Source: Alistipes sp. (GTDB taxonomy: Bacteria > Bacteroidota > Bacteroidia > Bacteroidales > Rikenellaceae). From it: a DNA stretch of 51,667 nt. Positions 1 to 51,667 of this stretch are shown one piece after another; positions within the stretch are counted from its first letter, which is position 1; every line of letters starts with the position of its first letter. A program made the position numbers and the translations under genes. Where the stretch lies: positions 1-51,667 of the forward strand of contig JAIDUK010000019.1 of NCBI GenBank assembly GCA_029060215.1, given 5' to 3'. The notes beneath the pieces were generated by a model. The model was not told the DNA's origin. It saw only the letters and a program-made list of their open reading frames with translations, and did no database searches.

Positions 1-426
1 GTGCCGGGCGTGGCCGACCCGGGGGCGCTGGTGGTCGAAGCGTGCCACCGCCGCGGAATCCGGGTGGTGCCGCTGGCGGGACCCTCGTCGATCATCCTTG
101 CGATGATGGCCTCGGGGCTCAATGGCCAATCGTTCGCCTTCAACGGCTATCTGCCTGTCAAACCGCCCGAACGGGCGCAGGCGATCCGCCGGCTGGAGAA
201 GAGGGCCCATGCCGAGGGGCAGTCGCAGATGTTCATCGAAGCGCCCTACCGCAATGCGAAACTGATGGACCAGCTGCTGCAAGTACTCGCCCCGGCGACG
301 CGGCTGACTTTGGCGCTGGACATCACGGCCCCGGACGAATTCATAGCCACGCACACGGTGGGCGAATGGCGCCGCGAACGGCTGCCCGAGATGCAGAAAC
401 GCCCGGCGATCTTCATCATAGGCTGA
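1..426 (+). CDS. rsmI: RsmI-family SAM-dependent methyltransferase, C-terminal part (5' end outside window)
   Basis: This is the C-terminal 141 residues of a tetrapyrrole-methylase-fold methyltransferase. The frame is open from base 1, so the GTG at 1 is only the first visible codon, not a start. E. coli RsmI 2'-O-methylates C1402 of 16S rRNA, using SAM in the cytoplasm. Seen here: GVADPGA (residues 3-9), which normally follows DAG in the family; GPSS (27-30); FNGYLP (47-52); and FIEAPYRN (78-85), all typical of RsmI-like proteins. Bacteroidetes carry a slightly shorter branch of the family, so the family is clear but the exact rRNA target is inferred. The stop is at 424-426; grpE follows after about 64 bases. 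Confidence 0.82.
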   Translation: MPGVADPGALVVEACHRRGIRVVPLAGPSSIILAMMASGLNGQSFAFNGYLPVKPPERAQAIRRLEKRAHAEGQSQMFIEAPYRNAKLMDQLLQVLAPATRLTLALDITAPDEFIATHTVGEWRRERLPEMQKRPAIFIIG

Positions 427-490
427 CGCGCCGGGGGCTGGTATGCAATTTGTGCGAATATAAGGCGGAAATACCGAAAAAACAGATACC

Positions 491-1090
491 ATGAAAGACA
501 AAAAGGCTTATAACGAAGCAGTTGAGGGCGACGACAATTTCGCTGCGGGCGACGCTGCGCCTACGCCCGAAGCGGACGCGTGTGCCAATGTGGCAGACGC
601 CGCCGGGGCGGAGACTGACAACCTGTCAGCCCAAACCGCGCCGCAGGAAGAACCCGATGCACAAGCCCAAGCGGCGGAGTGGAAAGACAAGTATGTACGC
701 TTGCAAGCCGAATTCGACAACTACCGCAAACGCACGCTGCGCGAAAAGATGGAACTGGTGCAGACCGGCGGGCGCGACGTGCTGCTGGCGATGCTGCCGG
801 TGCGCGACGACGTGCAGCGCGCTGTGGCGGCGATGGAGAAGAGCGACGACTTGGAAGCCCTGCGTGCGGGGGTGACGCTGATCTCGCAGAAATTCACCGA
901 AGCCCTGCGCCAGAAAGGGGTGACCGAGATGGAGGTGCTCGACAAGGAATTCGACGCCGAAGAAGCGGAAGCCGTGGCGCGCTTCGCGGCGGGCGAGGAG
1001 AAGAAAGGCCGCGTGATCGACGTGGTGCAGACGGGCTACATGCTGGGCGACAAGGTGCTGCGGTTTGCGAAAGTGGTTGTAGGAGAATAG
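491..1090 (+). CDS. grpE: Nucleotide exchange factor GrpE
   Basis: A 199-residue DnaK co-chaperone that releases ADP from DnaK in the cytoplasm. Residues 1-60 are acidic and low in complexity. A helical region follows with FDNYRKR (75-81) and PVRDDVQRA (103-111). The C-terminal beta domain ends with [16 protein letters not shown], the GrpE signature. Length is normal for Bacteroidetes, where the disordered N-terminus is long. dnaJ begins 4 bases after the stop, so the two are almost certainly co-transcribed and translated together. dnaK is not in the window, as is common in this phylum where dnaK lies elsewhere. I see no clear heat-shock operator upstream. The ATG at 491 is the only sensible start. 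Confidence 0.96.
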
Positions 1091-1094
1091 GATC

Positions 1095-2249
1095 ATGGCT
1101 GAGAAAAGAGACTACTACGAGGTGCTGGGCGTCGAGAAGAACGCCAACGCCGACGAAATAAAGAAGGCCTACCGCAAAGCGGCCATCAAATACCACCCCG
1201 ACAAGAATCCGGGCGACAAACAGGCCGAAGAGAAGTTCAAGGAAGCGGCCGAAGCCTACGATGTGCTGTCGAACCCCGACAAACGTGCGCGCTACGACCA
1301 GTTCGGCCATGCGGGCATGAACGGCGCGGCGGGCGGTGGAGGATTCGGCGGCGGGTTCGGCGGATTCTCGATGGAAGACATCTTCTCGCAGTTCGGCGAC
1401 ATCTTCGGCGGCCATTTCGGCGGCGGATTCGGCTCGTCGGGCGGCGGCCGCCGGGTGAACCGGGGCTCGGACATCCGGGTGAAGGTGAAACTGACGCTGG
1501 CCGAGATAGCCACGGGAGTGACCAAGAAACTGAAGATCAACAAGACCGTGGCCTGCGGCAAATGCGGCGGCTCGGGAGCCAAGGATGCCGACTCGTATGC
1601 GACGTGCTCGACCTGCAACGGCTCGGGCTATGTGGTGCGGGTGGAAAACTCCTTCTTCGGGCGGGTGCAGACCCAAGGGGTGTGCCCCACGTGCGGCGGC
1701 ACGGGCAAGGTGATCACCTCGCCCTGCGACCAATGCAAGGGCGAAGGGACGCTCCGCGGGCAGGAAGTGGTCGAAATAGCCATCCCGGCCGGAGTGGGCG
1801 AGGGGATGGCGCTGACGGTGACGGGCAAAGGCAACGCGGCGCGCCACGGCGGCATCAACGGCGACCTGCTGGTGCTGATCGAGGAGATCCCCGACCCGGA
1901 ACTTGTCCGCGACGGCAACGACCTGATCCACAACCTGAACATCACGGTGCCGATGGCTCTGCTGGGCGGCACGGTGGAAGTACCCACGGTAGACGGCCGA
2001 GCGAAGATCAAGATAGCGCCGGGCACCCACGCAGGCAAGGTCCTGCGGCTGGGCGGCAAGGGCATTCCGGATGTCAACGGCTACGGCCGCGGCGACGAAC
2101 TGGTGGTGGTGGACATCACCGTGCCGTCGAAACTCAATGCCGAAGAAAAACGGCTGGTGGAACAACTCGCCGCGCAACCGGACTTCCAGAAAGCCGAATC
2201 GGTGAAGAATCAGAACATCTTCGAACGGATGAAGAGTTTCTTCCGTTGA
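1095..2249 (+). CDS. dnaJ: Molecular chaperone DnaJ
   Basis: A 384-residue type I Hsp40. The J domain carries YHPDKNPGD, with the HPD that stimulates DnaK ATPase at residues 34-36. A Gly/Phe-rich linker follows (about 75-125, many GGGFGG units). The zinc domain has four CxxCxGxG repeats: [24 protein letters not shown] and CDQCKGEG (about 154-218). The C-terminal substrate-binding domains then run to the end. Full length, no anomalies. It is the second gene of a grpE-dnaJ pair. It ends 91 bases before the next gene, across an AT-rich stretch with an imperfect inverted repeat of AAAAGTTAAA and TTTAACTTTT type, which may be a weak terminator. Confidence 0.98.
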
Positions 2250-2340
2250 AGCGAAAAGTTAAAAGCGAAAGGCGAAAAGTATTTTGAAGTCGGCCTTTAA
2301 CTTTTAACCTTCCACTTTTCACCCCTTATTTTTTACCGCA

Positions 2341-2787
2341 ATGTTAGGCTTCACCCCATTCAAGAAACACGCGAACAAATTCAACTACATCCCCCGCTAC
2401 TACGACCCGGAGAAAGAGGCGCGCGAACAACGCCGTGCCGAACTGCGGGGCGAGAGGGCGGAGGATGCGGCACGCGAATACCGCCCGGGCCAGTACATCC
2501 GCACGCAGCGCGAAGCCCGGGCCGCCCGCCGCAGCCGCGAAGAAGAACGGGGCCGCACGCGCATCTGGAAGATGGCGGCGGGGGCCGTGCTGGTGCTGCT
2601 GTTCGTCTACCTGCTCTACCCGCGGCTGGCCGACGCGCTGCTGCGAAGCCGCACGGCGCCTGTACCGGCGCAGACCGCGCCGCAACCCCGCACCGAACCG
2701 CGCGACGGACTGGACCAGTCGCAGGTGGGCGATGCGGAGTGGGAGACGCAGCCCATAGTCATTGTACCCAACGATTACGAAGAATAG
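2341..2787 (+). CDS. Conserved small single-pass membrane protein of unknown function, upstream of mutL
   Basis: A 148-residue protein I do not recognise functionally. The N-terminus contains FNYIPRYYDPEKEAREQ (14-30). A long Arg/Glu-rich, probably helical, strongly basic segment follows (25-76). A hydrophobic segment (about 77-94, AAGAVLVLLFVYLLYP) is predicted to span the membrane. The tail (about 100-148) is Pro-rich then acidic, ending PIVIVPNDYEE. The positive-inside rule puts the basic N-terminal half in the cytoplasm and the acidic tail in the periplasm. A protein of this type next to mutL is familiar in Bacteroidales. The stop (2785-2787) is one base before the mutL ATG, suggesting translational coupling. 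Function unknown. Confidence 0.8.
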   Translation: MLGFTPFKKHANKFNYIPRYYDPEKEAREQRRAELRGERAEDAAREYRPGQYIRTQREARAARRSREEERGRTRIWKMAAGAVLVLLFVYLLYPRLADALLRSRTAPVPAQTAPQPRTEPRDGLDQSQVGDAEWETQPIVIVPNDYEE

Positions 2788-2788
2788 G

Positions 2789-4744
2789 ATGGCCGACCGG
2801 ATCCGACTTTTACCTGAAGTAGTAGCCAACCAGATTGCCGCGGGCGAGGTGGTGAACCGTCCTGCGTCGGTGGTGAAGGAGATGATGGAGAACGCCATCG
2901 ATGCCGGGGCGAAGCGCGTGCAGGTGAACTTCCGCGACGGCGGCAAGGACCTGATCCAGATCGTCGACGACGGCTGCGGCATGTCGCCCATCGATGCGCG
3001 GCTGGCTTTCGACCGCCATGCCACGAGCAAGATCGCGGCGGTGGAAGACATCTATGCCCTGTCGACCTTCGGATTCCGGGGCGAAGCGCTGGCGTCGATC
3101 GCGGCGGTGGCGCAGGTGGAACTGCGGACGCGGCAAGCGGGCGACGAAGTGGGGACCTGCACCGAAATCAACGGCGGACAATTTGCGGGACAGAACCCGG
3201 TGATGTGCCCTGTGGGGTCGCAATTCTATGTGCGCAATCTGTTCTACAACGTGCCGGCCCGCCGCCGCTTCTTGGACAAGAGCACGACCTCGGCGGCCCA
3301 GATCCGCACGGAATTCCAACGGGTGGCGCTCTGCAACCCGCAAATCGCTTTCGAACTCTACTCGAACGACACGCCGGTCTACACGCTGGCCGCCTCGCCG
3401 CTTGCGGGGCGCATCGTGGATGTGGTGGGGCGGCATGTGAAACAGAATCTGCTGGAAGTCGAAGCCGACACCTCGATAGCGCGGGTGGAGGGCTTCATCG
3501 GCCGTCCGGCGGCGGCCAAACGCCGCAACACGGAACAATACCTTTTTGTGAACGGCCGCTTTTTCAAGAGCGCCTACCTGACGGGAGCCATCCTCAAGGC
3601 CTACGAAAAACTTATACCGGAGAACTGTACCCCCTCGTATTTTCTCTATCTGACGATCGACCCCTCGCGCATCGACGTGAACGTCCATCCGCAGAAGACC
3701 GAAGTGAAGTTCGCCGACGAAGAAGCGGTGTGGCAGATAGTCAATGCGGCCGTGCGCGAGACGCTGGCCAAGACGGGCGCCGTGCCGCTGATGGACTTCG
3801 ACGGCGAGGGCGGGGTGGAGATTCCGGTGCTGGAACGCGGGGCGGTCTACAGCGAACCGCGCGCCATGTCGGACGAGAGCTATAACCCGTTCCGCGAATC
3901 GTACGTCGACCCGTCGGCGCCCGAACCCGATGTCGACTTCACGGGTTTCGACGTGCCCTACCGCGATGCCGCACCGAGGGTGTCGGATTCGGGGGCTGCG
4001 ACCTACGAGAGCGGACCGATCCGCGCGACGGGCCGCTTCGACGGCGGATTCACCCTGCCCGACGACGGCGAGACGTTCGAAGAATATGTTTCGGGCGGGC
4101 TGCACCGCGCGCAGAGCGAACTCGAATTCATCCCCTCGGAAGCGGAAGCCGAACAACAATATCTGGAAATCGAATCGCGCCCCTCGTTCACCGACCCGCT
4201 GCCGCTGGCGGGCGGCTATGTGGCGGCCCTGCTGGGCGAGAGGTTGGTGGCGATCGACGTACGCCGTGCGCGCGAACGCATCCTCTACGAAAACTACCTG
4301 CGGATGCTCACCGACGGGAAGTCGGCGAGCCAGCGCCTGCTGTTTCCCGAACGGCTGGAACTCTCGGGCGACGAATATGCGCTGCTGGAAGAGAATGCGG
4401 TGGATGCGGCGGCGCTGGGCTTCGACCTCGAATATGCGGGCGAGGGGACGGTGGAAGTGAAGGGCGTGCCGGCCGATCTGCCGGCCGAGGGGACCGACCG
4501 CATGCTCTACGACCTGCTGCAAGTCTTCTCGCTGCCTGTGGCGGCGGCCGACGTGCGGCGCGAGAAGATCGCGGCGGCGATGGCGCGCGGCGCGGCGCGC
4601 GGCGGAGTGCGCACCCTCACGCGCGAAGAAGCCGCGGCCCTGCTGGAACAACTCTCGGCGGCCGGCAATTTCAGCTATTCGCCCTCGGGCAAAGCCATAT
4701 TTGCCGAAATCCCGCCGGAAGATATACGCACCCGGCTGGGATAA
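2789..4744 (+). CDS. mutL: DNA mismatch repair protein MutL
   Basis: A 651-residue GHKL-ATPase that links MutS mismatch recognition to downstream strand removal. I chose ATG 2789; an upstream in-frame TTG at 2762 would overlap the preceding gene and add nine non-conserved residues. Seen: IAAGEVVNRP near the N-terminus, NAIDAGA (ATP motif I), DDGCGM (about 60-65), FGFRGEALASI (about 93-103) and an NVHPQKTEVKF motif ending the ATPase domain. A poorly conserved linker (about 330-470) precedes the dimerisation domain. The place of the endonuclease motif DQHAxxE reads DVRRARER, and the usual CPHGRP-like C-terminal motif reads SPSGKAI, so this MutL probably has no intrinsic nicking activity. Confidence 0.96.
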   Translation: MADRIRLLPEVVANQIAAGEVVNRPASVVKEMMENAIDAGAKRVQVNFRDGGKDLIQIVDDGCGMSPIDARLAFDRHATSKIAAVEDIYALSTFGFRGEALASIAAVAQVELRTRQAGDEVGTCTEINGGQFAGQNPVMCPVGSQFYVRNLFYNVPARRRFLDKSTTSAAQIRTEFQRVALCNPQIAFELYSNDTPVYTLAASPLAGRIVDVVGRHVKQNLLEVEADTSIARVEGFIGRPAAAKRRNTEQYLFVNGRFFKSAYLTGAILKAYEKLIPENCTPSYFLYLTIDPSRIDVNVHPQKTEVKFADEEAVWQIVNAAVRETLAKTGAVPLMDFDGEGGVEIPVLERGAVYSEPRAMSDESYNPFRESYVDPSAPEPDVDFTGFDVPYRDAAPRVSDSGAATYESGPIRATGRFDGGFTLPDDGETFEEYVSGGLHRAQSELEFIPSEAEAEQQYLEIESRPSFTDPLPLAGGYVAALLGERLVAIDVRRARERILYENYLRMLTDGKSASQRLLFPERLELSGDEYALLEENAVDAAALGFDLEYAGEGTVEVKGVPADLPAEGTDRMLYDLLQVFSLPVAAADVRREKIAAAMARGAARGGVRTLTREEAAALLEQLSAAGNFSYSPSGKAIFAEIPPEDIRTRLG

Positions 4745-4759
4745 TCCGCCGGAAAAGAG

Positions 4760-4767
4760 TACCTTTG
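4760..4767 (+). promoter_or_regulatory. Putative -7 promoter element for the rhomboid gene
   Basis: TACCTTTG fits the Bacteroidetes -7 consensus TAnnTTTG and sits 20 bases before the rhomboid ATG at 4787. No good TTTG is found 19-20 bases upstream, where the mutL 3' end lies. Moderate support only. Confidence 0.5.
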
Positions 4768-4786
4768 TGCAATCAACGCTTCGAGC

Positions 4787-5386
4787 ATGAACCGATACTT
4801 TCAGACGCCGCCGGTCGTCAAGAACCTGCTGATAATCAACGCTCTGGTTTTTATGGCTATGACCCTGCTGCCCGCGGGGGCGTGGATCGAGCGCTATTGT
4901 GCGCTGTGGGTGGGGCTGCCGATGTTCCGCACCTACCAGTTCGTGACCTACATGTTCCTGCACGGCAATCTGGAACATCTGTTTTTCAACATGCTGGCTC
5001 TGTGGATGTTCGGCCGCACGCTCGAATACGAATTCGGCCCCAAGCGCTTCCTGATCTACTACATGGTCTGCGGCGTGGGGGCGGCGCTGATTCAGGCTTC
5101 GATCGCGTGGGCCATGCACGAACCGATGGTGCTGGTGGGCGCCTCGGGCGCCGTGATGGGGCTGCTGCTGGCCTTCGGCGTTCTGCATCCCGATGCGGTC
5201 ATCCTGCTGATATTCCCGCCCATCCCGATGAAAGCCAAGTGGTTCGTCGTCATCTACGGAGCGATCGAACTGCTGCTCGGCTGGCGCGGCGGGAGCAACG
5301 TAGCCCATTTCGCCCATGTGGGCGGCATGCTGTGGGGACTGCTGCTGCTCTGGTGGTGGCGCCGGCGCGGCATAATCCGTTTCTGA
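4787..5386 (+). CDS. Rhomboid-family intramembrane serine protease
   Basis: A 199-residue polytopic membrane protein with about six hydrophobic segments. Rhomboids cleave transmembrane helices within the bilayer using a Ser-His dyad. The catalytic Ser is in GASGAVMG (Ser120). The His is in HFAHVGG (His177). The oxyanion-helping HxxxN of TM2 is HLFFN (64-68). Substrates in Bacteroidetes are largely unknown. The EEP-family gene starts one base after this stop, so the two probably form an operon. Length and motif spacing match a compact six-TM bacterial rhomboid; no defects seen. Confidence 0.93.
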   Translation: MNRYFQTPPVVKNLLIINALVFMAMTLLPAGAWIERYCALWVGLPMFRTYQFVTYMFLHGNLEHLFFNMLALWMFGRTLEYEFGPKRFLIYYMVCGVGAALIQASIAWAMHEPMVLVGASGAVMGLLLAFGVLHPDAVILLIFPPIPMKAKWFVVIYGAIELLLGWRGGSNVAHFAHVGGMLWGLLLLWWWRRRGIIRF

Positions 5387-5387
5387 G

Positions 5388-6527
5388 ATGGCCGAAGAGA
5401 AGTACGTAGAATACAAGGGCGGCTCGCTGCGCCGGGGCCGGAGCCCGCTGATGTGGTTTCTCGACACGCTGCTGGCCCTGCTGACGCTGGCGCTCGTAGT
5501 GGCTATGCCGATGATCTATCTGGTGCCCTACGTCGGCCCGGCGCGCATGTGGCTCTTTCCGGTGGCGGCGCTGGCCGCTCCGGCGCTCTATGTACTGACG
5601 GCGGTGCTGGCGTGCTATTGGATTCTGCGCTGGCGGCTCGGACGCGCGGGCCTGCTGCTGTTGCTGCTGGCCGTGGGGCTTTTCAAAGTGCCGCTGTTCT
5701 GGAGACCGCAGTTCGGACGGGTCTACGGAACCGAAAAATACGGCCGCAGCACGGTCAAGGTGCTGAGCTACAATGTCCGCTATTTCTACGATACGGAGGG
5801 AGGCAGCTGTGCCGGACGGGTGGCGGAACTTATCGACAGCCTCGAACCGGACATCGTCTGCCTGCAAGAATTCAACCCCCGGCTGGCGGGTCTGAGCGAG
5901 CGTTTCGGCCAGCTGGAAAAGAAATACCATGCGGCACGCTTCGGGCTGGGGGCGGATGCCGAACCCTCGCAGGCGATTCTGAGCCGCCACCGCATCCTGC
6001 GCTCGGGGGTGCTGCTCTCGCCCGAATCGTCGGTATGGGCCGACGTACAAGTGGGCGACGACACGCTGCGCGTATTCAACAACCACCTGCGCACCACCTC
6101 GATCAAGGCGGCGGACAACGACTACATCACGGGCCACGGATTCATAGGCGACACGGCGCGCGAGACGAAGCTGCGCAGCATGGCCGGGCGGCTGCGCCGC
6201 AACAGCATCCTGCGGGCCGAGCAGGTCGACTCGATTGCCGGGGCGATGGACGGGATGGCGCGCGAGCGGCGCCTTGTGTGCGGCGACTTCAACGACACAC
6301 CGATGTCGTATGTTTACCGCAAGATGGCCCGGGGGCTGGACGACGCCTTTGCCCAATGCGGCGAGGGCTACTCCTACACCTACCGCGGATTTTTCGACAT
6401 GCTGCGCATCGACTATGTTCTGACCGCACCCGATCTGGAAGTGCTCTCCTACGAAGAACTCCGCACCGGCTGCTCGGACCACTATCCGCTATTCGTGCGG
6501 CTTAAGGTAAAGGCTATGAAGAACTAA
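5388..6527 (+). CDS. Membrane-anchored endonuclease/exonuclease/phosphatase (EEP) family protein
   Basis: A 379-residue protein. The N-terminal third has three hydrophobic segments (about 20-42, 48-68 and 80-103) anchoring it in the inner membrane. The EEP domain follows: KVLSYNVRYF (about 124-133), VCLQEFNP with the metal-binding Glu (about 158-165), GDFNDTP (about 298-304) and the catalytic SDHYP (about 362-366). Fold members hydrolyse phosphodiester or phosphomonoester bonds in DNA, RNA, sphingolipids or inositol phosphates, and sequence alone does not fix the substrate. The catalytic set is complete. It lies directly behind the rhomboid gene, and the domain probably faces the periplasm or cytoplasm depending on topology, which I cannot settle. 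Confidence 0.88.
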   Translation: MAEEKYVEYKGGSLRRGRSPLMWFLDTLLALLTLALVVAMPMIYLVPYVGPARMWLFPVAALAAPALYVLTAVLACYWILRWRLGRAGLLLLLLAVGLFKVPLFWRPQFGRVYGTEKYGRSTVKVLSYNVRYFYDTEGGSCAGRVAELIDSLEPDIVCLQEFNPRLAGLSERFGQLEKKYHAARFGLGADAEPSQAILSRHRILRSGVLLSPESSVWADVQVGDDTLRVFNNHLRTTSIKAADNDYITGHGFIGDTARETKLRSMAGRLRRNSILRAEQVDSIAGAMDGMARERRLVCGDFNDTPMSYVYRKMARGLDDAFAQCGEGYSYTYRGFFDMLRIDYVLTAPDLEVLSYEELRTGCSDHYPLFVRLKVKAMKN

Positions 6528-6542
6528 ACCCAATACAAAACC

Positions 6543-6992
6543 ATGATTTTCGATTCTCTGAAAAACCGCGCGCTCTACGAGAACGTGCATCCGCGCATGA
6601 AGCGCGCTTTCGAAGTGCTGGCCGACACCGACTGGACCCGGACGGAACCGGGCATCCACGAAATCGAGGGCCGCGACATCTATGTGAACGTGATGGAACG
6701 CGAACTCAAGAAGAAAGGCGACGCCAAACTGGAAGTGCACAACGAATACATCGACATCCAGCTGCTGGTGAGCGGCGAGGCGGAGACCTTCGGCTGGAGC
6801 GACCGCCGCAACCTTTGCCGTGCGCAGGGCGAGTTCAACCCGGAGAAGGACATCCAGTTCTTCGAGGACGAACCGCAGACCTACTACACGATGCGCCCGG
6901 GGCAGTTCTCGGTGCTCTTTCCCGAGGACGGCCATGCGCCGATGGTGGGCGAGGGCGTAGTCCGCAAAGTAATAGCCAAGGTGCGCCTGTAA
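6543..6992 (+). CDS. YhcH/YjgK/YiaL family protein (DUF386)
   Basis: A 149-residue cupin-like protein of the family containing E. coli YhcH, YiaL and the EbgC subunit. Family members are linked to sialic-acid, aldose and beta-galactoside metabolism, possibly as sugar isomerases or anomerases. Family hallmarks seen: an HEIEGRDIYVNV strand, EVHNEYIDIQLLVSGEE-like metal-site region (HNEYIDIQ about 66-73), and FPEDGHAP near 124-131 with further conserved His and acidic residues. It is a complete single domain. It starts 15 bases after the EEP gene and is followed by a strong terminator, so it closes this transcription unit. Confidence 0.92.
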   Translation: MIFDSLKNRALYENVHPRMKRAFEVLADTDWTRTEPGIHEIEGRDIYVNVMERELKKKGDAKLEVHNEYIDIQLLVSGEAETFGWSDRRNLCRAQGEFNPEKDIQFFEDEPQTYYTMRPGQFSVLFPEDGHAPMVGEGVVRKVIAKVRL

Positions 6993-7010
6993 GCATCCTT
7001 GCGACAAGGA

Positions 7011-7045
7011 AAATCCCCGGAACCACCAAGGTTTCGGGGATTTTT
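7011..7045 (+). terminator. Intrinsic terminator after the YhcH-family gene
   Basis: The left arm AAATCCCCGGAACC (7011-7024) pairs with GGTTTCGGGGATTT (7030-7043) with one mismatch, followed by T residues. The symmetric A/T flanks could also stop transcription coming from the opposite strand. Confidence 0.85.
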
Positions 7046-7124
7046 GTGTGCGGGGCCTTTGCCGCATTGCGGCAGAATCCGGATGCGTGCCGGACCTTTC
7101 GCGGTCCCGATGCGGTCCGCCCCT

Positions 7125-8312
7125 TTACTGCCCGATGCGCGCGGCGATCTGCTGCGCCAAAGTCCGGCAGGCGGCGTCGGCATCGGCGGAGAAACCCTGT
7201 TTCATCTCGACGGCATCGCCGACGGGCTCCCACTTCATGCGCTGGGCGAACTCGGCCATGCTGCGCACGGCGCATCCGGCCCAGCAGAACGAACCGAAGA
7301 AAGCGAAATTGCGCTGCGGGATGCCGCGGGCGGCGACCGCTTCGAGCAACCGGGCCACGGGCGGGAAGAGGGCGCCGTTGTAGGTGGGGCTGCCGACGAC
7401 GAGGGTGTCGTAGCGGAAGATGTCGCGCAAGACGAACGACGGGTCGGAGTAGGTGAGGTCGTGTACGGCGATCTTTTTGACGCCCGCCTCGGCCAAATGA
7501 CGAGCCAAGCGCTCGGCCATCTGCGCGGTGTTGCCGTACATCGAACCGTAGGCGATGACTGCGCCGGGCTCGCCCTCGTAACGGCTCATGCGGTCGTAGA
7601 GGTCGAGCACCTGCGGAATCTGCTCCTGCCACACGGGCCCGTGGGTGGAACAGACGGTGGCGAGGTCGAGCCCGCGGACCTTCTGCAAGGCCTTCTGCAC
7701 GGGAGCGCCGTATTTACCGACGATGGAAGCGTAGTAGCGGCGCATCTCGTCCCAATAGAGCGCAGGGTCGAGCTGCGAATCGGTGATGCCGCCGTTGAGG
7801 GCGCCGAACGTACCGAACGCATCGCCCGAAAAGAGGGTGCGCCGCTCGGGGCACCACGTGACCATGGTTTCGGGCCAATGGACCATAGGGGCCATGAAGA
7901 AAGCGAGCGACAGACCGCCCAGATCGAGCGTCGAACCCTCCGCGACCTCGACCGTCGGAGCCCCGACGCCGTAGAAACCCTCGACCATTTGCAGGGCCTT
8001 GGCATTGCCGACGAGCCGGATGCCGGGGTAACGCAGCCGCAGGGCCTCGATGGACGACGAATGGTCGGGCTCCATGTGGTTGATGACCAGATAGTCGATG
8101 GGCCGGTCGCCGATCTCGCGGCGGATGTTGTCGAAGAGGATGCCGCCGAAACGCTGCTCGACGGTGTCGATCAGGGCGATGCGCTCGCCGATGACCAGAT
8201 AGGCGTTGTACGAAACGCCTGCGGGCAGGGGCCACAAGGCTTCGAAGCGCGTGGTGGTGCGGTCGTTGACGCCGACGTAGCGGATGCCGGGCGCTATTTC
8301 AGAGAAAGACAT
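7125..8312 (-). CDS. A-type flavodiiron protein (FprA family)
   Basis: A 395-residue cytoplasmic enzyme. The N-terminal metallo-beta-lactamase-like domain carries a diiron site that reduces O2 to water and/or NO to N2O; the C-terminal flavodoxin domain supplies electrons through FMN. All diiron ligands are visible: HMEPDH gives His79, Glu81, Asp83 and His84; then His145, Asp164 and His224. The flavodoxin FMN loop is AYGSMYGNTAQMA (about 254-266). In anaerobes these enzymes protect against oxygen exposure. It stands alone on the minus strand, convergent with the upstream block. A possible -7 element (TAACTTCG) lies at 8355-8362. Confidence 0.96.
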   Translation of the reverse strand: MSFSEIAPGIRYVGVNDRTTTRFEALWPLPAGVSYNAYLVIGERIALIDTVEQRFGGILFDNIRREIGDRPIDYLVINHMEPDHSSSIEALRLRYPGIRLVGNAKALQMVEGFYGVGAPTVEVAEGSTLDLGGLSLAFFMAPMVHWPETMVTWCPERRTLFSGDAFGTFGALNGGITDSQLDPALYWDEMRRYYASIVGKYGAPVQKALQKVRGLDLATVCSTHGPVWQEQIPQVLDLYDRMSRYEGEPGAVIAYGSMYGNTAQMAERLARHLAEAGVKKIAVHDLTYSDPSFVLRDIFRYDTLVVGSPTYNGALFPPVARLLEAVAARGIPQRNFAFFGSFCWAGCAVRSMAEFAQRMKWEPVGDAVEMKQGFSADADAACRTLAQQIAARIGQ

Positions 8313-8381
8313 AGGTAATGGTGTTTTGGTGTCGTATCCGACGATTCGGACCGACGAAGTTACGAAAATATGGACAAAAAC

Positions 8382-8413
8382 AAAAAGAGAGCCACCCGCG
8401 AAGGGAAGCTCTC
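8382..8413 (-). terminator. Intrinsic terminator of the susC1 operon
   Basis: On the minus strand GAGAGCTTCCC (8413-8403) pairs with GGGTGGCTCTC (8397-8387), then runs into TTTTTG. It lies about 25 bases beyond the last gene of the operon. Confidence 0.82.
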
Positions 8414-8435
8414 CTGAAAACGAATAGCCGTCCGG

Positions 8436-9401
8436 CTATTCACCGGCATTCATGACGAAAGTCTCGCGGGCCGGATTGTCGAAATAGCCGTCGCTTATGA
8501 AGTACATCATATGGAAGACGAAGGTCTGTCCGCCGTCCCAATAGCTGGGGAACTCACTGGCGGGGAACTTGCTCGGACTATAGGTCTGACCGTCGCAGAC
8601 GTAGACCTTGCCGTAGGTCGAATGGTCGGAACCGATGTACTGATCGGAAACGGTGACGGACGCATACTCCTTGCCGTCGACGGTGACCGTCTTCGACGGA
8701 TCGACCGAGAAGATGAGGTTGACGCCGCCGCCCCAATTGGTCAGACGGAACGTGTTGGTGCCTGCGGCCCGCTCGAGGGTCGGCTCGTCGTCATCGCCCT
8801 CCCACCAGAAGTTGTAGGAGTAGACACCGCCCTGCACGACGGGGCTGCCGTCGGTGCCGAGCACATAATCGGCTTCGGTCAGGTCGTTGGAAAGCAATTT
8901 GGAGAAATCCTTGAGCACGTAGCAGGGCTGCCAAGTAAGCGCGAGCGAGGCCTTGAACACCAAAGCGGCATTCTTGGTGCCGATTTGGTTGGGGCTCTGC
9001 GTCTCGGGATCGACCTCGGGATTGACGGCCGTGATCCTTACGGCGTAGTCGTTGCCCGGCACGAACTCATCCTTGAGCAACTCCAGAAAGATCGAAGCCT
9101 TGTATTCGCCGGCCTTGAACGTGACGGTTTCGGGCACCGAAATGAAATCGGTGCTGCCGGAGACCGAAAGGGCGACCGTAAACTCCTTGCTGGCGCTCTG
9201 ACGCAGCAGATAGATCTCTGCGGTCTGCGTCCCGGGAACCGAAGCGTCGAGCGAAACCGAGGTCTCGGAGTTGGCGAAATAAGCCAGTTCGGAGTTCTCG
9301 CCCGAAGTATCGAACTTGGCGACCTCTTGGTCCTGACTGCACCCCCCCCCGAACGCGAGTAGGAAAGCAGCTGCGAAGAACGATTTAACGATGTTTTTCA
9401 T
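8436..9401 (-). CDS. SusCD-associated lipoprotein with DUF1735-like N-terminal region; G9 tract at the lipobox
   Basis: A 321-residue predicted surface lipoprotein, third gene of the susC1-susD1 operon, 28 bases after susD1. The signal peptide (1-20) ends FGGG before Cys21. Residues about 45-125 resemble the N-terminal immunoglobulin-like module of SusD-linked lipoproteins (FTVALSVSGST, VPETVTFKAGEYKASI, NDYAVRITA). Such proteins usually sit outside the cell and bind or present the same substrate as their SusCD pair. The C-terminal half (about 160-321) is not recognised by me. Odd feature: Gly18-Gly20 are encoded by nine consecutive G (plus-strand C9, 9342-9350), so one-base slippage would frameshift the protein before its lipidated Cys. 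Confidence 0.78.
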   Translation of the reverse strand: MKNIVKSFFAAAFLLAFGGGCSQDQEVAKFDTSGENSELAYFANSETSVSLDASVPGTQTAEIYLLRQSASKEFTVALSVSGSTDFISVPETVTFKAGEYKASIFLELLKDEFVPGNDYAVRITAVNPEVDPETQSPNQIGTKNAALVFKASLALTWQPCYVLKDFSKLLSNDLTEADYVLGTDGSPVVQGGVYSYNFWWEGDDDEPTLERAAGTNTFRLTNWGGGVNLIFSVDPSKTVTVDGKEYASVTVSDQYIGSDHSTYGKVYVCDGQTYSPSKFPASEFPSYWDGGQTFVFHMMYFISDGYFDNPARETFVMNAGE

Positions 9402-9429
9402 ATCGTATGATTTTTAATGCGTTGAATGA

Positions 9430-11019
9430 TTATTCTGCGGTGTCGCCGAGCGGGTTCTGCACGATGTTGGGGTTGCCGTCCAACTCCTTCTGCGGGAGAA
9501 GAAGCACCCAAGCGAAAGTGCCGGGCGACTGCGTGTCGCGGGACGGAATGAGCGATGCCGGGCTGAAATCGGGGTTGTCCTCCTCGTCGACGGCCACACG
9601 CTTGAAACCCTGCCCCAGACGCTTGATGTCGAACAGACGGCCGTACTCGCCCCACAGCTCGATGCGGCGCTGGATGAGAATCTCCTCGAGGAGCGAACCC
9701 GTCGTACCTGCGCCGTCGCTGCCTGCGGCCAACGTGCCGAGCTCCTTGCCCGACTTCGATGCGTTCTTGTAAGCGCTGTCGCGGTTGGCCATCAACCGGT
9801 TGAGATAGATGCGGGCCTGCTCGTCGTTGCCCTGCTGGCAATAGGCCTCGGCAGCGGTCAGCAGCATCTCCTCGGCACGCATGTAGATGTAGTCGCCCAA
9901 CCACGAATCGCCCTTGAACTTGAACTTCACCTGACAATAGCGGATATTCTCGCCGGAAGCCTGATAATTGGCGTTGTCGAAGTCGCCCAACCACCATGCG
10001 CGGCGTGCATCGGTTGCGTTCATGCGGTTCCAGAGCCAAGCCGTGCAGCAACGGCGGGCGGTCTTGGCATAACCGTCGTGACCGGCGTCCATCTGCGACT
10101 GGAACGAGAGATACATGCCGTAGTTGTCGGTGGTCTTGACATCGCCCCACATGACGCTGGGCAGCGCCGTGATGTCGTTCATGCCGCTGGCGAGCTGCGC
10201 TGCGGTGAGCGTCTCCTTGCCTGCATAACCTTTCAACGCCTCGTCGGCCGCTGCGACGGCATCGTCCCACTTGTGCATGGTCAGAGCGACGCGGGCCTTG
10301 ATGCCGTTGGCCACGTAGTAGTCGATCTCGGTCTTGTTGCTGCGGACGATTCCGGCTTTCAGAGCCTCGTCGAGCAAACCGATACCGGTCGTCAGATCGG
10401 GATAGATGGCCTCCTCGTAAACAAACTTGTTGGTCGAACGGGCGGCACCCTTGGTTTCGGAAGTCGTAGGCTCCAGATAAACCGGGACGCACGGGTCCTC
10501 AGGATAATAGAAGTAAGCACGAGCGTAGACCTGAGCCAGCATGTGGTAGCAGAAAGCACGCAGGACATAGGCCTGACCGAGGATGTATTTGCCTTGGGTG
10601 CTCTCCGAAAGCAGATCGCCTGCGCCGATGAGGTTGTTGCACGAATTGATGGTGGTGTAGTAGCAATTCCACGTAGTGGCGCACTGAAGACGCGGATCGT
10701 CGAACCAACTTTTGATGCTGTAGGAATAGGTCTGCCACATCCAGCCTTTGCCCGAACCCGAAAGTACGTAGTCCTCGGCCAGTGCGTCGCCGGTCAGATA
10801 AGTTTCGGTCAGACCGAAGCCGATGCCCGAACTGTAGTTGCCCTGCCAGCCGCCGATACCCAAGTTGGCCAACGTTCCGGTGAGAGCCGACTGGGCATTG
10901 TCGGTGCTGCCGTAGACCACGTCGCCCGGCACCTTGTTCCCGGGGAACGTCTCCAGCGAATCCTTCGAACAGGAGAACGCGAGGGAGGCCGCGATACCCA
11001 ATAAAAATATTCTTTTCAT
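9430..11019 (-). CDS. SusD/RagB-family nutrient-binding outer-membrane lipoprotein (SusD1)
   Basis: A 529-residue lipoprotein that acts as the lid over the SusC barrel and binds the substrate at the cell surface. The signal peptide ends LAFSC, with lipidated Cys17. SusD hallmarks: YILGQAYVLRAFCYHMLAQ in the TPR helices (about 145-163), YIYMRAEEMLLTAAEAY (about 375-391), IQRRIELWGEYGRLFDIKR (about 453-471) and a C-terminal LLLPQKELDGNPNIVQNP. It follows susC1 by 21 bases. The substrate is not predictable from the sequence; no glycosidase, lyase or peptidase sits in this operon. Confidence 0.95.
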   Translation of the reverse strand: MKRIFLLGIAASLAFSCSKDSLETFPGNKVPGDVVYGSTDNAQSALTGTLANLGIGGWQGNYSSGIGFGLTETYLTGDALAEDYVLSGSGKGWMWQTYSYSIKSWFDDPRLQCATTWNCYYTTINSCNNLIGAGDLLSESTQGKYILGQAYVLRAFCYHMLAQVYARAYFYYPEDPCVPVYLEPTTSETKGAARSTNKFVYEEAIYPDLTTGIGLLDEALKAGIVRSNKTEIDYYVANGIKARVALTMHKWDDAVAAADEALKGYAGKETLTAAQLASGMNDITALPSVMWGDVKTTDNYGMYLSFQSQMDAGHDGYAKTARRCCTAWLWNRMNATDARRAWWLGDFDNANYQASGENIRYCQVKFKFKGDSWLGDYIYMRAEEMLLTAAEAYCQQGNDEQARIYLNRLMANRDSAYKNASKSGKELGTLAAGSDGAGTTGSLLEEILIQRRIELWGEYGRLFDIKRLGQGFKRVAVDEEDNPDFSPASLIPSRDTQSPGTFAWVLLLPQKELDGNPNIVQNPLGDTAE

Positions 11020-11040
11020 AATCTTGATCTGCGGTTAAAG

Positions 11041-14000
11041 TTAGAATTTGATGTCCAGACCTGCCACGAAGCTGCGCGAGGGCGTGTAGACGAAGCCCGT
11101 CGAACCGGTGAGCGAATAGGTCGGGTTCATACCTTTCAAGTGGGTGAAGAGGGCCAAGTTGTCCAACGAACAATAGACGCGGACGCTCTTCATGCCGATG
11201 TAGCTGGCCGCCTTGCGGGGGATCGTATAACCCACGGTGATGTTCTTGATGGCGAAGTACGAAGCGTCGACGAGGAAACGGTCCGAAGAGATGCTGCTGG
11301 TGCCGACCTCGACGCGCGGAACGTCGGTGATGTCGCCCGGCTGCTTCCAAGCACGCAGCTGGTGCTTGTGGAACGTCTGGCCGTAGTAGAACGGATTCAT
11401 CGTCGAACTGTAGATGCCTTCGTTGACCTTGCCGCCGATCGAGTAGGTGGTCAGGATCGAGACGTCGAGACCCTTCCAGCGGAAGTTGGTGCCGATGCTG
11501 CCGAAGAGGTCGGGGATGCGGCTGCCGCAATAGTAACGGCTGCCCGAAGCCTTGGCCGTGTCGGAGGTGATGTACTCGTTGACGATGTTGCCTGTCTCGT
11601 CCTTGTCATAAGCCCAGTAGAGTGCGGCACCCGTTGCCGGATCGACACCTGCGAACTTGGGCATGTAATAGGTATAGATGGGCAGACCCTCGCGGATGAT
11701 GCGCGAACCGTCGACGATTTCGGGAGTCTCGGGCGTCAGCTTGAGCACCTTGTTGTTCTGCGTGGCGGCCATGACGGTCACGTCCCAACGCATGTCGGGC
11801 TTGTCGATCAGCACGCCGTTCAACGAAATCTCCCAACCCGTGTTGCGCATCTCGCCGATGTTGTCGAGATAAGATTCGAAACCGCTCGAGAATGCCATCG
11901 GACGCTCCAGAATCATGTCGGTCGTCTTGCGGTTGTAATACTCGACTTCCAGATTGAGCCGGCTGCCGAACAGGGCGGCCTCGATACCCACGTTGAAGTT
12001 GGCGTTCTTCTCCCACGTGAGGCTGGGGTTGGCCAGCTGTGCGAGCGAGAAACCGTAGCTGCTGCCCGTCGAATTGACATCGTAGTAGCCCTGCCAGCCG
12101 TAGTAGTTGTCGTAGCCGGCGGCATCGAGAATGCCCTCGTTGCCCTGCACGCCGTACGAAGCCTTGAGCGTCAGGTTGTCGAGCCACGACACGTTCTTCA
12201 TGAACTGCTCCTGCGAGATGCGCCACGAAGCGCCGACCGACCAGAAATGGCCCCAACGAGTGTCGGGCGCGAAACGCGACGAACCGTCGGTACGCCAGCT
12301 GGCGTCGATGTAGTACTTGTTGTCGTAACCGTAGTTCAGACGTGCGAAGTAGGATTCGATCCGGTGGTCCGCGGTGCTGGATTCCGCCGAGTTGATCGTG
12401 GCGCCGACCACCTCGTAGAGACCCTCCACAAGACCCGAACGGCTGGCTTCGAGGTAGTTCTCCTCGTAGCTGTAGAACTCATGACCCAGCAGGGCGCTGA
12501 CCTCGTGCTTGTCGGCGAAGGTGCGGTTGTAGGTCAGCAGCTGGTTGAACGTGTAGGTCATGTAGCGATAGTTGTACTTGTAGATCAGACCGCCGTTCGA
12601 GGCTTGGTTGCCGTGCAGCCGGTTGTAGTACTGCATGTTGTTGGACATCTGGTAGTCCACGCCGAAGTTGGCCGTGAACTTCAGACCCTGCAAGGCCCCG
12701 GCTTTCTCGCTGTCGCTGCCGAAAGTGAGGTAGGTGCGGGCCGAAAGGCTTTCCGTAGTGTTCGAGGTCGGGTCGTCGTAGAACCCGGCGATCACGTTGG
12801 TGTTGGTATCCTGCGGACGGGTTTCGCCGTAGTCGTACTGCTTCTTGCCGTTCTCGCCGAGCAGGTTCTTGCCCTCGGCATCCTTCATGTAGACCGGATA
12901 GATCGGGGCCATGAGCTGAGCCGAATAGAAGACGTTGGAGCTGGACGAACCCGTATAACGGTTGGTGTTGGACTTCGAGTGGGCGAAGTTGGCGTTCATA
13001 CCGCCTGCGAACCAATGCTTGGGCGTGGTGTCGTAGCTTACGCGGCCCGTGTAGCGCTGGAAGTTCGTAGACTTGAGGATACCGTCCTCGTCGAGGTAGC
13101 TGATCGACATGCTTCCGCGGTGGATGTTGTTGCCGCCCGAAATCGAAGCCTGATATTCCTGACGGAAGGCTGCGTTGTCGGTCACTTCGTCGATCCAGCT
13201 TTCATCCCAAGCCGAAACGGCGTCGGCACGGACCTTGCCCGTGGCGGGATCGACCAGATCGGCCCAGCTGTAGTTCTTGAACGGGTTGTAGGCGGCGCCC
13301 AGCGTGCCGCCCAGACGCGACGAGGCGTACTGACGAGCGGCCGCATCGGTGTATCCTCCCGTAAAGTAGGCCGAATTGTAGAGCGACTGCCAGTTCAGCT
13401 CGACGTATTCGCGCTGGTTGACGAGGTCGTAGTTGGGAATCGCACGCGACGACACGCCCAGCGTAGCTTTGAAATTGACGTCTACGTCGCCCTGACGGCC
13501 GCGCTTGGTGGTGATGACGATCACACCGTTGGCGCCGCGCGCACCGTAGAGCGCTCCGGCCGAAGCATCCTTGAGCACGGTGATCGATTCGATGTCGTCC
13601 GGGTTGATGGCGTTGATCGAACCGGAATAGGCCACACCGTCGACCACATAAAGCGGCTGCGAGCTGGCGTTGATCGAACCGAAGCCGCGGATGGAAACCG
13701 ATGCGCTCGATCCCGGCTGGCCCGTACCCGAGGTGGTCTGCACGCCTGCGACCTGTCCTTCGAGCGCTTTCGAGACGTTGGAAACGACGCGTTTTTCGAG
13801 GTTCTCGGACTTGATGACCGCAGCCGAACCGGTGAAGGATTCTTTCTTGGCCGTACCGTAAGCTACGACGATGACGTCATCGATAGCCTGCGTATCTTCG
13901 GCGAGGGTTACGTCGAGCACGGTCTTGCCGGCCACGGCCACCTGCTGTGCCTGATAGCCGATGAACGACACGGTCAGCGTGCCGTCGGCAGGTGCCGCAA

Positions 14001-14187
14001 CGGTGTACTTGCCGTTGGAACCGGTCGTCGTACCCACCGACGTCCCGTCGACCAGTACGGTCGCTCCGACGATCGGCTGACCCTCGGAATTGGTAACCGT
14101 ACCGGATATTTGCCGGTTCTGAGCCCCGACGAACATCGCTCCGGCGCCCAAAACAGCAATTAACGATAGTACAAGTTTTCTTACCAT
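11041..14187 (-). CDS. SusC/RagA-family TonB-dependent transporter (SusC1)
   Basis: A 1048-residue outer-membrane importer. Domains: signal peptide 1-22 (cut after GAQ), a carboxypeptidase-regulatory-like domain (about 26-101) with SFIGYQAQQVAVAGK, the DDVIVVAYG linker (103-111), the plug (about 118-230) with SIRGFGS, LYVVDGVAYSG, IESITVLKDASAGALYGARG and GVIVITTKRG, then the beta-barrel ending in Phe. There is no STN domain, so it is not an obvious anti-sigma-signalling transporter. The first 77 bases (codons 1-25) and the 35-base leader are identical to those of susC3 on the opposite strand, forming a perfect inverted repeat. Of the two it is the one next to a recognisable promoter, so I infer it is the expressed copy in this orientation. 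Confidence 0.96.
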   Translation of the reverse strand: MVRKLVLSLIAVLGAGAMFVGAQNRQISGTVTNSEGQPIVGATVLVDGTSVGTTTGSNGKYTVAAPADGTLTVSFIGYQAQQVAVAGKTVLDVTLAEDTQAIDDVIVVAYGTAKKESFTGSAAVIKSENLEKRVVSNVSKALEGQVAGVQTTSGTGQPGSSASVSIRGFGSINASSQPLYVVDGVAYSGSINAINPDDIESITVLKDASAGALYGARGANGVIVITTKRGRQGDVDVNFKATLGVSSRAIPNYDLVNQREYVELNWQSLYNSAYFTGGYTDAAARQYASSRLGGTLGAAYNPFKNYSWADLVDPATGKVRADAVSAWDESWIDEVTDNAAFRQEYQASISGGNNIHRGSMSISYLDEDGILKSTNFQRYTGRVSYDTTPKHWFAGGMNANFAHSKSNTNRYTGSSSSNVFYSAQLMAPIYPVYMKDAEGKNLLGENGKKQYDYGETRPQDTNTNVIAGFYDDPTSNTTESLSARTYLTFGSDSEKAGALQGLKFTANFGVDYQMSNNMQYYNRLHGNQASNGGLIYKYNYRYMTYTFNQLLTYNRTFADKHEVSALLGHEFYSYEENYLEASRSGLVEGLYEVVGATINSAESSTADHRIESYFARLNYGYDNKYYIDASWRTDGSSRFAPDTRWGHFWSVGASWRISQEQFMKNVSWLDNLTLKASYGVQGNEGILDAAGYDNYYGWQGYYDVNSTGSSYGFSLAQLANPSLTWEKNANFNVGIEAALFGSRLNLEVEYYNRKTTDMILERPMAFSSGFESYLDNIGEMRNTGWEISLNGVLIDKPDMRWDVTVMAATQNNKVLKLTPETPEIVDGSRIIREGLPIYTYYMPKFAGVDPATGAALYWAYDKDETGNIVNEYITSDTAKASGSRYYCGSRIPDLFGSIGTNFRWKGLDVSILTTYSIGGKVNEGIYSSTMNPFYYGQTFHKHQLRAWKQPGDITDVPRVEVGTSSISSDRFLVDASYFAIKNITVGYTIPRKAASYIGMKSVRVYCSLDNLALFTHLKGMNPTYSLTGSTGFVYTPSRSFVAGLDIKF

Positions 14188-14222
14188 AAACGTTAATTTT
14201 TAGTGGTTTTTTAAAATAAAAA
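14111..14222 (-). repeat. 112-bp perfect inverted repeat, copy 1 (susC1 5' end)
   Basis: The reverse complement of this segment matches 20871-20982 base for base over 112 positions. It covers the susC1 leader and codons 1-25. Identity stops abruptly at both ends: C versus G just outside the leader side, and AAATATCC versus GGTGTCC in the coding side. Candidate recombination site for inversion of the 6.65-kb segment between the copies. Confidence 0.97.
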
Positions 14223-14230
14223 GCTCATTG

Positions 14231-14261
14231 CAAAGGTAAGAAACGGAAAGCCGAAAAGCAA
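14231..14261 (-). promoter_or_regulatory. Promoter of the susC1 operon, immediately outside the inverted repeat
   Basis: On the minus strand TTG (14259-14261), 20 bases, then TACCTTTG (14231-14238) fits the Bacteroidetes -33/-7 pattern. Transcription should begin within a few bases of 14225, right at the outer boundary of the inverted repeat at 14222. The promoter lies inside the invertible interval while the whole leader lies in the repeat. Confidence 0.72.
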
Positions 14262-14420
14262 GAATATTTATAAGAAAATTTAGCAACATGACGATTGTTT
14301 TGCGAAAAGTAAATTTAAGATTACATTTTATCCCCGATTTTAAGAAACCGCTTTCGAATTGTAATTGTCCGAGCGAGACAACTTTCGGCCTTTATTGAAA
14401 AAAAGAGCAAAACGAACGGA

Positions 14421-14451
14421 TTGTTAGCGGAAGCCCCTGCGCAGCTAACAA
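14421..14451 (-). terminator. Hairpin 3' of the recombinase gene (possible terminator or recombinase site)
   Basis: TTGTTAGC (14421-14428) and GCTAACAA (14444-14451) form a perfect 8-bp stem about 33 bases beyond the recombinase stop. The T-rich tract follows only after about 20 bases, so termination is possible but not textbook. It lies between the recombinase gene and the susC1 promoter. Confidence 0.45.
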
Positions 14452-14483
14452 GGTGAAAGCAAAACGGCGCTACGAACGTCGAA

Positions 14484-15722
14484 CTATTTGCGAAGTTCGG
14501 CGACGGCAGCCTGCGGGTAGAGCGTGTCGATGCGTTCGGAAAGGCGGTTCATCTCGCCGTCGAGCGTCGAATGCGTGATGACGGCATAAATCTGCGTGGT
14601 GCGTATGTTTTTGTGGCCCAGTAGTTTGCTGATGGTTTCGATGGCGACCCCCTGCGAGAGGGTGATGGTCGTGGCGAAGGTGTGGCGGGCAGTGTGGAAC
14701 GTGACCCGTTTGGAGATACCCGCCGCAGCCGTAATCTGCTCCAGTCGCTTGTTGCACCAGCCGTTGCCGGGCAGGCGGAAGATCGGATCGTCGTTTCCGG
14801 CAGGCAGATAGCGTTCGAGAATGGCCAGCGGCACGGCGAACAGGCGTACGCAGACCTCGGTGCCCGTTTTGCGACGGGTAAGCCCGATCCATGCGTGGCT
14901 GCCCTCCTGCTGGATATGCCGCCGGGTGAGGCCGCAGAGGTCGACATAGGAAAGCCCCGTGAAACAGCTGAACAGAAAGGCGTCGCGCACGAGCTGCCAT
15001 CCCCCGGCAGGAAGTTCCAGCTGCATGATGCGGGTTATCTCCTCTTCGCTCAGATAGTTGCGGTTGACGAACTCGCTGTGGAGCTTGTATCCGGCAAAAG
15101 GGTCGCTTGTCAAGTAGCCCTTGCTGCGGGCCAGCATCAGCACATGTTTCAGCGCGATCATATAGACCCATGCCGTGTTCTTCTTGTGGCTGCATTTCTG
15201 CACGATATAGGCATGGAATCCGGTGACGAAAGCCTTGTCGAGCTGGGAGAAAGCCAGATCGTCGCGCCGGTAGGTCTGGGCGATGTAACGTTCCAGATGC
15301 TGGCAGACACACCTATATTTATTATAGGTGGCCATGCTGCGGCTCACGCCCACCATGCGGCGGAACTCCTCGTTGTGGCGGCGGAAGAACTCGACGATGC
15401 GGTTGCGGGCCTGCGAGATGCCCAGATAAGCCTCCTTGACCATGGTGGGAGTGACCGGCACGCCGCTCAGAAAAAGCGTCCGGTAGCACTGTTCGAGCCG
15501 GTAGCGGATGTCGGCCAGCTGGCGGTTGGTCTCTTCGGCGGCGCGTCCGCGGCCCGCCACCTGCCCGGCTGCCGGGCACCACGCATCCTGCTCGACATTC
15601 AGATGCGTCGACAGCTGCACGCGCTGGCCGCAGAGCGTGACGCGGGCCATGACCGGAATCCGGCCGTTTTTCAGGGGTGCATTCTTCTTCAGATAGAAAA
15701 GTATTTTGAACGTATTTCTCAT
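14484..15722 (-). CDS. Tyrosine-type site-specific recombinase (Bacteroidetes integrase/invertase type)
   Basis: A 412-residue DNA recombinase. I take ATG 15722 (MRNTFKILFYLKKN), the usual N-terminus of Bacteroidetes recombinases; the ATG at 15782 lies upstream of a likely -7 box. Regions: an arm-binding N-terminal domain (about 1-90), a SAM-like core-binding domain (about 115-220) and the catalytic domain (about 225-400). Catalytic residues seen: Lys285 in RRKTG, His343 and Arg346 in HTARH, His370 in LGHKN and nucleophile Tyr379 in TTQIYA. The first catalytic Arg is Ser258 (TGLSYVD), a substitution known from IntDOT-like enzymes, so activity is still expected. No other phage or element genes are adjacent; the inverted repeats flanking it suggest a local invertase role. 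Confidence 0.93.
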   Translation of the reverse strand: MRNTFKILFYLKKNAPLKNGRIPVMARVTLCGQRVQLSTHLNVEQDAWCPAAGQVAGRGRAAEETNRQLADIRYRLEQCYRTLFLSGVPVTPTMVKEAYLGISQARNRIVEFFRRHNEEFRRMVGVSRSMATYNKYRCVCQHLERYIAQTYRRDDLAFSQLDKAFVTGFHAYIVQKCSHKKNTAWVYMIALKHVLMLARSKGYLTSDPFAGYKLHSEFVNRNYLSEEEITRIMQLELPAGGWQLVRDAFLFSCFTGLSYVDLCGLTRRHIQQEGSHAWIGLTRRKTGTEVCVRLFAVPLAILERYLPAGNDDPIFRLPGNGWCNKRLEQITAAAGISKRVTFHTARHTFATTITLSQGVAIETISKLLGHKNIRTTQIYAVITHSTLDGEMNRLSERIDTLYPQAAVAELRK

Positions 15723-16045
15723 CCGCTTACGGCTTGGTTTCAAGTTCGATTCGGCGTTAAAGGTAACGATTAAGCACCGCATTTTGAAGGATGAATCGGC
15801 CCAAATAGCTTATTGTCCACCCGTTCTGCGGGCCGCAGAGGTTACTTTTTGGCAACCCGTCCGGGGGCGTTCCGGCTCCCCGCCCTCGGTTCGCGGCTTG
15901 GTTCTTGCTGATTATCAACAAAGTGTCCGTTTTTCATGGCAATTCATATGGTTTAGAGACTAATCGTTTGACTATCAGCGCTTTGCTTTTGCGTCCCGTC
16001 GCTCCGTGTTTTTTATTTTACAAATCCCAAATTAAACTTACGCTT
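15723..16045. promoter_or_regulatory. Divergent regulatory region between recombinase and susC2
   Basis: For the recombinase (minus strand) TACCTTTA at 15765-15758 is a 7-of-8 match to the -7 consensus and supports the 15722 start. For susC2 I see no convincing TTTG/TAnnTTTG pair. The susC2 leader shares pieces with the susC3 leader: GGTTACTTTTTGGCAACC (15840-15857) resembles GGTAACTTTCTGGCGACC (20753-20770), both are followed by a GC-rich hairpin, an ATTATCA motif and TGCGTCCCG, then TTTTTATTTT (16010-16019) before the ATG. The susC2 leader-proximal sequence is a diverged relative of the 112-bp repeat. Confidence 0.55.
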
Positions 16046-19000
16046 ATGGTAAGAAGAATTGTACTATTGTTCGTTGCCGTTTTGGGCTCGTGCGCACTGG
16101 CGCTCGCCCAATCGCGGCAGGTATCGGGTACCGTTACCGCTTCCGACGGCCAGCCTGTCGTCGGTGCATCGGTCATCGTCGACGGCACCACGAACGGTAC
16201 CACGACTTCTGTCGACGGCCGCTTCTCCATCGCGGCGCCTGCCGACGGCACGCTGACCGTGTCGTTCATCGGCTACCGCCCGCAGCAAGTCGCCGTAGCA
16301 GGCAAGACCGACATCGACATAATCCTCGCCGAAGACAGCCAAGCCATCGACGACGTGGTGGTGGTGGGCTACGGTTCCGGCCGCAAGGTGGGCACCATCA
16401 TCGGTTCGGTCGATCAGGTCAAGGGCGACAAACTCGAAGACCGCCCGTCGAACAACGTGATGGACGCCTTGCAGGGGCAGGTTCCGGGTCTGCAAATATT
16501 CAGCAGCTCGGGCGAGCTGACCGACGCGTCGACGATCCGCCTGCACGGCATGGGTTCGATCTCGGCAGGCAACGAGCCGCTGATTCTGTTGGACGGCGCC
16601 CCGATCACCACCGGCACGCTGCTGGCCATGAACCAGAGCGACATCGCCTCGATCAACATATTGAAAGACGCTTCGGCCACTTCGATCTACGGTTCGCGCG
16701 CGGCCAACGGCGTCATTTACGTGACCTCGAAAAAGGGTGCGCGCGGCCAGAACGGCGCCACCGTCACGCTGCGGGCGCAGTATTCGTTCTCGAACGCCAT
16801 CAAGCCGCGTCTGAAGCGGATGAACACCGACCAGCTGCTCGACTATCAGGCCGCCATATATGCCGCAAGCAACGGTATGGACTATACCGACCCCAGTATT
16901 GTGGAAGGGTGGCGCAGCACCATCGTCAACTATTACGGCATCGACGAAAGCGTCGATGTAGACTGGTTCGACGAGATCATGCAGAACAATGCGCCGATGT
17001 ATCAGGTCGACTTCGGCGTGTCGGGCGGTTCGCAGCGCACGTCGTACTATTTCTCGGGCGGCTACCTCGACCAGCAGGGCATCCTGCCCGGTTCGGCCGT
17101 GACCCGCTACACGTTCCGCACCAACGTCGACACCCAAGCCACCGACTGGCTGAAGGCCGGCATGAGCCTCGGCGTGGGCTACCAGAAGGCCGACAACGCC
17201 ACCACGGCCGCATCGGCAGGCGGTCTCTACACCAGCAACCCGATGTTCGCTTCGCTGCTCATTCCGGCCTATCAGCCCGCAGTCGGCGAAGACGGCAAGC
17301 CACTCCGCTTCCTCGACCAGTACGGAACGGACAACCCCGCCATTGCCGATGAGTGGTACTACAAGAACAACAACCGTTTGCAGCTGAACGGAAGCGCGTT
17401 CGTCGAACTGACGCCCGTCGAGGGGCTCAGCATCCGTTCGCAGCTCTCGGCCAACGCTTTCGACTATCGCAGCAAGGCCGTCTACAGCCCGGACTACCCC
17501 ACGGCGACCGGTCCGAAAGGCTCGGGCACGATGAGCGAAGGATTCCAGCGCAGCTACGTGTGGACGTGGACCAATACGGCCGAATACCGTTTCACCGTTG
17601 CCGACCGGCACCACGTCTCGGCCCTGATCGGTCAGGAAAGCATCTATGGCAACAACGAAGCGATGAGCATCGGTGTCAAAGGGCTCACCAATCCCGACCT
17701 GATCTTCCTGAACAAGGGCACCGAGGTCTCGGCCCTGCCCTCCTACACGTTGAGCCAGTATGCCTACAACTCGGTGTTCGGCCGCGTGGAATACGACTTC
17801 GACGAAAAATACTTCGTCGACGGCTCGGTGCGCTACGATGCCTGCTCGCGCTTCGGCGCCAACAACCGCGGCGCCACGTTCTGGTCGGTGGGCGGCATGT
17901 GGAATCTGAAAAAAGAGGGTTTCCTCGCCGACAACAGCACCGTCACCAACCTTTCGGTGAAAGTATCGTACGGTACGCAGGGCAACTCGGGCATCGGCAA
18001 CTACGACCAATATGAAACGATCGTTTCGAGCCGCTATCCCTACAACGGTTCGGCTTCGTGGATACTCAACAATGCCGGCAACTCGTCGCTGGCGTGGGAG
18101 AAGCAGGGTACGCTGACCGTCGGCGCCAACATCGAGCTGTGGAAGAGACTGCGGCTGAACGTGGAGTGGTACCGCCGTCAGACCACCGACATGCTGATGA
18201 ACAAACCGCTGGCCCTGTCGAGCGGCTTCTCGAGCCAGATGTCGAACATCGGCGGCATGCGCAACTCGGGCGTCGACATCAACCTCAACTACGACATCTT
18301 CACCAACAAGGACTGGTCGGTGAACTTCTACGCCAACTTCAACTACAACCGCAACCAGATGACCAAGCTCTGGGAGAAGGACCTCAAGCAGGCCAGCATG
18401 GGCGACGGCACGTCGATGTACTATGTCGTGGGCAAGCCTTTCGGCGAATTCTACATGCAGGAGTGGCGCGGGGTGAACCCCGAGACCGGCGAGCCCCAAT
18501 GGACCGCGGCCGACGGCGGCATCACCACCGACTACGACGAAGCCGTCGAAGTGGACCTCAACAAGTCGGTGCTGGCACCCTACTCGGGCGGCTTCGGGCT
18601 CAACGTTTCGTGGAAGGGCATCGGCCTGCTCGCCGACTTCGCATGGGTGGCCGGCAATTACATGTGCAACAACAACCTCTATTTTGCGGCCAACACCTAT
18701 TTCGGCGGCAACTACGGACAGGTCGACGAAGTGCTGGACTACTGGAAAAAGCCGGGCGACCGGACCAAATACCCGGCGCTTTACTACGAGACCCAGTTCG
18801 ATTCGCGCATGATCGAAGAGGCCTCGTTCCTGCGTCTGAAGAACATCCAGCTCTCCTACACGCTGCCCTCGCAGCTGCTGCGGAAGACGAAGTTCATCAA
18901 GGGGCTCAAGGTCTATGTCGGAGCGCGCAACCTGCTGACCGTCACCGGCTACAACGGATTCGACCCCGAAGTGGCGGGCGGCGACCTGACCGGCGACATC

Positions 19001-19069
19001 GGAGCGTTCGACGCCGACGTATACCCCAACTCGCGTCAATGGACCTTCGGCTGCGAGTTCACGTTCTAA
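16046..19069 (+). CDS. SusC/RagA-family TonB-dependent transporter (SusC2)
   Basis: A 1007-residue outer-membrane importer. The start is ATG 16046 (MVRRIVLLFVAVLGS), aligning with the SusC1 and SusC3 signal peptides; an open frame further upstream adds no signal-peptide sense. Signal peptide 1-22 (cut after ALAQ), a carboxypeptidase-regulatory-like domain (about 24-100, SFIGYRPQQVAVAGK), DDVVVVGYG, and a plug with LHGMGSISAGNEPLILLDG, INILKDASATSIYGSRA and GVIYVTSKKG. The barrel ends FGCEFTF. The plug reads LHG where most have IRG. Its 5' end is similar to, but clearly diverged from, the perfect repeat shared by susC1 and susC3. It lies entirely inside the putative invertible segment. Confidence 0.96.
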   Translation: MVRRIVLLFVAVLGSCALALAQSRQVSGTVTASDGQPVVGASVIVDGTTNGTTTSVDGRFSIAAPADGTLTVSFIGYRPQQVAVAGKTDIDIILAEDSQAIDDVVVVGYGSGRKVGTIIGSVDQVKGDKLEDRPSNNVMDALQGQVPGLQIFSSSGELTDASTIRLHGMGSISAGNEPLILLDGAPITTGTLLAMNQSDIASINILKDASATSIYGSRAANGVIYVTSKKGARGQNGATVTLRAQYSFSNAIKPRLKRMNTDQLLDYQAAIYAASNGMDYTDPSIVEGWRSTIVNYYGIDESVDVDWFDEIMQNNAPMYQVDFGVSGGSQRTSYYFSGGYLDQQGILPGSAVTRYTFRTNVDTQATDWLKAGMSLGVGYQKADNATTAASAGGLYTSNPMFASLLIPAYQPAVGEDGKPLRFLDQYGTDNPAIADEWYYKNNNRLQLNGSAFVELTPVEGLSIRSQLSANAFDYRSKAVYSPDYPTATGPKGSGTMSEGFQRSYVWTWTNTAEYRFTVADRHHVSALIGQESIYGNNEAMSIGVKGLTNPDLIFLNKGTEVSALPSYTLSQYAYNSVFGRVEYDFDEKYFVDGSVRYDACSRFGANNRGATFWSVGGMWNLKKEGFLADNSTVTNLSVKVSYGTQGNSGIGNYDQYETIVSSRYPYNGSASWILNNAGNSSLAWEKQGTLTVGANIELWKRLRLNVEWYRRQTTDMLMNKPLALSSGFSSQMSNIGGMRNSGVDINLNYDIFTNKDWSVNFYANFNYNRNQMTKLWEKDLKQASMGDGTSMYYVVGKPFGEFYMQEWRGVNPETGEPQWTAADGGITTDYDEAVEVDLNKSVLAPYSGGFGLNVSWKGIGLLADFAWVAGNYMCNNNLYFAANTYFGGNYGQVDEVLDYWKKPGDRTKYPALYYETQFDSRMIEEASFLRLKNIQLSYTLPSQLLRKTKFIKGLKVYVGARNLLTVTGYNGFDPEVAGGDLTGDIGAFDADVYPNSRQWTFGCEFTF

Positions 19070-19094
19070 ACCCCAAAAACCAAAAACAAACGAT

Positions 19095-20594
19095 ATGAAA
19101 AAAATAGTATATCTGATCGCGGCGCTCGGTCTGGGCTGCGGATTCGTCTCGTGCGATCTGGACCTCACGCCCGACACCGACGTCGCAGGCTCCGATGCCG
19201 CAGCGCTGATCTACGTGGAGGGGTTGCGCAACGGGATCTACAACCAGCTGACCACCGTTTCGGGCTACGACTACATGCGCTACCCCGAATACTACACCGA
19301 CCTGTTCAACGAAACCACCAACTCGGGCAACCGCGGCGGCTATTTCTCGCGCTGGCAGCTCAACGCCACCGATCAGGACGTGAACGACATCTGGTCGAAA
19401 TACTACTCTGTCGTCGCGTCGATCAACTACGCCATCATGCGGGCCGAGCAGGCTGCGGCCAACGATCCCGACAACGCCGACGTGCTCACTTTCTACAAGG
19501 GCGAACTCCACCTGATCCGCGCCTACGTGTTCCACCAGCTGGCACTGCGCTTCTGCGAGGACTACGAGCCCGAACGCGCCTCGTCGCAGTTGGGCATCCC
19601 GACCCCCGTTTCCTACGATCCGGCCGCACAGCACAGCCGCGGCACGCTGGAGCAGACCTACCAGCGCATTCTCGACGACATCGCTGCAGCCGAGAAGATC
19701 GTCGACACTCCGGGCGCGGCCGATTCGCCCTACGTCACCGTCGACGCCATCACGGCGTTGAAAGCGCAGGTGGCCTTGCAGATGCACCGCTACGACGACG
19801 CGATCGCCTATGCCCGTTCGCTCTACGGGGCCTATCCGCTCATCACGTCCAAAAGCCAGATGGAGCAGATGTGGATGAATGACACTTCGTCCGAGACGAT
19901 CTTCCAGCTGAGCCTCACGTCGACGACGCTTCCGCTGGTCGACAACACCACCTACGACTATTCGAACGGCACGTGGAACGCCGCAGGCTACTTCATCTAC
20001 AGCCCGGCCTATGTTCCCGAACAGTGGGTCTGCGACCTGTTCGACACCGCCAAAGACTACCGCTACGGGCCCTGCGTCTCGGCTTCGCACATCAAGGAGA
20101 TCGACAACGGGGCGAACACCGACGGCTGGCTGCTGGTCAAGCTGACGGGCAACCGCGACCTGTTCACCTCGGCTTCGGTGCTGACCTACAAGAACATGCC
20201 CAAGATCTTCCGGGTGGCCGAGATGTACCTGATCGAGGCCGAAGCGCAGTACCGCAACAACGGCGACGCGCTCACCCCGCTCAACGCCCTGCGCCAAGCC
20301 CGCGGTCTGGATGCCGTCGGCAGCACGGGCGAAGCGCTCTTCAAGGAGATTCAGGACGAATCGGCCCGCGAGTTCATCGGCGAGGGGCGCCGGCTGTTCG
20401 ACCTCAAGCGGTGGCACCAAGGCATCGCCCGGGATGCGCAGACGGCCTGCATCGGTTTCCTCACGGGCGGCAGCAGCGTTTTCGAGCTGACCGTCGATGC
20501 GGCGAACAGCAAGTGGGTATGGCCCGTTCCGCAGGAAGAGCTCCACAACAACCCCAACTTCGGAAACCAGAACGCAGGATACGTCAACAACTGA
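19095..20594 (+). CDS. SusD/RagB-family nutrient-binding lipoprotein (SusD2)
   Basis: A 499-residue lipoprotein, partner of SusC2, starting 25 bases after it. The signal peptide ends GFVSC (Cys20). SusD hallmarks: FYKGELHLIRAYVFHQLALRF (about 133-153), a run of TPR-like helices, KIFRVAEMYLIEAEAQYRNN (about 374-393), an ESAREFIGEGRRLFDLKRWHQ segment (about 421-441) and the C-terminal WPVPQEELHNNPNFGNQNAGY. The pair is followed by a strong terminator and no accessory gene, so susC2-susD2 is a minimal two-gene operon. Substrate not predictable. Confidence 0.95.
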   Translation: MKKIVYLIAALGLGCGFVSCDLDLTPDTDVAGSDAAALIYVEGLRNGIYNQLTTVSGYDYMRYPEYYTDLFNETTNSGNRGGYFSRWQLNATDQDVNDIWSKYYSVVASINYAIMRAEQAAANDPDNADVLTFYKGELHLIRAYVFHQLALRFCEDYEPERASSQLGIPTPVSYDPAAQHSRGTLEQTYQRILDDIAAAEKIVDTPGAADSPYVTVDAITALKAQVALQMHRYDDAIAYARSLYGAYPLITSKSQMEQMWMNDTSSETIFQLSLTSTTLPLVDNTTYDYSNGTWNAAGYFIYSPAYVPEQWVCDLFDTAKDYRYGPCVSASHIKEIDNGANTDGWLLVKLTGNRDLFTSASVLTYKNMPKIFRVAEMYLIEAEAQYRNNGDALTPLNALRQARGLDAVGSTGEALFKEIQDESAREFIGEGRRLFDLKRWHQGIARDAQTACIGFLTGGSSVFELTVDAANSKWVWPVPQEELHNNPNFGNQNAGYVNN

Positions 20595-20615
20595 CGCTTC
20601 TGTCATCCATTCGGC

Positions 20616-20651
20616 AAAGCGAGGATTCCCTTCCCGGAATCCTCGCTTTTT
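20616..20651 (+). terminator. Intrinsic terminator of the susC2-susD2 operon
   Basis: A perfect 11-bp stem, GCGAGGATTCC (20619-20629) with GGAATCCTCGC (20636-20646), followed by TTTTT. It separates susC2D2 from the susC3 leader. Confidence 0.93.
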
Positions 20652-20752
20652 GTTTCCGGTCCGGAGCGGTTTGCGGTTATGGATAAGTTGCGTTTTGCAG
20701 GCGGATGGCACTTCTAACAAGCTGTCGTTCTTCGGTTTGCGAATGTCCGACA

Positions 20753-20870
20753 GGTAACTTTCTGGCGACCGCGCCGTTTTTTCGAGCCCGATTTGCTTCG
20801 GGCTCTTTTATTTATGTCGCTTATTATCAGCTTCTTGCATATCGCAAGCTCGCCGCCCTATGCGTCCCGG
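20753..20870 (+). promoter_or_regulatory. susC3 leader with internal intrinsic terminator
   Basis: After the block GGTAACTTTCTGGCGACC (20753-20770) there is a terminator-like hairpin, GAGCCCGA (20784-20791) with TCGGGCTC (20798-20805), followed by TTTTA. A small dyad CTTGC/GCAAG follows (20834-20848), then TGCGTCCCG abutting the inverted repeat. TAACTTTC (20755-20762) is the only vague -7 match and has no -33 partner. The region looks like an attenuated or inactive leader. Between 20652 and 20752 I see nothing identifiable. Confidence 0.6.
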
Positions 20871-20982
20871 TTTTTATTTTAAAAAACCACTAAAAATTAA
20901 CGTTTATGGTAAGAAAACTTGTACTATCGTTAATTGCTGTTTTGGGCGCCGGAGCGATGTTCGTCGGGGCTCAGAACCGGCA
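20871..20982 (+). repeat. 112-bp perfect inverted repeat, copy 2 (susC3 5' end)
   Basis: Identical in reverse complement to 14111-14222. It begins TTTTTATTTT, contains the 35-base susC3 leader and the first 77 bases of the gene, and ends at GGCA within codon 26. Together the copies bracket the recombinase and susC2-susD2. Confidence 0.97.
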
Positions 20983-23900
20983 GGTGTCCGGCACGGTCTC
21001 GGGCCCCGATGGTGCTCCGGTGGCGGGTGCGACCATCTTGGTCGACGGCACGCTTGTCGGTACGACGTCGAATGCAGACGGCAGTTTCTCCGTTGCGGCA
21101 CCTGCCGACGGGTCGCTGACCGTATCGTTCATCGGATACGAATCCAAAACGATCGCCATTGCCGGCAAAACGCATATCGATATCTCGCTGAACGAAGATT
21201 CGCAGGCGATCGACGATGTGATCGTGGTGGCGTTCGGTACGGCCCGCAAGGAAGCCTTCACCGGCTCGGCCAAGATGATCCAATCGGACGACCTGATCAA
21301 AACCCAGTCGTCGAACGTGCAGGATGCGCTTGTGGGCAAGGTCTCGGGCGTGCAGTTCGCCTCGGAATCGGGCCGTCCGGGTTCGGGCCAGAAGATCTTC
21401 GTCCGCGGCTACGGCTCCATGTCGGCGCAGAACACCCCGCTGTGGATCGTCGACGGCGTGCCCTACGATGGCGATATCAACAACATCAATGCGGCTGACA
21501 TCGAATCGATCTCGGTGCTTAAGGATGCTGCTTCCAACGCCTTGTACGGAGCCCGCGGTGCCAACGGTGTGATCATGGTGACCACCAAGCGTGCCAAGGC
21601 CGGCGATGCCGTGGTGACTTTCGACGGCAAATGGGGTCTGAACACCCGCGCCCTGCGCACCTACGACATTGCGGACAACGCAGGCGAATACTACGAAATG
21701 CACTACAAGGCGCTGTACAATTATTATACCCTCGATCAGAACTACGATGCCCTTTCGGCCAACATCGCCGCCAACAAACTGCTGACGTCGAACCTCGCCG
21801 GAGGTTTGGGCTACAATGTGATGACGGTACCCGAGGGGCAGAACCTCATCGGCGAGAACGGTCGTCTGAACCCGCTCGCCACGGAGGGTCGTCTGGTCGA
21901 CTACAACGGTCGGCAGTATTTGCTGAAAGCCGACAACTGGCTCGACGAGATCTACAAAACCTCGTTCCGTCAGGAGTATAACGTGAGCGTGGCAGGCGCT
22001 ACGGACCGTTCCAACTTCTACGCGTCGCTGGGCTATCTGGACAACACGGGTATCATCGACGGTTCGAGCAACGAACGCTATACGGCCCGCCTGCGTGCCG
22101 ACTATCAGGCCAAGAAGTGGCTGAAGATCGGCGCCAACATGTCGTACACCCATTTCGTATGGAACAACGGCAACAAGATCAACGAAAGCGGCGACGGTCA
22201 GGGCGAAGGCAACGCCGACGGCGGCAACGCATTCGCTACGGCCATCCGGATGGCGCCGATCTATCCGGTCTACATGCGCGACGGCAACGGCAACATCATG
22301 ATCGACCAATACGGCATGAAGCTCTACGATACGGGCGACGGCCGCAACGGCGGTGCGCTGCGCTCCAACGGTGGTACGAGCAACGACTTGCAGGACATCC
22401 AGCTGAACCGCTACATCAACGAGGGCAACGCCATGATGGCGGGCGGTTTCCTCGATTTCAACCTGTACAAAGGTTTGAAATTTACGGTCAACGGCAACGT
22501 GTCGCTCGATGAGACGCGCAGCACGGAGTTGCAGAACCCCTTCTATGGCCAGTTCGCTTCGTCGGGCGGTGCGATCTACAAGGCTCATTCGCGCGACATC
22601 GCCTACAACTTGCAGCAGCTGCTTTCCTACAGCGAGACCTTCGCCGACAAGCACAACGTAGACCTGTTGTTGGGCCACGAAATGTACAACCGCAAGCAGT
22701 ACGGCCTCTATGGCAGCAAGACGGTCATGTTCTCGCCCGACAACCTTGAGTTGAGCGGTGCTACGGTCGATTCGTCGCGTTCGGGTTCTTCGGTGCTCGA
22801 ATACAACAACGAGGGCTATTTCTTCCGCGCCCAATACAACTACGACGAGAAATATTTCATCTCGGGTTCGTACCGCCGCGATGCTTCGTCGCGTTTCCAC
22901 CCCGACCACCGCTGGGGCAACTTCTGGTCGGCGGGCGCCGCATGGCTCATCTCGAAAGAAGGGTTCATGGACGGCACCAAAGGCTGGCTCAATATGTTGA
23001 AACTGAAGGTTTCCTACGGTTCGCAGGGTAACGACAACCTCGGTGCGACTGCCGACACCTACTACCGCTATGTCGACTACTACAGCATCGAAAGCGACGG
23101 CAATGGCGGTGTGACCAGCGTGCTTGCTCAGAAGGGTAATCCCGACATCACGTGGGAGACCAACTCCAACTTCAACGTCGGTGTCGAATTCGGTTTGTGG
23201 AACGACCGCCTGAGCGGTAGCGTCGAATTCTTCAACCGCAAGACTTCGGACATGCTCTTCCAGCTCGCCACTCCCATGGAGGCCGGTTATACTTCGATCT
23301 GGACCAACATCGGCGACATGGTCAACCGCGGTGTCGAAATCGAGCTGAATGCCGATCTGATCCGTACGAAGAACCTCGTGTGGGATTTTTCGCTCAACAT
23401 GACCCACTACAAGAACAAGCTGGTGCGGCTTCCCGAGCAGTATAAGAACAATACTACTTCCGACGGCCGTTACGTAGGCCGCCAGAGCGGCAGCCGTTTC
23501 TACACCGAGGGGCAGTCCGTGTTCTCGTTCTACATGCCTACCTACGCCGGTGTCGAGGAGAAGACGGGTAAATCCATGTGGTATACCTACCAGACCAACG
23601 AGGAAACGGGCAAAGTGGAGCGTGTGAAAACCACGGACTATTCGACCGCTTCGGCCGAAGGCCGCGAAATGCAGGGCGATGCGCTGCCCGACCTCTACGG
23701 CGGTTTCAGCACCTCGCTGCGCTTCTACGGTGTCGACCTCTCGCTCGGCTTTACCTACCAGATCGGCGGTCAGGTGTTCGATGAGGGCTACCGGTTCTAC
23801 ATGGGTTCGCCGCAGGGTACTTCTACCGGCACCAACTACCACCGCGACCTGCTCAAGTCGTGGAGCGAAAGCAACACGGGGTCGAACATTCCGCGTTTTG

Positions 23901-24178
23901 CCTACAACGATCCCAACCAGAACGGTACATCGAACCGTTTCCTGACCGACGCTTCGTATCTCAACATCCAGAACATCACGCTCGGCTACACGCTGCCGCA
24001 GCGCATCACCCGCAAGTTCCTCGTCGAGAAACTGCGCGTCTATCTGGCTTGCGACAACGTATGGTACTGGTCGCAGCGGCAGGGTCTCGATCCGCGTCAG
24101 AGCATCAACGGTGCCTCGAACCCCTATTACTATGCCCCGATCCGCACTTTCTCGGGCGGTCTGACGGTAACGTTCTAA
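20906..24178 (+). CDS. SusC/RagA-family TonB-dependent transporter (SusC3)
   Basis: A 1090-residue outer-membrane importer, the largest of the three. The signal peptide (1-22) is identical to that of SusC1 because of the inverted repeat; proteins diverge from about residue 27. A carboxypeptidase-regulatory-like domain (about 26-101, SFIGYESKTIAIAGK), DDVIVVAFG, a plug with FVRGYGSMSAQNTPLWIVDG, ISVLKDAASNALYGARG and GVIMVTTKRA, then a long barrel ending in Phe. No STN domain. It heads an operon with susD3, a large lipoprotein, a subtilase and a lipocalin-like lipoprotein, which points to proteins or peptides as substrate. No recognisable promoter lies directly upstream in this orientation. 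Confidence 0.96.
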   Translation: MVRKLVLSLIAVLGAGAMFVGAQNRQVSGTVSGPDGAPVAGATILVDGTLVGTTSNADGSFSVAAPADGSLTVSFIGYESKTIAIAGKTHIDISLNEDSQAIDDVIVVAFGTARKEAFTGSAKMIQSDDLIKTQSSNVQDALVGKVSGVQFASESGRPGSGQKIFVRGYGSMSAQNTPLWIVDGVPYDGDINNINAADIESISVLKDAASNALYGARGANGVIMVTTKRAKAGDAVVTFDGKWGLNTRALRTYDIADNAGEYYEMHYKALYNYYTLDQNYDALSANIAANKLLTSNLAGGLGYNVMTVPEGQNLIGENGRLNPLATEGRLVDYNGRQYLLKADNWLDEIYKTSFRQEYNVSVAGATDRSNFYASLGYLDNTGIIDGSSNERYTARLRADYQAKKWLKIGANMSYTHFVWNNGNKINESGDGQGEGNADGGNAFATAIRMAPIYPVYMRDGNGNIMIDQYGMKLYDTGDGRNGGALRSNGGTSNDLQDIQLNRYINEGNAMMAGGFLDFNLYKGLKFTVNGNVSLDETRSTELQNPFYGQFASSGGAIYKAHSRDIAYNLQQLLSYSETFADKHNVDLLLGHEMYNRKQYGLYGSKTVMFSPDNLELSGATVDSSRSGSSVLEYNNEGYFFRAQYNYDEKYFISGSYRRDASSRFHPDHRWGNFWSAGAAWLISKEGFMDGTKGWLNMLKLKVSYGSQGNDNLGATADTYYRYVDYYSIESDGNGGVTSVLAQKGNPDITWETNSNFNVGVEFGLWNDRLSGSVEFFNRKTSDMLFQLATPMEAGYTSIWTNIGDMVNRGVEIELNADLIRTKNLVWDFSLNMTHYKNKLVRLPEQYKNNTTSDGRYVGRQSGSRFYTEGQSVFSFYMPTYAGVEEKTGKSMWYTYQTNEETGKVERVKTTDYSTASAEGREMQGDALPDLYGGFSTSLRFYGVDLSLGFTYQIGGQVFDEGYRFYMGSPQGTSTGTNYHRDLLKSWSESNTGSNIPRFAYNDPNQNGTSNRFLTDASYLNIQNITLGYTLPQRITRKFLVEKLRVYLACDNVWYWSQRQGLDPRQSINGASNPYYYAPIRTFSGGLTVTF

Positions 24179-24198
24179 ATTTTTAACGACGAATCAGT

Positions 24199-25878
24199 AT
24201 GAAAATGAATCAGATCATAAAATCTACGGTCGTTCTTCTCGGCTCCGCCGTATTGTGCGCGGGGTGTATCGAGGAGACTTTCCCCGAGAGCGGATACGCT
24301 ACCGGCGGGCAGATCGCCGAGTCGCCGTTCGCACAGGACGGGGTCGTTGCCGCCATGCCGACGATCCTCATCACCAACTATGTCGATATCGAGGAGCACT
24401 TCGACTTCGGTTATCCGGGCATCATGGGTGCGCTGGACCGTCTGGCCGGCGAGGTCTTCCCCGTCAGCGGCAATATGCCGGGCGGCAACCAGTACTACGA
24501 CCGCTGGCAGGCCTATCTCTATCCCTGCAACTCGACCGGGCTCGATGCTTCGGGCTACGTGTCGCGGTTCTTCTACGACAATTATTACAAGTTCATCTAT
24601 ACGACCAACGAGGCCATCGCGCTTTTCGGCCAGAGCGAGGCCGCAAACCATAATCAGGGCGTTGCCAAGGCGTTCCGCGCGTTCTGCTACCTCGACTTGG
24701 CGCGTCTCTACGACCCGCTGCCGGCCAAGGCTTCGGCCGAGGGCGAGCGTTCGTACGACGTTTCGGCCGTGGCCGGTCTGACGGTGCCCATCGCCCGCGA
24801 GGGCATGACCATGGAGGAGTTGGAGAACAACCCGCGTGCTACGCGCGAAGAGATGTTCGAATTCATCTTCGAGGACCTCGACGCTGCCGAGGAGCTGTTG
24901 GCCGATTATACGCCCGCAACGAAGAACCTGCCTTCGCTGGCCGTGGTCTACGGTCTCAAGGCCCGGGCCTACCTGTGGCTGGGCGGTTTCGACGAGCAGT
25001 ACGCGACCGTCCCGACCGGCGAGGCCGCCTATCGCAAGGCTGCCGAGTATGCCCGCAAGGCTATCGACGCTTCGGGTGCGCAGATCACCACCGAGGCCCA
25101 GTGGCTCGACAAGACGACCGGTTTCAACACCGTCATCGGTTCGTGGATGTGGGCCATGATCCAGTCGACCGACACGGTGCTCAACAACCTGTTGTCGTGG
25201 ACGGCCCACATGGCGCCCGACGCCATCTGGGGCTACGGCAACGGTGCACAGCCCGGCATCTCGGTCTTCAGCTACAACCGCATCGCTTCGAGCGACTTCC
25301 GCAAGAAGATCTTCGTCAACGGCGACCGCGACTATGCGGCCATCAGTCCTTATACGAACCTCACGGCTGCGGAGTTCGAGGGCGAGGACGCCATGGCGGC
25401 GATCGCTCCCTACGCGTCGTTCAAGTTCCACACTAACGGCGGTGAGAAGCGCAACTACTCGCTGGGCAACGTGACGAGCATTCCGCTCATGCGCGTCGAG
25501 GAGATGTACCTGATCGAAGCCGAGGCCGTCGCCCACTACGACGAGGCTGCGGCCCGTCCGCTGCTCCAGTCGTTCATGGCGGCCCGCGCTCCCGGCTATA
25601 CGATTCCGGCAGGCAACGGCCTCGTCGAGGAGATCGTCTTCCAGAAGCGCATCGAGTTCTGGGGCGAGGGCATCATCATCTACGACCTCAAGCGTCTGGA
25701 CATAGGTATGCAGAACGGCAACAACGGCACCAACGCTCCGTCGATGGCGCAGATCACCACCGACGGCCGCGCTCCTTGGTGGAATTGCGTGATTCCGCTT
25801 TCGGCCGTGCAGCAGAACAAAGGGCTGACCGGCAAGAACAATCCCAACGCAACCTATACGTACAAGTCTGTAAAATAA
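24199..25878 (+). CDS. SusD/RagB-family nutrient-binding lipoprotein (SusD3)
   Basis: A 559-residue surface lipoprotein, partner of SusC3, 20 bases behind it. The signal peptide ends VLCAGC (Cys23). ATG 24199 is used; ATG 24205 is an equal alternative. SusD hallmarks: NQGVAKAFRAFCYLDLARLYD (about 152-172, within the TPR region), VYGLKARAYLWLGGFD (about 250-265), SIPLMRVEEMYLIEAEAVAHY (about 428-448), VFQKRIEFWGEGIIIYDLKR (about 480-499) and a C-terminal NCVIPLSAVQQNKGL. The next gene starts 7 bases after the stop. Downstream peptidase context suggests binding of peptides or glycoproteins, which is inference. Confidence 0.95.
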   Translation: MKMNQIIKSTVVLLGSAVLCAGCIEETFPESGYATGGQIAESPFAQDGVVAAMPTILITNYVDIEEHFDFGYPGIMGALDRLAGEVFPVSGNMPGGNQYYDRWQAYLYPCNSTGLDASGYVSRFFYDNYYKFIYTTNEAIALFGQSEAANHNQGVAKAFRAFCYLDLARLYDPLPAKASAEGERSYDVSAVAGLTVPIAREGMTMEELENNPRATREEMFEFIFEDLDAAEELLADYTPATKNLPSLAVVYGLKARAYLWLGGFDEQYATVPTGEAAYRKAAEYARKAIDASGAQITTEAQWLDKTTGFNTVIGSWMWAMIQSTDTVLNNLLSWTAHMAPDAIWGYGNGAQPGISVFSYNRIASSDFRKKIFVNGDRDYAAISPYTNLTAAEFEGEDAMAAIAPYASFKFHTNGGEKRNYSLGNVTSIPLMRVEEMYLIEAEAVAHYDEAAARPLLQSFMAARAPGYTIPAGNGLVEEIVFQKRIEFWGEGIIIYDLKRLDIGMQNGNNGTNAPSMAQITTDGRAPWWNCVIPLSAVQQNKGLTGKNNPNATYTYKSVK

Positions 25879-25885
25879 AGGCATT

Positions 25886-28213
25886 ATGAAAAGTCTGAAG
25901 ATATTCATTCTGGCGGCTGTCGCCATCGTTGCGGGGCTCTTCGCGGCTTGCAGCGACGACGACTTCGCAGCCGGACCCGCGGCTTCCGGTACGCAGGTCT
26001 ACTTCCCCGAGAGCATCCTTTCCGAGTTCAGCATCGGCGACGATGTGAACGAGATCGCCATTCCGGTCATGCGCGTGGTCGACACCGAGGAGCAGACCGT
26101 CGCCGTCCTCGCCGACGACAAGTCCGGTCTGTTCACCATCCCCGAGTCGGTCAGCTTCGCGGCCGGGGAGAAGAAATCGCAGCTCGTCGTGACCTTCGAC
26201 CGTTCGAAGCTCGAAGACGGTACGGAGTATCCCATCAGTTTCCTGCTGAACGACGAGGAGAACACCACGCCCTACGGCAACCGTACGCTCGCCATCTCGG
26301 TCGTTCCTTGGCCGTGGGAGCTGCTCGGCACGGGCTTGTTCCGCGAGGACTATCTGGGCCCGTTGTTCGGTGCGGATTCTCCTGAAATCGAAGTGCAGAT
26401 CCATAAGCACAAATCGCGCGAGGGTATCTATATGGTCGAAGATATGTTCGGATGGAATTATCTGACCGAAGTTTTCGGAGCGACCCAAGCCCAGCTTTCA
26501 TCGCAGTGGAGCATTACTTCTACCAATATCGTCGTCGACTGCTCCGATCCCAATGCCGTGAAGCTCGAACGGCAGTGGACCGGTATCACCGAGAGCACCA
26601 ACGGATATGGCGATTTCCTCATTTGGGCCGATGAGCCGGGTACTTTGGTCAACGGCATCATTACGTTTCCTGCAAACGGCATGTCTTGCGGCATGGTCGG
26701 AACTCAGAAAGCGTATTACGCCAATGCGAACGGCAATTTCCGGATCATGCTGCCCGGTGCCGAAATCGTGGACTATGCGTTGGCGGTCGAGTACGACAGC
26801 ATGCGCGTGGATAGCGACGGCGCTACTTCGGCCGTGCTGACGTTCAACTACGGCGCCGACGTCACCGGCATCGGCTATGTGGTCGTGGCAGGCAATATTT
26901 CTGCCGAGGATCGTGCGACGCTTGCGGCGGCTATCGCCGACGGTTCGGCCGAGCATCTCAACGAAATCGAGCAGCTCGACGCTGCGGGTTCCGTGACCGA
27001 GAAGTTCGCCCTCGAAGGCTCCGGGGCCTACACCGTTGTCGCTGTGGCCAACGACAAGAACGGCAAGCCCCTTGCGGACGATTTCGTGTCGATCAACTTC
27101 TTCTTCCCCGGTTCGGGGGGGGGATCGGCGCCCGAGTGCGAGGTGCAGGCCCTGTTGGCTTTGCCCAGTCAGATGTTCAACGAGACGGTCGCTCCCCAAT
27201 ATCCCGACGAGAATAATTTGGGTTATATGGTCAAAGGTTCGGAGTTGCAGTCCGTGAGACTTTATCTGAATAAGACCGCGGTCATCGAAGGTGCCGGGAT
27301 GGAGCACGAAGCTTTCGTAACCCAATACGGAAACGATATGAGTGCAGCGCAGCTCACTTCAGCCAATGGTGCAGGGTTCGCGAACATCTTCATCAACCTC
27401 GATCCGGATACTTCTTACACGCTGATCGTCAAGGCTACGAATGTCTATGGCAAGAGCAAGCTCATCTCGGCCGAGTGCTCGACGGCGCAGGTCGATTACA
27501 AGGGCGAACTCGTCATCGGCAATTACAAAATGTCCTACACGGCGACCGGCAACGACGGTTCATCCAAGTTGTTCGAGAACGTATTCACCGTGAAGGCCGC
27601 TTCGAGCCAAAGCGTTACCGACTTCCTTGTGTCCGATTTCGCTATTGAGGATGGCGGCGTATGGAACGGCAAATACGATGCTGCGGCTTCGACGCTTACG
27701 CTGACCAGCAGCGATTTGGGCCAATGGTATTTGTTGGACGAATCGACTGCTTATAGCATCGGTGCTTATGAAGCCGGAGCGGATACGGAAGTCGCTTCGG
27801 TCGTGCTGACCGTCGATGCTGCCACCAAGCAGCTCAAGGGGCTGCAATCCGATGTCAAAGTGGCTGTCGGATCGGTTGCCGACGGTAAAATCACTTCCAT
27901 CGTGGGTATGCTGGGCGTGTACTATGCCGACGGCACGACCATCGAACCTTATGTCGAAGCCGAGACGTCCGCTGCTTCGCTGAAGATGCAGCATGCAGGG
28001 CCGAGCATCAAGGTTCCGTATCGCAGCGTGGCCGACATGCGGCTTGCAGGTATGCGCAACACGTTGAAGTCGAGTGCCGTTGAGGTAGGCGAGGGCATCG
28101 CCTGCCCGGTCCGTACGCTCAGCGTGAAGCCCGAGCGGTGCGAGCCGTCGCCCAAGACCTTCGGCCGCGTCGCAACGTTCGAGCTCGTCGACAACGCTCG
28201 TTTGGCGAAGTAA
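25886..28213 (+). CDS. Large SusCD-associated surface lipoprotein with a G9 tract in a linker
   Basis: A 775-residue lipoprotein; signal peptide ends LFAAC (Cys22). Residues about 35-145 form a module like that of other SusD-linked lipoproteins (FTIPESVSFAAGEKKSQLVVTF, EYPISFLLND). Further beta-rich repeats follow; a second fibronectin/Ig-like region lies around 285-400, and a Gly/Ser linker GSGGGS (about 409-414) precedes another beta-rich half. The C-terminal ~90 residues are basic and unlike the rest. It has no recognised catalytic domain. The linker glycines are encoded partly by nine consecutive G (27115-27123), where slippage would truncate the protein to roughly half. Likely a surface binding protein for the SusCD3 substrate; function inferred from position only. 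Confidence 0.75.
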   Translation: MKSLKIFILAAVAIVAGLFAACSDDDFAAGPAASGTQVYFPESILSEFSIGDDVNEIAIPVMRVVDTEEQTVAVLADDKSGLFTIPESVSFAAGEKKSQLVVTFDRSKLEDGTEYPISFLLNDEENTTPYGNRTLAISVVPWPWELLGTGLFREDYLGPLFGADSPEIEVQIHKHKSREGIYMVEDMFGWNYLTEVFGATQAQLSSQWSITSTNIVVDCSDPNAVKLERQWTGITESTNGYGDFLIWADEPGTLVNGIITFPANGMSCGMVGTQKAYYANANGNFRIMLPGAEIVDYALAVEYDSMRVDSDGATSAVLTFNYGADVTGIGYVVVAGNISAEDRATLAAAIADGSAEHLNEIEQLDAAGSVTEKFALEGSGAYTVVAVANDKNGKPLADDFVSINFFFPGSGGGSAPECEVQALLALPSQMFNETVAPQYPDENNLGYMVKGSELQSVRLYLNKTAVIEGAGMEHEAFVTQYGNDMSAAQLTSANGAGFANIFINLDPDTSYTLIVKATNVYGKSKLISAECSTAQVDYKGELVIGNYKMSYTATGNDGSSKLFENVFTVKAASSQSVTDFLVSDFAIEDGGVWNGKYDAAASTLTLTSSDLGQWYLLDESTAYSIGAYEAGADTEVASVVLTVDAATKQLKGLQSDVKVAVGSVADGKITSIVGMLGVYYADGTTIEPYVEAETSAASLKMQHAGPSIKVPYRSVADMRLAGMRNTLKSSAVEVGEGIACPVRTLSVKPERCEPSPKTFGRVATFELVDNARLAK

Positions 28214-28235
28214 TTGCGCCATGCTTTTTCCGCAC

Positions 28236-28270
28236 AACCCGACACAGTATGCGAATTGCTGTGCCGGGTT
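28236..28270 (+). terminator. Intercistronic hairpin before the subtilase gene
   Basis: AACCCGACACAG (28236-28247) pairs with CTGTGCCGGGTT (28259-28270) with one mismatch, followed by TGTG rather than a T-run. It sits in the 115-base gap between the large lipoprotein and the subtilase and could attenuate or stabilise the transcript rather than end it. A second small dyad CGAAC/GTTCG follows at 28289-28303. Confidence 0.45.
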
Positions 28271-28328
28271 TGTGCCCTTTGGGTCCCGAACTTTCGGTTC
28301 GCCACAATAACAAGATGATTATAAGACC

Positions 28329-30287
28329 ATGACAAAAATGAGAACTTTCCGGAGCCTGTTGCTCGCCGCCGCGATCCTCGCCGGGTCGTGCGCCAAGGAC
28401 GAGATCGGGCCGACGGTGCCGGAGCCCGTCGACAAGATCGCTTCCAAGCTCGTTTTTTCGGCCGACAATGCCTTGCCGGGCGAGTTGCTGGTATGTTTCG
28501 ACGACGAGGCCGCGGCCCGTATCGAGACGTCGGTCGGCGCCGTGACGCGCGCCGGGGGCATCGCCACCCGTTCGGGCATCGGCGATTTCGATGCGGTGCT
28601 CGACGGCATCGGCGTGAAGTCGCTGCGGCGCCTTTTCCCGGTCGATCCGCGTCACGAGGAGCGTACGCGCGCAGCGGGTCTGCACCGGTGGTATTTCGTC
28701 GGTTTCGACGCCGACGCCGACCTGACGCTTGTCGCCCGGCAGATGGCCGCCATCGCCGAAGTGACGAAGGTCGAGTTCAACCAGCGGCTCCGGCATGTCG
28801 CTTGCGGCAAGGCCGTGCCGCTGACCGGTGCCGAAACTGCGCCCCGAACCCGGTCCGACGCCGGTTTCGACGACCCCTATCTGGAGCGGCAGTGGCACTA
28901 CATCAATACCGGCAACCAGACGCTCTATGCAGGCATTCGGGCCGGTGCCGACGTCAATTGCGCCGAGGCGTGGCGCCTCTGTACGGGCGATCCGCGGGTG
29001 GTGGTCGCCGTGCTCGACAACTGCGTGCAGTGGGACCACCCCGATCTGGCCGCCAACATGTGGGTCAATTCCGGCGAGACGGCCAACGGTGCCGACAGCG
29101 ACGGCAACGGTTATGTCGACGATATCTACGGCTATAATTTCGTGGACGACACGGTGCTGACCCTCAGCACCGCGGAGGATGCCGACCACGGCACCCATGT
29201 GGCCGGTACGGTGGCCGCCGTCAACAACAACGGCGCGGGCGTCTGCGGCATTGCGGGCGGTTCGGGCAGCGGCGACGGGGTGAAGATCATGTCGTGCCAG
29301 ATTTTCTGCGACGACCGGGGCGGTTCGGCCGAGCAGACGGCCCGTGCGTTCAAGTATGCGGCCGACAACGGTGCCGCTATCGCCCAGTGCAGCTTCGGCT
29401 ACGAGGCGGGCAGCATCGTTTCGGACGACGCCTACACCCGCGGGGTGAGCGTCGAGAAGCAGGCTATCGATTACTTCATCGCTGCGCAGAATTGCCCGGC
29501 GGTGAGCGGCGGCGTGGTCATTTTCGCGGCCGGCAACGACGCTGCGGCCATGGCGAGCTATCCGGGGGCCTATCGCGATTATGTCTCCGTGACTTCCTTC
29601 TCGTGCGACTTTACGCCTGCCTACTATACCAACTACGGCCCCGGCTGCAACATCGCGGCTCCCGGCGGCGATGCCTATCAGTCCTATCCGCAGGCTACCT
29701 CGCAGGTGTTGTCGACCATCAACGGCGGCAAGTACGGCTACATGCAGGGCACCTCGATGGCCTGCCCCCATGTTTCGGGCGTGGCCGCGCTGGGGATTTC
29801 CTATGCTTTGCAGCTGGGCAAGACTTTCACCCAGAGCCAGTTCGTGTCGCTTCTGCTCACGTCGGTCAACAACATCGACCAATATTGTACGGGCAGCGAT
29901 GCCAAATACGCCAAGCAGATGGGCAGCGGTTGCATCGATGCTTTCCAGCTGTTGATGAACGTGCGCGGCATCACCTGCATCCCGGTGCCCGTGGGTTCGC
30001 AGGCGGCGGTCCGGGTGTTGGAGTATCTGGGCGACGGCAATCCCGATCTGACGATTGCGGGGGTCGAGATCTCCGCAGAGGACCGGGCCCGGCTGGGCAT
30101 CGCGGCGGAGCCGACGATTTTCTCCAATCAGGTGCTGTTCAGATGTACCAAACCGGGGTCGGCCCTCATCCGTGTCCGCCTGCAAGCCGGAACCAACAGC
30201 GGCAGCGGCATGAACGGAATGACGATCACCCGCGAATTCGCCCTGATCGCCCGTGAAAACACTTCGTCGAACGGAGGCTGGTTATAA
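28329..30287 (+). CDS. Subtilisin-family (S8) serine peptidase, lipoprotein
   Basis: A 652-residue predicted surface or periplasmic protease. Start ATG 28329 (28338 is possible). The signal peptide ends ILAGSC (Cys21). Residues about 40-160 form a propeptide-like region (ELLVCFDDEAAARIE). The catalytic domain spans about 185-530: Asp230 in VAVLDNCVQWDHPDL, His287 in DADHGTHVAGT, Asn403 in FAAGND and Ser476 in GTSMACPHVSG. The Asp motif reads DNC where DTG or DSG is usual. A C-terminal beta-rich extension (about 545-652) resembles pro-domain or adhesion modules. As fourth gene of the susC3 operon it probably cuts protein substrates into peptides for SusCD3 uptake; this is inferred from context. 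Confidence 0.92.
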   Translation: MTKMRTFRSLLLAAAILAGSCAKDEIGPTVPEPVDKIASKLVFSADNALPGELLVCFDDEAAARIETSVGAVTRAGGIATRSGIGDFDAVLDGIGVKSLRRLFPVDPRHEERTRAAGLHRWYFVGFDADADLTLVARQMAAIAEVTKVEFNQRLRHVACGKAVPLTGAETAPRTRSDAGFDDPYLERQWHYINTGNQTLYAGIRAGADVNCAEAWRLCTGDPRVVVAVLDNCVQWDHPDLAANMWVNSGETANGADSDGNGYVDDIYGYNFVDDTVLTLSTAEDADHGTHVAGTVAAVNNNGAGVCGIAGGSGSGDGVKIMSCQIFCDDRGGSAEQTARAFKYAADNGAAIAQCSFGYEAGSIVSDDAYTRGVSVEKQAIDYFIAAQNCPAVSGGVVIFAAGNDAAAMASYPGAYRDYVSVTSFSCDFTPAYYTNYGPGCNIAAPGGDAYQSYPQATSQVLSTINGGKYGYMQGTSMACPHVSGVAALGISYALQLGKTFTQSQFVSLLLTSVNNIDQYCTGSDAKYAKQMGSGCIDAFQLLMNVRGITCIPVPVGSQAAVRVLEYLGDGNPDLTIAGVEISAEDRARLGIAAEPTIFSNQVLFRCTKPGSALIRVRLQAGTNSGSGMNGMTITREFALIARENTSSNGGWL

Positions 30288-30301
30288 CAAAGAGTGCAGT
30301 T

Positions 30302-30775
30302 ATGAAAAATATCAAATGGTTATGGATCGTTCTCGCCGCAGCGTGCCTGACGGCTTGCGGGGGCGATTCGGATGATCCGGGCAAGCAGCCCGGCAGCGAG
30401 GACGGCACCGTGGCGGGCCAATGGCACATGGTGTCGTGGAGCACGCTCACGGCGGCCGATATTTACGTGTCGTTCGACGAGGACGGAACCTTCGAGCTCT
30501 ATCAGCGTCTGACCAAGCCGACGTTCGAGCATTTCAGCGGTTCCTATTCCTATGCGGGCGGTACGCTCAGCGGTGTCTACAGCGATGACGCGGCATGGGG
30601 CAACAGTTATCGGGTTTCGTTCCAAGCCGGCGGTTCGCAGATGACCCTCACCGGAGTCTCCGGCACCGCCGATGTCGCGCTCTTCGTTCGGACGACGATC
30701 CCCGAGGAGATCCTCTCCGGCGAGTTGGAAGCCAGCGCCGTGCCGGTCCGGTCGGATGCGCTGCGTTTCTTGTAG
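30302..30775 (+). CDS. Small lipocalin-like lipoprotein, last gene of the susC3 operon
   Basis: A 157-residue lipoprotein; signal peptide ends ACLTAC (Cys19), then a short acidic, Pro-rich linker. Residues about 38-130 have the pattern of lipocalin-like beta-barrels common in Bacteroidetes: GQWHMVSW, then DIYVSFDEDGTFELYQ, FSGSYSYAGGTLSGVY and SYRVSFQAGGSQMTLTGV strands. Such proteins bind small hydrophobic ligands or are structural. The gene starts 15 bases after the subtilase stop and so belongs to the same transcript. Role unknown. Confidence 0.7.
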   Translation: MKNIKWLWIVLAAACLTACGGDSDDPGKQPGSEDGTVAGQWHMVSWSTLTAADIYVSFDEDGTFELYQRLTKPTFEHFSGSYSYAGGTLSGVYSDDAAWGNSYRVSFQAGGSQMTLTGVSGTADVALFVRTTIPEEILSGELEASAVPVRSDALRFL

Positions 30776-30846
30776 CGTTGGTTTTTCTTTGGCGCCGTCG
30801 CGGCCTTGTGCCCGGCGCCGTTGGTTTTCGCCTGTTTCAGGCCGTG

Positions 30847-30875
30847 CGCCCGGGTTTTCCCGGGCGTGCGCTTTT
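30847..30875 (+). terminator. Likely terminator of the susC3 operon
   Basis: CGCCCGGG (30847-30854), TTTT loop, CCCGGGCG (30859-30866), followed after TGCGC by TTTT. GC-rich 8-bp stem; the T-run is short and slightly offset. Confidence 0.6.
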
Positions 30876-30937
30876 CGGGCGTCTGCCGGGCCGGTGGGGG
30901 CAGCGTGCGAAAAATTGCATAAATTTTGTGTCCCCGA

Positions 30938-30968
30938 TTTGCAAATTCAAAATTTATTCCTACCTTTG
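30938..30968 (+). promoter_or_regulatory. Promoter of tRNA-Phe
   Basis: TTTG (30938-30941), exactly 19 bases, TACCTTTG (30961-30968): a full match to the Bacteroidetes -33/-7 consensus, about 38 bases ahead of the tRNA. Confidence 0.88.
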
Positions 30969-31006
30969 TGCCACGATAATACGGGTCGTCCCGTTGTTGT
31001 CCGGAT

Positions 31007-31079
31007 GGTGCCATAGCTCAGTTGGTAGAGCAAAGGACTGAAAATCCTTGTGTCCCTGGTTCGATTCCCGGTGGTACCA
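31007..31079 (+). tRNA. tRNA-Phe (anticodon GAA)
   Basis: A 73-base cloverleaf. Acceptor GGTGCCA pairs with TGGTACC (one G-U pair). D arm GCTC-AGTTGGTA-GAGC; anticodon arm AAGGA-CTGAAAA-TCCTT with GAA; variable loop GTGTC; T arm CCTGG-TTCGATT-CCCGG. Discriminator base A; CCA is not encoded. The T stem has one U-C mismatch at positions 51/63, which is unusual for an otherwise canonical tRNA. Confidence 0.95.
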
Positions 31080-31135
31080 CAGCCGAAAGCCGCTTACGAA
31101 AGTAGGCGGCTTTGTCGTTTGCGGGGCTAAGGGGT

Positions 31136-31594
31136 TTATTGTTCGGCGAGACCGAGGTGTAGAATAGGGTATGGCTTGCCGGACGCGTCGACTGCGTCGC
31201 GGGAAAGGGTGCGGAATCCCAGCCGGGCATAGAACGCGGCGGCCTGCGGATTCTGTTCATTGACGTCGACCCGGCGCACGTTGTGGCGGGCGATGAGGTG
31301 TTCGGCAAGGCTGCGTCCCAGCCCTCTGCCCCGCAGACCGGGTGCCACGAAAAGCATTTCGAGCATCTCTCCGGCGATTCCGGCAAAAGCCGCGAATGCG
31401 TTGCTCTCGGTCCGAATCACATAAAGCGTGGTTCCGAGCAGCGCTTCTTCGCGTACGATGCGGCGGTAGAAAGCGATGTCCTCGGGTTCCAGAAAGTCGT
31501 GCGTGGCGCGTACCGAGGCTTCCCAAAGGTCGGTCAGCGCGTCGAGTTGCGCGGCCGTCGGATGGTCGAGACGTTCGACCGCAATCTTTTTCAT
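31136..31594 (-). CDS. GNAT-family N-acetyltransferase
   Basis: A 152-residue acetyl-CoA-dependent transferase. Start ATG 31594 (MKKIAVERL); the frame upstream of it is a shadow of the preceding gene. Seen: FLEPEDIAFYRRIV, the beta4 strand MLEMLFVAP (77-85), the acetyl-CoA pyrophosphate loop GLRGRGLGRSLAEH (86-99, Q/RxxGxG/A pattern) and DVNEQNPQAAAFYARLGF (110-127), typical of the RimI/YjaB-like branch. The substrate is not identifiable. Its ATG overlaps the stop of the EFR1 gene (ATGA type), so the two are translationally coupled. Confidence 0.92.
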   Translation of the reverse strand: MKKIAVERLDHPTAAQLDALTDLWEASVRATHDFLEPEDIAFYRRIVREEALLGTTLYVIRTESNAFAAFAGIAGEMLEMLFVAPGLRGRGLGRSLAEHLIARHNVRRVDVNEQNPQAAAFYARLGFRTLSRDAVDASGKPYPILHLGLAEQ

Positions 31595-32421
31595 AGCAGG
31601 GCGACCGGCGGTTTCCGCAGGGAGAAGTTGCGGGAGAGCGCTGCTGCAAAGGGAGTTTCGTAGCTTCGTGCGCCGGTCGGACAGCCTTTGACGCAGGCGC
31701 AGCAGCGGATGCAGCGCTGGGGATCGGTGTGCAGTTCGTCGCCGGGGGCGATGGCTTGCGTCGGGCAGAGGGTCGCGCAGCTGCCGCAGCGGGTGCAGCG
31801 TGCGGCGTCGGTTTCCGGGGCGGGGGTGGCCGGTTGCCTGCGTTGCCGCCAGAGATAGGCCAGCACGAACCCGATAAAGCGCAGCAGCGGGAACAGCGGG
31901 GTGCGGGGTGCGCGCAGCCGGCGGGCATCGATCTCTCCAAGGTCGTCGCGCCCGAGTTTTTCGCGGATGCGCTTTCCGAAAGCGGCTGCTTCGGCGAGGT
32001 CCTGCCCGTCGGGTCGACCGGCAGCGATCGGCGTGGCCGGGCCGCTGTACGAGTGTTCTCCGACGAACGCCGCCGCGGCTATGGGGCGGAATCCGTGTCG
32101 TTGGGCCCATGCGGCGAGTTCGGCCGCCGCGCCTTCGAAAGCCCGGTTGCCGTAGACCGCTACGATGACGGCTGGCGTGCCGTTGCCGCGCAGACCGGCC
32201 AGCCGCTCCAGTGCCAAGGGCGGAACATGGCCGCCGTAGACGGGTGCCGCAAGGATGGCCACTGCGTCGGAGCTCATGGTCAGGGCCGGGGCTTCGGTGT
32301 GCGTGAGGTCGGTTTCGAGCGGTTGCCCGTTGGCTGCGACTGCCTGCGCAATGGCGCTGGCTACGCGGCGGGTCGTGCCCGTGGGCGAGAAGCAGAAGGA
32401 TCGGATTTCGGACGGTTGCAT
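31591..32421 (-). CDS. EFR1-family flavodoxin/ferredoxin fusion protein
   Basis: A 276-residue predicted redox protein. Start ATG 32421 (MQPSEIRSF), just downstream of a likely -7 box; a longer frame exists but is not conserved-looking. N-terminal flavodoxin domain with FMN phosphate loop FSPTGTTRRVASAIA (about 10-24) and PVYGGHVPPLALERL (about 58-72). C-terminal ferredoxin domain with two [4Fe-4S] motifs, CTRCGSCATLCP and CIRCCACVKGCP (about 203-250). Members couple FMN to iron-sulphur clusters in one chain; partners are unknown. First gene of a two-gene unit with the GNAT. Confidence 0.9.
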   Translation of the reverse strand: MQPSEIRSFCFSPTGTTRRVASAIAQAVAANGQPLETDLTHTEAPALTMSSDAVAILAAPVYGGHVPPLALERLAGLRGNGTPAVIVAVYGNRAFEGAAAELAAWAQRHGFRPIAAAAFVGEHSYSGPATPIAAGRPDGQDLAEAAAFGKRIREKLGRDDLGEIDARRLRAPRTPLFPLLRFIGFVLAYLWRQRRQPATPAPETDAARCTRCGSCATLCPTQAIAPGDELHTDPQRCIRCCACVKGCPTGARSYETPFAAALSRNFSLRKPPVALL

Positions 32422-32441
32422 GGTCGTCGGTTTTTTCGCCG

Positions 32442-32478
32442 CAAAGTTAAGGATTCTGCGGATTATTTCATACCTTTG
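32442..32478. promoter_or_regulatory. Divergent -7 elements for EFR1 (minus) and the desulfidase gene (plus)
   Basis: TAACTTTG on the minus strand (32449-32442) lies 20 bases before the EFR1 ATG. TACCTTTG on the plus strand (32471-32478) lies 59 bases before ATG 32537. Neither has a clean -33 TTTG at the usual distance. Confidence 0.55.
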
Positions 32479-32536
32479 ACTATACAATGGACAACGCGAA
32501 GATACTTCGTCGCGATATAATGTACCTATTCCTGCC

Positions 32537-33823
32537 ATGATTCCGCAACCCGAACGTCAGCAAATCATCGATCTGATCCGCCGCGAGGTCGTTCCGGCCA
32601 TCGGTTGTACCGAGCCCGTCGCCGTGGCGCTCTGCACCGCTCGCGTCGCCGAGCTGCTCGGCGCGCTGCCCGAAAAGATCGCAGTGCGGTTGAGCGCCAA
32701 CATTCTCAAGAACGCCATGGGCGTGGGGATTCCCGGCACCGGGATGATCGGCCTGCCGATCGCCGTGGCGCTGGGGGCTTCCGTCGGGCGTTCGGAGTAC
32801 GGGCTGGAGGTCTTGCGCGACGTGACGCCCGAGGCCGTGGAGGCCGGGCGGGCATATATCGGCCAAAAACGGATTTCGATCGGGCTCAAAGAGGGGATCG
32901 CCGAGAAGCTCTATATCGAAGTCGAGGCTGCAGCCGCTGCGCATCGGGCCGTGGCTATCATCGCCGGGGGGCATACGCGGTTCGTCTATCTGGAGCGCGA
33001 CGGCGCGGCGGAGTTCGACGCCCGGAGTTCCTGCGCCGACGGCCAAGCATGTTCCGAGGTGCCGTTGTCGCTGCGCCGCGTCTGGGATTTCGCCATGACG
33101 GCGCCGCTCGACGAAATCCGTTTCATCCTCGAAGCGCGGCGGCTGAACAAGGCGGCGGCCGAGCGGTCGTTCGGCGGCGAGTACGGCCATTGCGTGGGGC
33201 GGACCCTGCGGCGCGAGCGCGAGATGGGGGTGATCGGCGACAGCATCTTTTCGCGGATTCTCTCCTACACTTCCGCTGCATGCGACGCCCGCATGGCCGG
33301 GGCCATGATCCCCGTCATGAGCAATTCGGGCAGCGGCAACCAAGGCATCGCGGCCACGCTCCCCGTGGTGGTCTACGCCGAGGAGACCGGCGCCGACGAG
33401 GAACGGACCATCCGGGCGTTGACGCTCAGCCACCTGACGGTCATCTGCATCAAGCAGCGTCTGGGGCGGTTGTCGGCTTTGTGCGGTTGCGTGGTGGCGG
33501 CTACCGGGTCGAGCTGCGGTATCGTCTACCTCATGGGAGGCGGTTACGAGCAGGCGGCCGCAGCCGTCAAAAACATGATCGCCAACCTCACGGGCATGAT
33601 TTGCGACGGGGCCAAGCCCAGTTGCGCCATGAAGCTCACAAGCGGGGTTTCGACGGCCGTGCTTTCGGCGCTGATGGCCATGGACGGTCATTGCGTGACC
33701 CCCGTGGAGGGGATCATCGACGAGGATGTCGACAACTGCATCCGCAACCTCACCGACATTGGGCGCGACGGCATGAACGAGACCGACCGCCTCGTGCTCA
33801 GGATCATGACCGACAAGTGCTGA
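32537..33823 (+). CDS. L-cysteine desulfidase / UPF0597 (CyuA/YhaM-like) family protein
   Basis: A 428-residue cytoplasmic enzyme of the family containing E. coli CyuA (YhaM) and the archaeal L-cysteine desulfidase, which cleaves cysteine to pyruvate, ammonia and sulfide using a [4Fe-4S] cluster. Related to L-serine dehydratase alpha domains. Seen: IGCTEPVAVAL with Cys24, the family signature; NAMGVGIPGT (about 55-64); MSNSGSGNQGIAATLP (about 257-272); and further cysteines in LCGCVVAATGSSCG and MICDGAKPSCAMK that should ligate the cluster. Whether it acts on cysteine or serine cannot be told from sequence. It is a single-gene unit ending in a strong terminator. Confidence 0.9.
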   Translation: MIPQPERQQIIDLIRREVVPAIGCTEPVAVALCTARVAELLGALPEKIAVRLSANILKNAMGVGIPGTGMIGLPIAVALGASVGRSEYGLEVLRDVTPEAVEAGRAYIGQKRISIGLKEGIAEKLYIEVEAAAAAHRAVAIIAGGHTRFVYLERDGAAEFDARSSCADGQACSEVPLSLRRVWDFAMTAPLDEIRFILEARRLNKAAAERSFGGEYGHCVGRTLRREREMGVIGDSIFSRILSYTSAACDARMAGAMIPVMSNSGSGNQGIAATLPVVVYAEETGADEERTIRALTLSHLTVICIKQRLGRLSALCGCVVAATGSSCGIVYLMGGGYEQAAAAVKNMIANLTGMICDGAKPSCAMKLTSGVSTAVLSALMAMDGHCVTPVEGIIDEDVDNCIRNLTDIGRDGMNETDRLVLRIMTDKC

Positions 33824-33851
33824 CGCTCTCCGCTTCGGGAGCCCTCTATCG

Positions 33852-33892
33852 AAAAAAAGTCTCTTCCGGGCTGCCCGGAAGAGACTTTTTTT
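33852..33892. terminator. Bidirectional terminator between convergent genes
   Basis: A-run, GTCTCTTCCGGGC (33859-33871) paired with GCCCGGAAGAGAC (33873-33885), T-run. Works on either strand, serving the desulfidase gene and waaA. Confidence 0.93.
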
Positions 33893-33912
33893 GCGGTCGC
33901 CGCACTGGGGTT

Positions 33913-35139
33913 TTATTGGAAGATCGTGCGCAGGATCAGCGCCGTCGCACCTTGGTGGCTGGTGGTGTAGTCGCGGGCTATCCGGCTGGTCTTTTGCAGG
34001 TATTCGGGGTTGTCGCGCAACGGGACGAACCATGTTTGCAGCTGTTCGTAGTTCTCCACCGGGCAGGCCGCTCCCAGCGTCGCCAGATCGCGGGCTTCCT
34101 TGAACTTCCGGTAGTTGGGGCCGAAAGCGACGGGCAGTCCGAAGGTCGCGGCTTCGAGCGTGTTGTGGATGCCGACCCCGAATCCGCCGCCTATGTAGCC
34201 CCACGAGGCATAGCCGTAGACCGACGAGAGCAGGCCCACGGTGTCGAGTATGAGCAGTTGCTTCGAGCCGTAGCTCGTGCTCGGCGTGCAGGCCGTGTAG
34301 CGCAGGGCGCCGCCGCAGGTCTGTTCCATCAGGCGGGCGATGCGGCCCTCGTCCATTTCGTGCGGCGCGATGACGAATTTCACATCGGGGTTATCGTTCA
34401 TCAGCCGGATCAGCAGTTCTTCGTCGGGGCCCCATGTCGACCCTGCTACGAAGAGCCGTTCATCGCCTTTGAAGCGTTCTACGATGTCGATCTTGCGGGC
34501 CGTCTGCGCAATCTGGGCCACCCGGTCGAAGCGCGTGTCGCCCGCAACCACCGTGTTGTCGAATCCCAGTTCGCCCAGCAGCCGTTTCGATTCTTCATTC
34601 TGCACGAACATGGCGTCGAAGGCTTCGAGCGCCTGCCGCCACATCCCGCCGTAGGGGCGGAAGAAGATCGAGTCGGGCCGGAAGATGGCCGACACCACAT
34701 AGGTACGGACCTTGCGGCGGCGCAGTTCCCGCAGCAGGTTGAGCCAGAATTCGTATTTCACGAAGATGGCGATCTCCGGGCGGGCGATGTCGAGGAAGCG
34801 CCGGGCGTTGCGCGGCGTGTCGAGAGGCAGGTAGAAAATGTAGTCGGCTCCCTTGTAGCCCTTGCGGATTTCGTAGCCCGAGGGCGAGAAGAAGGTGAGC
34901 AGGATTTTGTATTCGGGGTGTTCCCGGCGGAGCTGTTCGATGATGGGGCGCCCTTGCTCGAATTCGCCGAGCGAAGCCGCATGGACCCATACGATGCGGG
35001 CCGCAGGGTCGACCGCCTGCTTCAGACGCTCGAAAATTTTGCGGCGGCCTTCCTTCCATTGCCGGGCTTTGGGCATCCGGAGGGCTGCCAGCCCGATGAG
35101 CCACGCATAAAGCCTCAGTCCCAGATTATAGAGATACAT
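33913..35139 (-). CDS. waaA: 3-deoxy-D-manno-octulosonic acid (Kdo) transferase
   Basis: A 408-residue inner-membrane-associated glycosyltransferase (GT30) that adds Kdo to lipid A precursors during lipopolysaccharide synthesis. N-terminal membrane anchor (about 3-22). Seen: VWVHAASLGEFEQGRP (about 50-65, the GE contains the catalytic Glu), LLTFFSPSGYEIRK (about 79-92), VKYEFWLNLL (about 126-135), VVAGDTRFDRV and a C-terminal GGFGVGIHNTLEAATFGLPVAFGP that is the donor-binding signature. Full length. It has its own consensus promoter 80-110 bases upstream and a GC-rich hairpin in its leader. Confidence 0.96.
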   Translation of the reverse strand: MYLYNLGLRLYAWLIGLAALRMPKARQWKEGRRKIFERLKQAVDPAARIVWVHAASLGEFEQGRPIIEQLRREHPEYKILLTFFSPSGYEIRKGYKGADYIFYLPLDTPRNARRFLDIARPEIAIFVKYEFWLNLLRELRRRKVRTYVVSAIFRPDSIFFRPYGGMWRQALEAFDAMFVQNEESKRLLGELGFDNTVVAGDTRFDRVAQIAQTARKIDIVERFKGDERLFVAGSTWGPDEELLIRLMNDNPDVKFVIAPHEMDEGRIARLMEQTCGGALRYTACTPSTSYGSKQLLILDTVGLLSSVYGYASWGYIGGGFGVGIHNTLEAATFGLPVAFGPNYRKFKEARDLATLGAACPVENYEQLQTWFVPLRDNPEYLQKTSRIARDYTTSHQGATALILRTIFQ

Positions 35140-35219
35140 CGTCGTTCTTTCGGATAGGTTCCGGCGGCGCAGGGCGGTCGGGCGACCGCTTCGTGGCCGG
35201 GCGTTTTTTTTCGCGAAGA

Positions 35220-35250
35220 CAAAGATAGCATATTTTGTCGGAAATGCAAA
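35220..35250 (-). promoter_or_regulatory. Promoter of waaA
   Basis: On the minus strand TTTG (35250-35247), 19 bases, TATCTTTG (35227-35220): full consensus. The transcribed leader contains a perfect hairpin, GCGGTCG (35174-35180) with CGACCGC (35183-35189). Confidence 0.85.
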
Positions 35251-35265
35251 ATGACCGGTTTTTTC

Positions 35266-35628
35266 TCACCAGTGGCATTCCATCGCCTGTTCGACCAGTT
35301 CCACGCGGGTCGTGCCGTCGGGGGCCGTTTCTACGCACGCCAAGTCGAATTGCACTTCCATGTCGCAGTTCGTGGCGGCCATGTAGCTGTTCGCGGCCCG
35401 GCGCAGCGCCCGGAATTTTTGCGGCGTGATGGCCGCTTCCGGGGGCGTGAGCGAGCCTCGGCGGCGGGTTTTCACTTCGACGATGTGCAGCGTGAAGTCC
35501 TTGCGTGCCACGATGTCCAGCTCGTAGCGGCCGTGCCGCCAGTTGAGCGCGCAGATTTCGTAGCCTGCCCGGCGCAGATGCTCCGCAGCGGCCCGTTCGC
35601 CAGCCCGGCCTGTTTCGGAAGCGGTCAT
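35266..35628 (-). CDS. YraN-family (UPF0102) putative endonuclease
   Basis: A 120-residue protein with a Holliday-junction-resolvase-like/restriction-endonuclease fold. Seen: GRAGERAAAEHLRRAGYEI (7-25), then RYELDIVA with Asp38 and IVEVKTRR with Glu51 and Lys53, matching the D-ExK nuclease core. Biological role unestablished; it is widely conserved in bacteria. It starts 6 bases after pepE and is probably co-transcribed with it; the waaA promoter overlaps the end of this gene. Confidence 0.9.
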   Translation of the reverse strand: MTASETGRAGERAAAEHLRRAGYEICALNWRHGRYELDIVARKDFTLHIVEVKTRRRGSLTPPEAAITPQKFRALRRAANSYMAATNCDMEVQFDLACVETAPDGTTRVELVEQAMECHW

Positions 35629-35634
35629 ACTTAT

Positions 35635-36336
35635 TTATAATAGGAACGACAGATCGTCGCCCGCCTTGACCTCGAACGGCTCGACGCCCTTCCGGAAAAT
35701 CCGCATCGGGCGTTTCCCTATCAGTTCCAGCCGCTGGTCTTCGTAGCGCAGCATGCAGCCTTCGCGCAGCCCCGCCACCCAGCGGCGCGGATTGGCTTCG
35801 ATGAATTCCAGTATGCGTTGTTCGCGGGTTTCGCCCGCGTGCCCCTGCGGATTGGCGTCCAGATAGTGGGGGTTGATCTGGAACTTCACGGCTCCGATGG
35901 CCCGGAACGATTCGGGTTGTACGATGGGCATGTCGTTGGTCGTCGAGATCGTCGGGCAGCAGACGTTGCTTCCGGCCGACCAGCCTACGTAGGGTATCCC
36001 GGCGCGGATCCGGTCGCGGATAGCTTGTATCAGCCCTTGTTCCTGCATCTTCTTGGTCAGTGCGAAGGTGTTGCCGCCGCCCACGCAGACGGCTTCGCCC
36101 CGGCGGATCATGCGCACCGGGTCCACGGCCCGGTGGACCGAGCGCACGCGGATGCCCAGTTCGGCGAAGCGGGCGGCCACGCGGCGTTCGTATTCGGCGT
36201 AGGAGAAGGTCACGGCGGCATAGGGTACGAAGGCTATTTCGCGCACGCCCTCCAGAAAGCGGCCGATTTCGGGCAGCGGGTAGCGCAGATACTCCTCGCC
36301 CGCATTGGTCGAATTGGAGATCAGTAGAAGTTTCAT
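35635..36336 (-). CDS. pepE: Dipeptidase PepE (peptidase family S51)
   Basis: A 233-residue cytoplasmic serine peptidase that hydrolyses dipeptides with N-terminal Asp. The nucleophile Ser120 is in VGWSAGSN. His157 is in INPHYLDANPQGHAGETREQR (split as shown), and the GGGNTF loop (86-91) precedes the active site. The length matches the E. coli and Salmonella enzymes. First gene of a pepE-yraN pair on the minus strand, divergent from acpP. No confident -7 box found in the shared 179-base region on this strand. Confidence 0.95.
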   Translation of the reverse strand: MKLLLISNSTNAGEEYLRYPLPEIGRFLEGVREIAFVPYAAVTFSYAEYERRVAARFAELGIRVRSVHRAVDPVRMIRRGEAVCVGGGNTFALTKKMQEQGLIQAIRDRIRAGIPYVGWSAGSNVCCPTISTTNDMPIVQPESFRAIGAVKFQINPHYLDANPQGHAGETREQRILEFIEANPRRWVAGLREGCMLRYEDQRLELIGKRPMRIFRKGVEPFEVKAGDDLSFLL

Positions 36337-36413
36337 AAGGCGGTGGTTTTGAATTTCTTAGTTTTCGAATTGTGCTGTTTGTCGCAATTATTGTGAATAA
36401 AAAAAAGCGGCGT

Positions 36414-36447
36414 TTTGTCAAAAGTAATAAAAAAAGTGTTACTTTTG
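36414..36447 (+). promoter_or_regulatory. Putative acpP promoter
   Basis: TTTG (36414-36417) and TACTTTTG (36440-36447) separated by 22 bases, slightly long versus the usual 19-20. About 68 bases before the acpP ATG, in an AT-rich tract. Confidence 0.6.
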
Positions 36448-36515
36448 CGCAAAACTACGTCGGAAATATAGAGATATCGTTTCCAAAATAATTGTTCAAC
36501 TAAAAACTTAAAATT

Positions 36516-36752
36516 ATGTCAGAAGTTCAAACTAAAGTCGTCGAGATCATCGTTGACAAGCTGGGTGTCAAGGAGTCGGAGGTAGTACCCGAAGCCAGCT
36601 TCACCAACCACTTGGGCGCCGATTCGCTCGACACTGTGGAACTGATCATGGAGTTCGAGAAGGCTTTCGATATTCAGATTCCCGACGAGGACGCTGAGAA
36701 GATCGCCACCGTAGGCGACGCGATCAGCTACATCGAGGAGCACAAGAAATAA
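36516..36752 (+). CDS. acpP: Acyl carrier protein
   Basis: A 78-residue acidic four-helix protein that carries growing acyl chains on a phosphopantetheine arm. The attachment Ser37 is in [15 protein letters not shown], the classical motif. Full length and canonical. fabF follows after 48 bases, the common acpP-fabF arrangement, so the two serve fatty-acid elongation from one transcript. Confidence 0.98.
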
Positions 36753-36800
36753 TTTTTCCGTTTCCAATCGTTTCACAAGACAATAAGGTTTTTACGTTCT

Positions 36801-38048
36801 ATGGCAGAAAGAAGAGTAGTCGTCACGGGTATCGGTACGATCAACCCGCTCGGCAATAGTATCGAGGAGTATTTTCAGAATCTGGAGAAAGGTGTCAGCG
36901 GCGCCGCGCCCATTACTCACTTCGATGCCGAAAAGTTCAAGACCCGCTTTGCTTGTGAGGTGAAAAATTACGACCCGAACCAGTATTTCGACCGTAAGGA
37001 GGTGCGTAAGTACGACCTCTTCACGCAGTACGCCCTCATCGCGGCCACGCAGGCCGTCGAGGATGCGGCGTTCGATTTCGACAAGCTCGACAAGGAGCGC
37101 GCCGGCGTGATCTGGGCTTCGGGTATCGGAGGACTCAAATCGTTCTTCGACGAATGTCTGGGCTATGCCGAGGGGGGTATGACCCCTCGGTTTAGCCCCT
37201 TCTTCATCCCCCGTATGATCTCCGACATCGCCGCAGGGTTCATCTCCATGAAGTACGGTTTCATGGGGCCCAATTACTGCACCGTTTCGGCTTGCGCTTC
37301 TTCCAACCACGGTTTGATCGCCGCTTTGGAGGCCATCCGCTACGGCAAGGCCGACGTCATGATCACTGGCGGTTCGGAGGCTGCGGTCAACGAGCCGTCG
37401 GTCGGCGGTTTCAATTCGATGCAGGCCCTCTCCACCCGCAACGACGATCCCGAGCACGCTTCGCGTCCTTTCGACAAGGACCGCGACGGTTTCGTGGTCG
37501 GCGAGGGTGCCGGAGCACTCGTCCTCGAGGAGTTGGAGCACGCCAAGGCGCGCGGGGCCAAGATCTATTGCGAGTTCGTGGGCGGCGGCGAGTCGGCCGA
37601 TGCCTACCACTTCACGGCGCCCCACCCCGAGGGTATCGGTGCCATGAAGTCGATGCGCGACGCCATCAAGGACGCCGGCATCAAGCCCGAGGAGGTCGAC
37701 TACGTCAACGTGCACGGTACTTCCACTCCGCTCGGCGACATCGCTGAGCTCAAGGCCGTCAAGGGCGTGTTGGGCGACCATATCTACAACGTCAACATCT
37801 CCTCCACCAAGTCCATGACCGGCCATCTGCTCGGTGCCACCGGCGCCGTCGAGGCTTTGGCTTGCATCATGGCCATCACCAAGGGGATCGTGCCCCCGAC
37901 CATCAATTGCGCGAACCGCGATCCGGAGATCGACCCCAAGTTGAACCTCACGCTCGACAAGCCGCAGCACCGCGAGGTGAAGTGCGCTTTGAGCAATACG
38001 TTCGGCTTCGGCGGTCACAACGCTACCGTCATCTTCCGGAAGTTCTAA
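36801..38048 (+). CDS. fabF: Beta-ketoacyl-ACP synthase II
   Basis: A 415-residue condensing enzyme of type II fatty-acid synthesis; condenses malonyl-ACP with acyl-ACP in the cytoplasm. The Cys-His-His triad is complete: Cys165 in TVSACASSNHG, His305 in VNVHGTSTPLGD and His342 in SMTGHLLGATG, with Lys337 in the KSMTG motif. The C-terminus NTFGFGGHNATVIFRKF is typical. rnc starts about 20 bases downstream, so acpP-fabF-rnc-radC may be one unit. Confidence 0.98.
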   Translation: MAERRVVVTGIGTINPLGNSIEEYFQNLEKGVSGAAPITHFDAEKFKTRFACEVKNYDPNQYFDRKEVRKYDLFTQYALIAATQAVEDAAFDFDKLDKERAGVIWASGIGGLKSFFDECLGYAEGGMTPRFSPFFIPRMISDIAAGFISMKYGFMGPNYCTVSACASSNHGLIAALEAIRYGKADVMITGGSEAAVNEPSVGGFNSMQALSTRNDDPEHASRPFDKDRDGFVVGEGAGALVLEELEHAKARGAKIYCEFVGGGESADAYHFTAPHPEGIGAMKSMRDAIKDAGIKPEEVDYVNVHGTSTPLGDIAELKAVKGVLGDHIYNVNISSTKSMTGHLLGATGAVEALACIMAITKGIVPPTINCANRDPEIDPKLNLTLDKPQHREVKCALSNTFGFGGHNATVIFRKF

Positions 38049-38068
38049 CCCTTCGTCCCGCAGCACCC

Positions 38069-38842
38069 GTGTTGGATTTTCTGTTGCGTCCTCTGCGGAG
38101 GAGCTTCGGCCGGGACAAGGCGTATTACATCATGATCGATGATCTGTTCGGGTTCGTCCCGCACAACATCGAACTTTACAAGCTGGCTTTGATTCACAAG
38201 TCAGCTTCTTTGGTTTTGGAGAGCGGACAGCCGATCAACAACGAGCGGTTGGAGTTTCTGGGCGACGCCGTCATCGAGTCCGTCACCTCCGATTTCCTCT
38301 TCATCGAGTTTCCCGGGCACGACGAGGGGTTCCTCACCAAAATGCGCTCCCGCATCGTCTCGCGGCAGTCGCTCAATGCGTTGGCCGTCCACCTCGGGCT
38401 CGACAGGCATGTGATTTCCAACGGCGGCACCGCCGTCATCCAGAAGCATATCTACGGCGATGCGTTCGAGGCCATGATGGGCGCCATCTACCTCGATCAG
38501 GGCTATGAGTTCGTCAACCGTTTGCTCATCAACAATATCTACAGGCGTTTCCTCAGTCTCGACGACCTCACCCTCTCCGAGACCGATTACAAAAGTCGGT
38601 TGATCGAGTGGTGCCAGAAGCACCATCGGCAGATCCTCTTCCGTACCGAGCACGACAAGGGTTATGCGCCCAACCATCCCGTGTTTTTCGCTACCGTGTT
38701 GGTCGACGGCATCGAGGTCGGCCACGGGTCCGGCGATTCCAAGAAGGAGGCCGAGCAGCAGGCGGCTTTTTCCGTGGCCGAGTATATGAGCGACGAGCAG
38801 TGCGCGTCGTTGCTCGATAGGGTGGATAGGCTTATCGATTGA
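38069..38842 (+). CDS. rnc: Ribonuclease III
   Basis: A 257-residue endonuclease that cuts double-stranded RNA in rRNA and mRNA processing. The start is uncertain: GTG 38069 (LDFLLRPLRRSF follows, as Bacteroidetes enzymes usually have an N-terminal LRPL-like stretch), TTG 38072 or ATG 38132. The frame further upstream overlaps fabF and is spurious. Catalytic domain: NERLEFLGDAV (58-68) with Glu62 and Asp66, and GDAFEAMMGAIYLD (130-143) with Asp131 and Glu134. The C-terminal dsRNA-binding domain (about 177-250) has GSGDSKKEAEQQAA. radC starts 6 bases after the stop. Confidence 0.95.
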   Translation: MLDFLLRPLRRSFGRDKAYYIMIDDLFGFVPHNIELYKLALIHKSASLVLESGQPINNERLEFLGDAVIESVTSDFLFIEFPGHDEGFLTKMRSRIVSRQSLNALAVHLGLDRHVISNGGTAVIQKHIYGDAFEAMMGAIYLDQGYEFVNRLLINNIYRRFLSLDDLTLSETDYKSRLIEWCQKHHRQILFRTEHDKGYAPNHPVFFATVLVDGIEVGHGSGDSKKEAEQQAAFSVAEYMSDEQCASLLDRVDRLID

Positions 38843-38848
38843 TTCCGC

Positions 38849-39481
38849 GTGAAGAATCTCTACGATAAATTGGCTTCGCGCGGCGCTGCGGCGTTGTCCG
38901 ACAGGGAGTTGCTCGCCGTGTTGACCGACGATCGGACCACGGCCGATGCTTTGTTCAAGGCTTCGGGCGGTTCATTGGTGCGTCTCGCTTCCGAGGAGTT
39001 GACCCGTTTGCGGATGATCGGCGGGCTCGGGTTGCAGCGGGCTCGGTTGTTGACCGCCGCCGCCGAGTTCGGGCGTCGGGTCGCTGCTTTGCAGGTCGAG
39101 GAGTCCGATACTCTCACTACCACCGCCGACGTCATCCATTATTTCCGGCCGCGGCTCGAGATGCTCGACCGCGAGGAGTGTTGGGTCGTTTATCTCTCGG
39201 CTTCCAACCGGATCCTCGAAAGTTGGCGCGTCAGTCAGGGCGGCGTGGTGGCTACCATCGTCGACCATCGGCTCATCGTCAAGCGGGCCCTCGAGTTGTT
39301 GGCTACCCGGATGATCCTCGCCCACAACCATCCTTCCGGTACGGCCGAGCCCAGTGCCGACGACAAGGTGCTCACCGAGCGCGTCGGCGCCGCTGCCGCG
39401 CTCTTCGACATCCGGTTGGTCGACCATGTCATCATCTCCCGTGAGGGTTATTTTTCTTTCTACCTTTCCAAGATGTTGTAG
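38849..39481 (+). CDS. radC: RadC-family JAB/MPN-domain protein
   Basis: A 210-residue protein; GTG start at 38849. N-terminal helix-hairpin-helix-like part (about 1-85, ALSDRELLAVL, then RMIGGLGLQRARLL) and a C-terminal MPN domain (about 90-210) with HNHPSGTAEPSADD, the metal-binding H-x-H-x10-D core. The position of the JAMM glutamate (VHPRE in proteobacterial RadC) reads VDHRL, so catalysis is doubtful. Despite the name, a repair role is not established; relatives are often linked to mobile DNA. Last gene of the plus-strand cluster, convergent with trmB. Confidence 0.92.
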   Translation: MKNLYDKLASRGAAALSDRELLAVLTDDRTTADALFKASGGSLVRLASEELTRLRMIGGLGLQRARLLTAAAEFGRRVAALQVEESDTLTTTADVIHYFRPRLEMLDREECWVVYLSASNRILESWRVSQGGVVATIVDHRLIVKRALELLATRMILAHNHPSGTAEPSADDKVLTERVGAAAALFDIRLVDHVIISREGYFSFYLSKML

Positions 39482-39493
39482 CTCCGGCCGCTT

Positions 39494-40246
39494 TCAGAAC
39501 GCTTTTTCGCGTGTCTGTTCGCAATCCTTTTCGAGTTTCTCGTCTTCGTCCCACTCGAACCACGGGAATTCGCGGCGCCCGCCGAGCGAAAAACAGGTGT
39601 AGGTGATCGGCAGCCCCATTTCGAGGAAACGCCGTTCGTAGGCGGTCTTGACGGAGAGGACCTCGTCGGCATAGCCCGACCCGTAAATGTCGGGGTTCGA
39701 GACCTCGCACGGAAGCCCGTAGCGGCGGATCACTTCGTTGGTATAGCCGTAGAGGTGTTTCGAGTCGGTTTTCAGATGTATCCGCCCCTCGGGCCGCAGC
39801 AGCCGCGCATAAAGTTCCAGAAACAGGGGCGACGTGAGCCGTTTCTTGGCCCGGCGGCTCTTGAGCTGCGGGTCGGGAAAGGTGATCCATATTTCGGCGA
39901 CCTCGCCCTCGGCGAAAAGGCTCCCGAGGAATTCGATGCGTGTGCGCAGAAACCCGACATGGGTCATCTGCCGTTCGGTCGCGGTCTTGGCGCCGCGCCA
40001 CATGCGGGCCCCCTTGATGTCGATGCCGATGTAGTTGCGCGAGGGGTCGCGTTCGGCCAGTGCCACGGTGTATTCGCCCTTGCCGCACCCGAGTTCCAGC
40101 ACGATCGGACGGTCGTTGCGGAAGAAATCGCGGTGCCAGTTCCCTTTCATCGGGTGGTCGCAGCGGAACACGTCGTCAAAGGCGGGTTGTAGGAAGCAGG
40201 CGAAGCCGAGGTTTTCGCGGAATTTGCGGAGTTTGTCTTTTCCCAT
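39494..40246 (-). CDS. trmB: tRNA (guanine-N7)-methyltransferase
   Basis: A 250-residue SAM-dependent enzyme making m7G46 in the tRNA variable loop. Seen: VLELGCGKGEYTVALAE (about 49-65, SAM-binding motif I), YIGIDIKGARMWRGA (about 73-87), AEIWITFPDPQLKSRRAKKRL (motif around 117-137, with the DP catalytic region) and LKTDSKHLY. Length is slightly above the E. coli enzyme because of the N-terminal FRENLGFACFLQP-type segment common in Bacteroidetes. The ATG lies one base after the gldH stop, so it is translationally coupled as third gene of ricT-gldH-trmB. Confidence 0.96.
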   Translation of the reverse strand: MGKDKLRKFRENLGFACFLQPAFDDVFRCDHPMKGNWHRDFFRNDRPIVLELGCGKGEYTVALAERDPSRNYIGIDIKGARMWRGAKTATERQMTHVGFLRTRIEFLGSLFAEGEVAEIWITFPDPQLKSRRAKKRLTSPLFLELYARLLRPEGRIHLKTDSKHLYGYTNEVIRRYGLPCEVSNPDIYGSGYADEVLSVKTAYERRFLEMGLPITYTCFSLGGRREFPWFEWDEDEKLEKDCEQTREKAF

Positions 40247-40247
40247 C

Positions 40248-40682
40248 TTATTTGGTTTCTACGTAGAGCCCCACCGCTTCGATGCCCTGCACCTCGCGGG
40301 TGGGAACGACCGTGAAGCGGTAGTCGCCGCTGCGCCCCAATACCACCCGCCTGCGGTAGGCCGTCGCCGATTCGTGGTAGATCGCCGCCGGGTGCCGCGC
40401 ATGCGTGGCGCAGAAGAGGAAGGGTTCGTCGAAAAGCAGCGAATCGGGTGTGCGGACCTCGATCCGCAGGGTCAGCGTATCGTCTTTGAATCGGGGGTCG
40501 AACCGCAGAAAAAACGACAGGTCGCATTGGGCCAGCGTGTCGGTATTGGGCACCACGATCTCGGCCGCGGAGTTCCAGCCCTGCGGGTCGACGTCGGTCG
40601 CTACCGACCGATGGGGCGTCTGGCAGGCTGCCGCCAGCAAGGCCGCACCGGCTATCGCCGTCTGTAACCACGTTGATTTCAC
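40248..40682 (-). CDS. gldH: GldH-like lipoprotein
   Basis: A 144-residue lipoprotein; signal peptide ends LAAAC (Cys20). Sequence pattern WNSAAEIVVPNTDTL, FFLRFDPRFKDDTLTLRIEV and the C-terminal EVQGIEAVGLYVETK match GldH, a gliding-motility lipoprotein in flavobacteria retained in non-gliding Bacteroidales, where its role is unclear. The order ricT-gldH is a conserved pairing in the phylum and strengthens the call. It sits 2 bases after ricT and 1 base before trmB. Confidence 0.85.
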   Translation of the reverse strand: MKSTWLQTAIAGAALLAAACQTPHRSVATDVDPQGWNSAAEIVVPNTDTLAQCDLSFFLRFDPRFKDDTLTLRIEVRTPDSLLFDEPFLFCATHARHPAAIYHESATAYRRRVVLGRSGDYRFTVVPTREVQGIEAVGLYVETK

Positions 40683-40684
40683 GG

Positions 40685-42115
40685 CTATCGGTTTTCGCCG
40701 CCGTTATTGTTGCCGCCCGAATGGACGCCCGAGCCGTTATCCCGGTTTTCGCGGTTGGGCCGCTCGCCGCCCGGACGACGGTTGTTGCTGCGGTAGCGAT
40801 TGCGGTCGTTGCGATGTTCGCCGTTGCCGGAACGCTCCTCGCCGTTGGGCCGCGGACCGCGGTTGTTGTGCGGGCGCTCCTGCCGGTGGGGCCGTTGTCC
40901 TTGTTGGCTCTGCGGACGTTCGCCGCCGGAGCCGCCCTGCGCCCCGGTCTGCTGTCCTTGCGGACGTTCGCCCCGGTTGTTGCGGCCGCCGCGCTTGCGG
41001 CGCTTGTTCTTGTCGAAACGGGTGATGCTGTCTTCGACCGAACCGGTGCCGTAGGTGGGTTCGTCGCTGACGGCAGGCAGGTCGTCGGCATGCTGGAGCT
41101 GGTCGACCTTCCGCCCCTCTTGGTTGAGCGCCAGAATCTCCCGGACCCGGGCCACGGGAAGCGTCGTAAGATTGGCCAACGCCTCTTTGGACGAAGAGAA
41201 GGTCATGGTACCGGCCAGCACGTCGGTCTTGACGAGGAACCACTCGCCGTCGATGGTCTGCAACGGTTCGCGCAGACGCGGGAAAGCCTTGCGCGCATCG
41301 ACGTAGGTGTCGTACTCGTACATCATGCAGCACTTGAGCTTGGAGCACTGCCCGGCCAGTTTCTGCGGGTTGAGCGATATGTCCTGCGCGCGGGCCGCCC
41401 CGGTGGTGACGCTCGAAAAATTGGAGATCCACGACGTGCAGCACAGCTCGCGGCCGCAGGCGCCGATGCCGCCGATGCGTCCGGCTTCCTGCCGGGCTCC
41501 GATCTGCTTCATCTCGATGCGGATGTGGAACCGCTCGGCGAAGACCTTGATCAGCTCGCGGAAATCGACGCGCTCGTCGGCGATGTAGTAGAAGATGGCC
41601 TTGATCTTGTCGCCCTGATACTCGACGTCGCCGATCTTCATGTTGAGCCCCATGTCGGCGGCGATCTGCCGCGAAAGGATCATCGTCTCGTGTTCGAGGG
41701 CGATGGCTTCCTGCCAGCGTTCGATGTCGTAGGGCTTGGCCTTGCGGTAGATCTTCTTGTACTCGCCGTTGTAGGGGGTGAAGCCCGTGCGCCGCATCTG
41801 CCGGGCCACCATGTCGCCCGTGAGCGAGACGATGCCGATGTCGTGGCCGGGCGATGCCTCGACGGCCACGATATCCCCCTTCTTGAGGGGCAGGTTGTTG
41901 ACGTTCTGGTAGAACGAACGGCGCGTATTCTTGAACCGCACTTCGAAGATGTCGGTCGGCACGTTGTCGGGGTACTCCTCCAGCCAGTCGGTCTCGTGGA
42001 GCTTGAGACACCCCCCGCAGGGCCGTGCCTCGGGCTCGTCGCCCTCGTTGCAGAAGGCGCAGCCGCGGCCGATTTCGGGTTTGAACTTGCAGGTATGTTG
42101 TTTTTCGGATTCCAT
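40685..42115 (-). CDS. PSP1-domain protein, RicT-like regulatory iron-sulphur complex subunit
   Basis: A 476-residue protein. The N-terminus has cysteines in CAFCNEGDE and PCGGCLKLH that may form part of an iron-sulphur or zinc site. The PSP1 domain (about 65-290) includes FVEVRFKNTRR-like strands, DIVAVEASPGHDIGIVSLTGD, RIGGIGACGRELCCTSW and LSKLKCCMMYEYD-like Cys motifs typical of RicT/YaaT. In Bacillus RicT works with RicA and RicF in mRNA maturation; in Bacteroidetes the role is not established. The C-terminal ~110 residues are a disordered Arg/Gly/Asn/Gln-rich tail (GGRNNRGERPQGQQ), which suggests RNA contact. A weak -7 box (TATCTTTA) lies at 42139-42132. Confidence 0.9.
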   Translation of the reverse strand: MESEKQHTCKFKPEIGRGCAFCNEGDEPEARPCGGCLKLHETDWLEEYPDNVPTDIFEVRFKNTRRSFYQNVNNLPLKKGDIVAVEASPGHDIGIVSLTGDMVARQMRRTGFTPYNGEYKKIYRKAKPYDIERWQEAIALEHETMILSRQIAADMGLNMKIGDVEYQGDKIKAIFYYIADERVDFRELIKVFAERFHIRIEMKQIGARQEAGRIGGIGACGRELCCTSWISNFSSVTTGAARAQDISLNPQKLAGQCSKLKCCMMYEYDTYVDARKAFPRLREPLQTIDGEWFLVKTDVLAGTMTFSSSKEALANLTTLPVARVREILALNQEGRKVDQLQHADDLPAVSDEPTYGTGSVEDSITRFDKNKRRKRGGRNNRGERPQGQQTGAQGGSGGERPQSQQGQRPHRQERPHNNRGPRPNGEERSGNGEHRNDRNRYRSNNRRPGGERPNRENRDNGSGVHSGGNNNGGENR

Positions 42116-42282
42116 GGAACGATATTTTGCGTAAAGATAGGCAAACTAATTCAGAAATCACAATTATAAGCCTACAATTAAAACATATCCCGCTCTTGCA
42201 GCGCAGCGCGCCGAGAAACCGACGGATCCGTCCCGACTGCGGTGGCGCGATCGGGGCGGCGGAACCAAACTGCAATGTCGGA

Positions 42283-43647
42283 TTAGGAATTGAGAATTCT
42301 CAATTTCCGGACGCTCCGCCGGATACGCCCGATCATCAGCACGGCGGCCATCGAGAGCCCGAACGAGAAACCGAGGAAAAGCCCCGAGGGCCCCATGCCG
42401 AGCGTGAATCCGAAGAGATAGCCCACAGGCAGGTTGAGCAGCCAATAGGAGACGAAAGCGATGGGCATGATGATCTTGACGTCCTGAATTCCGCGCAAGA
42501 TGCCGACCGAGACGTTCTGCAACCCGTCGGAGAGTTGGTAGAGCGCCGCGAAAATCAACAGTTCGGACGTGATGGCGATCACCTCGGGATTGGACGTGAA
42601 GAGGGTCGGGATCCACCCGCGCAAGGTGATGAAGACCAATGCGGCGAACGCGTTCCACGCCAGCACCAGATGGTACGACGCTTTGGCGGCCAGCGACAAT
42701 TCGCCGATGTTGCGGACGCCGTAGCAATGCGAAATGCGGATGGTGGTGGCCGCGCCGATCGACATGACGATCATGAAGGCGCAGTTGCCCAGCGTGATGG
42801 CGATTTGGTTGGCGCTGATGGCCTGCGTTCCGAACCAGCCCATCATGACGCCCGTGCCCACGAAGGCCGACGATTCGAGAAACATCTGCAACGAAATGGG
42901 CAGCCCCATCCGGAGCAGCTGCCGCACGCTGGTCCACGAATAACGCCGCAGCGAGAAACCTTGCAGGTAGGCACGGTATTCCGACCGGGCGACGAAGTAG
43001 CCGATCATGAGCATCGGCGCGATGGCCCGCGCGAGGAGCGTCCCCAGTCCGGCGCCCTCGGCACCCATTTCGGGGAAGCCGCCGCGGCCGTAGATGAAGA
43101 CCCAGTTGAATCCGATATTGGCCAGATTGGCGATGATCGTCACGACCATCTCGACCTTGGTATTGCCCACGCCTTCGAGGAATTGCTTGAAAGCGAAGAA
43201 AAGCATCATCAGCGGCATGCTGTAGACGAGCATCCGGTAATAGGGCACGGCCATGGCGACTACTTCGACCGGCTGCTTGAGGTGGTAGAGCAGCGGAACG
43301 GAGCAATATTGCAAGACCGACATCGCAACGCCGAGAAGCGTGTAGAACAGGATGCCGTTCTGCAACAGCGCGGCCGAGTGCTTGCGGTCGCCCTGCACGA
43401 ACAGTTCGCCGACCAGCGGGGTCATGCCCAGCGCCAGCCCGATCGCAGCAATGCAGAGGATGAAGAAGACCGAGCCGCCGAACGATACGGCAGCCAGCGG
43501 CAGCGGGTCCGTCCCTCCGTAGCGGCCTACCATCAGGTTGTCGGCTACTTGCGTCAGGATTTGTCCCACCTGCGTCAGTACGACCGGCAGGGCCAGTTTG
43601 AGGTTGGATTTGTATTGTTCCCGGTATTTCGCAAAATCGTATAGCAT
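42283..43647 (-). CDS. MATE-family multidrug efflux transporter
   Basis: A 454-residue inner-membrane antiporter with about twelve hydrophobic segments that exports drugs or metabolites using Na+ or H+. Start ATG 43647 (MLYDFAKYREQYKSNLKLALPV); an ATG at 43668 lies upstream of the promoter -7 box and is rejected. Two homologous halves are visible, with LPVVLTQVGQILTQVADNLMVGRYG at the first helix (quoted in parts: LPVVLTQVGQ, DNLMVGRYGG) and GLPISLQMFLESSAF starting the second half. The predicted transcript start falls within a few bases of the ATG, so the mRNA may be leaderless. Substrate unknown. Confidence 0.94.
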   Translation of the reverse strand: MLYDFAKYREQYKSNLKLALPVVLTQVGQILTQVADNLMVGRYGGTDPLPLAAVSFGGSVFFILCIAAIGLALGMTPLVGELFVQGDRKHSAALLQNGILFYTLLGVAMSVLQYCSVPLLYHLKQPVEVVAMAVPYYRMLVYSMPLMMLFFAFKQFLEGVGNTKVEMVVTIIANLANIGFNWVFIYGRGGFPEMGAEGAGLGTLLARAIAPMLMIGYFVARSEYRAYLQGFSLRRYSWTSVRQLLRMGLPISLQMFLESSAFVGTGVMMGWFGTQAISANQIAITLGNCAFMIVMSIGAATTIRISHCYGVRNIGELSLAAKASYHLVLAWNAFAALVFITLRGWIPTLFTSNPEVIAITSELLIFAALYQLSDGLQNVSVGILRGIQDVKIIMPIAFVSYWLLNLPVGYLFGFTLGMGPSGLFLGFSFGLSMAAVLMIGRIRRSVRKLRILNS

Positions 43648-43654
43648 AGGGGTG

Positions 43655-43686
43655 CAAAGGTAGTGCAAGGCGAGCGCAATGCCAAA
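43655..43686 (-). promoter_or_regulatory. Promoter of the MATE gene, abutting a repeat unit
   Basis: On the minus strand TTTG (43686-43683), 20 bases, TACCTTTG (43662-43655). The -7 box ends 7 bases before the ATG at 43647, implying a leader of only a few bases. The -33 box lies inside hairpin unit 1 of the tandem repeat. Confidence 0.75.
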
Positions 43687-43805
43687 TTTATTTGAGCATT
43701 GCCGAGCCGCCGCCTACCTAAGCAGGGGCTTGCTCCCTGCAAAGTGTGCAAGGCGAGAGGAAAAGCAAACGAAGTTTGCGTTTTCCCGAGGCGCAGCCTA
43801 CCTAA
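43663..43805. repeat. Two tandem hairpin units with conserved flanks and covarying stems
   Basis: Unit 1 is 43663-43721 and unit 2 is 43746-43805. Both begin GTGCAAGGCGAG and end with a 19-base block that matches at 17 positions (CGAG..., ending GCCTACCTAA). The middles differ in sequence but both are hairpins: GCAATGC-CAAAT/ATTTG-A-GCATTGC (43676-43702) and GGAAAA-GCAAAC/GTTTGC-G-TTTTCC (43759-43786), each with a single unpaired base at the same relative place. A third hairpin GCAGGG/CCCTGC (43722-43740) lies between them. Confidence 0.8.
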
Positions 43806-43947
43806 ACCGAGCGAAGATTTTAGGAGAATGAATAATTAATGATGAATAGGGAATAATTTTTTGTCGACGTTCTGCTGCCCTTGGCCCGAAGTTAATTATT
43901 CATTATTAACCATACATTATTCATTGCATCGGTCTTCCCGGGGGATG
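43806..43947. other. AT-rich intergenic stretch without a recognised gene
   Basis: Contains related ATTAAT/ATTCAT words: GAATAATTAATGATGAATAG (43827-43846) and TTAATTATTCATTATTAACC (43892-43911), roughly inverted copies of each other. I see no conserved coding frame; a 42-codon frame on the minus strand (44020-43892) crosses into it. Confidence 0.5.
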
Positions 43948-44036
43948 AAAAAACACCGCCCGATGTCCGAGCGGTGCCCCGAAGGGTGTGAGTTGCGTCA
44001 ACATCCCAGCACCGGTTCATCCAGCTGAAACCGGCA
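43948..44036 (-). ncRNA. Candidate small RNA of unknown family, with promoter and terminator
   Basis: A region of about 90 bases between a promoter (44040-44068) and an intrinsic terminator. Predicted structure on the minus strand: a 5' hairpin (CCGGTTTCA with TGAACCGG, 44034-44012), a CCC-TTCG-GGG tetraloop hairpin (43987-43978), and a terminator stem CACCGCTCGG-ACA-TCGGGCGGTG (43976-43954) followed by TTTTTT. A 42-codon ORF (ATG 44020, stop 43892-43894, beginning MNRCWDVDATHT) overlaps it, but the terminator lies inside that ORF, which favours an RNA. I cannot assign an Rfam family; it does not show the SRP RNA or known riboswitch core motifs. Confidence 0.6.
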
Positions 44037-44039
44037 GTG

Positions 44040-44068
44040 CAAAGATACAAAAATCCCCCCCCCGCAAA
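44040..44068 (-). promoter_or_regulatory. Small-RNA promoter with a G9 tract in the spacer
   Basis: On the minus strand TTTG (44068-44065), 17 bases containing nine G, then TATCTTTG (44047-44040). The spacer is two bases shorter than the 19 seen for the tRNA-Phe, waaA and ferredoxin promoters of this window, so changes in G-tract length would change promoter spacing. Confidence 0.65.
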
Positions 44069-44253
44069 TTTCAGACCAAAAGAATGACGGAAAGACCGTA
44101 TTGCGTTATTTTATTAACAGATACGGGCGGTTGTATATCATAATCGGTTCGGGGTTTCGGCGCAAGGCGTCCCGACGGGCGGGTTTCGCGCCGGTCTGTG
44201 CTGCGGCCGTTTTTCTCGCTCTTCCGATCTTTCGGGGCCATAAAGGCGGTCAT

Positions 44254-44285
44254 AAAAAAAGCTCCCGCATCGGCGGGAGCTTTTT
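44254..44285. terminator. Bidirectional terminator downstream of the ferredoxin gene
   Basis: A-run, GCTCCCGC (44261-44268), ATCG loop region, GCGGGAGC (44273-44280), T-run. It lies 18 bases beyond the ferredoxin stop on the minus strand. Confidence 0.9.
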
Positions 44286-44302
44286 GCTATGCGGTCCGGA
44301 GG

Positions 44303-44470
44303 TTATTCCGAAACGATCGCCTCGCTCGGGCATACGCCGGCGCAGGTGCCGCAGTCGATGCACTTGTCGGCGTCGATCACATAGATATCGCCGGCCGAGA
44401 TGGCCTCGACGGGGCATTCGCCGATGCAGGTGCCGCAGGCAACGCAGGAGTCGGTAATTTTGTAAGCCAT
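44303..44470 (-). CDS. 2[4Fe-4S] ferredoxin
   Basis: A 55-residue bacterial-type (clostridial) ferredoxin, a cytoplasmic low-potential electron carrier. ATG 44470, stop TAA at 44303. Eight cysteines in two perfect motifs: C9-x2-C12-x2-C15-x3-C19-P and C37-x2-C40-x2-C43-x3-C47-P, within SCVACGTCIGECP and KCIDCGTCAGVCP. N-terminus MAYKIT is typical of the family. It is a single-gene unit with a consensus promoter and a strong terminator; redox partners such as pyruvate:ferredoxin oxidoreductase are not in the window. Confidence 0.97.
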   Translation of the reverse strand: MAYKITDSCVACGTCIGECPVEAISAGDIYVIDADKCIDCGTCAGVCPSEAIVSE

Positions 44471-44508
44471 TTTCTGAATGTGTTAATTGTTAGTGTGTGT
44501 TCGTATGG

Positions 44509-44539
44509 CAAATGTACGAATTTATTTGATAATATCAAA
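44509..44539 (-). promoter_or_regulatory. Ferredoxin promoter, overlapping the 3' end of serS
   Basis: On the minus strand TTTG (44539-44536), 19 bases, TACATTTG (44516-44509): full consensus. The -33 box lies inside the last serS codons, so serS and the ferredoxin have separate promoters although adjacent. Confidence 0.85.
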
Positions 44540-45793
44540 TCCCGTGTAGGGAATCAGTACTTCGGGGATGCGGATGCCTTCGGGCGTCTGGTTGTTTTCC
44601 AGCAGCGCCGCCACGATTCGCGGCAGGGCCAGCGACGAGCCGTTGAGCGTGTGGGCCAGCTGCGTCTTCTTGTCGTCGTCGCGGTAGCGCAGTTTCAGGC
44701 GGTTGGCTTGGAACGATTCGAAGTTCGACACCGACGATACTTCCAGCCAGCGTTTCTGCGCTTCGGAGTATACTTCGAAGTCGTAGGTCAGCGCCGAGGT
44801 GAACGACATGTCGCCGCCGCACAGCCGCAGGATGCGGTAGGGCAGACCCAGCGACCGGACGATTCCCTCCACATGGGCTACCATGCCGTCGAGGGCTTCG
44901 TACGACGTCTCGGGCAGCGACAGCTGTACGATCTCCACCTTGTCGAATTGGTGCAGGCGGTTCAGGCCGCGCACGTCTTTGCCGTAGGAGCCCGCTTCGC
45001 GGCGGAAGCACGGCGTGTAGGCCGTCATCTTCACCGGGAAGTCGCTCTTGTCGAGAATCACGTCGCGGAAAATGTTGGTCACCGGTACTTCGGCCGTCGG
45101 CACAAGATAGTAGTTGTCGGCCGTCGCGTGGTACATCTGTCCTTCCTTGTCGGGCAGTTGGCCCGTGCCGAATCCCGAGGCTTCGTTGACCATCACCGGG
45201 GGTTCCACTTCCAGATAGCCCGCCCGGGTGTTGCAGTCCAGAAAGTAGTTGATCAGCGCACGTTGCAGCCGCGCTCCCTTGCCTTTGTAGACCGGAAATC
45301 CGGCGCCCGTCAGCTTCACGCCCAAGTCGAAGTCGATGATGTCGTATTTGCGGGCCAGTTCCCAGTGGGGCAGCGGGTTTTCGGGCAGCGTCGTGTAGTT
45401 TTCCTCCAGTTTCACCACCAGATTGTCTTCGGCCGTCTTGCCTTCGGGTACGATCTCCGCCGGGAAGTTGGGCAGCGTCACCAGCGCGCTTTGCAGCTGG
45501 TCCTGCACTTCCTTCGATTCGGTTTGCAGTTGCGAGGATTTTTCTTTCAGGTCGCTCACGAAGCGTTTGCGTTCTTCGGCTTCGTCGCGGCGGCCCTGAC
45601 CCATCAGGGCTCCGATTTCTTTGGCGGCTTTGTTCTGGGCGGCCAGCGTTGCGTCCAGTTCGGCTTGAATGGCCTTGCGGCGGTCGTCCAGCGCCAGAAT
45701 CCGGTCGATCGTCGGGGCGGCATCTACGCCTTTCTTGGCCAGACGGCGTACGGCGGCTTGGCGGTCGTCGCGGATTTGCTTTATCGTCAGCAT
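44522..45793 (-). CDS. serS: Serine--tRNA ligase
   Basis: A 423-residue class II aminoacyl-tRNA synthetase. Start ATG 45793 (MLTIKQIRDDRQAAVRRL); a longer frame from 45850 crosses the likely -7 box TAATTTTG (45828-45821) and is rejected. N-terminal coiled-coil arm that grips tRNA-Ser (about 25-100). Class II motifs: motif 1 near YLEVEPPVMVNEASGFGTGQLP (given in parts: LEVEPPVMVN, FGTGQLP), motif 2 CFRREAGSYGKDVRGLNRLHQF (in parts: CFRREAGS, RGLNRLHQF) and motif 3 NGSSLALPRIVAALLENNQ. Canonical and complete. Confidence 0.98.
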   Translation of the reverse strand: MLTIKQIRDDRQAAVRRLAKKGVDAAPTIDRILALDDRRKAIQAELDATLAAQNKAAKEIGALMGQGRRDEAEERKRFVSDLKEKSSQLQTESKEVQDQLQSALVTLPNFPAEIVPEGKTAEDNLVVKLEENYTTLPENPLPHWELARKYDIIDFDLGVKLTGAGFPVYKGKGARLQRALINYFLDCNTRAGYLEVEPPVMVNEASGFGTGQLPDKEGQMYHATADNYYLVPTAEVPVTNIFRDVILDKSDFPVKMTAYTPCFRREAGSYGKDVRGLNRLHQFDKVEIVQLSLPETSYEALDGMVAHVEGIVRSLGLPYRILRLCGGDMSFTSALTYDFEVYSEAQKRWLEVSSVSNFESFQANRLKLRYRDDDKKTQLAHTLNGSSLALPRIVAALLENNQTPEGIRIPEVLIPYTGFDIIK

Positions 45794-45883
45794 GGTGTCG
45801 AATGTTTGTTTTACGAGTGGCAAAATTACAAAACAATTCGGCAAGTGCATACTTCGCAGGGGCGAAAATTTCCGAAATTATCT

Positions 45884-45891
45884 TACTTTTG
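45884..45891 (+). promoter_or_regulatory. Putative -7 element for the U32 peptidase gene
   Basis: TACTTTTG fits TAnnTTTG and lies 79 bases before the GTG start at 45971. No clear -33 TTTG. The serS promoter lies back to back on the other strand. Confidence 0.5.
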
Positions 45892-45970
45892 CAGGGTCGA
45901 ATTGCCGTCGGGGCCGGTCCTGCCTTCGGACCGCTTTTTCCCTGCGCGGCATTGTAGTTCGTTGTTTGGC

Positions 45971-47779
45971 GTGAAAACCATCGAGTTGTTGGCTCCGGCC
46001 CGGGATTACCTTTCGGCCGTCGCGGCCGTCGACAGCGGGGCCGATGCCCTCTATATCGGCGGCGCACGGTTCGGTGCGCGGCAGGCCGCAGGCAATGCGG
46101 CCGGGGAGATCGCGCGCGTGGCCGAGTATGCCCACCGCTTCGGCGTGCGGGTCCATGCTACGCTCAATACCTTGTTGTGGGACAGTGAGTTGGCCGATGC
46201 CGAGGCGCAGGCTCGCGAGTTGATCGACGCCGGGGTCGACGCCCTCATCGTGCAGGACATGGCTTTGCGGCGCATGGAGCTGCCCGTCGAGTTGCACGCT
46301 TCTACGCAGGTCTCGGTCCGCAATCCCGCTCTGGCCCGTTTCCTCGGCGAGGCCGGGTTCGCCCGCGTCATCCTCGAGCGGGCTCTTTCGCTCGACGAGA
46401 TCCGCGCCGTCTGCGCCGCTACTTCGGCCGAGGTCGAGTGTTTCGTCCACGGGGCCGTCTGCGTCGGTTATAGCGGGCGGTGTTTCCTCTCGCGGTCGTT
46501 GTCGGAGCGCAGCGGCAACCGCGGGGCTTGCAGCCAGCCTTGCCGCCTGACGTGGGATTTGACCGACGGGGCGGGGCATGCCTATCTCAAATCCAAGCAT
46601 CTGTTGTCCGTCCGCGACATGAATCTCTCGCAGCGCATCGGCGATTTGCTCGACGCGGGCGTCACGTCGTTCAAAATCGAGGGGCGGCTCAAGGATGTCA
46701 ATTATATCCGCAACGTGGTGGCTGCTTACCGGCAGGCCGTCGACAAGGCTTTGGCTGCGCGGCCCGGGTTGCGTCGGTCGTCGGTCGGGACAAGCGTGCC
46801 CGACTTCACGCCCGATCCCGCCAAAAGTTTCACCCGCGGCGAGTCGCAGTTCTTCTTCGACGGCAAGTGCGCCGGCGTCGCGTCGTTCGACACGCCCAAG
46901 TCCGTCGGCGAGCGTCTCGGATGCGTCGTGCAGACCGATCCCAAGGGGTTTCGGTTGGAGCGGCCCGCCGACCTTGCGCCCGGCGACGGCATCTGTTTCG
47001 TGTGCGGCGGCGAGTTGGTCGGCACCAGCGTCAACGCCATCGAGGGTGCGCGCATCGTGCCCAACCGTATGGACGGCATCGCGCCCGGGGTCGAGGTTTT
47101 CCGCAATTACGACCATCGCTTCAACAAGCTGCTGTCCGCCAGCCGGATGCGCCGGACTATACCCGTCACGGCCTTGGCCGAGGTTTCCGCATCCGGCATC
47201 CGGCTGACTTTCACCGATTGCGAGGGCGTGTGCGTGGCGGTGGAGCGGGCAGCGCAGTTCGATGCGGCCCGCAATCCCGAGGCCAATGCTGCGTCGCTCA
47301 GGTCGCAGACGGCCCGGAGCGGCGATACGATCTTCGCCGTCGGCGAGGTCGAGGTCGTCGGCGAGGAGTTCTTCGTCCCGGCTTCGTTGGTGGTCGAGCT
47401 CCGGCGCGAGGGGCTCGACAAGTTGTTGCAGGCGCGGCTGGCCCGTCCCCGCAGCCATCGTGTCCTGCCCGAAAACCTTGCGGCGCGCTATCCCTCGCCG
47501 ACGGTTGCTGCCGAGGAAAACGTCACCAACCGCCTTGCCGAGGCTTTCTACCGCGACCACGGCGTGTCGGACATCGAGCCGCCGCTCGAGTTGGCCCCTT
47601 CGTTCGAGGGGCGGTGCGTCATGCGTTCGTCCTATTGCATCCGCCGCGAAATCGGCGAGTGCCTGCGCGAGCGGCCGCGGTTGCGCGGCGACCTTTATAT
47701 AGAGCGCGGAACCCAGCGTTACAGGTTGGAGTTCGACTGCGCCCGGTGCGAAATGAATTTGATAGCAAGTAAAAAATAG
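45971..47779 (+). CDS. Peptidase U32 family protein
   Basis: A 602-residue protein; GTG start 45971 (KTIELLAPARDYLSA follows). The frame is open far upstream but only as antisense of serS. U32 signature: ELLAPARDYLSAVAAVDSGADALYIGG at the N-terminus (in parts: ELLAPAR, GADALYIGG), then FVHGAVCVGYSGRCFLS and RSGNRGACSQPCR-type cysteines (about 160-195), and SFKIEGRLKDVNYIRNVV. A C-terminal part includes DCARCEMNL. U32 proteins were named peptidases, but several act in RNA hydroxylation (RlhA for 23S rRNA, TrhP for tRNA), and the Cys set here suggests an iron-sulphur site. Assignment between these is open. Confidence 0.92.
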   Translation: MKTIELLAPARDYLSAVAAVDSGADALYIGGARFGARQAAGNAAGEIARVAEYAHRFGVRVHATLNTLLWDSELADAEAQARELIDAGVDALIVQDMALRRMELPVELHASTQVSVRNPALARFLGEAGFARVILERALSLDEIRAVCAATSAEVECFVHGAVCVGYSGRCFLSRSLSERSGNRGACSQPCRLTWDLTDGAGHAYLKSKHLLSVRDMNLSQRIGDLLDAGVTSFKIEGRLKDVNYIRNVVAAYRQAVDKALAARPGLRRSSVGTSVPDFTPDPAKSFTRGESQFFFDGKCAGVASFDTPKSVGERLGCVVQTDPKGFRLERPADLAPGDGICFVCGGELVGTSVNAIEGARIVPNRMDGIAPGVEVFRNYDHRFNKLLSASRMRRTIPVTALAEVSASGIRLTFTDCEGVCVAVERAAQFDAARNPEANAASLRSQTARSGDTIFAVGEVEVVGEEFFVPASLVVELRREGLDKLLQARLARPRSHRVLPENLAARYPSPTVAAEENVTNRLAEAFYRDHGVSDIEPPLELAPSFEGRCVMRSSYCIRREIGECLRERPRLRGDLYIERGTQRYRLEFDCARCEMNLIASKK

Positions 47780-47805
47780 CGGAACCAACGCTTGCGGCGT
47801 TGCAT

Positions 47806-47856
47806 CTTGGGCGGCTCGCGCCTCATAGGCGTGACCCCCCCCCGCAGCGGCCCAAG
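47806..47856 (+). promoter_or_regulatory. Hairpin with C9 loop tract upstream of the RlmI-like gene
   Basis: CTTGGGC (47806-47812) pairs with GCCCAAG (47850-47856). The loop carries an inner GCCTCATAGGC dyad (47819-47829) and nine C (47835-47843). It ends 27 bases before the ATG at 47884, so it should be part of the leader if transcribed. Confidence 0.5.
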
Positions 47857-47883
47857 TCGGATTCCGGATAATTCCAAGTAGCC

Positions 47884-48765
47884 ATGCAGCAGCAGCTTAC
47901 GCCCGCTTTCGGCGATTACGAACTCATCGATACCGGCCATTTCGAGAAGCTCGAGCGTTTCGGCCGTTTCGTCACGCGGCGTCCCGAGCCGCAGGCCATT
48001 TGGCGGCCGTCGCTCTCCGAGGAGGGGTGGCGGCGGGCCGATGCCGCTTTTTTGCGCGACGCCCGCAGCGACGAGCGGGGCGAGTGGCGGCTGCGGCCCG
48101 GGGTTCCCGACCGGTGGACGGTCTCCTATCCGTTGGGCGGCAGCGTGTTGCGCATGCGGTTGGGGCTCACGTCGTTCAAGCATGTGGGCATCTTCCCCGA
48201 GCAGGCCGCCAACTGGGATTTCATCTACGACAATTGCCGACGGCTGTCAACGGCAGGCCGGACACCTCGTGTGTTGAACCTCTTCGCCTATACGGGCGGG
48301 GCCACCCTCGCGGCCCGGGCTGCCGGGGCCGAGACCACGCATGTCGACTCCGTGAAGCAGGTCGTCTCGTGGGCGCGCGAGAACATGGAGCTCAGCGGGC
48401 TCGACGGCGTGCGGTGGATCGTCGAAGACGCCTTGAAGTTCGTGCAGCGCGAGGTGCGGCGCGGCAGCCGCTACCACGGCATCATCCTCGACCCTCCGGC
48501 TTACGGACGCGGTGCCAACGGCGAAAAATGGATTTTGGAGGACAACATCTGCGAAATGCTCGAATGTTGTGCGCGGTTGTTGGAGCCGGCCGGTGCTTTT
48601 CTGGTGCTCAACCTCTATTCCATGGGGCTTTCGTCTACCTTGGCCCGTACGGCCGTGCGGCAGGCGTTCGGCGCGCCGCGCGAGGAGCAGTGGGGCGAGC
48701 TCTGCTTCTCCGACCGCGCCGGCAAGCAGCTGCCCTTGGGTACTTATTATCGGTTTACAAGGTGA
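47884..48765 (+). CDS. Class I SAM-dependent methyltransferase, RlmI/RlmK-like
   Basis: A 293-residue rRNA-methyltransferase-like protein. Seen: VLNLFAYTGGATLAARAAGA (about 132-151, SAM-binding motif I), THVDSVKQVVSWARENMELSG (about 155-175, motif II region), VEDALKFVQREVRRG and ILDPPAYGRG (about 198-207), the catalytic DPPxY motif of m5C/m2G-type 23S rRNA methyltransferases. It lacks the N-terminal PUA domain of E. coli RlmI, as many Bacteroidetes homologues do. Target base not determined. Single-gene unit. Confidence 0.9.
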   Translation: MQQQLTPAFGDYELIDTGHFEKLERFGRFVTRRPEPQAIWRPSLSEEGWRRADAAFLRDARSDERGEWRLRPGVPDRWTVSYPLGGSVLRMRLGLTSFKHVGIFPEQAANWDFIYDNCRRLSTAGRTPRVLNLFAYTGGATLAARAAGAETTHVDSVKQVVSWARENMELSGLDGVRWIVEDALKFVQREVRRGSRYHGIILDPPAYGRGANGEKWILEDNICEMLECCARLLEPAGAFLVLNLYSMGLSSTLARTAVRQAFGAPREEQWGELCFSDRAGKQLPLGTYYRFTR

Positions 48766-48800
48766 GGAGCCAAAGGTGAAAGGGTCCGCCGCAGTCCCCT

Positions 48801-48826
48801 GTCATTCCGAGCGTAGCGAAGAATCT
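48801..48826. repeat. Dispersed intergenic repeat of the GTCATTCCGAGCG type
   Basis: GTCATTCCGAGCGTAGCGAA followed by GAATCT resembles a short repeat widely scattered between genes in Bacteroidetes and other phyla (recalled, not searched). A degenerate inverted partner appears at 48975-49013 (AGATTCTT ... GAATGTCATG). The rest of the gap 48766-49081 holds a nested GC hairpin and no gene. Confidence 0.55.
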
Positions 48827-48906
48827 ATAATTGTGCTCGTACGGATGTCCCGGACATATGCCGAATGATTCACTATTGATTATTCAGTGAAATAGCCCTG
48901 CGCGGA

Positions 48907-48945
48907 GCCCGGCTCGCGCTTGCAGCGCGACCGCCCCAGCCGGGC
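48907..48945. repeat. Nested GC-rich hairpin in the 48.8-49.1 kb gap
   Basis: Outer arms GCCCGGCT (48907-48914) and AGCCGGGC (48938-48945); inner hairpin CGCGCT-TGC-AGCGCG (48915-48929). Could form a cruciform or an RNA stem; no T-run follows, so not a clear terminator. Confidence 0.55.
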
Positions 48946-49081
48946 CCGCGAGCGGATGCTGCGGACGGGCGAAAAGATTCTTAATTGCGTTCGGAATAGC
49001 GGTAGAATGTCATGCTGCGAGCGTCGGTTCATTTTGTTCGGATGATACCTTACCCGCCTTGCTAAAACGTTTTAATAGCCA

Positions 49082-49654
49082 CTAAAATACATAGTAGACT
49101 GCTATCCCCGCCGCGGCCGAAAGGCAGATCAGCAGAATGGGGTTGACCTTGCGCCACGAGCCGACGAGCACGGCCGCAAAGAGGGCCCAGCTCCAGCCGT
49201 CGATGAAGTTGCGGTCGTCGGGGTTGTCGCTGCGGGGGAATATCAGCAGCAGGGCCGCCGCTGCAATCATGCCGATGACCACCGGGCGCATGCCGCGCAT
49301 GGCCCCTTCGACAAGGCGGTTGCCCTTGAGCCTGAGAAAGAAGCGCGCCACCAGCATCATCAGTGTCAGCGACGGCAGGCAGACCGCCAGCGTGGCCACG
49401 GCCGAGCCGAGGATTCCCCATCCCGGGTGGCCCAGCTGCGACCCGACGGTATAGCCTACGTAGGTCGCCGAGTTGATGGCGATCGGCCCCGGCGTGATCT
49501 GCGACACGGCCACGATGTCGGCGAATTGGGCGTTGGTCATCCAGCCGTGCTGCACGACCACTTCGTTTTGGATGAGCGAGAGCATGGCGTAGCCGCCGCC
49601 GAATCCGAAAAATCCGATTTTCAGATAGCTGACGAAGAGTTGCCAGAGGATCAT
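49082..49654 (-). CDS. Chromate transporter, second half-size subunit
   Basis: A 190-residue membrane protein of the CHR family in its short, single-domain form. About six hydrophobic segments. Family motifs: FFGFGGGYAMLSLIQNEVV near the N-terminus (about 14-32), SQITPGPIAINSATYVGY (about 51-68) and an LPSLTLMMLV helix. Full-length ChrA proteins contain two such domains; here they are separate genes that presumably assemble as a heterodimer. Its ATG overlaps the stop of the first subunit gene (ATGA, 49651-49654). Transports chromate in characterised proteins, probably a sulfate-like or other anion natively. Confidence 0.93.
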   Translation of the reverse strand: MILWQLFVSYLKIGFFGFGGGYAMLSLIQNEVVVQHGWMTNAQFADIVAVSQITPGPIAINSATYVGYTVGSQLGHPGWGILGSAVATLAVCLPSLTLMMLVARFFLRLKGNRLVEGAMRGMRPVVIGMIAAAALLLIFPRSDNPDDRNFIDGWSWALFAAVLVGSWRKVNPILLICLSAAAGIAVYYVF

Positions 49655-50244
49655 TTCAGTTCAGAATTTGCATTTTCCGGCTTTTCGGCAGGGTGCTGCC
49701 GTCGTTTCCCGGCTTTTCCGGCCACAGCCAGTTCCCACCCGATTCCCGCTGCGGCCGCTGCGGCCAGCACGTAGACGGGCGACCAGCCCAGCCCCCAGAT
49801 CGCCAGCGCCGCCGCGGCTATCACTGCGAACATCGGCCAGCGCATGCCCCGCGCCAGCGAGACGACCGGACCGATGATCAGCGCCACCACCGCCGGGCGC
49901 ATCCCCTTGAACGCCGCGTCCACTACCGGATTGTGCCGGATGTCGGCGAAGAAGAGCGCTATGAGCAGGATGATCGTGAACGAGGGCAGGATCGTGCCCC
50001 ACAGGGCCGCCAGCGCACCCCGCACCCCGCGCATGCGGTAGCCCACGAAGACCGCCGTGTTGACCGCTATGGGACCCGGGACCGATTGGGCCAAGGTCAG
50101 CAGGTCCAGAAATTCGCGCCGCTCCACCCAACCCCGGCGGTCGATCACTTCGCGTTCGATCAGCGGAATCATCGCATATCCGCCGCCGAAGGTGAAAAGT
50201 CCGATCTTGAAGAACGAGCCGAAGATGACCAGAAGCGTTTGCAT
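49651..50244 (-). CDS. Chromate transporter, first half-size subunit
   Basis: A 197-residue CHR-family single-domain protein, homologous to its downstream partner. Motifs: LFTFGGGYAMIPLIEREVID (about 15-34), AQSVPGPIAVNTAVFVGYRM (about 52-71) and LPSFTIILLIALFF (about 84-97). The Pro-Gly-Pro loop is intact in both subunits, as expected for a functional pair. Lies 70 bases after a NuoB-like gene on the same strand; co-transcription is possible. Confidence 0.93.
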   Translation of the reverse strand: MQTLLVIFGSFFKIGLFTFGGGYAMIPLIEREVIDRRGWVERREFLDLLTLAQSVPGPIAVNTAVFVGYRMRGVRGALAALWGTILPSFTIILLIALFFADIRHNPVVDAAFKGMRPAVVALIIGPVVSLARGMRWPMFAVIAAAALAIWGLGWSPVYVLAAAAAAGIGWELAVAGKAGKRRQHPAEKPENANSELK

Positions 50245-50314
50245 GGCGTGTGTGTCGGTTTGCTCTGTTTTTCAGGTTCGGCCGCTCCGAGCGCCGGGCT
50301 CCGGCCGCAGCCGT

Positions 50315-51079
50315 TTATTCGCGTCGTTTGTGGCCCAGCAGGGTGCGGATCCCGTCGATGAAGATCATCGGGTGGGTCGGGGCTCCCGGCAGCCAGAGGT
50401 CTACGGCGTGGCGTTCGAAGAACGTGCGGTCCAGCGCCCGGCTTCCGGCGAAAAGTCCGCCCGAGCAGGCGTCCGTGCCGCAGGCCACCACGATCTTGGG
50501 CTCGGCCACCGCTTCGTAGCAAATTTCGAGCGCTTCGGCCATGTTGGCCGTCACGGGGCCCGAAACGACTACCCCGTCGGCATGGCGCGGCGAGGCGGTG
50601 AAGCCTACGCCGTAGCGGCCGAAGTCGAAGTTGACGTTGCCCGTGGCGCCCAGTTCCATTTCGACCGACGCGTCGCCGCCCGCCGATACTTCGCGTAGTT
50701 GCAGCGCCTTGCCGAAGCAGCGGCGTACTTCGGGCCGCACGGCCGCAGGGTCGAATTCCACGCGCTGCTGCCCCGGGCGTACGACCAGTCCCTCGCGCGT
50801 GGGCGAGCCTATGCGGTAGTCGTTGGTGAAGCGGATGTTGCGCGGGGCCCGGCGGGCGCATTCGCCGCAGAAGACGCAGCGCCCGAGGTCCAGAGCGAAC
50901 GGCTGCGTCGTGAGTGCTCCCGTGGGGCAGACGGCCGCGGCCTGCTCCACGGGAGCAAGGTCGTCGGTCAGGGTCAGTTCGGGGCGCCCCCTGAATTCGG
51001 AGGTCAGCTCCACGGCGTCCAAGTCGGGAATCGCCTGCCTGCCATGGCTGTGCAGGACACGTATTTTCGGAAATATCAT
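50315..51079 (-). CDS. NuoB/NiFe-hydrogenase small-subunit-like protein with reduced iron-sulphur ligand set
   Basis: A 254-residue protein. Residues about 45-85 are a ferredoxin-like domain: CPTGAL (Cys51) and CVFCGEC (Cys68, 71, 74) but Ala78 replaces the last Cys, and the first three Cys of a normal 2[4Fe-4S] domain are absent. What remains is exactly one cluster's set. Residues about 132-250 match the 20-kDa NuoB/HycG fold: FGRYGVGFTASPRHADGVVVSGPVT, then CGTDACSGGLFAGS. The N2-cluster CxxC site reads DASV (136-139) and PGCPP reads PGAPT (Ala233). So it probably has lost the proximal cluster and is not a standard complex I or hydrogenase subunit. No large-subunit gene is in the window. 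Confidence 0.85.
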   Translation of the reverse strand: MIFPKIRVLHSHGRQAIPDLDAVELTSEFRGRPELTLTDDLAPVEQAAAVCPTGALTTQPFALDLGRCVFCGECARRAPRNIRFTNDYRIGSPTREGLVVRPGQQRVEFDPAAVRPEVRRCFGKALQLREVSAGGDASVEMELGATGNVNFDFGRYGVGFTASPRHADGVVVSGPVTANMAEALEICYEAVAEPKIVVACGTDACSGGLFAGSRALDRTFFERHAVDLWLPGAPTHPMIFIDGIRTLLGHKRRE

Positions 51080-51094
51080 GGTTTTAAGAGCGTT

Positions 51095-51576
51095 CTATTG
51101 TTGGATGCGGACCAGCTGTTCGCGGTAGGCGTTCAGGATGCGCGACTTGGAGATGAATCCCAAGTAGCGCCCCTGTTTGTCGACCACGGGCAGCATCCAC
51201 GTGTGTTTGTCTTCGAATTTGGGCAGGATGCTCTGCACGTTCTCGTGTTCGAGTATCCGGTCGGGCGGCTGGATCATGTAGTCGCTGATGGGGTGGCCGT
51301 ATTTCTCGCGTTTGAACATGTCTTCGCGCAGGTCGTCGAGCTGCACCACGCCCAGCAGGCGGCCGAATTCGTCGATGACCGGGAAGATGTTGCGGCGCGC
51401 CGTGGAGATGATGTGCACCAGATCGCCCAAGGTCATGCGCTGGCGGATGCGGATGAAGTCGGTCTCCATGAGCGAATCGAGCTTCAGGAAGACGAAGACC
51501 GACTGGTCCTTGTCGTGGGTGAGCAGTTCGCCCCGCAGGCGCAGCTGCTTGGTGTAGATCTAGTAGGTCTCCATAA
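51095..51576 (-). pseudogene. ClC-family chloride channel, C-terminal CBS-domain part (truncated by contig end, damaged at the edge)
   Basis: The minus-strand frame gives about 155 residues of the cytoplasmic CBS pair typical of Bacteroidetes ClC channels: TKQLRLRGELLTHDKDQ, then METDFIRIRQRMTLGDLV, RRNIFPVIDEFGRLLGVVQL (CBS1) and LPVVDKQGRYLGFISKSRIL (CBS2). The membrane domain would lie beyond the contig end. An in-frame TAG (51562-51560) follows the ATC-TAC-ACC codons; C-to-A changes in this low-quality tail, next to the adapter, explain it better than a real stop. I mark it as broken only because of the sequence as given; the gene itself is probably intact. The NuoB-like gene follows 15 bases downstream. 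Confidence 0.8.
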
Positions 51577-51667
51577 CATTATATTATAAAAATCTGACGC
51601 TGACGACGAATAGCCTTGTGTAGATCTCTGTGGTCGCCGTATCATTAAAAAAAAAAAGTGGTGGGGG
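51577..51667. other. Sequencing-adapter artefact (Nextera i5/P5 read-through) and homopolymer tail
   Basis: 51577-51595 matches the Nextera mosaic end (ending ACATCT) at about 13 of 19 positions, mostly with C read as A. 51596-51609 matches the next adapter part (GACGCTGCCGACGA) with one difference. 51610-51617 ATAGCCTT is an 8-base index. 51618-51646 matches the P5 oligo reverse complement (GTGTAGATCT ... GTATCATT) at 28 of 29 positions. Then 11 A and a G-rich end, the usual signature of reading past the fragment end. Confidence 0.95.

What the first reader, a model, noticed from the sequence alone, without database searches (positions are those of the whole stretch)
14111..20982. Perfect 112-bp inverted repeat at two susC 5' ends flanking a tyrosine recombinase: candidate invertible SusC/SusD switch
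Seen: the leader and first 25 codons of susC1 (minus) and susC3 (plus) are identical over 112 bases in inverted orientation, and identity stops sharply at both ends while the genes themselves are strongly diverged. Between them are a Bacteroidetes-type tyrosine recombinase with complete His-Arg-His-Tyr residues and the susC2-susD2 operon. Known: Bacteroides species phase-vary surface proteins, including SusC/SusD loci, through tyrosine recombinases acting on inverted repeats. Inference: inversion swaps the upstream regions of the susC1 and susC3 operons without changing either protein, because the crossover lies in the leader or signal-peptide codons.
Basis: partly seen in the sequence, partly recalled or inferred. 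Interest (0 to 1): 0.93.

Follow-up and report, generated by a model that had tools for sequence, protein, structure and literature searches.

The report
One promoter flips between SusC/SusD operons
In this gut bacterium (likely genus Alistipes), a DNA segment with a recombinase gene and the only matching promoter of the locus lies between operons for outer-membrane uptake receptors; it is predicted to flip so that a cell would express one receptor pair at a time, and related species carry the same kind of segment in opposite orientations.

Summary
The 112-bp perfect inverted repeat is real. It is best read as the arms of an invertible single-promoter selector for SusC/SusD operons. In the window, susC1 has a full Bacteroidota-type promoter (TTG-N20-TAnnTTTG) just inside the repeat; susC2 and susC3 have none. 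In 22 divergent susC pairs from the window and relatives, exactly one side has that promoter (19 at 9/9 letters, 3 at 8/9; other side 3-6/9), and where a recombinase gene lies between, it points to the promoter side in 20 of 20. Of 10 locus comparisons with collinear flanks on both sides, 6 have the segment inverted, at least three separate contrasts. The crossover is placed in an 11-23-bp core in the 5' UTR, not in signal-peptide codons. Of the 120 best recombinase clusters, 57 have a longest contig of 1.7-2.0 kb, the usual segment size, against 4 of 120 for a neighbouring gene. The kind is known (Bacteroides fragilis SusC/SusD shufflons); the layout makes it a new variant. Inversion in this strain is not shown.

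The parts
9430..11019 (-). susD1 (529 aa)
   Evidence: Pfam SusD_RagB, SusD-like_3
11041..14187 (-). susC1 (1048 aa), the operon with the promoter in this assembly
   Evidence: TIGR04056 826 bits; promoter
14111..14222 (-). left arm of the 112-bp perfect inverted repeat (5' UTR plus 77 nt of susC1)
14212..14222 (-). inferred crossover core TTTTTATTTTA at susC1
   Evidence: shared stretch in pairs
14231..14261 (-). sole full promoter match of the locus: TTG-N20-TACCTTTG, pointing to susC1
   Evidence: the one other full match in the window is at 43655-43685
14484..15782 (-). tyrosine recombinase (432 aa), predicted invertase, points to the promoter side
16010..16087 (+). diverged leader of susC2 (81%), keeps the 11-bp core at 16010-16020, no promoter
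16046..19069 (+). susC2 (1007 aa), inside the segment
19095..20594 (+). susD2 (499 aa), inside the segment
20616..20649 (+). terminator-like hairpin after susD2 (14 pairs)
   Evidence: the scan finds 8 sites against 7.4 in shuffles, so weak
20784..20805 (+). second terminator-like hairpin upstream of susC3
   Evidence: weak, as above
20871..20982 (+). right arm of the 112-bp inverted repeat (5' UTR plus 77 nt of susC3); core at 20871-20881
20906..24178 (+). susC3 (1090 aa), no matching promoter in this orientation
24199..25878 (+). susD3 (559 aa)

Best explanation
The 112-bp inverted repeat marks the two ends of a 6.65-kb segment that carries a tyrosine recombinase gene, the susC2-susD2 operon and the only matching promoter of the locus, and this segment is predicted to be flipped by that recombinase, which would move the promoter from susC1-susD1 to susC3-susD3. 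Shown: the repeat, the gene order, one promoter per pair, and inverted segments in relatives. Inferred: the recombinase pairs two short cores (TTTTTATTTTA in the 5' UTR, just downstream of the -7 box) and exchanges strands there. The 5' UTR and coding sequence stay with each operon while the promoter travels with the recombinase gene, so neither protein changes. The cassette without the promoter is predicted silent, and terminator-like hairpins upstream of susC3 may insulate it. The 11-bp core also present at susC2 would permit a small 1.8-kb inversion that turns susC2-susD2 on, giving a three-state selector.
For: (1) 22 of 22 divergent susC pairs have exactly one side matching TTG-N20-TAnnTTTG beside the core; ON sides score 8-9 of 9, OFF sides 3-6; random sequence averages 4.7 and reaches 8 in 0.3% of trials; the recombinase points to the ON side in 20 of 20. 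In the window the full pattern occurs twice, once here and once at 43655. (2) Inversion between relatives: 6 of 10 comparisons with both arms collinear, among them window vs L145 (A. senegalensis MAG) and L171 vs L170, flanks 96%/94%, 1.77-kb middle inverted, breakpoints overlapping in a 23-bp repeat. (3) The core region is shared within a pair more than between genomes: mean longest shared stretch 19.5 against 11.6 with partners permuted, 0 of 20,000 permutations as high, 22 loci. (4) 57 of the 120 listed recombinase clusters have a longest contig of 1.7-2.0 kb, against 4 of 120 for the neighbouring flavoprotein gene; the closest homologue (90%) has a 6,773-base longest contig, near the 6.65-kb segment here. 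(5) The 16-letter core CTTTTTATTTTAAAAA with up to one mismatch occurs three times in this genome, at susC1, at susC3 and once on C42. (6) 1 of 11 other susC upstream stretches taken from this genome has such a promoter.
Against: No reads, no second genome of this species, no expression or recombination assay. Four of 10 two-arm comparisons are in the same orientation, and of 51 one-arm comparisons 20 are inverted and 31 the same; three of the six inversions involve L170 and two L147, so they stand for at least three events, not six. The 22 pairs are not independent: L156/L170/L171/L172, L162/L163, L147/L155 and L144/L145 are close kin. Three ON promoters (L147, L155, L164) miss one letter. 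Of 41 distinct recombinase places examined, 21 do not have it between a divergent susC pair on the stretch held; some (L158-L160) show one promoter-bearing susC and no partner. The large 6.65-kb arrangement has one parallel (L161, without a recombinase between). Perfect arms could also come from gene conversion. The contig-length evidence is indirect and I have not seen those contigs.
Confidence: 0.86

Rival explanations
1. Only the small segment (susC1 core to susC2 core, 1.8 kb, recombinase plus promoter) flips in this strain; the perfect 112-bp match between susC1 and susC3 is gene conversion or a recent cassette duplication, and susC3 is a parked silent cassette.
For: The 1.8-kb arrangement is the usual one in relatives (19 other pairs with the recombinase between, 1,742-2,009 bp between ATGs); the susC1/susC2 cores share 11 bp, as short as in L190; coding leaders look homogenised within genomes (mean identity 0.80 within pairs vs 0.62 between genomes, 12 pairs).
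Against: susC2's leader is diverged (81%) while susC1/susC3 are perfect; the 6,773-base longest contig of the closest homologue fits the large segment.
Confidence: 0.2
2. RecA-dependent homologous recombination between the 112-bp repeats causes the inversion; the recombinase is incidental.
For: 112 bp, and 350 bp in L036, are long enough for it by general knowledge; homogenised arms point to some homologous exchange.
Against: L170 and L171 differ by an inversion although their repeat is 23 bp; the recombinase lies inside 20 of 22 pairs with fixed orientation to the promoter.
Confidence: 0.07
3. No switch: the recombinase is a mobile-element integrase and the shared leader is a conserved signal-peptide region of a recently duplicated susC.
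For: Related tyrosine recombinases are common in these genomes (10 matches at E<=0.001 in this one), and 21 of 41 places examined do not show the susC pair.
Against: Identity starts at the core upstream of the gene, only one side has a promoter in 22 of 22 pairs, and orientation varies between relatives; 61 of the 69 named loci checked, the more distant ones, show no susC match within 2.5 kb, so the arrangement goes with this recombinase subfamily.
Confidence: 0.03
4. Assembly artefact: a collapsed repeat or false inverted join.
For: The window is a whole contig of a 46-contig draft; several relatives' contigs end at this repeat.
Against: The same architecture recurs in 19 other places, including the single-contig genome G177.
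Confidence: 0.03

Closest known systems
Bacteroides fragilis SusC/SusD shufflons controlled by the tyrosine recombinase Tsr0667 (passages seen in PMC4747536, PMC11852207, PMC12632263; the original 2009 paper is not held)
   Same: Tyrosine recombinase, inversions and SusC/SusD operons; alternative alleles using different promoters; more than two cassettes.
   Different: There one recombinase acts on three susC/susD clusters and nine other regions (passage). Here the recombinase gene rides inside the segment with the single promoter, and no set of distant copies of the 16-letter core was found. The recalled consensus AGTYYYN4GDACT is absent from the window. Finer comparison of layouts was not possible without the 2009 paper.
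Bacteroidales invertible promoters (Mpi capsule promoters, Tsr19/BF2766 promoters)
   Same: TAnnTTTG promoter between inverted repeats, recombinase-driven inversion (passages).
   Different: In the passages seen these act as ON/OFF switches; here the promoter faces one of two operons, so the choice would be A or B. The review passage notes that larger inversions moving genes into expression sites are also known.
Campylobacter fetus sap surface-layer switch (recalled; named in a passage of PMC11852207)
   Same: By recall: one promoter on an invertible segment of about 6 kb between surface-protein genes that share an identical 5' region.
   Different: Different proteins, phylum and recombination machinery; works like, not a member.
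Salmonella Hin flagellar switch (recalled)
   Same: Recombinase gene and promoter inside one invertible segment.
   Different: Serine recombinase; one operon plus repressor rather than two alternative operons.

Membership tests
Bacteroidales invertible-promoter switches | Promoter of TAnnTTTG type between inverted repeats | tested here: met
   Promoter 14231-14261 just inside the left arm
Bacteroidales invertible-promoter switches | Tyrosine recombinase linked to the repeats | tested here: met
   Pfam domains and HxxR/H/Y; between the susC pair in 20 of 22
Bacteroidales invertible-promoter switches | Both orientations occur | tested here: inconclusive
   Between relatives yes, 6 of 10 comparisons; within this strain not testable here
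B. fragilis Tsr0667-type SusC/SusD shufflon | SusC/SusD operons with several recombination sites | tested here: met
   Three susC leaders; 11-bp core at susC2; activity of the sites not tested
B. fragilis Tsr0667-type SusC/SusD shufflon | Repeat consensus AGTYYYN4GDACT (recalled) | tested here: not met
   0 matches in the window
B. fragilis Tsr0667-type SusC/SusD shufflon | One recombinase controls many distant regions | tested here: inconclusive
   The 16-letter core with up to 1 mismatch occurs 3 times in the genome, 2 of them at this locus; shorter or altered cores were not searched
B. fragilis Tsr0667-type SusC/SusD shufflon | Recombinase orthologous to BF0667 | not tested
   BF0667 sequence not at hand
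Mobile-element integrase | Element genes around the integrase | tested here: not met
   The proteins examined between 9430 and 25878 are three SusC, three SusD and the recombinase

The most novel reading that the evidence does not exclude
Alistipes carries a genus-wide single-expression-site system: a self-flipping module (recombinase plus the only promoter) that selects one of two or three complete SusC/SusD operons, uses a core that coevolves within each pair, serves as a docking point where whole receptor operons are exchanged between species and change sides, and in some species adds a second layer, a G9 tract in the signal peptide that could slip.
Probability: 0.5. Interest if true: 0.77.

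Novelty: new variant of a known kind. Interest (0 to 1): 0.64.

Why it matters
SusC/SusD pairs decide what a gut Bacteroidota cell can import and are exposed to phages and antibodies (general knowledge). A selector that would make their expression mutually exclusive, carried as one flipping module in a common gut genus, predicts receptor heterogeneity inside clonal populations and gives ready markers (segment orientation, segment-sized contigs) to read it from existing metagenomes. The listings show no paper titled or abstracted for such a locus in Alistipes, and the passages seen mention none; supplementary tables of the inversion surveys were not seen, so a listed but undescribed Alistipes inversion is possible.

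Tried and rejected
A leader hairpin from the AATTAACG/CGTTAATT dyad: by eye not kept in the second lineage (L188-L196), so not pursued. Rfam: no match in 9000-26000. B. fragilis consensus: absent. Arrangement elsewhere: of the 80 named loci, 69 had a recombinase match strong enough to check; 7 have divergent susC and 1 is one-sided (L034-L040, L095), the other 61 show no susC match within 2.5 kb. Codon bias: codons 2-10 of the leader use codons rare in the window (CTA, TTA, AGA) almost invariantly in 50 leaders, but these leaders were found by DNA similarity, so this is biased; I leave open whether it is a recombinase arm site or an mRNA element.

Rows dropped before the count of 22 pairs: L176 (susC reading frames head to head inside coding sequence, no leader), L174 (3.7 kb apart, no recombinase between), L037, L179 and L185/L186 (one side missing at a contig end), L194 (susC on one side only), and the second pairs of the window (susC1/susC2) and L161. 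The loci were chosen from the hits, not all of them. ATGs of L145, L146 and L189 were set by hand from the leader, because the ORF caller chose another start. The L150 left leader ends at the contig edge 50 nt into coding. In one search the own-pair stretch is the row maximum in 9 of 22. In one search the 12 pairs leave out L150, L156, L170-L172, the second lineage and the second L161 pair; 0 of 20,000 permutations reached the observed mean, but the highest permuted value (0.798) was close to it (0.799). In one search both lists are capped at the best 120 (of 322 and 7,845 proteins) and differ in identity range, and the Fisher value (2e-16) treats clusters as independent, which they are not fully.
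Full report
Observation. The repeat is exact over 112 bp (14111-14222 and 20871-20982) and the next exact repeat in the window is 38 bp. Identity drops to 29% over 200 nt upstream and 70% over 312 nt downstream of it. The genome holds the leader three times, all in this locus. Between the arms lie the recombinase (14484-15782, minus) and susC2-susD2; the bodies of susC1-susD1 and susC3-susD3 lie outside, pointing away.

Promoter. Aligning 51 leaders from the window and relatives at the ATG shows that upstream of the repeat one class carries TAnnTTTG at about -50 and the other does not. TAnnTTTG is the Bacteroides -7 consensus (passage of PMC4747536). In the window susC1 has TTG-N20-TACCTTTG (14231-14261); susC2 and susC3 lack it, and the only other full match in 51.7 kb is at 43655. 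TAnnTTTG alone occurs 17 times in the window, but between 9430 and 25878 only here and once inside susC1. I then took divergent susC pairs around recombinase relatives or leader hits: 20 with the recombinase between, plus L148 and L161 (about 540 bp apart, without it). All 22 have exactly one matching side (19 at 9/9, 3 at 8/9; other side 3-6/9), and in 20 of 20 the recombinase reads towards that side. Five of these (L188-L191, L196) have recombinases only 40-44% identical. Of 11 other susC upstream stretches of this genome, 1 has such a promoter. Not every relative shows the layout: of 41 distinct recombinase places examined (40, L187 repeating L166, plus L170), 21 have no divergent pair around it on the stretch held, some because a contig ends, some because the recombinase lies beyond susD.

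Inversion between relatives. With outer arms used to fix the frame, 10 comparisons have both arms collinear; the segment is inverted in 6 and the same in 4. Three of the six involve L170 and two L147, so at least three events. A further 51 comparisons rest on one arm: 20 inverted, 31 the same. The window is inverted against L145 (G072), whose arms match at about 80%; there the left arm match lies beyond the left operon, which is a different one. The clearest case is L171 against L170: arms 96.2% and 93.7% identical, the 1.77-kb middle inverted, breakpoints overlapping in CCGTGGACTTTTTATTTTAAAAA.

Site. In the 5' UTR the two sides of a pair share 11 to 37 bp around a core such as TTTTTATTTTA, TTTTTATATTA or TTTTTACATTA; the letters differ between genomes but agree within a pair (mean shared stretch 19.5 against 11.6 when partners are permuted). 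This is what strand exchange that needs an identical overlap would leave (general knowledge of tyrosine recombinases). The full length of exact identity differs between loci (21 to 350 bp) and seems to reflect homogenisation within genomes.

Populations. In the protein collection (genomes and metagenomes), 57 of the 120 best recombinase clusters have a longest contig of 1.7-2.0 kb, 51 of them between 1.7 and 1.9 kb, the length of the usual segment. For the flavoprotein gene at 7125-8312 it is 4 of 120. Assemblies breaking at both ends of this segment are expected if reads support both orientations; this reading is inferred, and I did not see the contigs. The closest homologue (P0001, 90%) has a 6,773-base longest contig, which would fit the 6.65-kb version seen here.

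Three cassettes. The window's nearest divergent neighbour of susC1 is susC2, whose core is intact over 11 bp although its leader is diverged. L161 (G198) also has three leaders, one to the left and two to the right, with 98 and 127 bp identical to the first. A three-state selector is plausible but untested.

Cassette exchange. Beside the flavoprotein gene the operon is susC1-susD1 in the window, a second one in L144/L145 and a third in L146. In L165 (G069) the susC1-susD1 operon, with the gene at 8436, lies instead next to the genes that stand at 30.9-37.3 kb in the window, so operons can change sides. L143, a 3.4-kb contig in another bin, has the window's promoter and leader and the first 338 nt of susC1 exactly, then continues as a different susC, 48% identical overall. 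The leader therefore seems to be a docking point; the origin of that contig is uncertain.

Known systems. SusC/SusD inversion is known from B. fragilis (passages). I found none described for Alistipes in the listings, but the library lacks most subscription papers, including the 2009 paper, and no supplements were seen. I file it as a new variant: same kind of outcome, recombinase and single promoter together inside the segment, an A-or-B choice, and no sign of distant sites with the 16-letter core.

Noticed in passing
L147, L149, L150, L151, L153, L155, L156, L162, L164, L169, L171, L172 (leaders): 12 of 51 leaders carry a run of 8 or 9 G (11 of them exactly 9) at codons 13-17 of the susC signal peptide, against 8 runs of 9 or more elsewhere in about 630 kb: a likely slipped-strand tract and second layer of phase variation. 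The window's leaders do not have it.
   Followed up: partly
L143:2793-3385: Promoter, leader and 338 nt of susC1 identical to the window joined to another susC body at VVAYGTA: exchange of receptor bodies behind a constant N-terminus.
   Followed up: partly
L165:1-12000: susC1-susD1 and the gene at 8436 (84.6% over 5.8 kb) sit next to the window's 30.9-37.3-kb genes; the contig begins exactly at the repeat edge.
   Followed up: partly
L176:11328-17163: Two susC reading frames (G033) meet head to head inside coding sequence without leaders; intragenic inversion or assembly fault.
   Followed up: no
window:14111-14187 and related leaders: Codons 2-10 of the leader are nearly invariant at synonymous sites and use codons rare in the window (50 leaders); nucleotide-level constraint of unknown purpose.
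   Followed up: partly
L148, L158, L159, L160, L166, L184: In a second layout the recombinase gene lies beyond susD, outside the susC pair or beside a single promoter-bearing susC.
   Followed up: partly
window:25886-30287: After susD3 come a protein with a lipoprotein-like N-terminus (775 aa, no Pfam) and a subtilase with S8_N domain, hinting at peptide uptake.
   Followed up: no
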